The notes under the pieces are model-generated. The model saw only the letters and a list, made by a program, of their open reading frames with translations. It was not told where the DNA came from and did no database searches. From Panax quinquefolius (taxonomy: Eukaryota > Streptophyta > Magnoliopsida > Apiales > Araliaceae), in the NCBI GenBank assembly GCA_020205615.1, contig CM035173.1:50086617-50150616 (forward strand): a stretch of DNA of 64,000 nucleotides, in the 5' to 3' direction. Below, in pieces: positions 1-64,000 of the stretch. A program made the translations under genes and the position numbers. Each line of letters opens with the position of its first letter. Position 1 is the stretch's first letter.

Positions 1-290
1 ACTTGCCGATGGTAAGGCAGCAAATGTAATTCTTTGGTTTGATATATTCCTGTGGATTATCTGATTACTAATTTGGAATCCCCAAAGACAGTTAACCGCC
101 TGATGCCCATTGAACGGGCAAGTTTTAGCCCCATGATCTGACCTTCATACTCAAATTTGTGTTGTTGGTCTTGATAAATTGCAATTTAATTGGACGACGG
201 ATACTACTCCCCGTCTGCGGATATTAGAAATGCTCCAGCTCCAGCTCCAGAGCCTTCTATGTTAACAGCTCCATCAAAATATATTCTCCA
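1..290 (-). pseudogene. Second (archaeal-type) RNase H domain of T, partial
   Basis: The minus strand encodes WRIYFDGAVN at about 290-260, then EYEG at 152-141 and GDSKLV near 83-66. These match the catalytic Asp, Glu and Asp blocks of the additional RNase H found in plant Tat elements. The three acidic residues are present (codons at 275-273, 152-150 and 80-78). Several in-frame stops interrupt it, for example after the ISADGE stretch, so it cannot be translated whole. A GGAGCT triplet-pair expansion gives a GAGAGA run just after the first block. The domain is expected to help remove RNA from RNA:DNA hybrids during reverse transcription. The assignment rests on motif order and on its position after the first RNase H. 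Confidence 0.75.
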
Positions 291-455
291 CGTACGGCAT
301 GTATCGTACTAATGTTGTAGCTGAACGGTCATTATCCCTTCATCGAGAAAGTATGTTTCCAAGGGTTTGTAGTCCCCTGCAGGTGCGGCGGCTAGTTGAT
401 CCGCAATTCCTTGACCTTTGACTGACTTTTGCATCACGTAGACGATGTTGAATTG

Positions 456-884
456 CTATAGGATCAACTGCCATCTGGATAGTCGACAATTCAGTATGGG
501 CTTACTGAACACATACTTGAGAGGATCCATTCGGGTTATGAGATGGGTTGTGTGACCATGGAGGTAATGTTGTAACCTCATGGAAGCCCATGCTAAAGCA
601 CAACAAGTCTTCTCAATCAGAGTGTACTTGTGTTCACTGATGCTGAATCTTTTGCTGAGGTAATAGATAGCTTGTTCTTGGCCTCTATTGTCTTTTTGCC
701 CTAGCATACAGCCCATGGCATTGTCATTTATGGACAGGTACATGAACAGGGGAACATCATCCCTGGGAGGTACCAAAATAGGAGCGTTAATTAGTTGCTC
801 TTTGATTGTGAGGAAGGCTTTCTGACACTCATCATTCCATTTCATGGAGGAGTTCTTCCTTAACAATTTGAAGATTGGCTCCAC
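456..884 (-). pseudogene. RNase H of T (RT-RNase H unit)
   Basis: 142 residues. The sequence shows the RT-thumb/RNase H junction (WNDECQKAFLTIKEQL), then LFMYLSINDNAMGCMLGQ, IYYLSKRFS, LIEKTCCALAWA and a MDPLKYVFSKP block. This is the RNase H type of plant Ty3/gypsy elements. It lies in a different frame from the RT palm at 1103-1582, so a frameshift falls between 885 and 1102. The connection to the second RNase H occupies 291-455. No intact ORF joins them. Confidence 0.85.
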
Positions 885-1102
885 GAGTTCTTTGTGAGTT
901 GAGAAATGAATCTGCTAATGAAGTTGATCCTTCCCAAAAATCCCGTATTTCCTTCTCTGCATGCGAGGAATGGGCATTTCCTTGATGGCACGGATTTTGG
1001 TAGGATCCAGTTCAATACCTTTATGGTGACTACTAGAAACCTAGCAACTTGCCTGACTTAACACCAAAGGCGCACTTGGTGGGATTCAACTTCAAGTTGT
1101 AC

Positions 1103-1582
1103 TTACGCAACCTGTTGAAAAGTTTTCTGAGATGGTCTAAGTGGTCTTCCTCCTTTTTGGGATTTGACAATGATGTCATTCACGTAGATCTCTATCTCTT
1201 TATGCATTAAATCGTGGAAAAGAGCCATCATAGCTCTCTGATAGGTTGCCCCGACATTGATGAGGCCGAATGACAATCGTCTGTAGCAAAACGTTCCCCA
1301 AGGCGTGATGAAAGCAGTTTTTTCATGATCTTCCTCAGCGACCATAATTTGATGGTACCCCTCAAAGCAATCAATAAAGGAGTACATGTCGTATTGAGTA
1401 GTATTGTCAATAAGAATGTGGATAAAGGGCACGTGAAAGCTATCTTTAAGGCAAGCTTTGTTCAAATCCCAATAATCCACGCAGACTCGCACCTTTCCCC
1501 CTGGTTTAGCCACGGGAACAATGTTGGATATCCACTCCGGATATGTAGACACCATGATAATGCCGACTTGAAATTGTTTCAC
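1103..1582 (-). pseudogene. Reverse transcriptase palm/fingers of T, active site altered
   Basis: 159 residues of a Ty3/gypsy reverse transcriptase. Visible blocks are YPEWISNIVPV, VRVCVDYWDLNKA, SFIDCFEGYHQI (first catalytic Asp), EKTAFITPWGTFCY, a changed SFGLINVGATYQRAM (normally PFGL.NAGATYQR) and IEIYVNDIIVKS. The last is the YVDD box, in which the first Asp of the pair reads Asn, so the polymerase would be expected to be dead even if the frame were open. It is in the same frame as gag and protease. The domain would copy the element RNA into DNA in cytoplasmic virus-like particles. Confidence 0.9.
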
Positions 1583-1639
1583 AATTTCTTCTTTAACCTT
1601 TAAACTCCACTCGGGGTTTGAATCGCTTTGAGCTTTTTA

Positions 1640-1942
1640 CTAACTTGGCTTGAATCCTTCTTTAATGGGAAGGTGATGAAGAACAATGTCAGTGGACAAA
1701 CCCACCATGTCTTTATGAGACCATGTAAACACATCCTGGAATTGGGTTAATAGTGCAACCATGTCATTCGGTTGATTTGTGGTAAGGTCTGAACCAATTT
1801 GGATTAGCTTAGGGTTGTCTAAGGTTCCAATATTAAAAGAAGTGGTTTTATCAAGATTGGGTTTGGGTTTGTCTGTGACCCATTCCTTAATCTCTTGAGG
1901 TGTCTCAATGTCCTCTTGTATGTCCATCAAGTCTGAGTCCAA
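1640..1942 (-). pseudogene. RT amino-terminal linker of T
   Basis: About 100 residues in the same frame as the RT and gag of T. They include the conserved lead-in to plant Tat RTs: a NIGTLDNPKLIQIGSDLT block, then MVALLTQFQDVFTWSHKDM and GLSTDIVLHHLPI. This stretch normally joins the protease/G-patch part to the RT fingers. It ends at a stop at 1640. The next open piece of RT begins at 1582, so about 20 codons are interrupted. Confidence 0.75.
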
Positions 1943-2164
1943 CTTTGCATCAAGTTACAGCCCTTGTGGAGAGAAGGCACCTCATCGGCAAGTACATGCA
2001 CATCTATATTCAGAGTCCTGAAACAAAAGATGCTTTCACTTAATATATGCAACTGTTCGATCATACAAAAGTGTTAGCATGTACTTGATAAAATAACTGC
2101 TAGTATTGTAAAAGAAAGCAAGCAATTAAAGTTATCTACAGGGCAGAGGGATTTTCTGCCCATT

Positions 2165-2760
2165 TTACCCTCGTCGACCAATGCATGGAGTGCTGCTCCA
2201 ATTGTCGAAGGCAAAGTCCTGAAGGACTGTAGTGATGGAAGGATCGTCATTGTCCTCCTTTTCCCGAATGATAACCATGACATCTGGGCAATCATCGTCT
2301 GGGGTGTATCTATTTGTATGTTCATCATGAACAATGACGCGTATGCCTGCCATCATAAAGGCAAGGTCATGTTTATGTTTCTGTTCCTTTTCTTCCGCCT
2401 CGGGATCAGGAATCAGCACCTCTTTTGCTTTGATTGGCATGGTTTCAGAAATAGCATAGCCACAACATGGACTGGAACCTTTACTGGAGATTGCATCAAC
2501 TCACGAGGTAAAGGTATAGAAAATTGTCGTGTGGCGGAAGCTTGAGGAACCTGCTTGTGCTTATGAGGATTCCTATGTCTGGAACTGGCAGAATATCCTA
2601 GCCCTGCTATTCCAATTTGACTGGACATTTGGATAGGGTGTTTAATACCCTGCTTATCTTTACCAAGCCCTTGTCCAGGTTGATGACCCAATAACATCAT
2701 TTCTTGAGTGGTAAAGCGTAACCTCGTAAGAAATCTTGGAGTGCGGAAGTGGTGCTCCAA
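2165..2760 (-). pseudogene. Protease-RT spacer of T with G-patch-like motif
   Basis: Two overlapping frames carry parts of one spacer. One frame (2413-2760) holds MMLLGHQPGQGLGKDKQGI followed by GLGY. This resembles the glycine-rich G-patch found after the protease in many plant Ty3/gypsy elements. The other frame (2165-2440) holds the acidic PDDDCPDVMVI segment that leads toward the RT and is in register with protease and RT. A frameshift on each side of the G-patch is therefore needed. G-patch domains bind nucleic acid. The role here is inferred from the family only. Confidence 0.6.
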
Positions 2761-3364
2761 TAGAATGGTATTGCGTGTTACTCACTTCCAGAGTATGGAA
2801 ACTGGCCGGTTCAACTTCTAAATTGAAGCTGATAATTGGTAGAGTTCCGTGTTCAGGACATTTTGGCTCAGCGTTGACAGTGACTAGACTGTTGTTGATA
2901 ATGTATTTGAGTTGTTGATGTAGGGTGGAAGGAACAGCTCCAGCCATGTGTATCCATGGCCTCCCCAATAACAAGTTATATCCTGAGTCTATCTTGAGGA
3001 CGTGGAAAGATACATTGAATGTATTTGGACCAATCTCAATTGGCAATTCAATCTTTCCAAGGGAATTTCGTCGGGATCCATCAAAAACTCTGATGACCGT
3101 ATGGCTGCTTTGGATCCGCTTGAGATTGATATTCATCTTTACCAAGGTGGCATAAGGACAGATATTTAGAGATGAGCCTCCATCTATCAAAACTCCAATA
3201 GCATGTGCCGAAAGACAAAAGCTGCATCGATGGCTTGCGATGGCCGGTCCCTTGGGAGGTATGTCGTCATCGATGAAGGATATCACATTGTTGTTGAAAA
3301 TGTGATCAACCAAATGTTGAAATTTTTCCACATCCACCGATTTTGGCAAGTAGGCTTCTTCCAA
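2660..3364 (-). pseudogene. Aspartic protease of T
   Basis: 235 codons in the gag frame. The retropepsin active-site block reads GVLIDGGSSLNICPYATL, with Asp and the Gly-Ser that normally follows. The flap-side block FNVSFHVLKIDSGYNLLLGRPWIHMAGAVPSTLHQQLKYI is typical of plant Ty3/gypsy proteases (LLLGRPWIH). The family enzyme cuts the gag-pol polyprotein during particle maturation. The upstream FINDDIPPKGP-like lead-in is also typical. The end of this frame runs into non-homologous sequence where the G-patch frame takes over, so a frameshift lies near 2700. Confidence 0.8.
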
Positions 3365-3532
3365 AACCTTGATAAAATCTTAGATGATCCTCGGAAGAAA
3401 AACCAAGTCCGATATTGAAATCGGTGTGGAGCTTCTCATGAGTTTAAAACCACTTTGGCTTCATTGTGGCCCATAGTGCGGAGGAATTTTCAATCTTCTC
3501 CATGGGCAACTTCCCTTTGCTTCATGAAAGGT

Positions 3533-5662
3533 TTAATAACCCGTTGAGGAAGATACGATGGATTTTCCTTCGACAACTTTATGCGATAGTATGAGACGTG
3601 GATCCTTGACTTTTCCATAATTCCATGGAACTTTGTGTAAGGTGACAACGGGATATTGTGGTCTGAAAGATAAAGAAATTATCTTTGGTGCGGCCACTTT
3701 CAAAGGATTGTCAGCTCCTTTGAGTTGAATGGGAAATAGTTTGATAGTCTCATCATCCACTTCGGATATAACTGCCATGGATCCCTTCCATTTGGTAGGA
3801 CATGCATTCCCACCCTTGAGTTGCACAGTGTAATCATCTGCTATTTGCAGGACACCGCTATCAATAAGATTCTGAATGAGAGAGCGGAGTGCCCAACATT
3901 CTTCTATCCTATGACCGCGAGAATGTGAATGATATTGACACACTTCATCAGAATTAAACCGTCCTGAATGGGGATTGATTGGAGGGAGAAGGAAGGTAAT
4001 TCTTCCTTCGTTGATCAACATCTGCAGTATCTCCTCCATAGATTGGCCCAAATAGGTGAATTCCCTATGATTGGCAAAATCCCGACTGGCTTTAGCATTT
4101 GCTCTCTTCGCAACCTTATCCTCCATAGCTTCGCTTTTTGAAGGTGGTGAGGAAGCATTCATAACAAAAGGAAAGATATAGGCATGCTCCTGCCTGATTA
4201 ATTGTTGTATGACTTGATGTTGGTGGGTCACCAGTTCTGCCAATTGCTTAATTTGTTTGCAAAGAGCTTTCATCTTTTGTTCCATGGTAAACTGGAACTT
4301 TGCATAATCCCATTTGTCAACACCGTCTTTGATGGGTTGGGATGATTCGCCATTAGAATTGGAACCTTGTCCAGTGCTCCAACTGATCATGTTGACCTCT
4401 TCTTCTTTGTGTTGAGGAAGAGGATTGTCTTGCACATGAGGTTGATCTGGTTTGGTGACCACGATCTCACCGTTGTCTATTAGATCTTGAATCTTGTGTT
4501 TCAAGGCCCAACAATCTTGAGTATCATGTCTAGGTGCTCCGGCATGATAAGCACACTTCCGAGTAGCATTAAAACCCCTCCCATTAGGGTTGGCTGGTGG
4601 AAGAAGATGTGTAATTTTCTTCTGAGCAGTCAGAAGAGCAAGAATATTCTCGAGCGAGTCCCCTAAGGGTGTGAATGTTCGAGGTCGCTTTACTTCTCCA
4701 CTTTTAGGCAATGGAGGGTTTGAAGATTGTGCTGGAAAAGGGGAGTAGTTTCTCCTCTGCATAGGCATGCTTTGATTGCCTTTTTGTCCTTGTAGTATCA
4801 AGGAAACATCCTCCTCTTTCTTCTTATGGACCCTCCGAGGGTTGTTTCCATAAGATTAGGACTGGATGTGCTCAACAACAGCTTTAAGAGCGGCTAGGTC
4901 TTGAATTTTACCAGATTTCAATCCCATCTCAGCCATCTCTCTGTGCTTGATCATTTCAGAGAATGGTTTGCCAATACCAGCTAGAACTCTTTCATAGAAA
5001 GGAGCTTCCTGTACATCTATGAAAGTCATGACCATTTCTGATTCTGTCATGGAAGGAATAACTTGAGCAGCAAGGCGCCTCCACCTTTGAGCGTACTCTC
5101 TAAATGACTCATTAGACTATTTCTTGACCTTGGTGATTTGATACCGGTCAGGAGCCATCTGAGATTGAAAACTGTATTGAGTGAGGAAGGCGTGAGCCAG
5201 CTCTTCCCAGCTATGGATCTTTGAGTTGTCTAATCTGGTATACTATGAACGGGCTTCTCTAGTCAGACTTTTTTGAAACAGCTGCATTCTGAGCTTTTCA
5301 TTTTCCGCATAAGATCCGAGTTCTCCAATGAACACCTTTAAATGTGTATAAGGATCCCCTAATCCGTCATATTTCTCAAAATCAGGGGTCTTGAATTTCT
5401 ATGGATAATGAACACCGGAAAATATGCAAAGGTCTACATATGAAACAACGCCATGTGTTCCAATCCCTTTGAGAACACGAATAGTTTCCTCCATTTGAAG
5501 GACCTTCTTCCTGATATCACCGGTGTCTGGATCTCCTTTGAGATGGGTGTTTTTAGGGTCTTTGTTGGTCGTATCCAAGCGAGGTTTCTGGAATTGTCTT
5601 TTCCGGACCTTGAACTCCTCCTTGTGTAGAGGATTACGTATGTGTAGGTATCTTCGTACCAC
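3533..5662 (-). pseudogene. Gag of T with duplicated Cys/His module
   Basis: One frame from 5662 to 3533 with four in-frame stops (codons at 5401-5399, 5245-5243, 5119-5117 and 4858-4856). The plant retrotransposon gag core starts near KFKTPDFEKYDG and runs through LRMQLFQKSLTREAR and WEELAHAFLTQYSFQSQMAPDR. Downstream are two related modules. One reads KCAYHAGAPRHDTQDCWALK (near 4560-4490), the other CQYHSHSRGHRIEECWALRS (near 3945-3885). Each is preceded by a ITxLLPPxNP block and followed by IQ(D/N)LID(N/S)G. They look like an internal duplication of a Cys/His nucleic-acid-binding unit. Gag would form the particle and bind element RNA. The protease follows in the same frame. Confidence 0.85.
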
Positions 5663-6490
5663 AGGTGGTTTGGTGCAATTCTTTCGGTAGAAACGACCAA
5701 GTCTGTAATTTGTTTACTCAATCCAGTCAAATTCTTCTCCTAAAATAGCATTAGGCCCGGTGGTCGAAAAGAAGACATGAGTGGTTGTAGGCTCGTGGGG
5801 CTTTTTTAGATTTTGAGCGGTAATAGCCCCAATTGCTTCCCTACAAAAGACTTACGTAGTTTAGTCTTAGGGTAATGTAAATGTTATCATAACATGTCCA
5901 TTTTAGGAATTTTTGTCTGCAAAAAACCGGTTGTTAATTGATAACATGCATGCATGCACGATATATTCTTCATATTTTCCATTATATATGGATGAACATG
6001 GAATAAAATTACAAGTAAATGCTTTTACAAGTAATTGAAAATGGAAAGTATGAAGAGACTTTCCTCCGCGTTTGGTTTATCAGAGGTTGACCTATCTTAG
6101 GGTTACTCTCGCGGCTTTTTGGCATGAAGGTTCCCAGATCATCGCAATTTACTTGACGGGAAGTTAATCCGGTCTTTCAACTGGAGCGAATCTGGGTGGT
6201 GCCTTTCTTGAGCCTCACTAGAATTATTCTTCCTGTGAGTCTAGTAATCAAACAATGACAGGATAGCCTCCTGATGGAGGAACCACACAACATAAATTCA
6301 CATGCAACGTGTCTCACCGTTTATACAAAATGATGACATGTGCAAAGCACTAATATCACAGATAGATATTTAGCAGTGCAGTAAATAAAAATACATCCGT
6401 ACACATTCATCAGAAATGTAAATGCAACATTTACACACAAGCATATAATAATTTTGAAAAGCTTGTAATAACAGCTTAAGCCCTCTTACT
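5663..6490 (-). other. Leader between PBS and gag of T
   Basis: About 0.8 kb between the PBS and recognisable gag. The last part (5663-5760) still encodes gag-like residues in shifted frames. The remainder has no open frame I can assign and no obvious structure beyond a GCATGCATGCA run near 5946-5957. Confidence 0.55.
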
Positions 6491-6512
6491 GGATTCCCCA
6501 GTAGAGTCGCCA
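6491..6512 (-). promoter_or_regulatory. Primer-binding site of T, tRNA-Arg type
   Basis: On the minus strand the site reads TGGCGACTCTACTGGGGA and continues four bases. It lies two bases after the LTR end. It is complementary to the 3' end of a plant tRNA-Arg whose acceptor arm ends GGAGTCG-CCA (recalled, not searched). This PBS is usual for Tat-lineage elements. Confidence 0.75.
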
Positions 6513-6797
6513 CCTGTCGACGTCGGGATTTTTGAGTGTCCCTTTTCTTTACTTGTTCTTTGGTGTTCTCATGTTAATGTGAGATTTGTTTGAAAAAACA
6601 AGTGAAAAAGGTCCGACATGTATAATGTCGATGATTTGACTTTATGAGTCGCCAGTTGGTGTATTTAACTGGTTGCACCAACGCAACCAAAAAGGTTTGC
6701 ACATTGACCCAGTGATGTGACACTGTTAAACGGGTCTATGAAACCGAAATTCATTTGGGTCTGGGGGCTTGATTATGCGGAGGGAAGGTGTTAGGCA

Positions 6798-6891
6798 CCC
6801 CCCCCCCCCCGACATCCATGTTGCTACATGGTGACCGCCACTTTTCAAAGAAACTGTTATATGAATGTGTGTGTGTGTGTGTGTGTGTGTG
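6798..6891. repeat. Poly-C run and (TG)n microsatellite in T LTR
   Basis: Thirteen C in a row at 6798-6810 and about thirteen TG units at 6866-6891, both in the U5 part of the LTR. Confidence 0.9.
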
Positions 6892-7369
6892 GATCAATGT
6901 GCAATTACTTGTAAGTAGTGATGTAACTCGTTCACCTCGTTCGCATTTATACACATAGGGTTTGAATTTATAGAAAAATTCAGTTTTAAACAAGATATAG
7001 CAATGACATTTTGTAAAAGAGGTTTTTCAAACCCTGTGCTCAATAGTAATTGAGACCTTTGATACTTCCATTTTATTATTAAATGTTCGGTTTGTTTACT
7101 TTTATTTTCGAGATGTGAAGCATTCTCGATATACAATAGTGTCGAAATCCTCATGGGCATGACAACCATCCAAGGAAATTCAGACAATGTAAAATAATGT
7201 ACAAGCTGCTTACAGCTGAAAAATGTCCATCATGAGAACCGAATCTAGATCCAGTAGACTGAATCTGTGATCATATGATTCCTAGGCTCACATGATACTA
7301 CAATTCATATGGAAAGTAGTAAGCAGTTATATATATAAAAACTGTAAATATATATATACATACATGATC

Positions 7370-7824
7370 AACCACCACGAAGAAACTCCATGGGGGATCG
7401 GAAATGTAAATATATAAAAGCGGTAATATATATATATATGGACATGATCAACCACCATGAAGTAAACTCCAGGTGGGACGAAATGTAAATAAAGTTGTAA
7501 AAGCGATCAATCGCCCACAAGTAAACTCGAGGCGGGAAATGAAATGTAAATAAAGCTATAAAAGCGATCAACTGCCACGAAGTAAACTCCAACTAGGACG
7601 AAATGTAAATAAAGCTGTAAAAGGCCACGAAGTAAACTCCAGACTTGACAGAAATGTAAATATATATATACGGATATATATATATATAAGTATATATATA
7701 TATATATGGATGTGAATCCGGGCTCATCGGATATATCCGATATATATATTATATATATATATATATATATAAAGTAGTAAACGCATGGATGTAAATCCGG
7801 GCTCATCGAGATATAATAAACAAC

Positions 7825-7858
<34 letters not shown>

Positions 7859-7860
7859 CG
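7370..7860. repeat. Short tandem repeats and (TA)n blocks in T LTR
   Basis: From 7370 to about 7660 a unit of roughly 60 bp recurs about five times. It contains CCACGAAGTAAACTCC and GAAATGTAAATAAAG. From 7660 to 7860 long TA runs alternate with two copies of a GGATGTGAATCCGGGCTCATCG-like block (near 7708 and 7784). Confidence 0.75.
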
Positions 7861-8272
7861 ATAAACGCTCTAGGCAAAGTCTAGGCTCAATCGAGGCATA
7901 ACTTCAATAATGTTAGTCCATATATGAAATATATACATATATAAGTATATATATACTGAGATGAAATGAAAACCATGGACCGAAGTCCGAAAGCAAACGC
8001 ACAACACACAACTCTCAATGTGTATAATTGTGTGCTAATATGAGAAGAAGGCTTTATATAATGTGAGAAGGCTTACGTGTGGCTGCCAATGTAGACTTCT
8101 ATAACTTTAAATGGATAAACACTCGACTCCTTGGATAAAAGATAGCTATATGTGAGCTAACAAGTGTTTAAAGATGAGGAAACACTTTCAAAGGTGTGTA
8201 TCTGAGTAAAATGGGCAGGGGCTTCCTCGCCTTTTCTCTCCTTCTCATCTTCAAATGGGTGACCCCAAGGCT

Positions 8273-8283
8273 CATATTTATAG
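8273..8283 (-). promoter_or_regulatory. TATA box of the T LTR
   Basis: CTATAAATATG on the minus strand, about 1.15 kb from the LTR start. Transcription of T would start about 30 bp further along the minus strand, near 8240. Confidence 0.6.
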
Positions 8284-8661
8284 AGCAGATTGGCAGCGGT
8301 ACACTGCGGCGACCCTTGATTGTACTGCATTTGTGGTGTGCATCCGAGCCTCGCGGGTCTCATCATCTCGAAGTATGTGCACTCATGCACTGTAATGTCT
8401 GCTCGAACTTGCAGAACTTCAATCTGAGCATCCGAACGAGGTATATCTGACCTTCTTCGGACCGCTTGTGTCGAGAGTTACACAATGACATGGATTAGAG
8501 GTTGTACGAAGTCAGGAAGAGGGGTCCATGCCCATGGTCTACAAGTTTTAAATTCTATCCAAAGTATTGTCATGCGTAATAGTCACTCGAAATTATTACT
8601 CCTCGATTTTTGTGGGACATTGTTGTATGTATATATGTATGAAGTGTTGAGACGACGCGCA

Positions 8662-8935
8662 GGTGTTGAAGGGGCAAGATGATGTTTAACTCTTCGCCGG
8701 GGTTATCGCCGGTTTCAGTTGAAAGTAGATGTTGCTCAGGGTTACATCTAAGATTGGACTACTTGTTGGTATGCCGCAATATCATCTTGTGAGAGAAAAC
8801 GTTGAGGCGGTAAGACGATGTTTTGACTCCTCATCGGGGTTATCTCCGGTTTGAGCAGAAAGCAAACGTTGCTCAGGGTTACATCCGAGATTGGACTGCT
8901 TGTTTGTATGCCTCACTATGTCATCTGTGGGTGTG
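8662..8935. repeat. Tandem duplication in U3 of T LTR
   Basis: Two diverged direct copies of about 138 bp, 8662-8800 and 8801-8935. Each has a GGGGTTATC.CCGGTTT segment followed by GTTGCTCAGGGTTACATC and GATTGGACT. It lies upstream of the TATA box, so it could be a duplicated enhancer-like block. Confidence 0.75.
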
Positions 8936-9214
8936 CCTATCTACCCGTTGTTAGCTCTAGGTCTAAGGTATGAGTGCCTCGGCAGGAGGTATGAGCTTAA
9001 AGTTGATCGCATGTGTTTGAAACAAACAATTTCAGAGTTATCGCCGGAACTACAAAAGCATCCCTTGGGGCTATCACGAAGGATGGAGTCGCTACTCCCA
9101 GTGTTGGTTCTAGGACTGGAACTAAATGTCACGGTGTTATCGTCGAGACAGAACTGTCCTCTCCGGTGTTGTTGCCGGTCTTTTGATCTGCATACCTTGG
9201 GGTTATCTCCGAGA

Positions 9215-9330
9215 TTGGAAATGACACTCCCGGTTTGTGTTCTGGGTTGGAACTGATGTTCCCAATTTGTGTTCTAGGTTGGAACTGATGTTCTGATTTG
9301 TGTTCCGGGTTAGAACTGAACTTCCGGTAG
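9215..9330. repeat. Short repeats near the start of T LTR U3
   Basis: A unit of about 33 bp (TTTGTGTTCTGGGTTGGAACTG-like, shown here by its ends TTTGTGTTC and GGAACTGA) recurs three times. Confidence 0.7.
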
Positions 9331-9439
9331 TATCCGGGATAGATGCTAGCTGTCTTCTAGGGTTATCTCTGAAAGACGAATCAGCCGTCCTGCAATGTCA
9401 GTAACAGGCGTGCAGAAAATTTCGAGTGTCTACAGTCAC

Positions 9440-10190
9440 CTGAATAGGCTCCTGGGGAAACAACCTCGCCATAACTCTACGCCGAACGGATCGAATCGAC
9501 TCCCCTATCTCGATATGCGCCCTCCTAGTCCCACTGCGCTAGCCCTCATATGCTGCGTCTAGTGCCAGTCCTAAAGTCTCGACCCTGACCTTCATTGCCT
9601 GCAGTGCTATCTCTAACTGGTCCACCCGCTTAGCTGACTCATAAAATGCCTCCTCCACGCGTATCTTATCTGTAATCTCCAAGTCAAACTCACCCCGCAT
9701 TGCCAGATGCTCTACGCTCAGTGCTCCAAACTTTGCCTTCTCCTGCTTCTAGTCAGATTCGCGCCTCATAGCTCAATCGATTACACGATTAGCGAAGATC
9801 TTTATACTATTGCTCCATGTACTAATGAGTCATATTCTATGCCTCCAACTGTAAAATCCTCTGCTCCTGTGCATAGTTTTTCTCTAGCAGGTCACCGATC
9901 ATCACATCCTGTGAGGTGTCCATCACCTCCTCTAGTACGGCCTCCTACTGGTCTACGGAATGGCTCCCCTGACTACCACTCGACATCCTATAATAAAATA
10001 AGGATACAACATCAGTACTACAATAAAATATATTCATTGATAAAATGAAATAATATTTTATTAAGTACAACACCTACTCGATGAATTTCCACAATCCATC
10101 TCCTAACATACTCTATAAGAGTTTTCTACTAAGGTTATAACCTAGGTTTCTCATTCCAAATGTTTATAACCTATGGCTTTGATACCAACC
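9440..10190 (-). pseudogene. A': gag amino terminus and leader of a second copy of the A family
   Basis: From the start codon at 9986 the minus strand runs parallel to the gag start of element A (9986-9704 matches 53904-53631). It then continues into a coiled-coil-like gag stretch (HLAMRGEFDLEITDKIRVEE, then SAKRVDQLEIALQAMKVRVE) that element A has lost by a deletion near 53630. It ends abruptly at the LTR of T. Upstream, 9987-10174 is the leader and 10175-10187 the PBS. Because this leader and PBS abut the 3' LTR of A, A' and A share an LTR, as in a tandem LTR-internal-LTR-internal array. Confidence 0.75.
10175..10187 (-). promoter_or_regulatory. PBS of A', tRNA-iMet type
   Basis: TGGTATCAAAGCC on the minus strand, three bases after the LTR end at 10191. 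It matches the usual iMet PBS (TGGTATCAGAGC) with one change. Confidence 0.75.
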
Positions 10191-10543
10191 TGTGACGCCC
10201 CCAAATCCAGGTTCAGATTCGGTGCTCACGATCTATCATCATCATAATCATTCTATAACGATTACGGAATAATAAACATACATTGTTCATTATAATAAAG
10301 TATCATAACATAGTCCCAAGGTCTTCTTAACCTAAACTTAAACACACCATTCATATTACAAAAGGGTTACATAAGAAATTCCATCAGATAATAATAACTA
10401 ACATTCATTCTAAACTATTCCTGGATCTTGTCTTTGCCTTTGTCTTTCGTATTGGATCCTTCAGGCTTAACTGAAATAAATGTCATGATATAACAAGGGT
10501 AAGCAACTAATTTGCTTAGCAAGTTTATATACAAGGGAGATAT
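10191..10543 (-). repeat. 3' LTR of A, distal piece (LTR 3' end)
   Basis: Matches 54109-54470 of the 5' LTR base for base apart from scattered changes. It begins TGTGACGCCC on the plus strand. It stops at GATAT (10539-10543), where B is inserted. Confidence 0.9.
10539..10543. other. Target-site duplication of B, left
   Basis: GATAT immediately before the TGTAACGCCC end of B. The same five bases follow B at 28396-28400, and the 5' LTR of A has a single GATAT at the empty site (near 54466). Confidence 0.9.
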
Positions 10544-12317
10544 TGTAACGCCCCCAAAATAGGTCCAATCCATACAACCTATTCTGAGTCGCCAAATACA
10601 TGGTACAGAAAACAACTACAACTTTATTACTACAACTGTCGTGCAAAATACAACGACATACATACTGTGAGTTTCAATACAAATATTGTAACGTATATAA
10701 TACGACAATATTCATACTCAAATTATTACATGCCATATAAAGTAGTCTTTTAAAATAGTCTTTTTCATAAAATTCATAACTCTTAATCTATACATCCAAA
10801 AATCGCAATTTTTGGACACCATCTAGAAAACTCATCAAATTATCATTTCAAATTTTTCCAAAATTTTTGAAGGTCGGAAAAATTACGAAACTGAAAAACA
10901 TAATAACCCTTAAAATCCCTTACCTCAAAAGAGCGGTATTTCTGACTGGAATAGCTGATGAAAAGCCGAAGAAAACTTGCACTGAAAAACAACTCTCAGA
11001 GTACCTAAATACTCACAAAAATGCGCTCGATAATATAGAGAGAAAGAAAACTTGCTTCTGGTGTGATTTTTAATTCTAACTTAACCCTCTATTTATAGGA
11101 AAATGTTAGCCCGCCGAAGCAGACTTGACCTGCTACCTGATGGCTTTACCTGCTTCTATTTTCACCCACCACATTTGAAATTTAATTTGAGCACATTTCT
11201 CACCAACCAAAAGTGGAGCCCACCAATTCTAGAATTTTCCACCAAAATGATAAATTCAGAAACTTCAACAATTTCTTAACCAGTCACCTCTTAAAATTCA
11301 TAACAAAACATACGTTCATTTTTAACGGTTCAAAATTTGTTGACATATACTCAACTTATATATGTATAACATATCCAAAAATCACAACGATCCAACGGTC
11401 GGATTAAAAATTATAACTCACGTAATATATCTCAAGAACACTGGTTTGATTTTTAATACCTCTAATCCGACAAAATATTGATAAAACACCTCAACATTAA
11501 TTCCTTCATTTATAACCACATAAATAAATCCATCATTTATATCCGCATCAAATAAATATTTCCTTATCATATAAATCAATAATTAATTATTCACAAATAA
11601 TATTACAGAATCGCAATTATGACAACCAGACATTTCCTAAGAAAGAGGGGGCTTCCCAATAAGGATTTCTCCTTACTGGCGTACAATTAGGTGACCAAAC
11701 CTCTCCTTAACAGAACTTTCTAGACATTGCTAATAATTCTATCTAATAATATTATTACAAATAATATGAATTATTGATCTGATAATAGGAAATATTGTGC
11801 AGTGACAATTATTGAAACAACAATAATATAAAATATCAACGCAGCAATTATTGAATCAATAAAATAAAATATTGAACAATAATTATTGTAACAATTATGG
11901 AGTAGTGTCGTCTTACGTAAGAATCAATAATTCAAAAATACTGTGCAATACCGTGTGCTACTGTGCAACCACGCATATTAATGTATTTTAACCACCAGGT
12001 ATTCCAACAGTGTTAACAGTAACAACTTCGCCTTTATTTATAAAAACTCAAACTTGTCATTTTCTTCATCCGATAATTATTCTGTTATGGCGCCCACAAA
12101 TGGCTGCGCCGTCGTACGAATATTCCACAACATTAAGAATATTCCACAACCAAACGAATATTCCCCGACAACAATGAATATTTTATAACCACTTGCTTAT
12201 TTTTAAAAATTTATATATGTCACCCTTAACTTTACTTTTTATCAATTTAATCATTTACTGAATAATAATTATAAGAAAAATTGAATACTTTTATTTTATA
12301 AAATTCGGGGTCTTACA
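10544..12317 (-). repeat. B LTR1, internally deleted
   Basis: 1,774 bp. It matches the other LTRs at both ends but lacks about 1.87 kb in the middle. The join is at about 10742, where ATAAAGTA meets TTTTAAAATAGTC (compare 12838 and 14700 of LTR2). The lost part holds the 39-bp repeats and most of the leader. TATA (11098-11089) and an AG|GTAAGG donor-like site (10926-10918) remain. Confidence 0.9.
11089..11098 (-). promoter_or_regulatory. TATA box, B LTR1
   Basis: CTATAAATAG on the minus strand, followed by AGGGTTAAG. The same box is found in LTR2-5. Confidence 0.6.
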
Positions 12318-12637
12318 ATCTCCCCTCCTTATGAAATTTCGTCCCCGAAATTTACGTACCTGGTATTTCAAAGAGTTAAGAATACCTTGCTTTTATTTCA
12401 GATTCCATCTTCCCTGTCATCATGATTTCTCCATTGCTCATCCCATGTATTTCAGATTTCATTCTAGAATACAGCTTTAAAATAAAGGTTAATTGACATA
12501 TCACAATTTGTCAACTTAAATAAGAAAATTTAGCTTAGGTAGGACACACACTAGCGAAGGATATTACTCGTCTCTCCCTTCCTAGTTCTAATCCCCGATC
12601 TCCACCAGAGACCATATCCCTAAGCTCTGATACCAAA
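12318..12637 (-). other. B internal segment I1 (PPT to PBS)
   Basis: 320 bp. The LTR2-side edge has an iMet PBS (TGGTATCAGAGC on the minus strand, 12635-12624). The LTR1-side edge has a purine tract (TAAGGAGGGGAGAT, 12331-12318). The PBS-side half resembles the leader of D (48711-48870) and the PPT-side half resembles the polyprotein end of D (46115-46230). It therefore looks like a nearly complete internal deletion of that type of element. There is no ORF of note. Confidence 0.85.
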
Positions 12638-13555
12638 TGTAACGCCCCTAAAATAGGTCCAATCCATCCAACCTATTCTGAGTTGCCAAATACATGGTAC
12701 AGAAAACAACTACAACTTTATTACTACAACTGTAGTGCAAAATACAACGACATGCATACTGTGAGTTTTAATACAAATATTGTAACGTATATAATATGAC
12801 AATATTCATACTCAAATTATTACATGCCATATAAAGTACAGCAACAAATATTTCAAGTCTCGAAAGGAACACGAGAAGATTTTTGTTATCTTCATTATAT
12901 CGCGGTGCACTTTTGACGCTTTCAAGGTTGGGTTCTCATCACCCTATTGTTGTTCACCAAAATCAATTATTAAGTGACGTATAAAATACAACACACACAT
13001 CTTAGGTCCTCAATACAATTATATATTGCATGTCATGCCTTTTTATAATGTATTGAGAAACTTCGACAGTCTCGGAACATCACACTATTTCCTTGTTATC
13101 CCCGCTGGACCCAGCTACACTCTTATTACCTGAAAGGAATTGTGAAGCAAAATGGTGAGCACAACTAGCCCAGTAAAGAATATCATGACTAAAGATAATT
13201 AAATTATCAATAGCCTTCATCAGTAATAAATCGGAGATTTAGAACATATGGTAGATGATAAAACTTTTCAAAAATAGTTACAGCGGAACGAGAAATCCAT
13301 TAGAAGATTCAAATAATTTATAAATTCTATTATCTTCTCCATGTTAAAAGTCCACCAACAATGTTTTATCCCTGTAACATCAATCAACAGTTCTTTTCCA
13401 CAATCATATGAATAACTCATAATCATAATTATAGTTCTAAATTCCCCTTCTCATCTACGACAAAGATAATTTTCATCACCTGTCTTTACCTGAAACATCA
13501 AAGATCATGGTTGTACTAAATCACAGTTCCTGTTCATAATCATGCTAATAAGTTC

Positions 13556-13670
13556 TTCTTTGCACTACATGCCAAAGATACTCAACAACCGGTCATCTTT
13601 GCACTACGGGCCAAAGATATTCATCAATAATTCATCTTTGCACTACAGGCCAAAGATATTCATATCTCAA
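13556..13670. repeat. 39-bp hairpin repeats, LTR2 (three copies)
   Basis: Each unit holds ATCTTTG, a 10-base loop such as CACTACGGGC, and CAAAGAT, then a TATTCATCAATAATTC-like spacer. The arms are perfect inverted repeats in the second and third copies. Confidence 0.85.
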
Positions 13671-14007
13671 AGAAATACATAATCATTTCAGAATTTATAT
13701 AAACCATAATTATAACCATGTTGATCAATTCACGTTTGCACTTAAGCTAAAAATATTCAATTGTAAATTCAATGGTCATGATCATACCAGTCAACGATTC
13801 AACTTTGCACTACTAGCCAAAGAGAACCCATAGTCACGATCATACCAATAATCTACCCATCTTTACATTCAAGTCAAAGAGAAATTTCTTCACCGGATTA
13901 TAAAAATGTTATATATAATAATAAAAATAATATGATCAAAACATGGATTTAATTTCAAGAGTAAGATTCATAAATCAACGATAATTTGGTCAGAAAAAGA
14001 AACCAAT

Positions 14008-14065
14008 TTTTTCGTGAATAGTAACTCGTGAATAGTAACTCATAAATAGTAACTCATGAATAGTA
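14008..14065. repeat. 16-bp GTGAATAGTAACTC repeats, LTR2
   Basis: Four imperfect units of GAATAGTAACTC(A/G)T. LTR3 has four (18053-18105), LTR4 two (about 22118-22146) and LTR5 three (about 26140-26180), so the number varies between LTRs of one array. Confidence 0.8.
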
Positions 14066-15037
14066 ACCCCAACACGAAAATATAAAGTTTCACAATAAAA
14101 TCCATATCAATATTTATAGTACCTTAATCCAAATGTTATAAATCACTTAATAATCTCATAATCTAATATTATTAATATTACCAAAATATCGTAATCATTT
14201 CTTAAACTATAAACAATTAATTTTAATTGTTTACACTTTACTAATTAATGCATCTAATCATCCTGAAATGCCAAACTCATAAGATTTCATCACCAATAAC
14301 CAAAATACTTATCAAAAATTTGCATATACCTTATATAGGATTCCCAAGCCATAAAATTCTATTTTCCAATTTTTTTACTTCACATAACATATTTAATTCA
14401 TTTACTCATAACTAGTCCATTTTCATGAAAAATACTAAATCAGTACAAACAAATTTTCTTTTCTGGATTTAGCGAATATAGTCCCATATTGAACATATAT
14501 TTTCTCGAAATTTTAAAATTCTTTTACTATTTTTCATATGGCCAAAATCTAGAAGAATATTTAGACATTTATCATAAATTGTGCTTTTGTCCAAAAATTC
14601 CAAAATTTACAGGATATATTGATATTATATAGATGTACTCCCAATAAATATTTCATCAATTTTGGAGTTAACCACAAGAAGTTATAAGGGTTTACTTTTA
14701 AAATAGTCTTTTCCCATAAAATTCATAACTCTTAATCTATACATCCAAAAATTGCCATTCTTGGACACCATCTAGAAAACTCATCAAATCATCATTTCAA
14801 ATTTTTTCAGAATTTTTGAAGGTCGAAAAAATTACGAAACTGAAAAACATAATAACCCTTAAAATCTCTTACCTCAAAAGAGCTGTATTTCTGACTAGAA
14901 TAGCGGATGAAAAGCCGAAGGAAACTTGCACTGAACAACAACTCTCAAAGTATCTAAATACTCACAAAAATGCGCTCGATAATATAGAGAGAAAGAAAAC
15001 TTGCTTTTGGTGTGATTTTCAATTCTAACTTAGCCCT

Positions 15038-15047
15038 CTATTTATAG
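15038..15047 (-). promoter_or_regulatory. TATA box, B LTR2
   Basis: CTATAAATAG on the minus strand followed by AGGGCTAAG. Transcripts would start near 15010. Confidence 0.6.
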
Positions 15048-16281
15048 GAAAATGTTAGCCCGTAAGGCATTTCGACTGCTACCACGATGGCTTTACCTGC
15101 TACTATTGCCACCCACCACATTAGAAATTTAATTTGAGCACATTTCTCACCAACCAAAAGTGGAGCTCACAAATTCTAGAATTTTCCACCAAAATGATAA
15201 AATTCAGAAACTTCAACAATTTCTGAACTAGTCACTTCTTAAAATTCATAACAAATCATACGTTTATTTTTAACTGTTCAAAATTTGTTGACATATACTC
15301 AACTTATATATGTATAACATATCCAAAAATCACAACGATCCAACGGTCGGATTAAAAATTATAACTCACGCAATATATCTCAAAAACACTAGCTTGATTT
15401 TTAATACCTCCAATCCGACAAAATACTGATAAAGCACCTCAACATTAAATCCTTCATTTATAACCACATAAATAAATCCATCATTTATATCCGCATCAAA
15501 TAAATATTTCCTTATCATATAAATCAATAATTAATTATTCACAAATAATATTACAGAATCACAATTATGATAACCAGGCAGTTCTCAGGAAAGAGGGGGC
15601 TTTCCAATAAGGATTTTTCCTTACTAACGCCCAATTAGGTGACCAAACCTCTCCTTGACAGAACTTTCTAGACATTGCCAATAATTCTATCTAATAATAT
15701 TATTCAAATAATATGAATTATTGATCTGATAACGAGAAATACTTGTCAGCAAATGACAATTATTGAAACAATAATAATATAATATATCAACGCAAAGAAT
15801 TATTGAATCAATAAAATAAAATATTGAATAAAGAATTATCGTAACAATTATTGAGTAGTGCCTTCTTACGTAAGAATCAATAATTCAAAATATCTTGTGC
15901 ACCGCAGTGTACTCTCTTTGTGCAACCACGCGTATTACTATATTTTAACCACTGGGTATTCCAACAGTGTTAACAGTAACAACTACGCCATTATTTATAA
16001 AAACTCAAACTTGTCATTTTCTTCATCCGACAATTATTCTTTATGGGGCCCACAAATGGTTTTACACATAAATATCGCATTTAATATTCCTCGACATTAA
16101 GAATATTCCACGACCAAACGATTATTCCCCGACAACAATGAATATTTTATAACCACTTACTTATTTTGAAAAATTTATATATGTCACCCTTAACTTTACT
16201 TTTTATCAATTTAACGATTTACTGAATAATAATTATAAGAAAAATTGAATACTTTTATTTTATAAAATTTGGGGTCTTACA

Positions 16282-16599
16282 ATCTCACCTCCTTATGAAA
16301 TTTCGTCCTCGAAATTTACGTACCTGATATTTCAAAGAGTTGAGAATACCTTGATTTCATTTCAGATTCCATCTTCCCTGTCATCATGATTTCTCCATTG
16401 CTCATCTCCTGTATTTCAAATATCATTCTAGAATACAGCTTCAAAACAAAAGTTAATTGACATATCACAATTTGTCAACTTAAGTAAGAAAATTCAGCTT
16501 AGGTAGGACACACACTAGCGAAGGATATTACTCGTCTTTCCTTCTAGTGATATTCCCCGATCTCCGCCAGAGACCATATCCCTAAGCTCTGATACCAAA
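16282..16599 (-). other. B internal segment I2
   Basis: 318 bp, the same layout as I1. PBS TGGTATCAGAGC at 16597-16586. The adjacent end of LTR3 reads TATAACG on the plus strand, so its terminal TG/CA has mutated. Non-coding. Confidence 0.85.
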
Positions 16600-17516
16600 T
16601 ATAACGCCCCCAAAATAGGTCCAATCCATCCAACCTATTCTGAGTCGCCAAATACATGGTACAGAAAACAACTACAACTTTATTACTACAACTGTCCTGC
16701 AAAATATAACAACATATATACTGTGAGTTTCAATACAAATATTGTAACGTATATAATACGATAATATTCATACTCAAATTATTACATGCCATATAAAGTA
16801 CAACAATAAATATTTCAAGTCTCCAAAGGAACACGAGAAGATTTCTGTCATCTTCATTATAACGCGGTGCACTTTTGACGCTTTCAAAGTCGGGTTCTCA
16901 TCACCCTATTGTTGTTCACCAAAATCTATTATTAAGTGACGTATAAATTATGAGACGCACATATTAGGTCCTCAATAAAATTATATATTGCATGTCATGC
17001 CGTTTTATAATGTATTGAGAAACTTCGACAGTCTCAGAGCATCACAATATTTCCTTGTTATCCCCGCTCGACCCAGCTACACTCTTATTACCTAAAAGGA
17101 ATTGTGAAGCAAAAGGGTGAGCACAACTAGCCCAGTAAAGAATATCATGACTAAAGATAATTAAATTATCAATAACCTTCATCAGTAATAAATTGGAGAT
17201 TTAGAACATATGGTAGATGATAAAACTTTTCAACCATAGTTACAGCGAAACGAGCAATCCATTAGAAGAGTCAAATAAACCTTAAATTCTATTATCTTCT
17301 CTATGTTAAAAGTCCTCCAACAATGTTTTATCCATGTAACATCAATCAACAGTTCCTTTCCACAATCATATGAATAACTCATAATCATAATTGTAGTTCT
17401 AAATTCCCTTCTCATCTAGGACAAAGATAATTTTCATCACCTGTCTTTACCTGAAACATCAAAGATCATGGTTGTACCAAATCACAGTTCCCGTTTATAA
17501 TCATGCTAATAAGTTC

Positions 17517-17700
17517 TTCTTTGCACTACATACCAAAGATACTCAACAACCGGTCATCTTTGCACTACGGGCAAAAGATATTCAACAGGTCATCTTTGCA
17601 CTATAGGCCAAAGATAATCAACAACAGGTCATCTTTGCACTACGGGCCAAAGATATTCATCAATAATTCATCTTTGCACTACAGGCCAAAGATATTCATA
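17517..17700. repeat. 39-bp hairpin repeats, LTR3 (five copies)
   Basis: Five units with ATCTTTG/CAAAGAT arms. One unit is three bases short in its spacer (near 17581). Confidence 0.85.
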
Positions 17701-19076
17701 TCTCAAAGAAATACATAATCATTTCAGAATTTATATAAACCATAATTATAACCATGATGATCAATTCACCTTTTCACTTAAGCTAAAAATATTCAATTGT
17801 AAATTCAATGGTCATGATCATACCAGTCAATGATTCAACTTTGCACTACTAGCCAAAGAGAACCCATAGTCACGATCATACCAATAATCTACCCATCTTT
17901 ACACTCAAGTCAAAGAGAAATTTCTTCACCAGGATTATAAAAATGTTATATATGATAATAAAAATAATATGATCAAAACATGGATTTAATTTTAAGAGTA
18001 AGATTCATAAATCAACGATAATTTGGTCAGAAAAAGAAACCAATTTTTTTGTGAATAGTAACTCGTGAATAGTAACTTATGAATAGTAAGTCATGAATAG
18101 TAACCCCGACACGAAAAGATAAAGTTTCACAATAAAATCTATATCAATATTTATAGCACCTTAATCCAAATGTTATAAATCACTTAATAATCTCATAATC
18201 TACTATTATTAATATTACCACAATATCGTAATCATTTCTTAAACTTATAAACAATTAATTTTAATTGTTTACACTTTACTAATTAATGCATTTAATCATC
18301 CTGAAATGCCAAACTCATAAGATTTCATCACCATTAACCAAAATCCTCATAAAAATTAGCATTTACCTTATATAGAATTCCCAAGCCATAAAATCCTATT
18401 TTCTAATTTTTTTACTTCACATAACATATTTAATTCATTTACTCATAACTAGTCCATTTTCATGAAAAATACTAAATCAGAACAAACAAATTTTCTTTTC
18501 TGGAATTTAGCAGAATATAGTCCCATATTGAACATATATTTTTCTCGGAATTTTTAAAATTCATTTACTATTTTTCATATGGCCAAAACTGCCGAATATT
18601 TAGAAATTTATCATAAATTGTGCTTTTGTCCAAATATTCTAAAATTTATAGGGTATACTGATATTATATAGATGTACTCCCAATAAATATTTCATCAATT
18701 TTGGAGTTAACCACAAGAAGTTATAAGGGTTTACTTTTAAAATAGTCTTTCCCCATAAAATTCATAACTCTTAATCTATACATTCAAAAATTGCCATTTT
18801 TGGACACCATCTAGAAAACTCATCAAATTATCATTTCAAATTTTTCCAGAATTTTTGAAGGTCGAAAAAATTACAAAAACGAAAAAAATAATAACCCTTA
18901 AAATCCCCTACCTCAAAAGAGCAGTATTTCTGACTGGAATAGTGGATGAAAAGCCGAAGGAAACTTGCACTGAACAACAACTCTTAAAGTATCTAAATAC
19001 TCAAAAAAATGTGCTCGATAATATAGAGAGAAAGAAAACTTGCTTCTGGTGTGATTTTCAATTCTAACTTAGCCCT

Positions 19077-19086
19077 CTATTTATAG
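19077..19086 (-). promoter_or_regulatory. TATA box, B LTR3
   Basis: CTATAAATAG on the minus strand, same context as in LTR2. Confidence 0.6.
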
Positions 19087-20329
19087 GAAAAATGTTAGCT
19101 TGGCAAGCGGCAGACTTGACCAAGCTACCGATGGCTTTACCTACTACTATTGCCACCCACCACATTTGAAATTTAATTTGGGCACATTTCTCACCAACCA
19201 AAAGTGGAGCCACACCAATTCTAGAATTTTCCACCAAAATGATAATTTATAAACTTCAACAATTTTTTGAACAAATCACTTCTTAAAATTCATAACAAAT
19301 CATAATGCGTTCATTAATCGGTTCAAAATTTGTTGACATATACTCAACTTATATATGTATAACATATCCAAAAATTACAACGATCCAACGGTCGGATTAA
19401 AAATTATAACTCACATTATATATCTCAAGATCACTAGCTTTGATTTTAATAATACCTCCAATCCGATAAAATAATCGATAAAATACCTCAACATTAATTC
19501 CTTCATTTATAACCACATAAATAAATCCATCATTTATATCCGCATCAAATAAATATTTTCTTATCATATAAATCAATAATTAATTATTCACAAATAATAT
19601 TACGTAATCACAATTATGACAACCAGCGGTTCCCACGAAAAGGGGGCTTTTCAATAAGGATTTCTCCTTCTTGCGCCTTGCATTAGGTGACCAAACCTCT
19701 CCTTGAATGAACTTTCTAGACATTGCCAATAATTCTATCTAATAATATTATTCAAATAATATGAATTATTGATCCGATAATCTGAAATATTGTATAGTGA
19801 CAATTATTGAAACAATAATAATATAAAATATCAACGCATCAATTATTGAATCAATAAAATAAAATATTGAACAAGAATTATCTTTGTAACAATTATTGAG
19901 TAGTGCCTTCTTACGTAAGAATCAATAATTCAAAAATATTGTGCAATACCGTAATAGCTTTCTTTATGCGACCACGCGTATTCATCGTATTTTAACCACC
20001 GGGTATTCCAATGATGTTAATGATAATAACTACGCCAATTATTTATAAAAACACAAACTTGTCATTTTCTTCATCCGAACCAATTATTACATTATGGGGC
20101 CCACAAATGGTCGTACATCGCCGTCATACGAATATTCCCCGACATTAAGAATATTCCACAACCAAACGAATATTCCCCGACAACAATGAATATTTTATAA
20201 CCACTTGCTTATTTTGAAAATTTTATATATATCACCCTTAACTTTACTTTTTATCAATTTAATCATTTACTGAATAATAATTATAAGAAAAATTGAATAC
20301 TTTTATTTTATAAAATTCGGGGTCTTACA

Positions 20330-20656
20330 ATCTCCCCTCCTTATGAAATTTTGTCCCCGAAATTTACGTGCACTGTATTTCAAAGAGTTGAGAATACCTT
20401 GCTTTCATTTCGCATTCCATCTTCCCCATCATCATGATTTCTCCATTGCTCATCTCCATGTATTTCAAATATCATTCTAGAATACGACTTCAAAACAAGG
20501 GTTAGGTTAATTGACATATCACAATTTGTCATCTTTAAATAAGAAAATTTAGCTTAGGTAGGACACACACTAGCGAAGGATATTACTCATCTCTCCTTCC
20601 TAGTTCTATTCCCCGATCTCCGCTGGAGAGATCATATCCCTAAGCTCGATACCAAA
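20330..20656 (-). other. B internal segment I3
   Basis: 327 bp, same layout. Its PBS has lost one base (TGGTATCGAGC, 20654-20644). There is a short duplication (GGTTAGGTTAA) near 20500. Non-coding. Confidence 0.85.
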
Positions 20657-21581
20657 TGTAACGCCCCCAAAATAGGTCCAATCCATCCAACCTATTCTCG
20701 AGTCGCCAAATATATGGTACAGAAAAAAACAAACTACAACTTTATTACTACAACCGTCAGTGCAAAATATAACGACATACATCTTGTGAGTTTCAATACA
20801 AATATTAGAACGATATATAATACGAAAATATTCATACTCAAATTATTACATGCCATATAAAGTACAAGAAAAATATTTCAAGTCTCCAAAGGAACACGAG
20901 AAGATTTCTTCATCATCTTCATTATAACGCTGCACTTTTGACGCTTTCAAGGCTCGGGTTCTCATCACCCTATTGTTGTTCACCAAAATCAATTATTAAG
21001 TGACGTATAAAATACGACACACACATCTTAGGTCCTCAATACAATTATATATTGCATGTCATGACATTTTATAATGTATTGAGAAACTTCGACAGTGTCG
21101 GAGCATCACACTATTTCCTTGTTATCCCCGCTCGACCCAGCTATACTCTTATTACCTGAAAGGAATTGTGAAGCAAAAGGGTGAGCACAACTAGCCCAGT
21201 AAAGAATATCATGACTAAAGATAATTAAATTATCAATAGCCTTCATCAGTAATAAATCAGAGATTTAGAATATATGGTAGATGATAAAACTTTTCAACCA
21301 TAGTTGCAGTGGAACGAGCAATCCATTAGAAGAGTCAAATAAACCATAAATTCTATTATCTTCTCCATGTTAAAAGTCCACCAACAATGTTTTATCCTTG
21401 TAACATCAATCAACAGTTCCTTTCCACAATCATATGAATAACTCATAATCATAATTGTAGTTCTAAATTCCCCTTCTCATCTAGGACAAAGATAATTTTC
21501 ATCACCTGTCTTTACCTGAAACATCAAAGATCATGGTTATACCAAATCACAGTTCCTGTTCATAATCATCCTAATAAGTTC

Positions 21582-21775
21582 TTCTTTGCACTACATGCTA
21601 AAGATACTCAATAATCGGTCATCTTTGAACTACGAGCCAAAGATATTCAACAACAGGTCATCTTTGCACTATAGGCCAAAGATAATCAACAACAGGTCAT
21701 CTTTGCACTACGGGCCAAAGATATTCATCAATAATTCATCTTTGCACTACAGACCAAAGATATTCATATCTCAAA
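21582..21775. repeat. 39-bp hairpin repeats, LTR4 (five copies)
   Basis: The same position within each unit recurs at 21588, 21627, 21666, 21705 and 21744, giving an exact period of 39. Confidence 0.9.
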
Positions 21776-23118
21776 GAAATACATAATCATTTCAGAATTT
21801 ATATAAACCATAATTATAACCATGATGATCAATTCACCTTTGCACTTAAGCTAAAAATATTCATTTGTAAATTCAATGGTCATGATCATACCAGTCAACG
21901 ATTCAACTTTGCACTACTAGCCAAAGAAAACCCATAGTCACGATCATAACAATAATCTACCCATCTTTTAATTCAAGTCAAAGAGAAATTTCTTCACCAG
22001 GATTATAAAAATGGTATACATGATAATAAAAATAATATGATCAAAACATGGATTTAATTTCAAGAGTAAGATTCATAAATCAACGATAATTTGGTCAGAA
22101 AAAGAAACCAATTTTTTCGTGAATAGTAACTCATGAATAGTAACCCCGACACGAAAAGATAAAGTTTCACAATAAAATCCATATCAATTTTTATAGAACC
22201 TTAATCCAAATGTTATAAATCACTTAATAATCTCATAATCTAATATTATTAATATTACCACAATATCGTAATCATTTCTTAAACTTATAAACAATTAATT
22301 GTAATTATTTACACTTTACTAATTAATGCATTTAATCATCCTGAAATGCCAAACTCATAAGATTTCATCACCAATAACCAAAATCCTCATCAAAAATTTA
22401 CATATACCTTATATAGGATTCTCAAGCCATAAAATCCTATTTTTCAATTTTTTTACTTCACATAACATATTTAATTCATTTACTCATAACTAGTCCATTT
22501 TCATGAAAAATACCATATCAGTACAAATAAATTTTCTTTTCTAGAATTTAGCAGAATATAGTCCCATATTGAACATATATTTTTCTCAGAATTTTTAAAA
22601 TTCATTTACTATTTTTCATATGGCCAAAACTGCCGAATATTTAGAAATTTATCATAAATTGTGCTTTTGTCCAAAAATTCCAAAATTTACAAGGTATACT
22701 GATATTATATAGGTGTACTCCCAATAAATATTTCATCAATTTTGGAGTTAACCACAAGAAGTTATAAGGGTTTACTTTTAAAATAGTCTTTTCTCATAAA
22801 ATTCATAACTCTTAATCTATACATCCAAAAATTACCATTTTTAGACACCATCTAGAAAACTCATCAAATCATCATTTCAAAATTTTCCAAAATTTTTGAA
22901 GGTTGGAAAAATTACAAAACTGAAAAACATATTAACCCTTAAAATCTCGTACCTCAAAAGAGCAATATTTTCTGACTGGAATAGCGGATGAAAAGTCGAA
23001 GGAAACTTACACTGAACAACAACTCTCAATGAATCTAAATACTCACAAAAATGCGCTCGATAATATAGAGAGAAAAAAAACTTGTTTCTGGTGTGATTTT
23101 TAATTCTAACTTAGCCCT

Positions 23119-23128
23119 CTATTTATAG
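23119..23128 (-). promoter_or_regulatory. TATA box, B LTR4
   Basis: CTATAAATAG on the minus strand, same context as in the other B LTRs. Confidence 0.6.
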
Positions 23129-24356
23129 GAAAATATTAGCCCGCCGAAGCAGACTTTACCTGCTACCTGATGGCTTTACCTACTACTATTGCCACCCACC
23201 ACATTTGAAATTTAATTTGGGCACATTTCTCACCAACCAAAAGTGGAGCCCACCAATTCTAGAATTTTCCACCAAAATGATAAATTCAGAAACTTCAACA
23301 ATTTTTGGACCAGTCACTTCTTAAAATTCATAACAAATCATGCCTTCATTTTTAACGGTTCAAAATTTGTTAACATATACTCAACTTATATATGTATAAC
23401 ATATCCAAAAATCACAACGATCCAACGGTCGGATTAAAAATTATAACTCACGCAATATATCTCAAGAACACTAGTTTGATTTTTAATACCTCCAATCCGA
23501 CAAAATACTGATAAAACACCTCCACATTAATTCTTTCATTTATAACCACATAAATAGATCCATCATTTATATTCGCATCAAATAAATATTTCTTTATCAT
23601 ATAAATCAATAATTAATTATTCATAAATAATATTACAGAATCACAATTATGACAACCATACAATTCCCAGGAAAGAGGGGCTTTCCAATAAGGATTTCTC
23701 CTTACTGGCGCACAATTAGGTGACTAAACCTCTCCTTGACAGAACTTTCTAGACATTGCCAATAATTCTATCTAATAATATTATTGAAATAATATGAATT
23801 ATTGATCTGATAATGGAGAATACTGTGCAATGACAATTATTGAAACAATAATAATATAAAATATCAACGCAGCAATTATTGAATCAATAAAATAAAATAT
23901 TGAACAGTAATTATAGTAACAATTATTGAGTAATGCCTTGATACATAAGAATCAATAATTAAAAAATACTGTGCAATAAATACTGCTAATGCTACTTCTT
24001 TAACCACGATATTACATCGTATTTTAACCACCAAGTATTCCAACAAAGTGTTAATTGATAATAACTACTGCCGTTATTTATAAAAACTCAAACTTGTCAT
24101 TTTCTTCATCCGACAATTATTCTGTTATGGGGCCCACAAATGGCTGCGTCGTCGTACGAATATTCCCCGACATTAAGAATATTCCACAACCAAACGAATA
24201 TTCCCCGACAACAATGAATATTTTATAACCACTTGCTTATTTTGAAAATTTATATATTTCACCCTTAACTTTACTTTTTATCAATTTAATCATTTACTGA
24301 ATAATAATTATAAGAAAAATTGAATACTTTTATTTTATAAAATTCGGGGTCTTACA

Positions 24357-24675
24357 ATCTCCCTTCCTTATGAAATTTTGTCCCCGAAATTTACGTACCT
24401 GGTATTTCAAAGAGTTGAGAATACCTTGCTTTCATTTTAGATTCCATCTTCCCCGTCATCATGATTTCTCCATTGCTCATCTCCTCGTATATCGATATCA
24501 TTCTAGAATCTGACTTCAAAATGAGGTTAATTGACATATCACAATTTATCAACTTAAGTAAGAAAATTTAGCTTAGGTAGGACACACACTAGCGAAGGAT
24601 ATTACTCGTCTCTCCCTTCCTAGTTCTATTCCCCGATCTCCGCCAGAGACCATATCCCTAAGCTCTGATACCAAA
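24357..24675 (-). other. B internal segment I4
   Basis: 319 bp, same layout, with an intact PBS TGGTATCAGAGC at 24673-24662 and a purine tract at the LTR4 side. Non-coding. Confidence 0.85.
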
Positions 24676-25599
24676 TGTAACGCCCCCAAAATAGGTCCAA
24701 TCCATCCAACCTATTCTGAGTTAGCCAAATACATGGTACGTAAAACAACTACAACTTTATTACTACAACAGTGTAGTGCAAAATAAACGACATATATATC
24801 TTGTGAGTTTCAATACAAATATTGTAACGTATATAATATGAAAATATTCATACTCAAATTATTACATGCCATATAAAGTACAGCAACAAATATTTCAAGT
24901 CTCGAAAGGAACACGAGAAGATTTCATTTCTCTTCATTATAACGCTGCACTTTTGACGCTTTCAAGGTCTGGGTTCTCATCACCCTATTGTTGTTTACCA
25001 AAATCAATTATTAAGTGACGTATAAAATATATACACACACATCTTAGGTCCTCAATACAATTATATATTGCATGTCATGCCATTTTATAATGTATTGAGA
25101 AACTTCAACGATCTCTCTGAGCATCACACTATTTCCTTGTTATCCCCGCTTCGACCCAAATTACACTCTTATTACCTGAAAGGAATTGTGAAGCAAAAGG
25201 GTGAGCACAACTAGCCCAGTAAAAAATATCATGACTAAAGATAATTAAATTATCAATAGCCTTCATCAGTAATAAATCGGAGATTTAGAACATATGGTAG
25301 ATGATAAAACTTTTCAACCATAGTTGCAGCGGAACGAGCAATCCATTAGAAGAGTTAAATAAACCATAAATTCTATTATCTTCTCCACGTTAAAAGTCCA
25401 CCAACAATGTTTTATCCCTGTAACATCAATCAACAGTTCCATTCCACAATCATATGAATAACTCATAATCATAATTGTAGTTCTAAATTCCCCTTCTCAT
25501 CTAGGACAAAGATAATTTTCATCACATGTCTTTACCTGAAACATCAAAGATCATGGTTATACCAAATCACAGTTCTTGTTCATATTCATGCTAATAAGT

Positions 25600-25795
25600 T
25601 CTTCTTTGCACTACATGCCAAAGATACTCAACAACCGGTCATCTTTGTACTTCGGGCCAAAGATATTCAACAACAGGTCATCTTTGCACTATAGGCCGAA
25701 GATAATTAACAACAGGTCATCTTTGCACTACGGGCCAAAGATATTCATCAATAATTCATCTTTGCACTACAGGCCAAAGATATTCATATCTCAAA
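25600..25795. repeat. 39-bp hairpin repeats, LTR5 (five copies)
   Basis: Five units, same arms as in LTR3 and LTR4 with scattered changes. Confidence 0.85.
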
Positions 25796-27152
25796 GAAAT
25801 ACATAATCATTTCAAAATTTATATAAACCATAATTATAACCATGTTGATCAATTCACCTTTGTACTTAAACTAAAAATATTCAATTGTAAATTCAATGGT
25901 CATGATCATACCAGTCAAAGATTCAACTTTGCACTACTAGCCAAAGAGAACCCATAGTCACGATCATACCAATAATCTACCCATATTTACACTCAAGTCA
26001 AAGAGAAATTTCTTCACCAAGATTATAAAAATATTATATATGATAATAAAAATAATATGATTAAAACATGGATTTAATTTCAAGAGTAAGATTCATAAAT
26101 CAACGATAATTTGGTTAGAAAAAGAAACTAATTTTTTTGTGAATAGTAACTCATGAATAGTAACTCATGAATAGTAACCCCGACACGAAAAGATAAAGTT
26201 TTACAATAAAATCCATATCAATATTTATAGCACCTTAATCCAAATGTTATAAATCACTTAATAATCTCATAATCTAATATTATTAATATTACCACAATAT
26301 CGTAATCATTTCTTAAACTTATAAACAATTAATTTTAATTGTTTACACTTTACTAATTAATACATTTAATCATCCTGAAATGCCAAACTCATAAGATTTC
26401 ATCACTAATAACCAAAATCCTCATCAAAAATTTTCATATACCTTATATAGGATTCCCAAGCCATAAAACCTATTTTTCAATTTTTTTACTTCACATAACA
26501 TATTTAATTCATTTACTCATAATTAGTCCATTTTCATGAAAAATACCAAATCAGTACAAACAAATTTTTTTTTTCTATGATTTAGCGAATATAGTCCTAT
26601 ATTGAACATATATTTTTTTTAGAATTTTTTTAAATTTATTTAATATTTTTCATATGGCCAAAACTGCCGAATATTTAGACATTTTATCATAAATTGTGCT
26701 TTTGTACAAAAATTTCAAAATTTACAGGGTATACTGATATTATATAGATGTACTCCCAATAAATATTTTATCAATTTTGGAGTTAACCACAAGAAGTTAT
26801 AAGGGTTTACTTTTAAAATAGTCTTTTCCCATAAAATTCATAACTCTTAATCTATACATCCAAAAATTACCATTTTTGGACACCATCTAGAAAACTCATC
26901 AAATTATCATTTCAAATTTTTCCAGAATTTTTGAAGGTCGAAAAAATTATGAAACTGAAAAACATAATAACCCTTAAAATTCCTTACCTCAAAAGAGCAG
27001 TATTTCTGACTGGAATAGCAGATGAAAAGCCGAAGGAAACTTGCATTGAACAACAACTCTCAAAGTATCTAAATACTCACAAAAATGCGCTCGATAATAT
27101 AGAGAGAAAGAAAACATGCTTCTAGTGTGATTTTCAATTCTAACTTAGCCCT

Positions 27153-27162
27153 CTATTTATAG
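27153..27162 (-). promoter_or_regulatory. TATA box, B LTR5
   Basis: CTATAAATAG on the minus strand. This is the likely start of any full-length B transcript, near 27125. Confidence 0.6.
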
Positions 27163-28395
27163 GAAAATGTTAGCCTTGAAAGCGGACTTCACTTGCTACT
27201 GCGATGGGCTTTACTCGCAACTATTGCAACTCACCACATTTGAAATTTAATTTGAGCACATTTCTCACTAACCAAAAGTGGAGCCCACCAATTCTAGAAT
27301 TTTCCACCAAAATGATAAAATTCAGAAACTTCAACAATTTCTGAACTAGTCACTTCTTAAAATTCATAAAAAATCATACGTTCATTTTTAATGGTTTAAA
27401 ATTTGTTGACATATACCCAACTTATATATGTATAACATATCCAAAAATCACAACGATCCAATGGTCGGATTAAAAATTATAACTCACGCAATATATCTCA
27501 AGAACACTAGTTTGATTTTTAATACCTCCAATCCGACAAAATACTGATAAAACACCTCAACATTAATTCCTTCATTTATAACCACATAAATAAATCCATC
27601 ATTTATATCCGCATCAAATAAATATTTCCTTATCCATATAAATCAATAATTAATTGTTCATAAATAATATTATGAATCACAATTATGACAACCAGAGGCG
27701 GGTTTGCGAGAAAGAGGGGCTTTCCAATAAGGATTTCTCCTTACTGGCGCGCAATTAGGTGACCAAACCTCTCCTTATCAGAACTTTCTAGACATTGCCA
27801 ATAACTTTATCTAATAATATTATTCAAATAATATGAATTATTGATCCGATAATGGGAAATCTTGTGCGATGACAATTATTGAAACAACAATAATATAAAA
27901 TATCAACGCATCAATTATTGAATCAATAAAATAAAATATTGAGCGAGAATTACTTTGTAACAATTATTGAGTAGTGCCTTCTTACGTAAGAATCAATAAT
28001 TCAAAAATACTCGTAATAATACCGGTAAGTTATTCTTTGTTAACTACGCGTATTACATGTATATTTTAACCACCAGATATTCCAACAGTGTTAACAGTAA
28101 CAACTACGCCATTATTTATAAAAACTCAAACTTGTCATTTTCTTCATCCGATAATTATTCTGTTATGGGGCCCACAAATGGCTGCGCCGTCGTACGAATA
28201 TTCCTCGACATTAAGAATATTCCACGACTAAACGAATATTCCCTGACAACAATGAATATTTTATAACCACTTGCTTATTTTAAAAAAATTATATATGTCA
28301 CCCTTATCTTTACTTTTTATCAATTTATTCATTTACTGAATAATAATTATAAGAAAAATTGAATACTTTTATTTTATAAAATTCGGGGTCTTACA

Positions 28396-28400
28396 GATAT
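28396..28400. other. Target-site duplication of B, right
   Basis: GATAT directly after the TTACA end of B, then the LTR of A resumes (ATCATGACTAGAAAG). Confidence 0.9.
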
Positions 28401-31109
28401 ATCATGACTAGAAAGAAGTCTTGCTTTCAATGTTCAACGATAGTATAAGATTGTGAAGGAACATGAATTAATAATCAACAATTGAATATTCGAATAATTG
28501 AATAACGTGTACTGAGTGATTTTGAAATAACCATGAACATTTGCCAAGGTTCTCTGTCATTTAAACTGGACCTCTTAATAAGTTTTGGTATTCAAGGGGA
28601 TTAGCCTTTCATACCCCATGATTTATGCATAAACACTTAATAATCCAGCAACGATATCATGCCTTAATCAAATTCGTCCTTTTCTTAGTCAAGAGTTCTT
28701 ATCATATCAATTTAATAAGAACAACTTTTTAAAACACATTTGATTTAACAAATTTAAACATACTTGATCTAGCTGATACAATTAGCATAGATCTATCTCA
28801 TAAACAGTTCATGAATGAAAGAACTTTAATTTAATTCACAGTTCAATAATAATAGAACAGGAATTCAATTGCACAAAGTGCGAATTTCAATAATCATTAT
28901 AGATGTGAATAATCATCAATAATTACTCACTAACATGCTTTGAAAATAATAACTCGAGTTTGAGTTAGGAAACTTGCCTCGTTTATAGGTTACGGCTACG
29001 CAATTAAATTCTATCCGCTAGGTAGTTTAATTATCTTCCTTTGAGAGACCTATAGTTAATCTTTCAATTAGCCACAGCATAACATTGGATTATGTAATCA
29101 TATAGTTATTATATATTACATTTAGTTCTTAGAAATATTATCATGTCTCGATAATGTTACTATTAAATAACTACTTTTAATTCACTTAATATTATTAATC
29201 TTGATAATATTTAATTCACCTCTTAGTATTATTAGTTCACTAATAATACTTTTACTCGCTTACTAATATTATTAACATCTTAATAATATTTTAATACATT
29301 ACTAATATTATTAATCCCTTTATAATATTTTAATCATGCATTAATATTATTACTTTAATAATATCTTATTTATGCTTTAGTATCATTAATCAATTAATAA
29401 TACTTTTATTCATTTACCAATAGTATTAATATTTTATTCATTTAATAATATTTTATTCCTTTACTAATGTTATTACATTTTAAATAATATTTTATTTAAT
29501 CTCAAATATTATTATTTACTTAATAATATTTTAATCATCAAATAATACTTTAATTTAATATTATTAATCTTTTAATAATATTTTAGTCTAAGATTAATAT
29601 TTTAACCTAATATTATTAATTATTTAATAATACATTAATCATTTATTAATGCTTAAATCAAATACTATTAACCATTTAATAATATTTTAATGAAGTTTTA
29701 ATCTTAATATTTTTATTTACTTAACAATATCATATTCTAATATTATTAATATCATAATAACATTTTAATAATTTATTAGATTAATAAACAATTTATTCTA
29801 ATTGTTCACCCTATATAAAAACAACTTATTTAATATCCATAAAAGGTCATAAATAATATTTCTTATTATTAATTATCAAAATGCCCTAAAATAGTCATAA
29901 TATTATATATTAGGAGTATTCAAGCATTAAAATCACAATTTTCTTATTTAAGACATCATTTAACTATTTATTTCTTATTATTCATAACTTCATCATTTTT
30001 AGGAAAAATACCAAACTGATTTCAAAAATTCTTCTTTTCTGTGATTGCACAGTATATGACCCAACAATGATTTCCAAAGTTTTTTGGAATTTTAGAAAGT
30101 GATTTACTAATTTTAAAGTGTCCAAAACACTTGGATCTTGCTTCATTTTTCATAAATCGGGTTTTGCTCAGAATATTCTGAAACTTTCAGGGTATACTCT
30201 CATAACATATATGAACATATTGTAAAAGTTTCATATTTTTCCCATGTATACACTGTGAAAAATTTGGGTGTTAATATTTAGGAGTCCTTTACGGAAATAG
30301 CCATTACGCACAACTTATAAATTGAATCGTATCCGTTCTTTTTCCTACACGTATATAACTTCTTAAGGTACCTCTGTGATTTTTTCCAGATTTTTAAAAG
30401 ACTTGAAACTATCTAAAACACCCTTAAGAAAAATAGGGACAGTAGCTCTTTTAGGGTTTTAAAACATTAATTCTCTATGTGGACTGTTTTGGGAAAAATA
30501 GCCCCCTTGGCTTCAATACTTGCTAGATTTGTGTTCTACCACTTGGGTTTACTAGATAACTCATGTATCTAGAACCCCCCCCAACAACGATCACAAATCC
30601 AAGTTGAAAAACTTGAGTTACACAAGATTTAGTGGAAGAAAAACAAGGGTTTAACCCATAGGAGAACATATGCTCATTTTCTTCCTCTAAACCTTTGATC
30701 TAAAACTCAAGATACTTAGTTCCATACATGATGATATGTAGAACTAGGGTATCTTGAGTATTAGTTCATAACCCCATCAAATCTTTCTATAACACCAAAT
30801 AGAAGAAGAAGATGAAGATTTAGGTTATACCTTGTTCTAGTAGCAACCTTCCTTGATTTACCAAAGTAATATATGATCTTAGGGTGCATTAATCAAGCTA
30901 GCACACTCCTCTCTTTCTCTTCAAAAATCGAACCCCTCTCTCTCTTTTCTCTCTTTGTATTTTACTAGCTTAGGAGAAAAATAGAAGAAGAAGAAGAAGA
31001 ATAGGATAAATGAAATGAATAGCAATGAAATGTGGTGATCTAACTAATATCCCCCATACCTTTGTTGTTCCTTGGATAAAAGGCTTTGCCTTATCTCTTT
31101 CAATTAAGC

Positions 31110-31114
31110 CTAAT
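31110..31114. other. Target-site duplication of C, left
   Basis: CTAAT before the TGTGGCGCCC end of C. CTAAT is repeated at 40343-40347. The 5' LTR of A has a single CTAAT followed by CATGTG near 57195. Confidence 0.9.
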
Positions 31115-31699
31115 TGTGGCGCCCCCAAAATTAGGTATACGCCACCCATCTTGGGTCGCCACTTACATGGTACATAAATTCAAATACAACTTACTAATAT
31201 AACTGCGTAAAATAATACACGACATAAACCGTGAGTTTGAATACAACTATTGTCTACTAGATATTATACAAACTCAAAAGGAGTCCTCATTACAACTATT
31301 ATCACACTATTTCACGTAATAGTGAGGACTACTAATGCTATCCTCCGGACCATTACTCCGCTCCCGACTCGTCCCAAATTTATGTTCTCATTTCAAGAGA
31401 ATAAAGAAAAGAAAGGGTGAGCTCAACTAGCCCAAGAAGAAATATTACGACTAAGATAATGCGTATAAATTATCATTAGCCTTCAACAAAGTTAAACCGA
31501 TAAAATACAATAGACAACCAGCTTTAATCATATGAATATGCAATCCATTAAAAGAGTCAAGTAGAGAATAAAGTCTACTATCTTTTAGGTTTTAAAAGGT
31601 TTTCATCAATTTTTATCACCGAGACTCACTAATAAATAAACCACCACATCTAATCATCCCCGCACCACTATCAAGATTTTCATCAAATTATCAATGGTC

Positions 31700-31834
31700 A
31701 TGACTATACCGAATCACCCCGGTCATAATCATACCAAAACTATCCATCATCGCATTACAAAAGCCACCGAGGACTTTTGTCACATCATTTATATCAAGTC
31801 ATGATTATACCGAATGATCCCCGGTCATAATCAT
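31700..31834. repeat. Two long inverted repeats (type 2 hairpins) in C LTR
   Basis: ATGACTATACCG with CGGTCATAATCAT (31700-31732), and ATGATTATACCG with the same right arm (31801-31834). The arms match over 12 of 13 positions with a loop of about 9-10 bases (AATGATCCC). Confidence 0.8.
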
Positions 31835-32099
31835 ACTAAGTTCATCTACGCACGTAAGCCAAAGATAACATAATATAACATGAGAGGATGATGACAATGA
31901 CATAGTAATTCAATAAAACAAGTTCAAGAATTATTTAATCCATGAATTATTAACGTCCAAATTGTCAACATGATATCGCTTTTAGAGTAAAATTCAAGAA
32001 TGATCAAGAATATTTCCATGAAAAGATATCGATGAAACGCAAATATCAAGGATATTCTACTAATTTCATGGAGTATAGAAGTCAAAGTTTTAACCAACT

Positions 32100-32640
32100 G
32101 GGTATAATAAAGAATGGAATAACAAAAGAAATCACCACGCATGCGGTGATTTCGCATGAGATGTGTTATTCCAATGTAATAATAATAACGGAACCAAAGT
32201 CGTGTGAAATTCACACCGGCAGTGATGTTCCAATGTATAATAAAGATGGAACTGCATCCGGTAAAAACACACGTATAGGATATTCCAATGTAATGATAAA
32301 GATTCCAATGTAAAACACATACATGATGTGGATGTTCCAATGTAATAATAAAAAATCAACCGTGTCCGTGTAAAACACATGCATGTGATGTTCCAATAGT
32401 AATAATAAAAAATGGAACCAGTCCCCTGTAAAACACATGCATGTGATGTTCCAAATGTAATAATAGAATAATGTCACCAAGTATAGGGTAAACCACAGAT
32501 ACAAAAGTTATTCCAATGTAATAAATAAGAATGGAATAACATAAGGATTTCACCAAGTATAGGATATACCAGATATCAAAGTTATGTATATGGTATGCCA
32601 CTTTTACAAAAGTTATTCCAATGTAATAATAATGAATGGA
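32100..32640. repeat. ATTCCAATGTAATAATA repeats in C LTR leader
   Basis: About ten irregular units of 45-60 bp. Each has GTTATTCCAATG or GATGTTCCAATG, then TAATAATA and a GTAAAACACA-type segment. Similar arrays occur at 38930-39420, 44490-44800 and 50130-50450. Confidence 0.75.
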
Positions 32641-32824
32641 ATAATGTAAGTTCTCTTCAAGAAGAAAGAATAACACCCTTACCGTAAAAGAACCTAATAT
32701 AGTAAGTAAGAAGTAGCGTATACTCTTCTTCTTTCTATAATTTTCTCTCTATAGCTTCTCTCTATAATTTCTCTCTCTGTAGAGTTTCAATGAATTAAAA
32801 AGAAAATAATGAAGGAATGAGCTT

Positions 32825-32834
32825 CTATTTATAG
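32825..32834 (-). promoter_or_regulatory. TATA box, C 3' LTR
   Basis: CTATAAATAG on the minus strand followed by AAGCTCATTCC. The donor-like site lies about 145 bp downstream. Confidence 0.6.
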
Positions 32835-32960
32835 GAAAATGGAATGCATAGTAATTAATCCATGAACGGTCCGTATTGATTTACTTTAATCTGACGGTCC
32901 ATATTTAAAGAAAAATCTTTTAAATAAAATATAATATATTCTATTTATATAAAAACATTT

Positions 32961-33025
32961 TACTATGCAAACACTATGCAATACTATGCAAAACACTATG
33001 CAAAACACTATGCAACACTATGCAT
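32961..33025. repeat. ACTATGCAAA decamer repeats
   Basis: Six units of ACTATGCAA(AAC) in U3, just upstream of the TATA box in transcription order. Also at 39735-39800. Confidence 0.85.
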
Positions 33026-33567
33026 AATAAAATATAATATATTCTATTTATAGAATAACTTTAATAAAGTATTCTATTTTATATAAAAGATGTTTCGCTT
33101 TTATTACGCTAATAATAATGTAATAAAACAAAACGTCATTATCGCTATAATAATTCATATTATTAATCGACAATAATGGAATCAAACCGAATGACTTCTC
33201 ACATAAGCATCAATAATCAATACCGTAGTACTACTATGCAACCACACGTACATCGTATTTTTACTACCGAAAGTAGTTCAACAAGAATCACCAGAAAACT
33301 TCCGCCGTTATTTCAATAAAATATTTTTGTCGCTTTCTCAATCCGACAATAATTTTGTGGGGTCCACCAATGATTGAGCATTGTATTTAATATTCCCTCG
33401 CTAAACCGAATATTCCCCACCAATCGAATATAATATAACCACTGTGATACTTTGCAAAATTTATAAATACTACCCACAACTATAATATTATCTCAAATTC
33501 ACACCATAATATTAAAAAATTATTTCAATAAAATTTAAATCTTTATTGATAAAATCTGGGTCTCACA

Positions 33568-33643
33568 ATCTCCCTCCTTATGGAATTTCGCCCTCGAAAT
33601 TAGGGTAACGACTGGTATGATAAAGAGGTGAGGATACCTTGAA
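33568..33643 (-). other. PPT and polyprotein tail remnant of C
   Basis: TAAGGAGGGAGAT on the minus strand (33580-33568) is the polypurine tract. The next 60 bp match the end of the polyprotein region of D (46128-46190). The match breaks near 33643. Confidence 0.7.
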
Positions 33644-35815
33644 TACCTTTATTGTTAAAAATATTAAATTCATCTTCGTAATCCCGCCAAAGATATTCAT
33701 TAACAATTCATCTTTGCACTATGTGCCAAAGATATTTATTAACAATTCATCTTTGCACTTACAGCCAAAGATATATAACTCAGAAACCAATAATACCGAG
33801 ACTCACTAAGATCACAACCATGAATTATCCATGCACTACCGGGCAAGGATATTCGTGAGCTTTTTTCAATGATTACTACCATGATTATACCGAATAATCC
33901 GTGGTCATAATCATACCAAGTCTATCAATGCACTACTACCAAAGACGACTTTTACCACATCCATGAATTAATATTTCATCACGAGACTCACCAATAATTA
34001 ATCCATATCATCGAATCATCCTCGCACTACGTGCCAAGGATATTCATTAAGATCACGACCACAAATTATCCACGCACTACTACCAAAGATAATCGTGTAT
34101 TCATTAGTATCACGACCATAAATTATCCATGCACTACTACCAAAGATAATCGTGTATTCATTAAGATTACGACCACAAATTATCCATGCACTACGGCCAA
34201 AGATAATTGTGTATTCATTAGTATCACGACCACAAATTATCCATGCACTACTACCAAAGATAATCGTGTATTCATTAAGATATCACGACCACAAATTATC
34301 CATGCACTACTACCAAAGATAATTGTGTATTCATTAAGATCACGACCACAAATTATCCATGCACTACGGCCAAAGATAATTGTGTATTCATTAAGATCAC
34401 GACCACAAATTATCCATGCACTACTACCAAAGATAATCGTGTATTCATTAGTATCACGACCACAAATTATCCATGCACTACTAAAAAGATAATTGTGTAT
34501 TCAATTACTAAGCATGATTATACCGAATAATCCGTGGTCATAATCATACCAAGTTTATCTATGCACCACAAAGCCATGATGATTTTCAACATAATATAAA
34601 CATGAGGATAATGATATAAAGAATCAATCAAATGAGATAAAGGATAAATATTAAACATTTATAATATAATTTATCCAGATTCAAGAATATCCCCATGTTA
34701 TCAATCACTTAATAATCTCATAATCTAATAACATTAATATTATAATAATATTTTAATCACTTCTTAAATTTATAAACAATTTATCTCAATTATTTACGCT
34801 TTTACCATATAATGCATTTAATCATTCAAAATGCCATACTCATAAAATATCATCACCAATTATCAAATCCTCATCAAAAAAAATATGCATATACTCTATA
34901 TAGGATTCTCTAGCCATAAAATCCTATTTTCAACTTTGTTACTTCACATAACATATTTAACTCATATGTTCAGTAATTAAACTATTTTCATGAAAAATAC
35001 CAAATTAGTCCCAAAAATATTTCTTTTCTGGATTTAGCATAATATAGTCCCATAATGAAAATATATTTTTCTCGAAATTTTTAAAATTCATTTACTATTT
35101 TTCAAAATCAATTTCTAATTAATTCCTTAAGAAATTAGTTACCTCAAGTTTAACTCCAAAAATTCCCAAATCTTGGCAGGACCTTACACATGTTAACGTG
35201 AGCTTCTAGTTTAAATTTCATGGTCATCGAGTTATAGAACTCCTAAGTTATAAAGCGTTTTTCATTTTAAAAACCTAAATATTGAAATAGTCATAACTTG
35301 CTCATTTTAAGTCGAAATGAGCTCATTTTTGGACAGGAGGTACTTTATACCATATACTTTCATGTCCCAAAAGGCCAGAATTTTTCTCATAATTTAAGTG
35401 GCCAAACAGTCCCTTAAAGTTTCTGGGCAGTAGTATTTTTGAAATTTACAGCTTTGGCCTCCTTTGCTAAAATCAGTCCACACAAAATCTACAACACCTT
35501 TTCCAGTAATTCCACTTGGATTAGTTAGGTAACTCATAGATCTAACTCTAGGACTTGACCACACTCAAAAATTCAAAATATAATAGGAGATATGGTCAAT
35601 TGAATTTCATGTTACGCTTTTCACCAAAATCGATTTTCAACTCTTTGTGATTTCTAAGAAACTTTCATGTTTTCACATACTAACCAACATAACTCATTAT
35701 AACACTTACTAATACTTCATATACCCATGATTTTCATTAGTCTAATGCTTTTATTATGACTTTCATCATAAACCCACGAAACCTGATCCTTTTAGTTGAA
35801 GAAATATTTGAGGGT
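33644..35815 (-). repeat. LTR-core block inside C, without LTR ends
   Basis: Starts with 39-bp-type hairpin units (33665-33775), continues with 57-bp repeats (34030-34500) and type 2 hairpins. From about 34670 to 35105 it is collinear with the middle of the B LTRs (compare 14140-14560). From 35106 to 35815 it resembles the second half of the A-type LTR in style (GGGCAGTAGT, AACTCATAGATCTA) but I could not fix a partner. Neither LTR terminus is present. It sits where RT, RNase H and integrase should be. Confidence 0.7.
34030..34500. repeat. 57-bp tandem repeat, about eight copies
   Basis: The ATGCACTAC landmark recurs with steps of 57, 57, 57, 59, 57, 57 and 57 from 34080 to 34481. The unit holds ATCCATG-CACTACTAC-CAAAGAT, then TCGTGTATTCATTA and a CACGACCACAAATT segment. 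Because 57 is divisible by three it opens a meaningless plus-strand frame. Confidence 0.9.
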
Positions 35816-36110
35816 TTAAAAAATGGGTTTTTGTCATCAATCAATACAAAATTCGATTTCACGCTCTAAGTAGGCTAAGAAGTCTTCAAGAATACGCCAA
35901 GAAATTTATTAATAATAGAAATATCATTCAAAATTGTGACTCTCCTCCAAGACTTGGATAAGACGTCACATTGATACCAACCGTGACTTCTATCCCTTAA
36001 CCTAGATAAGACCTCACAATGATACCTATAAACTTGCCATCTTCATTCACGACGCCGCCACAGAAAGTCCCGCTTTGCATTCCACACAAGGAAGTCAACA
36101 ACGAAAGGAT
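35816..36110 (-). other. Non-coding filler shared by C and D
   Basis: Matches 46812-47080 of D, including GAAATATTTGAGGG at the left edge and a GTCACATTGATACC-GACTT-like segment. In C part of it is duplicated (35955-36020). It lies between the pol gap and the protease in both elements. I see no ORF. Confidence 0.65.
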
Positions 36111-36129
36111 CGGACTCTTTACTTATGGC

Positions 36130-36535
36130 TTGATATAACAATGATTGATTAACTTTAGGGTTTGGTTACTTTGAATTCGTGATAACAAAGTTGGTTATAA
36201 ATATAAAAGCTAACAACCTTACGAAAAAGCATGATGAGTAGCTAACCAAATTGATTCCAAAATCACATCAAAGGCAAATATTTTCAAAAAGATAAGATCG
36301 ACAGTAACGTGAAAATGTTTATTTGAATCAAACAAGATTTAAAAATAATAGCGGTAACGAAGGCTCCTACTAACGAAGTTTCAACTAATAAGTCAAAGTT
36401 TAACTTCTTCTAGTCAAATTTAAACGCCGAACACAACTAGGTGAAATAAAAGAGTGGGTAGAACCGGTATCTAACACTAAGATAGACTTCGCAAGAGCTT
36501 ATGATTAACTTACCCGTGATAATTTTATTCAGTGT
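36130..36535 (-). pseudogene. Protease remnant of C
   Basis: Collinear with the protease of D. Near 36455 the minus strand encodes VLDTGSTHSFISP, so the catalytic Asp is kept here, unlike in D. Frameshifts (for example near 36410) and stops break the rest. No full-length frame. Confidence 0.65.
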
Positions 36536-37773
36536 TCCTCGTCACGAAAAAAAAACGCCTCTCTTAAACTACACGGCTTTGGTTTGTCTCGGGATGCCTT
36601 TGGTGCCTCCATCCTAGTTGAATTTGTCTTGATGAAACGACAAAATCGAGCTAAGTGACCTTCTTCCACAATTATAACATGCTTTGACTAAGATGGCGCA
36701 GCTTCGGACCGATGTGTCCTCTCCTCCGCATTTGAAGCATATAATAGGTGGTCCTTCTCCTTCCTTAACAACAAAAGTCAGTCGACGCCTTTCCATCATT
36801 GTTGAATCTCCTTTTCTTGAAATGTCCATTCTTATTATTTTGGCCCCGATTACCACCGGTGGTTACCATATCCGCCCGTTGATTCCTCCACGCTTGTTGT
36901 CACCGCTTGATGACTACTCTCGCCGGTATTATAATTTTGATGGTTACTTCTTTTAGTTGCGTTGACTCGTTATCGCGCTCCACTAATTGAGCCCTATTTA
37001 CAACATCTCAATAAAAACACGCTTTATGAGAAATAAGATGTCGACGTATCTCCGCTTCAAACCTCTTAAAACATTCGCGCCATTCTCTTCATTATCCACC
37101 AAGTGGGACGAAATCCGTGATAACTCCGCAAACTTTGCCTCGTATCACGACACTCCATATTGTTTTGTTCCAACTTGATAAACTCCACCTCCTTCATGTG
37201 GCGAATACTTTCGTGAAAGTATTTGTCGTTGAAATGTACCCGAAACTTCTCCCAAGATATCTTCAAGACAAAGAAGTTGAGTACGCTTTTACCGATTCCC
37301 ACCAAGAATCTCGCCTCCTCCGCAAAACATAAAGGCGTAAAAGGAACCTTTTGCTCCTCTGAGCATCCCAAGACATCAAATATCTTGGTAATCGCTTTAT
37401 CCATGCTTCCGCCAAGTGGTTTTGGCTCTCCCTTAAACTCGGTGGTCCCAACTCCTTGAATTGTTTAGCGGTGACCACCGAGAGTTTTCCGTGTTTTCCA
37501 CCTACGCTTTGGACAGAGTCGCTTTACCGATGTTGCATGAATTCTAAAACCTCTTAAACGCATGTCGTTAGTCAATCGATCAATGTTGTTGTTTACAGGA
37601 GGATTATCGCCATCCTGTTGTACATTGTCCCGATTATTGATCCGTGGAGAATCAACACCTCTCCGTGCTCCATTGCTATTCTCAACATTTTCTATGCCAT
37701 TTTCAAACACCGCCACAAAATAAGGGTTAATTGACATATCACATATTATCACTATACTCGACCGACCAATCAA
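36536..37773 (-). pseudogene. Gag of C, frameshifted
   Basis: Order on the minus strand: asparagine-rich amino terminus (NNRDNVQQDGDNPPVNNNID, near 37650-37580), capsid-like core (ITKIFDVLGCSEEQKVPF near 37395-37340, then ISWEKFRVHFNDKYF and VEFIKLEQNNM near 37260-37175), and decayed zinc knuckles (CFKCGGEDTSVRSC and CYNCGRR, 36770-36670). In the first knuckle the His position of CX2CX4HX4C is not recognisable. The pieces lie in several frames. It is collinear with the gag of D at 47640-48686. The likely gag start near 37700 has a one-base deletion just after ATGGCAT. Confidence 0.8.
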
Positions 37774-37869
37774 ATACCAAATAAACTTAGGTAGGTCATA
37801 CTAGCGAAGGAATTCCCCCTCTCCCCTCCTAGTACTATTCTCACATCTTAGCCAGGATCATATCCTCAA

Positions 37870-37880
37870 GCTCGATACCA
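37870..37880 (-). promoter_or_regulatory. PBS of C, one base short
   Basis: TGGTATCGAGC on the minus strand; the iMet form is TGGTATCAGAGC. It lies two bases after the LTR end. Confidence 0.7.
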
Positions 37881-37882
37881 AC

Positions 37883-40342
37883 CGTGACGCGCCCCAAATT
37901 AGGTATACGCCACCCATCTTGGGTCGCCACTTACATGGTACATAAATTCAAATACAACTTACTAATATAACTGCCGTATACAATACGACATAAACCGTGA
38001 GTTTGAATACAAATATTGTCTACTAGATATTATACAAACTCAAAAGGAGTCCTCATTACAACTATTATCACACTATTTCACGTAATAGTGAGGACTACTA
38101 ATGCTATCCTCGGGACCATTACTCCGCTCCCCGACTGTCCCAAATTTATGTTCTCATTTCCTCAAGAGAACAAAGGAAAAGAAAGGGTGAGCTCAACTAG
38201 CCCAAGAAGAAATATTATGACTAAGATAATGCGTAATAAATTATCATTAGCCTTCAATGAAAGTTAAACCGATAAAATACAATAGACAACCAGTTTAACT
38301 CAAATGAAATATGCAATCCATTAAAAGAGTCAAGTAGAGAATAAAGTCTACTATCTTTTAGGTTTTAAAAGGTTTTCATCAATTTTTATCACCGAGACTC
38401 AACTTTTAATAAATAAACCACCACATCTAATCATCCCCGTACTCACTACCAAGGATTTTCATCAAATTATCAATGGTCATGACTATACCGAATCACCCCG
38501 GTCATAATCATACCAAAAACTATCCATCAACGCATTACGTGCCATCGAGGACTTTTGTCACATCATTTATATCAAGTCATGATTATACCGAATGATCCTC
38601 GGTCATAATCATACTAAGTTCATCTATGCACGTAAGCCAAAGATAACGTAATATAACATGAGAATGATGACAATGACATAGTAATTCAATAAAACAAGTT
38701 CAAGAATTATTTAATCCATGAATTATTAACGTCCAAATTGTCAACATGATACTCGCTTTCAGAGAGTAAAATTCAAGAATGATCGTAAGAATATTTCCAT
38801 GAAAAGATATCGGATGAAACGCAAATATCAAGGATATTCTACTAATTTCATGGAGTATAAAGTCAAAGTTTTAACCAACCGGGTATAATAAAGAATGGAA
38901 TAACAAAAGAAATCACCATGCATACGCGGTATTCGCAGATGACAAAAGTTATTCCAATGTATAATAATAATCGGAACCAAATCGTGAAATTCACACCGAC
39001 AAGATGTTCCAATGTAATAATAAAGATGGAACCGGATCCTGTAAAACACACGACATAGATATTCCAACAAATGATAAAGACGGAACCAGTCCTGTAAAAC
39101 ACATGCATGTGATGTTCCAATGTAATAATAAAAAAGACGGAACCAGTCCTGTGTAAAACACACGTATGTGATGTTCCAAATGTAATAATAAAATCTAACC
39201 AGTCCTGTAAAACACACAGATGTGATGTTCCAATGTAATAATAGAATAATGTCACCAAGTATAGGGTAAATCACAGATACAAAGTTATTCCAATGTAATA
39301 AATAAGAATGGAATAACATAAGGATTTCACCAAGTATAGGATATCCGCATATAAGTCATTATGTATAGGGTATGCCACTTTTACGAAAGTTATTCCAATG
39401 TAATAATAAACAATGGAATAATGTAAGTTCTCTTCAAGAAGAAAAAGAATAACACCTTACCGTAAAAGAACTGAATATAGAAGTAGTGAAGTAGCGAATA
39501 CTCTTCTTCTTTCTATAATTTTCTCTATAGCTTCTCTCTATAATTTCTCTCTCTAGTTTCAATGAATTCGTAAAGAAAATAATGAAGGAATGAGCTTCTA
39601 TTTATAGGAAAATGGAATGCATAAGAATTAATCCATGAACTATCCGTATTGATTTACTTTAATCTGACTATTCCATATTTAAAGAAAAATCTTTTAAATA
39701 AAATATAATATATTCTATTTATATAAAAACATTTTACTATGCAAACACTATGCAATACTATGCAAAACACTATGCAAAAACACTATGCAACACTATGCAT
39801 AATAAAATATAATATATTCTATTTATAGAATAACTTTAATAAAGTATTCTATTTTATATAAAAGATGTTTCGCTTTTATTACGTTAATAATACGAATAAA
39901 ACAAAACGCCATTATCGCTATAATAATTCATATTATTAATCGACAATAATGGAATCAAACCGAAGTGACTTCTCACATAAGCATCAATAATCAATACCGT
40001 GTGCTACTATGCAACCACACGACATCGCACTTTTACTACCGAAAGTAGTTCAACAAAGATCAACGGTAAAACTTCCGCCGTTATTTCAATAAAATATTTT
40101 TGTCGCTTTCAATCCGAAATAATAATTCTGCAGGGGTCCACCAATGATTGAGTCGTTGTATTTAATATTCCCTCGCTAAACCTAATATTCCCCACCAATC
40201 GAATATAATATAACCACTTGCATACTTTGCAAAATTTATAAATACTACCCACAACTATAATATTATCTCAAATTCACACCATAATATTAAAAATTATTTC
40301 GACAAAATTTAAATCTTTATTGATAAAATCTGGGGTCTCAAA
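37883..40342 (-). repeat. 5' LTR of C
   Basis: Matches 31115-33567 throughout, with many small indels, and ends TCTCAAA instead of TCTCACA. Hairpins are at 38479-38511 and 38579-38612, the donor-like CG|GTAAGG near 39460, and the decamer repeats at 39735-39800. Confidence 0.88.
39598..39607 (-). promoter_or_regulatory. TATA box, C 5' LTR
   Basis: CTATAAATAG on the minus strand, same context as at 32825. This would be the active promoter of C. Confidence 0.6.
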
Positions 40343-41080
40343 CTAATCATGTGATTAATAGTGCTAAATAGATTTTCTACCAATGGGAGATGGACACACT
40401 TGTGCTTGATGTAAGAGTTACTAATTTAAAGAACTTGATTAGCATAATTTTGTTTCCTTAAAAGGCCTAATAGGTCCGGTCACTTTGCCCCCATTATCTC
40501 CTCCATTTTGCTTTTATTTTAATGCACAAATTTAATTAATCAAAAGTCTAAAATATCCTTAATCAAGTGGGCTAAGTATTAGTTTGCATTTTATTTCTTT
40601 TGGGCTTCACCTTTAATTGTTTTGGGCCATGTAATAAACCTAGTCTAACAATTTTAATAAATGTTGCCCAAATTGTTTATTTAGGGTTTCCATTCCCAAT
40701 CTTATGAAATTTAATTACTTATACATGTGACTTTAGCTCATAACCTAATTAGGTTTACTAGAAATAGGTTTAAAATTATTAGTCACTTGAAATAACAAGA
40801 TTATCCACTTAAGTTAGCATACATATTAAATACTAACCTTTCCTTATTACCATAACTCTTATGTTATTTAATTGTCTCACCTAATGTATAATTAGGTTAC
40901 GAAGCTTTCATTTTTAATGAAATCTATAAATGTATATATCCATAACTATAGTATATATGTTTATTGATCCATGCACCACTTCACATATGTTGTCACATAT
41001 TAAATCACTATATAACACAAAGTTTTAAATATCAATAATGTATATACATATATAGTGACTTAAAATTCACGGTTATTACA
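40343..41080 (-). repeat. 3' LTR of A, proximal piece (LTR 5' end)
   Basis: Begins with the right CTAAT duplication of C (40343-40347) and matches 57190-57930. It ends at 41080 with TGTAATAACC on the minus strand, directly after the PPT. Confidence 0.9.
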
Positions 41081-41092
41081 TCCTCCCCCACC
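41081..41092 (-). promoter_or_regulatory. Polypurine tract of A
   Basis: GGTGGGGGAGGA on the minus strand, abutting the LTR start. It primes plus-strand DNA synthesis in this class of element. Confidence 0.8.
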
Positions 41093-41110
41093 TTTATAAG
41101 AATTCCGTCC

Positions 41111-41659
41111 CTAATTACATATCTGATTACTTTCAAAAAGATGTGGATAATTTTCCCTCATCTTTTCTTCGAGTTCCCACGTGGCTTCTTCAGCATTGTG
41201 GTTCCTCCAAAGAACTTTTATAGAATGTATAACCTTATTTCGTAATTTCTGCTCTTTTCTATCTAAAATTTCAACCAGAATTTCCTCGTACGACAAATCC
41301 TTTTCGACCTGAATTGGCTCGTACGATATCACGTGCTTGTAATCAGGCTTATATGGTCGTAGCACTAACATATGAAACACATTATGAATATGTTCCAGTT
41401 CAGGAGGTAGAGCTACCTTGTACGCCACTTCGCCTATCTTCCTCAAGATCTTTAAGGGTCCAATAAATCTCGGACTCAATTTACCTTTCTTTCTAAACCT
41501 TATCTTCCCTTTCCAGGGAGATACTTTCAAAAATGCATAGCTTCCCACTTCAAAATCTCTCTTTTGGTGATGTAAGTCTGCATACTTCTTCTGGCGATCT
41601 TGAGCTGCTACCAGCCGGGCTCTTATCACCTTGGTGATCTCTACGGTCCGCTGCACCAA
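41111..41659 (-). pseudogene. Integrase C-terminus and chromodomain of A
   Basis: 182 residues in an open frame. First comes the GPY/F region of chromovirus integrases (KVSPWKGKIRFRKKGKLSPR, FIGPLKIL, GEVAYKVALPPEL, HNVFHMLVLRPY). A short linker follows, then a chromodomain-like end: LSYEEILVEILDRKEQ, VIHSIKVLWRNHNAEEATWE and YPHLF. Such chromodomains direct integration toward marked chromatin. The frame is open but separated from the integrase core by a frameshift near 41690. It is one of the better preserved parts of A. Confidence 0.9.
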
Positions 41660-41669
41660 TTATGGTCCC

Positions 41670-42400
41670 AACAGTCGACGTTCCCCACTTCATCCTAGCA
41701 TAAGGGCGTTCTACATTTCCTCCCATACAGTTCTTCGTACGGCGGCATTCTAATGCTGGTGTGATAGCTATTATTGTATGCAAACTCTACTAATGGAAGA
41801 TGATCCTCCCAGCTACCCTTGAAGTCCATCACACAAGCTCTGAGCATGTCTTCAAGCGTTTGAATTGTTCTCTCGCTTTGTCCATCGGTCATGGATGATA
41901 CGCGGTGCTCATCCGTAGCTGCGTCCCCATTCTTTCTTGAAGACTCTTCTAGAAGTTTGACGTGAATCGCGGATCTTTATCCGATACAATAGATACTGGT
42001 ACGCCATGTCTCGAGATAATTTATTTTATATATAATTTAGCTAGCTGGTCCAAACTATACCTGATCTTGATTGGCAAAAAGTGAGCTGACTTCGTAAGAC
42101 GATCTTCAATCACCCATATGGCGTCGTGCCCTTTTTACGTTGCTGGAAGTCCCACCACAAAATCCATCGTGATGTGCTCCCATTTCCACTCTAGAATCTC
42201 TAAAGGCTATAGTAATCCACTCAGTCGTTGATGCTCTGCCTTGACTATCTGACAAGTTAGACATCTGCTGACTCATTCTGCAACCTCTCTCTTCATGTTT
42301 GGCCACCAATTAAAGTGTTGACGTAAATCTTGTTGTTGTCGCAATCTTCGTCCTTCTCTTGAGCCTCTTTAACCTTATCTAATAAGGTCGGGCTCGCTGC
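41670..42400 (-). pseudogene. Integrase core of A, several stops
   Basis: The minus strand shows the end of the HHCC region (RCLTCQIVKAEHQR), then EHITMDFVVGLP (first catalytic Asp), [10 protein letters not shown] (second Asp), and [18 protein letters not shown] (catalytic Glu, in the open frame 41892-41695). All three DDE residues are visible, but at least five in-frame stops and a frameshift at the HP/DGQSERT junction break it. Integrase joins the DNA copy to the host chromosome. Confidence 0.85.
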
Positions 42401-42467
42401 CACTGTAAGTAATTTCTCATTGGTCTCCATCGATACTTAACCTCTAAGCCAAGTCGTTCAAAATCTT

Positions 42468-43343
42468 TCACCAATTCAGTAACTTCTCTCTGCCTTTTCT
42501 GCTCAGGGCATCTGCCACTACATTTGCTTTGCCTGGATGGTACAGAATCTCACAATCATAATCCTTGATCAATTCTAGCCATCGGTGCTGCCTCATATTT
42601 AGCTCTTTCTGCGTAAAGATATACTTTAGACTCTTGTGATCTGTATATATCTCACACTTCTCACCATACAAATAGTGCCTCCAAATCTTCAAGGCATAAA
42701 CTACTGCTGCTAACTCCAGGTCATGAGTTGGATAACCCTTCTCATAGTCCTTCAGCTGACGTAAAGCGTACGCAATGACCTTGCCATGCTGCATCAGTAC
42801 ACAGCCAAGACCCTTGTTTGACGCATCACTATACACTACAAATCCTCCCGTGTTGTCTGGTAAAGCCAACACAGGTGCTTTACTGAGCCTCTTCTTCAAT
42901 TCCATGAAACTCTCTTCACAATTCTCCGTCCAAACGAACTTCACCGTCTTTCTAGTAACGTTGGTCAACGGCGATGCTATCTTTGAAAAATCTTGGATGA
43001 ATCTCCGATAGTATCCTGCTAATCCCAAGAACCTCCTAATTTCTATCGGCGTCTTTGGTTGTTCCCAGTTGATAACCTCTTCTACTTTTGCTGGATCCAC
43101 CGGAACACCATCCTTGTCGATAACGTGACCCAAAAACTGCACTCTCTGCAACCAAAACTCACACTTGGAGAACTTTGCATACAACTTCTCCCTCCTTAAC
43201 GTCTCCAACACTATCCTTAGATGTTCAACGTGCTCTTCCTCCATCTCTGAATATACCAGAATGTCATCGATGAACACGACAACAAACTTATCCAAATCTT
43301 GTTTAAACACTTTCTCATCAAGTCCATGAATCTTTCCATGCAT
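42468..43343 (-). CDS. RT carboxy part and RNase H of A (open but partial)
   Basis: 291 residues, open throughout. It starts at the RT active site [12 protein letters not shown] (both Asp present). It continues through the palm/thumb ([39 protein letters not shown]) into RNase H with [48 protein letters not shown] and ADALSRKG. The catalytic Asp, Glu, Asp and Asp of RNase H are all visible. Upstream, toward 43408, the RT is frameshifted and then cut by element D. It is a fragment of a polyprotein, not an independent gene, but the best preserved coding piece in the window. Confidence 0.9.
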
Positions 43344-43408
43344 TCGTCAATCTAAAAACATTACCGAAACTCAAAGTGTCCATACCGAAGTTCTTTGGAA
43401 CATCCTCC
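43344..43408 (-). pseudogene. RT fragment of A next to D
   Basis: EDVPK and RYGHFEFR are readable in shifted frames, followed by FRLTNA. With the piece ending at 51720 this leaves about 100 bp of RT missing, including the block with the first catalytic Asp. Confidence 0.7.
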
Positions 43409-44960
43409 TGGCGCCCCAAAATAGGTATACATCACTTATTCTGAGTCGCCAAATATATGGTACAAAATTCAAATACAACTTAATAATACAACTGTTGTGT
43501 AAAATACGACAAAACATAAACTGAGAATTTTAATAAGAATATTGTCATCTAGATAATATCCACACTCAAAAGAGTCCTCATTACATTTATTTTCACACTA
43601 TTTAACAGAATAGTGAGGTCTACTAATACTATCATCTGGACCATCACTCCGTTCCCCGACTAGTACCGGCTACGTTCTCATTTCCTGAAGAGAACAGTGA
43701 AAGAAAGGGTGAGCTCAACTAGCCCAGTAAGAAATATTATCACTAAGATAATGCAGAATAAATTATCATTAGCCTTCAATAGTGTTAAACTGATAAAATA
43801 TAACAAACATCAAGTTTAACTACAGCGGAACAAACAATCCATTAAAAGAGTAAATTAGAGAATAAAATATACTATCTTTTATGATTTGAAAGGTTTTCCA
43901 TCATTTTTATCGATGGGACTTAGCTTAATATATAATCTACATCATCCCTGCACTACGGCCAAGGATATTCATTAGTATCACAACCACAAATTATCCATGC
44001 ACTACGGGCCAAGGATATTCGCGTATTCATCAATGGTCATGATCATGCCAACAACTCGTCCATCAATGCACTACGGGCCAAGAGGACTTTTACCACATCA
44101 TTTGTAACATTACTGGCCATGATTATACCGAATAATCCTCGGTCATAATCATATCAAGTCCATCTACGCACTATGGTGCCACGTATGTCTTTCAAAAAAA
44201 ATATAAACATGAGGATAATGACAATGATATAAGAATTCAATAAAATAAGTTCAAGAATTAATTTATCCAGAACTAATAACGTCCAAATTGTCAACATGAT
44301 ACTTCTTTGTAGAAAAAATTCAAGAATGCTCGTAAAGAATATTTCCATAAAAGATCTTTGGATGAAGCGCAAATATCAAGGATATTCCACTAATTTCATG
44401 GAGTATAGAAGTCAAAACTTTAACCAACTTAATATAATAAAGAATGGGATAACAAAAGAAATCACTAGGCATGCGATAGACCGCACAGGCAGGTTATTCT
44501 AACAAAATAATAAATAACGAAACCAGGTCCGACGTAAGACGCACAGATAGGATATTCCAACAGAATAATAAAGAAGAAACCAGTGTCCGCGCAAAAAACG
44601 CATGCATGTGATATTCCAACGTAATAATAAAGAATGGAATAACAAAAGAATTTCACCAAGTATAGGGTAGCTCAGCAGATACAAAGTTATTCCAATGTAA
44701 TAATAAATAATGGAATAATGTAAGAATTTCACCAAGTAAAGGGTAGCCGCGCACAGATACAAAAGTTATTCTAATGAATAATAATGAATGGAATAACAGA
44801 AGTTCTCTTCATGAATACGAAAGAAATAATACCCCTTACCTTATTAGAAGAAATTGGATATAGGAAAAGAAAGGTAACAGACTTCTCTTCTTCTTTCTCT
44901 CTATAATTTTCTCTCTCTAGAGTTTCAAAGAATTAAAAGAAATAATGAAGGAATGAGCTT

Positions 44961-44970
44961 CTATTTATAG
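44961..44970 (-). promoter_or_regulatory. TATA box, D 3' LTR
   Basis: CTATAAATAG on the minus strand followed by AAGCTCATTCC. Confidence 0.6.
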
Positions 44971-45208
44971 GAGAATGAAAATGATACTATGCAATAAAAT
45001 ATTTTAATAAAATAAAACTTTTAAATATAATATATATTATATATTATATATTATATATTATATATATAAGTTCACGGGATATCACCCCCGTGAACCACCG
45101 TCCCTTTCTCCTTTATATAATCTATATATATACATATAATACAACAACCAAATTTCAACCTGCAAAAATCCTCCACCTAAACATCACTATCCAATGTGGG
45201 CCCCACTA

Positions 45209-45212
<4 letters not shown>

Positions 45213-45270
<58 letters not shown>
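45213..45270. repeat. (AT)29 microsatellite
   Basis: 58 bp of pure AT in the U3 of the D 3' LTR. The other LTR has only about 31 bp (50856-50886). Confidence 0.95.
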
Positions 45271-45273
<3 letters not shown>

Positions 45274-46125
45274 ACATGAAAAATAGTAATCTCTCCCATA
45301 ACCATTTTCTCCCATATTTATTTTCATCACGTGGGCCCCACATGTGGCCCCACCTTTATCATATTAAATAATTTTCTACCAATTATTTTGCAAAATGGGT
45401 AAATGGGGGTACATAAAATAAGCAAAATTTCATAAAAATCACCTTATAATTTTAACAACATTTATCATCATTATTATAATTCACAATATTAATCGACCAG
45501 GTCGTTCCCAGGAAAGAGGAGGCTTTCTAATAAGGATTTCTCCCTATTGGCGCCAATTAGGTCACCAAACCTCTCCTTGGCAAAACTTCTAAACATCATT
45601 AATATTGCAAATAATAATATTAACAACTTTGTTATCTCAATTATTGATTTAATAATATATAAACTATTGACAATAATTAAATCAAATAACGTGAGATACT
45701 ATGCAACAATTACTGTAGCAATAATTGAACAAAACTAAGTGACTTCTCACGTAAGCATTAATAATCAATACCGTGCTACTATGCAACCACGCCAGACATC
45801 GTACTTTTACTACCGAGTAGTTCAACAAAGATTAATTCAGTAAAACTTTCGCCGTTATTTTCAATAAAATATTTTTGTCATTTTATCAATCCAACAATAA
45901 TTACATTGTAGGGGTCCACTAATGATTCATACTGGTAAATTTAATATTCCTCGTTAAAAGCGAATATTCCCCGACCAATCGAATATTACATAACAAATTT
46001 GATTACTTTGTAAAATTTCTAAATATTACCCACAACTATAACATTATATCAAATTCATTCAAAAATGATAATTATAGAAAATTCATCTTTATTCATAAAA
46101 GTTGGGGTCTTACAATTTCCCCTTC

Positions 46126-46464
46126 TTATGAAATTTTTCCCTCTAAATTAGGGTACGTACTTGGTATGTCGAAGAGGTAAGGATACCTTGATTTCATTTC
46201 AGATTCTAACTCCCAGGTCATTTCCTCAACATCGTGGTTCCTCCATAAAACTTTGACTTGAGGTATAACCTTGGAGCGTAGAATATGTTCCTTCTTATCC
46301 AAGATTTTAACACGTATCTCCTCATACATTAAATCTTCTGCTATCTCGTCTAGTTCTAATTTAATAACATGGTTCGGGCCAACCACATATTTACGTAACA
46401 TCGATACGTGAAAAATGTTATGAACACGCGACATACTTGGCAGTAAAACGAGTCTATAGGCCAC
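46126..46464 (-). pseudogene. Integrase end and chromodomain of D
   Basis: 112 residues. Integrase tail (VHNIFHVSMLRKYVVGPNHV), linker, then a chromodomain-like end (DLMYEEIRVKILDKKEHILR, VIPQVKVLWRNHDVEEMTWE, YPYLFD). A few more residues of the GPY/F region (FIGPFEIL-like) are readable in another frame up to about 46520. The integrase catalytic core is missing: 46524 runs directly into the RNase H linker. Confidence 0.85.
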
Positions 46465-46523
46465 AGTTCCTACTCGATCAAGGATTTCAAATGGGCCAAT
46501 AAAATCATGGGTTGAGATTTCCT

Positions 46524-46811
46524 CTATTCATCAATTCTTGCTTCTAGAATAACGCCCTCTTGAACCTTCTTCTTCACATTCATCAGCTTTGAGTATGTAG
46601 CTTGAGCGGCTTTAACTTTATCGATTAAAGTCAATTCTAATCGTATATTCGTTATCTTCACGTAGGTTCGTATATTCGCACTCATAAACGCATACGATCT
46701 TCTACTCAATGTGTCAGCTACCACGTTTGGTTTTCCACGATGGTATTGAATGGTATAATCGTAATCTTCAATAGCTCGAGCTAATGTCTTTGGCGCATGA
46801 TACATTCGTTT
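46524..46811 (-). pseudogene. RNase H end and linker fragment of D
   Basis: It opens with IEDYDYTIQYHRGKPNVVAD and TLSRRSYAF, the carboxy end of a chromovirus RNase H, then a lysine/glutamine-rich linker (LIDKVKAAQATYSKLM) that normally precedes integrase. The RT and most of RNase H are missing upstream, where the shared non-coding filler begins. Confidence 0.8.
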
Positions 46812-47090
46812 TAACTAAAGAAATATTTGAGGGTTTTAAAATGGGTTTTGTACTGGGGTCAATACAAAATTCGATTTCATGCTCTGGGGGTAGACTAGGA
46901 AGTCTTCAAGAATACGTCAAGAAATTTATTAATGATAGAAATATCATTCAAAACTATGACCCTCATCCAAGACTTGGATAGCACGTCACATTGATACCTA
47001 TTAATTTGCCACCGTTATTCACGACATCCCCTACGGAAAGTCTGGCTTAGGTGCATTCCACATAAGGAAGTCACCAGCGAAAGGCTCGGG
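46812..47090 (-). other. Non-coding filler of D shared with C
   Basis: About 280 bp, matching 35816-36110. No ORF and no recognised domain. It replaces the RT. Confidence 0.65.
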
Positions 47091-47095
47091 GCTCT

Positions 47096-47524
47096 TTACT
47101 TATGGCTTGATATAACAGTGATTGACTTTAGTGGTTTGGTTACTTGAATTCGTATAGCAGGTTGGTTAGGAATATGAAAGCTAACAACCTTACAAAAATA
47201 ATCAATTTTAGTATGATGAGTAGTTAACCAATCGATTCTTAAAATCACACCAAAGGCAAGTATTTTCAAAGAGACAAGATCGACAAGTAACATGAAAGTG
47301 TCGATTTGAATCAAACAAGATTTATAAACAGTAGAGGTAACAAAGGTTTCTCCTAACAGAGTTTCAACAGATAAGTCAAAGTCTAATTTCTCCGGAGATA
47401 AATTTAAACGTTGAGCGCAAATAGGAGAAATAAAAGAGTGGGTAGAACCGGTATTGAATAAGGTATAGACTTTGCAAGAGTTTATGATTAACTTACCCGT
47501 AATAACCTCGTTTGGGTTCCTCAA
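47096..47524 (-). pseudogene. Aspartic protease of D, catalytic Asp replaced
   Basis: 142 residues with the plant retropepsin layout. The active-site block reads YTLFNTGSTHSFISP, with Asn where the catalytic Asp of DTGS should be. Further on is ILAFGVILRIDWLTTHHTKI, corresponding to the usual FDVILGMDWL block. The C copy of this gene still reads DTGS. The frame is open but without the Asp the enzyme should not work. It is followed on the amino side by zinc knuckles of gag. Confidence 0.85.
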
Positions 47525-47629
47525 TAAACGCTCTCACTTAAACTACCGGCTTTGACTTGCCTGGGACATCCTTTGGCGTCACTATCCCAGCTGGACTTGA
47601 CTTCACCATACGATAAAATCAAGCTAGGT

Positions 47630-48686
47630 GACCTTCTCTTCCGCAATTAAAACACGCTTTGGGTTGCTATGTACAGTTTGGATAGATGTGTCCCTCCTAT
47701 CCGCATTTGAAACATACGACCGGTGGTCGTTCTTCTTCCTTTGAAACGGGTGCTGGTGCTGCTATCTTCCCATCATTATTGAACCTTCTCTTCTTGAAAT
47801 GTCCATTCTTATTGTTTTGGCCATGATTACCACCGAAGTGGTTACCATTTCTGGCATGTTGATTCCCTCCACGCTTATTGTCACCTCTTCGATGACTGTT
47901 ATCACTGGTATTATCATTTTGCCGGCTGCTCTCTTTTGGTTGGGTTGACTCATTATCGCGCACTAATAACTGAGCCCTATTAACAACATCTGAATACAAA
48001 CACAGTGTATGAGAGATAAGATATTGACGTATCTCAGGTTTCAAAGCTCTTCGAAACATTCGCGTTATTCTCTCCTCAGTATCAACCAAATGGGTCGCAA
48101 ACCGGGACAACTCGGCAAACTTGGCTTCGTACTGCGACACGGTCATGTTGTTTTGCTCCATCTTAATGAACTCTACCTCTTTCATGTGATGAATACTTTC
48201 GGGAAAGTATTTGTAGTTGAACAATTCTTGGAACTTCTCCCAAGTCATATTCAAGCAGCGGGGTTGAGTATGTTTTACTGATTCCCACCAAGAATCACCT
48301 CACGCACGTAACGTGAAGGTGGCAAAGGGAACCTTTGCTCCTCAAGCATCCCAAAACATCAAATATCTTATAGATCCGCTTTATCCATGTCTCCGCTTTA
48401 AGTGGTTTTGGCTCTCCAAAAAACTCCGGTGGTCCCAGCCTCGAATCGCTAGCAGAATCGTCCGAGAGTTGCCGTGTTTCCACCGCATTTTGGATAGGAG
48501 TATCTCTTGCACGATCTTCGCATGAATTTGAAAGCCTCTGAAAATTCTGTTGTTCATCATTTGGTCAGTGTTGTTGTTTGCATGAGGATTGTCGCCTTCC
48601 TAATGCACATTGTCCTGATTATTGATCTGTGGAGACTCAACGGTCTCTTGTGCTCCATTGATATTCTCAACATTCTCGGATGCCAT
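47630..48686 (-). pseudogene. Gag of D
   Basis: The start codon is at 48686 (MASENVENINGAQETVES), followed by an Asn-rich stretch. The capsid core starts in one frame (LGPPEFFGEPKPLKAETWIK, 48450-48390) and continues in another (MTWEKFQELFNYKYFPESIH and VEFIKMEQNNMTVSQYEAKF, 48250-48100). A Gly/Asn/His-rich tail and two knuckles follow: CFKCG, a stop, then EGHIYPNC, and CFNCGREGH (47705-47640). So a stop lies inside the first knuckle and at least one frameshift lies in the core near 48290. Gag would package element RNA. Confidence 0.85.
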
Positions 48687-48859
48687 TTTCAAATACTGCC
48701 ACAAAACAAGGGTTAATTAACATATCATATATTATCCCTATACTCTGATCGTCCAATTAAATACCAAATAAACTTAGGTAGGTCATACTAGCGAAGGAAT
48801 TCCCCGTCTCTCCCCTCCTAGTTCTTGTCACACATCTCAGCCAGGGATCATATCCCTAA

Positions 48860-48871
48860 GCTTTGATATTA
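48860..48871 (-). promoter_or_regulatory. PBS of D, decayed
   Basis: TAATATCAAAGC on the minus strand where TGGTATCA(A/G)AGC is expected. It lies one base from the LTR. Confidence 0.6.
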
Positions 48872-48872
48872 A

Positions 48873-50851
48873 TCAGACGCCCCAAAATAGGTATACATCA
48901 CCTATTCTGAGTCGCCAAATACATGGTACAAAATACAAATACAACTTAATTATACAACAGTCGTGCAAAATACGACGACATATATACTGTGAGTTTTAAT
49001 ACAAATATTGTAACGTATATAATATGATAATAAGCATACTCAAATTAATACATGCCATATAAAGTACAAAGATCAAATATTTCAAGTCTCCAAAGGGACA
49101 CGAGAAGATTTACATTCTCTTCATTTCTTCAGGTGCACTTTTGACGCTTTCGTGGTTGGGTTCTCATCACCCTAATGTTGTTCACCAAAATTAATTATTA
49201 AGTGACGTATAAAATACGAAACACACATCTTAGGTCCTCAATATAATTATATATTGCATGTCATGCCATAGTAAGGACTACTAATGCAACCATCTGGACC
49301 GTCAATCCATTCCCGACTAGTCCGGCTCGCTTCTCATTTCACAAGAGAATAAAGAAAGAAAGGGTGAGCTCAACTAGCCCAGTAAGAAATATTATGACTA
49401 AGATAATGCAGAATAAATTATCGTTAGCCTTCAACAATGTTAAACTGATAAAATATAACAAACATCAAGTTTAACTGCAGCGGAACAAACAATCCATTAA
49501 AAGAGTCAAGTAGAGAATAAAATCTACTATCTTTTATCATTTAAAAAGTTTTCCATCATTTTTATCGCTGGGACTCAGCTTAATATATAATCCACATCAT
49601 CCCTGCACTATGGCCAAGGATATTCATTAGTATCATAACCACAAATTATCCATGCACTACGGGCCAAGGATATTCGTGTATTCATCAATGGTCATGATCA
49701 TGCCAACAACTGTCCATCAATGCACTACGGGCCAATGAGGACTTTTACCACATCATTTGTAACATTACTATGCCATGATTATACCGAATAATCCTCGGTC
49801 ATAATCATATGAAGTCCATTTATACACTACAGAACCATGTATGACTTTTCAAAAAAAATATAAACATGAGGATGATGACAATGATATAAGAATTCAATAA
49901 AATAAGTTCAAGAATTAATTTATCCAGAACTAATAACGTCAAATTGTCAACATGATACTTCTTTGTAGAGAAAATTCAAGAATGCTCGTAAGAATATTTC
50001 CATAAAAGATCTCGATGAAGCGCAAATATCAAGGATATTCCACTAATTTTATGGAGTATAGAAGTCAAAACTTTAACTAACTGAATATAATAAAGAATGG
50101 GATAACAAAAGAAATCACCAGTTCTGCGATAGATCCAGACAGCGAGTGTTATTCCAACGAATAATAATAAATAACGAAAACCGAATCCGACGTAAGGCCG
50201 CATGATGTGATATTCCAACGTAATAATAAAGAAGAAACCAGTCCCATGAAAAAACGCATGCATGTGGATATTCCAAATGAATAATAAAGAATGGAATAAC
50301 AAAAGAATTTCACCAAGTATAGGGTAGCTCACAGATATCTGAGTTATTCCAATGTAATAATAAATAATGGAATAATGTAAGAATTTCACCAAGTATAGGG
50401 TAGCTCACAGATACAAAGTTATTCTAACGAATAATAATGAATGGAATAACAGAAGTTCTCTTCATGAATACAAAAGAAATAATACCCTTTACCTTAGAAG
50501 AAACTGGATATAGGAAAAGAAAGGTAGCAGACTTCTCTTCTTCTTTCTCTCTATAATTTTATCTCTCTAGAGTTTCAGTGAATTCGTAAGAAATAATGAA
50601 GGAATGAGCTTCTATTTATAGGAGAATGAAAATGATACTATGCAATAAAATATTCTAATAAAATAAAACTTTTAAATATAATATATAATATATATTATAT
50701 ATTATATATATAAGTTCACGGATATCACCCCCGTGAACCACCATCCCTTTCTCCTTTATATAATCTATATATATACATATAATAGAACAACCAAATTTCA
50801 ACCTGCAAAAATCCTCCACCCAAACATCACTATCCAACGTGGGCCCCACTA

Positions 50852-50888
<37 letters not shown>

Positions 50889-51719
50889 AAAATAGTAATC
50901 CTGTGAACAACCATCAGACTTCTCCCACATTTATTTTCAACACGTGGGCCCCACATGTGGCCCCACCTTTATCATATTAAATAATTTTCTACCGATTATT
51001 TTGAAAAATGGGTAAATGGGGGTACATAAAATAAGAAAAATTTCATAAAAATCACATTATAATTTTAACAACATTTATCATCATTATTATAATTCACAAT
51101 ATTAATCGACCAGGTCGTTCCTAGGAAAGAGGGGGCTTTCCAATAAGGATTTCTCCCTATTGGCGCGCAATTAGGTGACCAAACCTCTCCTTGGCAGAAC
51201 TTCTAGACATCGTTAATATTGCAAATAATAAATATTAACAACTTTGTTATCTCAATTATTGATTTAATAATATATAAACTATTGACAATAATTGAATCAA
51301 ATAAGGTGAGATACTATGCAACAATTACTGTAGCAATAATTGAACAAACTAAGTGACTTCTCACGTAAGCATTAATAATCAATACCGTGTGCTACTATGC
51401 AACCACACGTATTACTGTACTTTTACTACCGAGTAGTTCAACAGTATTAACGGTAAAACTTCCGCCGTTATTTTCAATAAAATATTTTTATCATTTTCTC
51501 AATCCGACAATAATTTCGTTGTGGTCCACTAATGATTGCGCCGTCCTACGAATATTCCCTGTTAAAACAAATATTCCCCGACCAATCGAATATTATATAA
51601 CAACTTGCGTACTTTGTAAAATTTTTAAATATTACCACAACTATAACATTATATCAAATTCATTCAAAAATGATAATTATAGAAAATTCACATTTATTCA
51701 TAAAATTTGAAGTCTTACA
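48873..51719 (-). repeat. 5' LTR of D, mosaic
   Basis: 2,847 bp. Most of it matches 43409-46114. From about 48985 to 49266 it instead matches the B-type LTR (compare 12766-13040: ATATTGTAACGTATATAAT, TGCCATATAAAGTACA, TTTTGACGCTTTC). It then returns to the D type at CATAGTAAGGACTACTAATG. TATA is at 50621-50612, a donor-like AAG|GTAAAGGG near 50492, and a type 2 hairpin at 49775-49808. Confidence 0.85.
50612..50621 (-). promoter_or_regulatory. TATA box, D 5' LTR
   Basis: CTATAAATAG on the minus strand, the position from which D itself would be transcribed. Confidence 0.6.
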
Positions 51720-52111
51720 AACGGGTACTTGTTCTTAATGGTGACCTTTCTCAACTCTCGGTAGTCGATACAAAGCCTTAATGACCCATCCTTCTTATTT
51801 ACGAATAAGACTGGTGCTCACCACAATGATACGCTCGGTCGAATGTATCCCGTATCTAACAACTCTTGTAGTTGAACCATCCGTTCCTTTATTTCTACCG
51901 GAGCCATACGATACGGAGCCTTGGATACCAGTGATGTCCCTGGTGCCAAATCGATAACAAACTCTACCTCTCTATCTGGTGGCAATCCCGGAATCTCATC
52001 TGGGAAGACATTAACGAATTCCCTTACAATAGGTATCTGACCCAGTTCACCCTCGACTCTATGGGTATCCACAACGTGAGCCAAATAACCTATACAACCC
52101 TTCCTAAGCAA
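51720..52111 (-). pseudogene. RT amino part of A
   Basis: The open part (52111-51818) reads VREFVNVFPDEIPGLPPDRE, VEFVIDLAPGT, KAPYRMAPVEIKERMVQLQE and LLDTGYIRPS. Then [20 protein letters not shown] and KVTIKNKYP run to the D boundary with one disturbed codon near 51818. These are the fingers of a chromovirus RT. The next block, with the first catalytic Asp, is missing at the D insertion. Confidence 0.88.
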
Positions 52112-52125
52112 CTTCTAAGCTTGTA

Positions 52126-52480
52126 TCATCGCCAGACAACAAGATTGTCTCGGCAATTTACTGCCATAAAATACCACCTTTGACTTATTCGAGTCTTTAG
52201 GTGTACGCACTTTTTCTTACAGTCAATGACCGCTCCATGACTCGATAACCAATCCATCCTGAGGATTACATCAAACTCTCCAAGACGAATTAGTATTAAA
52301 TCCACGTTAAGCTTAAACCCTCTTACATCAGCACAATAGTTCCTATAAATATAGTCTACAGGGATAATTTCTTTATTTTCTACTTCTACATTCATTGGGT
52401 GTTCTAATAGTTCACGAGGTAAACTTAACTTTGAGCAAATTCATCAGATATGAAAGAACATGAAGCTCTCGAATCGAATA
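52126..52480 (-). pseudogene. Protease of A
   Basis: The active-site block at about 52480-52435 reads YVLFDSRASCSFIS. The Asp and Ser are present but the Gly of D(T/S)G reads Arg. The rest (52395-52126) has FKLNVDLILIRLGEFDVILR and MDWLSSHGAVIDC, typical of chromovirus retropepsins. The two parts lie in different frames, so a frameshift falls near 52410. Confidence 0.8.
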
Positions 52481-53904
52481 ACACATAGGCATTTATATCG
52501 TTGATCGAAATTATACCTGACACCACCTCCCTGGATGCCACGACATCTTGCACTGTCATACTGAATGTCCTCGCTGTCGGCTTGTTTGGCCGGGCTGGTC
52601 CTCCACTGGTTGTCCTAGTGTTATTGCCCCTGTTGCCATTTCCGCCATCCATGCTTTTCTTCCTCGGGCAATCCTTAATTCGATGTCCCACTTCACCACA
52701 GTTAAAACAACCTCCCCCCTTCTTCACCTTAGGACAATTGGGTGAGGTATGCCCTTCTTTTCCACAGGTATAACATACCATTTTTCCCTTCATGCACTCT
52801 CCCGAGTGACCCTTTCCACAGTTTCCACACACCGACTTCTTTTGTTGCACACTTCCTTGCTGACTCTCCAAATTACTACCCCCACTGCTCTATTTCCGCT
52901 TCTTGTTGTTGCTATCGCCATTGCTAACATTCTGATTCCCACCTTCTGCTTTCTTCTTGTTCTTCTCCCGATTGTACTTTGAGACCGCTTCGCTTCCACC
53001 TTCCTCTATGAGAGCTTTCTCCAACAGAGTTGAGAATGACGTGATATGTAAAACTGCTACCTTACTATAAATCCATGGCTTTAGTCCATTTTTGAACCTT
53101 CTTACTTTCCTTACCTCCGTGTCCACCTGACGTGGAGCGAATCTGGCCAATTCATTGAACTTCGCAGCGTACTCTGACACTGACATATTCTACTATTTCA
53201 ATTCCGAAAACTTGATCTCCATTCTCGTTTGTGTACTCTCAGGGAAGTAGTTCCCAAAGAACAACGTCTTGAACGCTTCCCAAGTCACGATTCCAGTCCT
53301 GACTTTGTTCTGGTTGGCCTCCCACCAATAGTTAGCCTCACCCTTCATTAAGTAGGTAGCAAAAATTATTTTATGCTCTTCTGCTACTCTAGCAATAATG
53401 AAGGCCTTCTCAATCTCCTTTATCCACGTCTGGGCCTCTATCGGGTCTGCTGTTCCTCTAAACTCTGGCGGTCCTACTGCCTTGAAGTCCTTAAAGTTGG
53501 CTAGTTGGTTTCCCACCTGATTTCCTGCAGGTTGAGCTTGATTCCTCATAGCTTCAGCCATCATGTTGATAAAGTCTTGTATTGGGTTTGGTTGAGCTCC
53601 CACTGCATTATTAACTGACTCTTCGATCTACACTCAGTGCTCCAAACTTTGCCATCTCCTGCTCTAGCTATACTCGCGTCTCTGCTAGCTCAATCAGTGC
53701 GTGATTAGCAGCATCTTTATACTACTGCTCCATGTACTGATGAGTTATATTCTATGCCTCCAACTATAAAATTCTCTGCTCCTATGCATGGTTTTTCTCT
53801 AGCAGGTCACCGATCATCACATCCTGCGAGGTGTCCATCACCTCCTCCTGTGCACGGCCTCCTCCTCTCGGTCTACTAATGGCTCCCCGACTACCACTCG
53901 ACAT
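52425..53904 (-). pseudogene. Gag of A with three zinc knuckles
   Basis: The start codon is at 53904 (MSSGSRGAISRPRGG). The capsid region (53603-52890) has VGPPEFRGTADPIEAQTWIK, KIIFATYLMKGEANYWWE, FFGNYFPES, then SVSEYAAKFNELARFAP. A basic asparagine/lysine-rich tail leads to three CCHC knuckles: CGNCGKGHSGEC, CYTCGKEGHTSPNC and CFNCGEVGHRIKDC (52830-52670). From 53603 to 52425 it is one frame with stops at 53193 and 52890. An indel and several stops disturb the first 300 bp, and compared with A' a coiled-coil part is deleted near 53630. Confidence 0.88.
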
Positions 53905-54092
53905 CCTATAATAAAACAAGTATACAACATCAGTACTACAATAAAATATATTCATTGATAAAATGAAATAATATTTTATTAAGTACAACACCTACTCGAT
54001 GAATTTCCACAATTCATCTCCTAACATACTCTATAAGAGTTTTCTACTAAGGTTATAACCTAGGTTTCACATTCCTAATGTTTATAACCTAT
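53905..54092 (-). other. Leader of A between PBS and gag
   Basis: About 190 bp, AT-rich, nearly identical to 9987-10174 of A'. No ORF of note. Confidence 0.7.
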
Positions 54093-54105
54093 GGCTTTGA
54101 TACCA
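54093..54105 (-). promoter_or_regulatory. PBS of A, tRNA-iMet type
   Basis: TGGTATCAAAGCC on the minus strand, three bases from the LTR end, identical to the A' site. Confidence 0.75.
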
Positions 54106-54108
54106 ACC

Positions 54109-57100
54109 GGGACGCCCCCAAATCTAGGTTCTCTAACCTCAGATTTGGTGCTCAGGATCTATCATCATCATAAACATTCTATAACTATTACGGAATAATA
54201 AACATACATTGTTCATTATAATAAAGTTTCATAACATAGTCCCAAGGACTTCTTAACCTTAACTTAAACACACAATTCATATTACAAAAGGTTTACATAA
54301 GAAATTCCATAAGATAATAATAACTAACATTCATTCTAAACTATTCTTGGATCTTGCCCTTGCCTTTGTCTTTTGTATTGTATCCTTCAGGCTTAACTGA
54401 AATAAATGTCATGATATAGCAAGGGTAAGCAACTAATTTTCTTAGCAAGTTTATATACAAGGGAGATATATCATGACTAGAAAGAAGTTTTGCTTTCAAT
54501 GTTCAACGATAGTATAAGATTGTGAAGGAACATGAATTAATAATCAACAATTGAATATTCAAAAATTGAATAACGTGTACTGAGTGGTTTTAAAATAACC
54601 ATGAACATTTGCCAATGTTCTCAGTCATTTAAACTAGACCTCTTAATAAGTTTTGGTATTCAAGGGGATCAGCCTTTCATACCCCATGATTTATGCATAA
54701 ACACTTAATAATCCAGCATCGATATCATGCCTTAATCAAATTTGTCCTTTTCTCAGTCAAGAGTTCTTATCATATCAATTTAATAAGAACAGCTTTTTAA
54801 AACATATTTAATTTAACAAATTTAAACATGCTTGATCTAGCTGATACAATTAGCATAGATCTATCTCATAAACAGTTCATGAATGAAAGAATTTTAATTT
54901 AATTCACAGTTCAATAATAATAGAATAGGCATTCAATTGCACAAAGTGCAAATTTCAATAATCATTATAGATGTGAATAATCATCAATAATTACTCACTA
55001 ACATGCTTTGAAAATAATAACTCGAGTTTGAGTTAGGAAACTTGCCTCGTTTGTAGGTTACGGCTACGCAATTAAATTCTATCCGCTAGGCAGTTTAATT
55101 ATCTTCCTTTGAGAGACCTATAGTTAATCTTTCAATTAGCCATAGCATAACATTAGATTATGTAATCACATAGTTATTATATATTACATTTAGTTCTTAG
55201 AAATATTATCCTGCCTCGATAATGTTACTATTAAATAACAACTACCTTTAATTCATTTAATATTATTAATCTTGATAATATTTAATTCACCTCTTAGTAT
55301 TATTAGTTCACTAATAATACTTTTACTCGCTTACTAATATTATTAACATCTTAATAATATTTTAATACATTACTAATATTATTAATCCCCTTAATAATAT
55401 TTTAATCATGCATTAATATTATTACTTTAATAATATCTTACTTATGGTTTAGTATCATTAATCAATTAATAATACTTTTATTCATTTACCAATAGTATTA
55501 ATATTTTATTCATTTACTAATATTATTAATCATTTAATAATATTTTATTTCTTTACTAATGTTATTACATTTTTAATAACATTTTATTTAATCTCAAATA
55601 TTATTATTTACTTAATAATATTTTAATCATCCAATAATACTTTAATTTAATATTATTAATCTTTTAATAATATTTTAATCTAATATTAATATTTTAATCT
55701 AATATTATTAATCATTTAATAATACATTAATAATTTATTAATGCTTAAATCAAATACTATTAACCATTTAATAATATTTTAATGAAGTTTTAATCTTAAT
55801 ATTTTATTTACTTAACAATATCATAGTCTAATATTATTAATATCATAATAACATTTTAATAATTTATTAGATCAATAAATAATTTATTCTAATTGTTCAC
55901 CCTATATAAAAACCACTTATTTAATATCCATAAAAGGTCATAAATAATATTTCTTATTATTAATTACCAAAATGCCCTAAAATAGTCATAATATTATATA
56001 TTAGGAGTATTCAAGCATTAAAATCATATTTTTCTTATTTAAGACATCATTTAACTATTTATTTCCTTTTATTCATAACTTCATCATTTTTAGGAAAAAT
56101 ACCAAACTGATTCCAAAAATTCTTCTTTTTTGGGTTTGGATAGTATATGACCCAACAATGATCCCCAATTTTTTTTGGAATTTTAGAAGTGATTTACTAA
56201 TTTTAAAGTGCCCAAAACACTCGGATCTTGCTTCATTTTTCATAAATCGAGTTTTGCTCAGAAAATTCTGAAACTTTCAGGGTATACTCTCATAACATAT
56301 ATCGACATAATGTAAACGTTTCGAATTTTTCCCATGTATACACTGTGAGAAATTCTGGTGTTAATATTTAGGAGTCCTATACAGAAATAGCCATTACGCA
56401 CAACCTATAAATCAAATCGTGTCCGTTCTTTTTCCTACACGTAGATAACTTCTTAAGGTACCTCTATGATTTTTTTCGGATTTTTAAAAGACTTGAAACT
56501 ATCCAAAATAGCCTTAAGAAAAATGAGGACAGTAGCTCTTTTAGGGTTTTAAAACCTTAATTCTCTATGTGGACTATTTTAGGGAAAATAGCCGCCATGG
56601 CTTCAATACTTGCTAGATTTGTGTTCTCCCACTTAGGTTTACTAGATAACTCATGTATCTAGCACCCCCCTTCGACGGATCACAAATCCAAGTTGTAAAA
56701 CTTGAGTTACACAAGATTTAGTGGAAGAAAAACAAGGGTTTAACCCCTAGGAGAACATATGATCATTTTCTTCCTCTAAACCTTTGATCTAACACTCAAG
56801 ATACTTAGTTCCATACATGATGATATGTAGAACTAGGGTATCTTGAGTATTAGTTCATAACCCCATCAAATCTTGCTATAACACCAAATAGAAGAAGAAG
56901 ATGAAGATTTAGGTTATACCTTATTCTAGTAGCAACCTTCCTTGATTTACCAAAGTAATATATAATCTTAGGGTGCATTAATCAAACTAGAACACTCCTC
57001 TCTTTCTCTTCAAAAACCGAACTCCTCTCTCTCTTTTCTCTCTTTGTATTTTGCTTGCTTGGGAGAAAAATAGAAGAAGAAGAATAGGATAAATGAAATG

Positions 57101-57930
57101 AATAGCAATGAAATATGGTGATCTAACTAATATCCCCCATACCTTTGTTGTCCCTTGGATAAAAGGCTTTGCCTTATCTCTTTCAATTAAGCCTAATCAT
57201 GTGATTAAGGGTGCTAAGTAGATTTTCTACCAATGGGAGATGGACACACTTGTACTTGATGCAAGAGTTACTAATTTAAGGAACTTGATTAGAATAATTT
57301 TGTTGCCTTAAAAGGCCTAATAGGGTCGGTCACTTTGCCCCCATTATCTCCTCCATTTTGCTTTTATTTTAATGCACAAATTTGATTAATCAAAAGTCTA
57401 AAATACCCTTAATCAAGTGGGCTAAGTATTGGTTTGTATTTTATTTCTTTTGGGCTTCTCCTTTAATTGTTTTGGGCCATGTAATAAAAATAGTCTAACA
57501 ATTTTAATATATGTTGCCCAAATTGTTTATTTAGGGTTTCCATTCCCAATCTTATGAAATTTAATTACTTATACATGTGACTTTAGCTCATAACCTAATT
57601 AGGTTTACTAGAAATAGGTTTAAAATTATTAGTCACTTGAAATAACAAGATTATCCACTTAAGTTAGTATACATATTAAATACTAACCTTTCCTTATTAC
57701 CATAACCCTTACGTTATTTAATTGTCTCACCTAATGTATAATTAGGTTACGAAGCTTTCATTTTTAATGAAATCTATAAATGTATATATCCATAACTATA
57801 GTATATATGTTTATTGATCCATGCACCACTTCACATATGTTGTCACATATTAAATCACTATATAACACAAAGTTTTAAATATCAATAATGTATATACATA
57901 TATAGTGACTTAAAATTCACGTATATTATA
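54109..57930 (-). repeat. 5' LTR of A (intact, 3.8 kb)
   Basis: Its left end is slightly eroded (GGGACGCC where the other LTR has TGTGACGCC). It contains the empty insertion sites of B (GGGAGATATATCATG near 54462) and C (GCCTAATCATGTG near 57192). The block 55230-55870 is the same ~30-bp AATATTATTAAT repeat as in the 3' LTR, with one extra unit near 55505-55550. Differences from the 3' LTR are scattered single bases and small indels. Confidence 0.92.
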
Positions 57931-59881
57931 GGTTTGGTCACCTAATTGCATACCAATAGGGAGAAATCCTTATCAGAAAGCCCCCTCTTTCTTGGGAATG
58001 ATCTGGTTGTTAACTAATGTGAGTTATAATATTAATGATGAATAAGTTCATGTTGATTAAAGATGAAATTGATATTTCCATTGTGTTGGAATTATTAGTA
58101 TTAGTGAAAATCGACATTTATTTCGATAATAATTAATTCCTGGAGGTTAAATTGACCAATCGGGTAATTAATCGGATAAATGATCAATTAATTGCTATTA
58201 GTTCACATGCATATAACTATTTGTTCAAATGAATTGAACTATTGATTTACATGCATGTACTATTAGGGGAGGTGGTGCAGATGAAGGTACTAAATTAAAA
58301 ATGGTGGAAAAGATGAAAGGTACTATACTGTAATAATTCGAGCCCCAAAACATGCAATTATCGAAACTATGTTTTCCATTAATAGAAGTTCATTCTTCTT
58401 TCATTCTCACCAATTCAATAAGACTAACAAGAGCAATTATAGAGAGAGAAGCTATAGAGAGAAAAAGAAGAGTATTCTGCTACTTCACTATTCCAGTATC
58501 AAGTCTTCTTCTAAGGTAAGGGATATTATTTTTGATCAAAACTCGTATGAAATAATATTTTCTTCCATACTATGTAGTATGTAAGTAATATTATTTCATT
58601 TCGTATTCCTACTTCTACACTCATTTTGTTAAAGTATTGATTCTATACTCCGTGAAATTAGTAGAATATCCTTGAAATTTGCGCTTCATCTAGTATCGTT
58701 TCACAAGGATATTTTTCTGAACATTCTTGATAATTTTTAATCTTTTCATGTCGGAGTACTGTTCACGGGGTACTATTCATAAAGTACTATTCACAAGGTA
58801 CTATTCATTGGGTACTATTCATAAAGTACTATTCACAAAGTACTATTCCCGAAGTACTATTTATGAAGTACTATTCACGGGGTACTATTCACCCTAGGTA
58901 CTATTCATGATAAAAATTGATTTCTTCTTTGTCCAAATCATTTTTGATATAATATTATTCTTAAATTTTACTCCAAAAAGCAGTATCATGTTGACAATTT
59001 GGACATTATTGAATTCTGGATAAATTAAATTTAAAATCTTTAAAACTTATCATTTGTTTTCATTTAATTGAATTCTTATATCATTGTCATCATCCTCATG
59101 CTTATATTTTGATGAAAGTCATATGTAGCTTAAGTGCATAGATGGACTGTTGATTGGTATGATTATGACCAGGGATCATTCGGTATAATCATGACCTGTA
59201 ATGTTACAAATGATAAAAGTCATCATTGGCCCGTAGTGCATTGATGGATAGTTGTTGGTATGATCATGACTATTGGTTAAAACACGAATATTCTTGGCGC
59301 CTAGTGCATGGATAATTCGTGGTTGTGATACTAATGAATATCATTGGCCCGTAGTGAATGGATAATTTAGTGATGTGGATTATTTATTAAGCTGAGTCTC
59401 AACGATAAAATTGATGATAAACTTTTTAAATCATAGAAGATAGTAGATATCATGCTCTACTTGACTCTTCTAATGGATTGCTTGTTCCGCTGCAGTTAAA
59501 CTTGATGTTTATTGTATTTTATCAGTTTAACATTGTTGAAGGCTAACGATATTTATTCTGCATTATCTTAGTCATAATATTTCTTACTCGGCTAGTTGAG
59601 CTCACCCTTTTGCTTTCATTGTTCTCTTAAGGAAATGAGAACGTAGCCAGGACTAGTCGGGGAACCGAGTGATGGTCCGAGATGGCTGTTTTAGTAGTCC
59701 TCACTATTTAGTGTGATAATAAATGTAATGAGGATTGATTTTGAGTTTGGATATTGTCTATGAGATAATATTCATGTAAAAACTCTCAACTCATGTTGTA
59801 TAATTAAGTTTGTATTTGTATTTAGTACCATGTATTTGGCGAGCCAAGATGGGTGATGTATACCTATTTTGGGGCGTCACA
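57931..59881 (+). repeat. Element E: plus-strand LTR fragment of the C/D family
   Basis: The reverse complement of the D LTR from about 45575 to its end, closing with ATTTTGGGGCGTCACA at 59881. About 540 bp of its start are missing, because A is inserted there. It keeps an AAG|GTAAGGG donor-like site (58516), a decayed TATA region (near 58377), GTACTATTCAC repeats, and both hairpin types (59159-59192 type 2; near 59222-59246 type 1). No PBS follows it, so it is a 3' or solo LTR. Confidence 0.85.
58756..58910. repeat. GTACTATTCAC(A/G) short repeats in E
   Basis: About ten units of 15-17 bp, GTACTATTCA(C/T) plus a variable AAA, GGG or GAA. It is the reverse-complement relative of the GTGAATAGTAACTC repeats of the B LTRs. 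Confidence 0.85.
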
Positions 59882-62039
59882 CACATGACCTCAGGGAAAT
59901 TCCATAAATACCCTTAGTCACAATAGTAATGCCCAAATTGTTCATCCTTCTAGCCACCAATCTAAACCCTCAATTAATAATCAAAATGAATCGCCTCCAC
60001 CAGTCTTTTGCCTCGGGGCACATGGAGGCTTCTCTAGAGTCTCGCACCTTTATTTTTAGATTTTTCGTTATTTAGTTAATTATATTTTGAACCCTAATTT
60101 GTGCATTTTATTTCATTAGGTCATATGAACCCTAATGTGCACTTGGGCCCACATTTTCCCCGAAGCGAGAGTCGCGATTCTGAAGAGACGATCGTGCAAG
60201 AATACTTCAAGTTTTCGAATAATCTTTGGGGCTCAGCTTTACAAGTCTTGAAAATATGGTCCTAGAAGACAGAACCCCTAGGGAGACAAGACCTAGAAGG
60301 GCTCCTCCTTAGACATCTTGGGAAATCTTTCCAAATCTTGCTCAATTTTTCTTCCTTAATTTTTTCCTGGAAATTGAAACAAGATAGATCATCAAATATT
60401 ACTAAATAAAATCTAATCTTGTAAACTAGATTAAATCTTATTTTATTTTGAAAATAAAATATTTCTTTTGGGAAACCAAATCTTTCCTTTTTATTTAGGA
60501 ATCAAATTGAATATTACCAAATCAAATCTTATTTTATTTTGGAAATAAAATAAAATCTTTTCTTTTTATTTGGAAATAAAATCAAATATTTTCTATGTTT
60601 AGAAAATAATATCTTTCAATATTTATATTTAGAAGCAAAATCAAATATACTTCTATTTTGGAAAACTAAATTAAATACTTCCCTTAATATATCATAGGAT
60701 GACTGTTTCGTTTCCTGGTGCAAGCATACTTGGGAATGTATGTATATCTCCCAAGTTACTCATGCCTCATTTTTCATCTTGCTTCGTCTTGAAATTTTCT
60801 CTCCACCTACAAATCGAAAAATCATCAAGAAGGCATCAAGCAAACATTCTTCAATCCAGGCAAACAGAAAGTGAGGAAAAGTACCCCTCCCTATAGGTCC
60901 GAACCCTAGGGGTTCCATCCCTTCCTCTCGTATTCACTTTCTTTCCATTTTCATGTTTATTTAAATACTTTCTTTTCATATTTGTCTTGAATTGATTCAT
61001 CTATTTCTCTTTTTAGGTAATTATAGTTTTTCTTTTCCGGGCCATCTCACCTTAACAAGGATTTTGGCTTTTTCTCCGCATATTCTCAAGGAAAGGCTAT
61101 AATTTTTTGTGGCAAAGAAATATTCATTTCGAGCGATTAATTCGTCGAGCGGAGGAACATTAAAGGTACAAGGGGAGGACCTCCTAGGTGGCCGAATCCT
61201 ATGGGAAGCAGAACCCTATGGGGGGTCGGAACTAATCTTGTACTGCGTATACTAATCTCGACTGAATGTACTCCGTCAGAGTTACTTCTGTCGGAGATAA
61301 ACCCTTTTCTTGTAGTGTAGGGGGTCGAACCCTAGGGCCTTGGCCTCATACTTTATATTTTTTCGTCTTTCCTTTACTCTTCTATTTGGATGGCTTCCTT
61401 TGTTTGTGCTCCTTTTTGCTTCCTCTTTCAGGTAAATCTAATCTTTCTTCTTTTTTTCTCGAGCCACATTCCCTTGATCATATCTTGGTATTTTCCCTCG
61501 GATCATAAAGAAAGATTGACATTTTTGTGAGTTCGAAATGACATTTTATTTTGCTCCAACGATGACACGACAAACCACGAAGGAAAAAAATGCTCTTCAA
61601 CGGGACCACCATAGGTAGCCAAACCATAGGGGTTTAATCCTAAGAGGTGAATAAGCAAATGAAGAAAAAAACAAGTCCGAGAAGGATGGTCGCTGTTTTG
61701 ACCATAACTTTTGATCCGTTTGGAATTATAGTGCCCACAATATATCAAATCGAAGCTTACGATGAGCTCTATAAAACGCATCACCTTTGTCCATGATGTA
61801 CACCTTTATATGTACAAAAAAGGCTAAAAAACGTGTGTTTGAGTAGTCCAAAGTTTTTTCATATTTTTTTACGTAATTATGATTTCTAACTCTTGCTGAC
61901 TTTGTTTATTCTCCTTTTCAGGTGTTTTTTTTAGTTTAAGTCTTAGATTTTCTTTGTTTCCATGGTAAATACTTAGGTTCAATGCTTTCCTTTACATTCT
62001 TTCATTGCTTTTGAAATTCATATGCTAAGTTTTTCTTGA
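59882..62039. other. AT-rich repeat-derived sequence, no recognised gene
   Basis: 60380-60680 holds imperfect AAATAAAAT / TTATTTTATTTTGG repeats. From 60240 to 61660 a GAACCCTAGGGG-like motif recurs at least six times. Blocks at 61010-61230 and 61430-61640 share a layout (CTTT.AGGTAA, TTTCTTTT.C, CGGGCCA or CGAGCCA, then the GAACCCTA motif), like a diverged 420-bp repeat. No ORF over 80 codons makes sense as a protein. Confidence 0.5.
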
Positions 62040-62303
62040 TTGCAGACCCTTTCTATTGAATGTTCTGAAGACCCGAAAACCACCAAGGAGACCCCATTTA
62101 TCAGTCAGTGGGGAAAGGCTCCCTTCTTTGGTCCTTTTGACGTTTTCTGGGAGCAAACCAAGACTTATGACTGTACAACTTTTCCTCCGCTAGAGAAAAG
62201 AGACATGTTTCTATATGATGCGGGTTGCAGAGGTTTGGATGACTTCCCCCATTCCGATCGCATTCCCCGTCATATGCATAGAGAAACAAGAGTACCCTTT
62301 TAG
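62040..62303 (+). CDS. Unrecognised short ORF, 87 codons
   Basis: Starts just after a TTGATTGCAG acceptor-like sequence, with a polypyrimidine stretch before it. Composition is protein-like (TPFISQWGKAPFFGPFDVFW, FPPLEKRDMFLYD, a single Cys-rich CRGLDDFPHSDR end). I do not recognise the family. It could be an exon remnant of a host gene or of a mobile-element protein, or chance. It would need an upstream exon, since the first codon is not ATG. Low confidence. Confidence 0.25.
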   Translation: MQTLSIECSEDPKTTKETPFISQWGKAPFFGPFDVFWEQTKTYDCTTFPPLEKRDMFLYDAGCRGLDDFPHSDRIPRHMHRETRVPF

Positions 62304-64000
62304 TCTCCTACGCTTCTTATCCAATTTATCTGGTCACTTCAGGGACAACAGCTAGCATTGGACCGACGAGATCCTTGAAAATTTTGATTAGGTGGATATA
62401 CTAGGGAAGGCTGGCATTCTTCTGGGAGCTGTCGTTTACACTCATAAACTAACCTCACTTTCACTTTACAGATTCAAATAATTAGCACAGTAGTAAGCAA
62501 GGATCGATCCCACATAGAATGATTTATTTTATATTTAGCCTATGATTTCTAATGAAAAGTGGATTTTGAATTGATTAACTAAATTAACAAGAATAAACTA
62601 ATAAGAATAAACAATGAATAAAAAGCTTCAGTTCTTCAGTTCAGTATCACCTTTTTAGAAAAATAGATTAATCAAGTGTAACATTATTTACCCTTCAATG
62701 AAACTAATAGCCCTAGGTAACAACAAGCTCTGCTACCCGCAACTCCCCTTAGATTATCACTCAATGAAACAAGTTCTTTACAAATTCTAACCATTATATA
62801 ACCTAGAATAAGCTCTCTAGATTTAATATAACAGTAACATTAAGAATTAGAGAATTAGACTATTTGAAGCAACAAACACATAAGCTCAGATTGTTTAACT
62901 TATCTTTTGATAATCATAGCTATACTCAAAAGCTTGTCCACAATCAGGTATTACTAATTACTACTTGTGATTAGGAACAATATCAATTACACGTAATATT
63001 ATTCCTTAATCTAGCATATTATATTTGTTAACCAATTCAATCCTGCAGAAATCAAATTAGTTAAGCCAAATAGCATTGAGAAATTAAATCAGATTATCAA
63101 GAATGAATTTCATGTGAGAAGGAATAAATAATGAATACTCAATTAACCATTAATTATAATTAAGGTTCAATATCTCTTAGAACTGAATAAAAAGAACTTA
63201 ACTCATATCTTCAATCCTCCAATGTTGTAGATGAGAGAATATAGTAGATGATTGAATGAATAAAACCCTGACTATCATCCTCTATTTATAGTGCTAGACA
63301 ACGTCCTAAATCCTATGGGAATTAGAAATCCAAATCCTAAAAGGAATTACAAATCATAACTAGTTTCTATAAAGAAATAAAATCTAATTTGGAAATAAAT
63401 CTTAGTCTAAAAGATATCCTAAATCTAATAGAAATATCAATCTAATTCCATGTAGAAATCTGCCAAAATCTGTTTTTAGAAACTTTCCAAAAATCCAAGA
63501 TTTCCCAATTTTCCCGCTCAAATTCGCCCATATTTCCTGCTGCAACATCCTTTGGTAAAATGAACATAACTTTTGATCTAGAAGAATTTACGGGGCCTAA
63601 TACCTATCAAATCGAAGCTCTCGACTAGATCTACAACTTTACGTCTTTAAGAAGCGACAGATTCTAGCTGCATCACGGTCAAAATTGGAATCCAAGTGAC
63701 TACTGTGTAAATTGTAACTTCCAAACTTTGAGGTTCAACATCCATTTAGTAAAAAGATCATAACTTTTTCATATGAACTCCGATTGGGACGATTCAAGAT
63801 GTTCCAGAAAGCTAAGAAAGAAATCTAAAATCAAATTCAAGTCCTAAGCCAAGATCATACATTTAACTTAATGCTAAAACCTGCAATTTTCTTTTTTTCC
63901 TCATTTCGGTTCTAATTCTTCCTTAAATCATTAAATACCTTAATAAGCTCATATACTCATGAAACATCCAATAAAACTAAACCTAAAGGAATCAAAATAA
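62304..64000. other. AT-rich sequence, probably a further LTR on the minus strand
   Basis: The motif AAGCAAGGATCGATCCCACA near 62499-62518, a TATA box on the minus strand at 63291-63282 and the repeated CATAACTTTT phrases near 63565 and 63760 are all common in plant LTRs. No coding domain is seen and the ends cannot be placed. Confidence 0.35.
63282..63291 (-). promoter_or_regulatory. TATA box candidate
   Basis: CTATAAATAG followed by AGGATGATAG on the minus strand, the same form as in the B, C and D LTRs but in unrelated surroundings. Confidence 0.4.

Follow-up and report, generated by a model that had tools for sequence, protein, structure and literature searches.

A 17.85-kb tandem array of long terminal repeats (LTRs) in Panax quinquefolius (assembly GCA_020205615.1, contig CM035173.1) lies within one target duplication, and we prefer the reading, at about an even chance of being right, that it is one insertion of DNA that was already multimeric. 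In the window, the whole stretch of 64,000 nucleotides analysed, five LTRs and four internals follow each other as LTR-I-LTR-I-LTR-I-LTR-I-LTR, with an LTR at both ends (Table 1); an element of this sort usually has only two LTRs. Chance is excluded as the source of this repeat by a self-alignment of the window extending over 13.8 kb at 91.6% identity.

The LTRs make up 16568 of the 17852 bp of the array (92.8%), in agreement with the roughly 92 percent given by an earlier sequence-only reading, whose range of 318–327 bp for the four internals is also exact. Its five direct LTRs stand as well, but the 4.0-kb period that it assigned to them is true of L2–L5 only (full LTRs of 3644–3730 bp, at spacings of 3962, 4057 and 4019), because L1 is an LTR minus about 1.86 kb of its interior. 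Positions 10544-10744 correspond to the first 200 bp of L2–L5 and 10747-12317 to their last 1.57 kb, and the join at 10744/10747 brings together positions 1.86 kb apart in the other LTRs. The polypurine tract and primer-binding site claimed for each internal have their counterparts on a minus-strand reading, in which every internal shows a purine-rich tract at one side and, opposite to it, a motif resembling a primer site; the motif of I3 is one base short.

Table 1. Coordinates of the array, its target duplication and its host element D in the window
Feature	Position	Strand	Remark
Left target-site duplication GATAT	10539..10543	.	
L1, internally deleted LTR, 1774 bp	10544..12317	-	3' LTR if minus strand is sense
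I1, internal without coding sequence, 320 bp	12318..12637	-	
L2, LTR, 3644 bp	12638..16281	-	
I2, internal without coding sequence, 318 bp	16282..16599	-	
L3, LTR, 3730 bp	16600..20329	-	Starts TA, not TG, read on plus strand
I3, internal, 327 bp	20330..20656	-	Primer-site motif one base short
L4, LTR, 3700 bp	20657..24356	-	
I4, internal without coding sequence, 319 bp	24357..24675	-	
L5, LTR, 3720 bp	24676..28395	-	5' LTR if minus strand is sense
Right target-site duplication GATAT	28396..28400	.	
Host, left LTR of D, part outside array	10189..10538	-	
Host, left LTR of D, part from array to nested element A	28401..31114	-	Aligns with 54470-57197
Host, left LTR of D, part past nested element A	40343..41076	-	Aligns with 57193-57926
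Right LTR of D, with the array's empty site	54104..57926	-	Single GATAT, 54465-54469

The GATAT duplication occurs at the outer ends only, as the same reading had noticed; at the four inner stretches, all inspected, LTR passes directly into internal and internal into LTR with no target duplication. The array is hosted by one LTR of the larger and probably related Ty3/gypsy element D, whose other LTR, also in the window, has only one GATAT and represents the empty site. This combination of an outer duplication and an empty site strongly supports a single insertion, and nested independent insertions are ruled out by the four matching internals and the absence of inner target duplications. The LTR divergence of D (0.044) is below that of the array nested in it, and also below that of A and B, which are ordinary elements with two LTRs.

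With a 3.7-kb LTR, a 0.32-kb internal and no protein found, the array family is, judging from its sequence, a putatively non-autonomous one of probable Ty3/gypsy type. No frame in the array exceeds 100 codons, the length of the longest stop-to-stop frame; a Pfam scan of 8 array frames of 77–100 codons returned no family, and no Rfam family reached the gathering score anywhere in the window. Blocks of array LTR and leader longer than 300 bp show 67–77% identity to element B, which carries gag and protease. Element D carries RT and RNase H, together with a chromodomain match of 23.3 bits, under the Pfam cut-off of 25.1. From its end motifs, we presume the array family to be of the Tekay kind. 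It shares with TRIM elements a non-coding LxIy array, but TRIM LTRs measure a few hundred bp and the full LTRs here are far from miniature; LARD elements have a non-coding internal that is kilobases long, whereas the present one has just 0.32 kb.

With a search of the 3.57-Gb genome, a check that the sequence-only reading had suggested, we recovered two-LTR copies at C4:75600158-75607693 (target duplication TATCA/TATCA), C2:36777667-36785358 (GCCAG/GCTAG, one mismatch) and C7:37207460-37215525 (GTTTA/GTATA, one mismatch), a solo LTR at C4:70937882-70941732 (AATGT/AATGT), and at least four more arrays on four other contigs, each of three LTRs and two internals, with ends truncated or beyond the stretches compared. 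The LTR and the internal are thus genuine and the arrays recurrent. A satellite rather than an element is ruled out by the LTR ends and by the two-LTR copies with target duplications. In the four other arrays, the internals differ from each other by K 0.070–0.077, about equal to or above the LTR-LTR K of 0.035–0.078, and in the C16 array one LTR pair is closer (K 0.042 versus 0.060–0.061 for the other pairs). A further candidate array, C15:54084921/54105276, chosen by spacing, was rejected, the intervening 54090001-54100000 having no LTR or internal match. Junction-like sites at three mismatches or fewer numbered 34,313, other families probably being among them.

Within the array, neighbouring units are no more alike than distant ones. 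Uncorrected LTR divergence was 0.0518, 0.0541, 0.0499 and 0.0500 at lags 1, 2, 3 and 4 over all usable columns of the cleaned alignment, from which columns were dropped (the uncleaned alignment keeps them all), and 0.0562, 0.0578, 0.0489 and 0.0500 over the 1379 columns common to all five LTRs. Alignments and trees, also suggested beforehand, placed L1–L5 in one clade (99.3 aLRT/100 bootstrap) when compared with 13 LTR sequences taken from 11 loci elsewhere, nearly star-like, with internal branches of 0.002–0.005 and tips of 0.030–0.082. In cleaned columns, L2–L5 carry 54–72 private substitutions each, 251 in total, and their tree has a single internal branch of 0.0029 (aLRT 81) with tips of 0.024–0.031; uncleaned, this branch measures 0.0066 (aLRT 95.6). 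Another 28 cleaned sites divide the four LTRs two to two (split 13:9:6), against 5–15 in an equal-base star simulation that ignores transition bias. The test on such sites is weak by itself, 23.5% of even-lifetime simulations passing it. The internals have diverged as much as the LTRs (K 0.068–0.100 versus 0.054–0.082) and are not younger, and in their own tree the window's four were not recovered as a clade. The short branch of L1 seen in uncleaned columns (26 private changes versus 44–60) nearly vanishes in cleaned ones (17 versus 19–33), so that no claim is made on it.

The ages of the units were simulated with the smallest one-period divergence ratio as test statistic, counting the simulations at or above the observed value. 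For cleaned columns this value was 0.884. Star simulations gave a mean of 0.869 (5–95% 0.805–0.917), 73/200 reaching the observed ratio; exchanges spread evenly over the lifetime reached it in 0/200, those within its first half in 3/200, those within its first fifth in 22/200, and those placed all at 0.2 or all at 0.3 of the lifetime in 10/200 and 1/200. With all columns kept, the ratio was 0.803, and 293/300 star simulations lay at or above it (226/300 with varying branch rates), which means that a pure star fits imperfectly. The corresponding counts were 19/300 for even-lifetime exchange (13/300 with varying rates), 132/300 for early-weighted exchange times (86/300), and 288/300, 249/300 and 147/300 for all events at 0.1, 0.2 and 0.3 of the lifetime (64/300 at 0.3 with varying rates). 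These simulations favour a formation of the units within roughly the first 20–30% of the time since insertion. The two routes offered by the sequence-only reading, a multimer in one step or later exchange between LTRs, were the right ones: the near-equal ages speak for one step, or for expansion very early on, rather than for unequal exchange at a later time, a preference that is less sharp when no column is dropped.

Unequal exchange is a possible origin, although a less probable one, if a two-LTR copy was inserted and at least two exchanges between LTRs (2 to 3 to 5) took place soon after, the copies being still nearly identical. Such early exchange would also yield one target duplication and a near-star tree; the uncleaned data fit events at 0.1–0.3 of the lifetime, and the family does include two-LTR copies and a solo LTR, products of the reciprocal type. 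The events must all fall early, however, as exchange spread evenly through the lifetime fits poorly with or without cleaning, and neighbours are not more similar than distant units. The addition of single units to a resident two-LTR copy by integrase-independent cDNA recombination, through single-strand annealing or homologous recombination, seems improbable: passages of a 2025 review (PMC12786077) count tandem insertions a hallmark of such recombination and suggest it for plants, but cDNAs from different sources should bring other lineages, and L1–L5 form one clade against the 13 sampled sequences. Recombination of cDNAs from one master may fit too, the sample being small and the tree of internals poorly resolved.

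Repeats this long can be misassembled, yet an assembly artefact is very hard to believe, since the units differ at about 5–6% of cleaned sites, the private substitutions of each of L2–L5 argue against assembly duplication, the outer flanks agree with the empty site and similar arrays exist on four other contigs. A bolder form of the multimer reading, with inner units diverged already before insertion and the outer pair youngest, is conceivable but not favoured. It would account for array LTRs more diverged than those of the host and for an outer pair L1–L5 at 0.050 versus 0.052–0.063 for inner pairs (1379 columns), or 0.074 versus 0.097–0.109 in the uncleaned last 1.57 kb; but among cleaned L2–L5 the outer L5 (0.049–0.056) is no closer or farther than the inner pairs (0.049–0.055), and elements A and B also exceed the divergence of the host.

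Integration of a preformed multimer, the route that we prefer, has in its favour the single GATAT pair, the empty site, the near-equal divergence at all lags, the nearly star-like clade of L1–L5, internals that are not younger, and the four other arrays, whose internals have diverged about as much as their LTRs or more. Against it stand the imperfect star fit, the 28 two-to-two sites, the uncleaned internal branch, the closer C16 pair, the unclustered internals and the lower divergence of the host, and we hold the whole reading to be evenly poised. The integrated DNA would have comprised four LTR-plus-internal units and one LTR, about 19.7 kb before the loss in L1, and an integrase, presumably from an autonomous relative, would have joined it through the two outermost LTR ends. 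Read-through transcription of a one-LTR circle, template switching in reverse transcription or cDNA-cDNA recombination could have been the source of the multimer. More tentatively, and leaning slightly towards doubt, we propose that the family repeatedly integrates as preformed multimers, here as some 20 kb of cDNA joined in a single integrase step, its arrays being made at insertion. If true, the array would be direct fossil evidence of reverse transcription into multimers in a plant, and arrays able to seed satellites could arise at once. An old five-LTR array also permits a test hardly possible with a three-LTR one: units born together should show equal divergence at all lags, and units from exchange should leave some one-period stretch young. 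This lag test is applicable to any long array in any genome.

LTR elements arrayed in tandem within a single target duplication, five-LTR topology included, are already published, and the novelty of a 4-kb array, "much less documented" for the sequence-only reading, is weaker than it had stated. Morales-Diaz et al. 2025 (PMC11899658), in the sections bearing on this point, report tandem insertions of full-size LTR retrotransposons as common in rice and other plants, with Tekay-type ones enriched in rice, and leave the mechanism undecided between complex insertion and later recombination. The present array resembles these in its LTR/internal alternation, an LTR at each end, one short target duplication and a probable Ty3/gypsy affiliation. 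Their two worked examples have two internals around a shared middle LTR, against five LTRs and four internals here, and each of the 28 rice tandems curated there includes protein-domain regions, domains absent from the 77–100-codon frames scanned in our array, with its non-coding 0.32-kb internals and an LTR share of 93%. Cassandra tandem arrays (PMC7215508, in the portions concerned) likewise consist of LTR elements devoid of protein genes, and both recombination and concatenated cDNA were considered for them; the Cassandra LTR holds 5S rRNA sequence, unlike the present window, where no Rfam family attained its gathering score. For barley, the same source quotes a figure of at least 4600 BARE1 structures with three LTRs. 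In the kangaroo endogenous retrovirus megasatellite (Koga 2023, as outlined in PMC11899658), provirus-like units in tandem also share LTRs, but it is described as centromeric and ours is one four-unit insertion. As excerpts of the 2016 account of tandemly arrayed TRIMs (PMC4717578) describe it, a maize array with target duplication ATAAT has the same topology of five LTRs and four internals, one outer target duplication and a small non-autonomous element; the coordinates given for it amount to 862 bp, compared with 17.85 kb and 3.7-kb LTRs in Panax.

Self-alignment of the window revealed an 18-kb block repeating with a spacing near 4.0 kb, and junction reading bore out what the sequence-only reading had described: five direct LTRs (L1-L5) and four internals of 318-327 bp (I1-I4), with GATAT present at the outer flanks only. 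LTR sequence makes up 92.8% of the 17,852 bp, as against the earlier estimate of about 92 percent. On the minus strand, the LTR starts with TGTAAGACCCC and ends with GGGGCGTTACA, followed by TTTGGTATCAGAGC, which we take to be the usual plant initiator-methionine primer site, and each internal closes, ahead of the next TG, with GGAGGGGAGAT or a close variant of this purine tract. Because of these LTR-end, primer-site-like and purine-tract motifs, the minus strand would be the sense strand of the array. L1 is an LTR with an internal loss of about 1.86 kb. The maximal stop-to-stop frame anywhere in the array is 100 codons, and a Pfam scan of eight array frames found no domain. A 39-bp minisatellite also lies inside every full LTR; L2 has 3.0 copies of it and L3-L5 have 4.7 each.

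The array interrupts the left LTR of D, a Ty3/gypsy element, and the empty site survives in D's right LTR. On the left, the flank at 9711-10543 aligns to 53627-54469, and on the right that at 28395-31114 to 54464-57197; the two matched stretches are continuous and share a single GATAT at 54465-54469. This continuous empty site shows that the whole array arrived as a single insertion.

Features of the window (coordinates are window positions)
Feature	Position	Length	Strand	Basis or remark
Array	10544-28395	17,852 bp
L1		1774 bp		junction reading
L2		3644 bp		junction reading; minisatellite 13547-13663
L3		3730 bp		junction reading; minisatellite 17518-17698
L4		3700 bp		junction reading; minisatellite 21583-21766
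L5		3720 bp		junction reading; minisatellite 25603-25786
I1, I2, I3, I4		320, 318, 327, 319 bp		junction reading
D, left LTR	10189-10543, 28401-31114, 40343-41076
D, right LTR	about 54104-57926
D interior, RT/RNase H	42468-43346		minus	domain match
D interior, Tf2-1-like SH3 domain and sub-threshold chromodomain	41111-41659		minus	domain match
Element A	31115-40342			two LTRs; CTAAT target duplication; inserted, like the array, in D's left LTR, with its empty site near 57197
57-bp tandem repeat in A's interior	34041-34503			8.1 copies
Element B	about 43409-51720			gag and protease matches lie between its two LTRs; nested in D's interior
RT domain of another retroelement	1103-1636		minus	domain match
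LTR fragment	58372-59881			opposite orientation; best part 80-83% like B's LTRs

Of the named sequences related to D's RT among 120 of 8000 scored matches, almost all come from eudicots, including Cucumis, Apium, Tanacetum and Solanum; two bacterial names look like contamination. The longer frames beside the RT domain of another retroelement (2660-3379, 3533-4855) matched no Pfam family. Element B is possibly non-autonomous like the array, because its interior is only 2.8 kb. D's two LTRs stand at K 0.044 from each other. The three elements nested in D show larger LTR divergence (array 0.054-0.082; A 0.057 over cleaned, that is filtered, alignment columns; B 0.070), yet a host ought to be the older. 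Rate differences, or conversion between the two D LTRs, would account for this low value, which is not merely a CpG-decay effect. Outside D's left LTR, 9711-10188 is a D-type leader piece with its own primer-site motif at 10177, and its identity to 53627-54103 is 79-94% per 100 bp, rising to about 99% near 10011. Given this leader piece, D itself may be what is left of a tandem, or else a recombinant.

The window maps to C23:50086617-50150616 in a genome of 3.57 Gb and 821 contigs, and the sequence-only reading had suggested searching it for single two-LTR copies and for further arrays of the family. Both are present. A 1-kb L1 query returned 13,574 candidates, the best 40 of which were scored, giving a sample of 20 stretches around 11 places on eight contigs. 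Among these places, C2, C4 and C7 carry copies in which two LTRs enclose the same 0.32-kb internal, with one perfect target duplication and two carrying one mismatch; there is also one solo LTR with a perfect target duplication, and the remaining places are partial, nested or truncated. An exact 27-base junction pattern hit 177 genome places, against none for the reversed control. Among 100 of these places, at least four same-strand junction pairs have a one-period spacing of 3530-4156 bases; they lie on C10, C12, C15 and C16 and are all LTR-I-LTR-I-LTR, their segments mostly sharing 77-91% identity with L2 and I2. Each has at least one outer LTR truncated or running beyond the examined stretch. 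An internal-centred query (best 40 of 8911 candidates) added a candidate pair at C6:66267805/66272188, 4.4 kb apart, while most of the other 38 matches stand alone. Array and junction counts are lower bounds, since two of the four junctions in the window itself escape the exact pattern.

The units could have been born together or been added later by unequal exchange. Any unequal exchange duplicates one full period or more, so the last exchange must leave a young one-period stretch at some lag (distance in LTR units); our statistic was the smallest observed-to-expected divergence ratio over one-period stretches at any lag. In cleaned data (3370 of 4119 columns) this ratio was 0.884. Simulations with all units born together gave a mean of 0.869 (0.805-0.917), 73/200 reaching the observed value, whereas exchanges spread evenly over the insertion's lifetime gave 0.355 and none of 200. 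An early burst of exchange fares better and could also have made the units: exchanges spread over the first half or first fifth reached the observed ratio in 3 and 22 of 200 runs, and exchanges all at 0.1, 0.2, 0.3 or 0.4 of the lifetime in 44, 10, 1 and 0 of 200. With all 4119 columns kept, the ratio was 0.803 and the contrast weaker: 293/300 for simultaneous birth (226 with variable branch rates), 19 (13) for even exchange, 132 (86) for early-weighted exchange, 147 (64) for all events at 0.3 and 5 (5) at 0.5. Both sets of simulations together place the origin of the units in about the initial fifth to third of the time since insertion, a result that favours one-step formation.

Cleaned two-parameter K is 0.054-0.068 among L2-L5, 0.056-0.082 between L1 and the rest, and 0.068-0.100 among internals; per-site LTR divergence at lags 1 to 4 is 0.0518, 0.0541, 0.0499 and 0.0500. 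L1-L5 form one clade (support 99.3/100, internal branches 0.002-0.005) in a tree that adds 13 LTR sequences sampled at 11 other loci, each piece lying inside a single examined stretch; the tree omits two LTRs that cross stretch borders and several nested or partial ones. The window's internals do not group together in a tree of ten internals of about 320 bp, which resolves poorly (supports 17-67); the result speaks against a clean clade, on a slight signal. Young internals were seen in none of the four other arrays, where cleaned K between internals versus between LTRs is 0.076 vs 0.041-0.058 (C15), 0.070 vs 0.035-0.048 (C10), 0.072 vs 0.042-0.062 (C16) and 0.077 vs 0.071-0.078 (C12), a comparison that is supporting only because internals may simply evolve faster than LTRs. 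In the C16 array, two of the three LTRs resemble each other more than either resembles the third.

The data establish one insertion, near-simultaneous units and recurrent arrays in the family. In one-step formation, a multimeric cDNA would have been joined to host DNA through its outer ends, with the proteins for joining presumably supplied by an autonomous relative. Among earlier studies, one discusses one-LTR circles with weak termination as an origin of tandem transcripts (PMC11899658) and another discusses template switching (PMC7215508). Published work already covers tandem LTR elements sharing a single target duplication, an L5I4 topology and the question of how such arrays form (PMC11899658, PMC4717578, PMC7215508, PMC12786077). 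The sequence-only reading had called a 4-kb unit of this kind much less documented, a claim that is weaker in the light of this record. No published array combining five multi-kilobase LTRs with internals near 0.3 kb was found in a literature search with most subscription journals outside its coverage. The array is useful for testing how tandem LTR arrays arise; it is real and tidy, ordinary in kind and unusual in shape and length.
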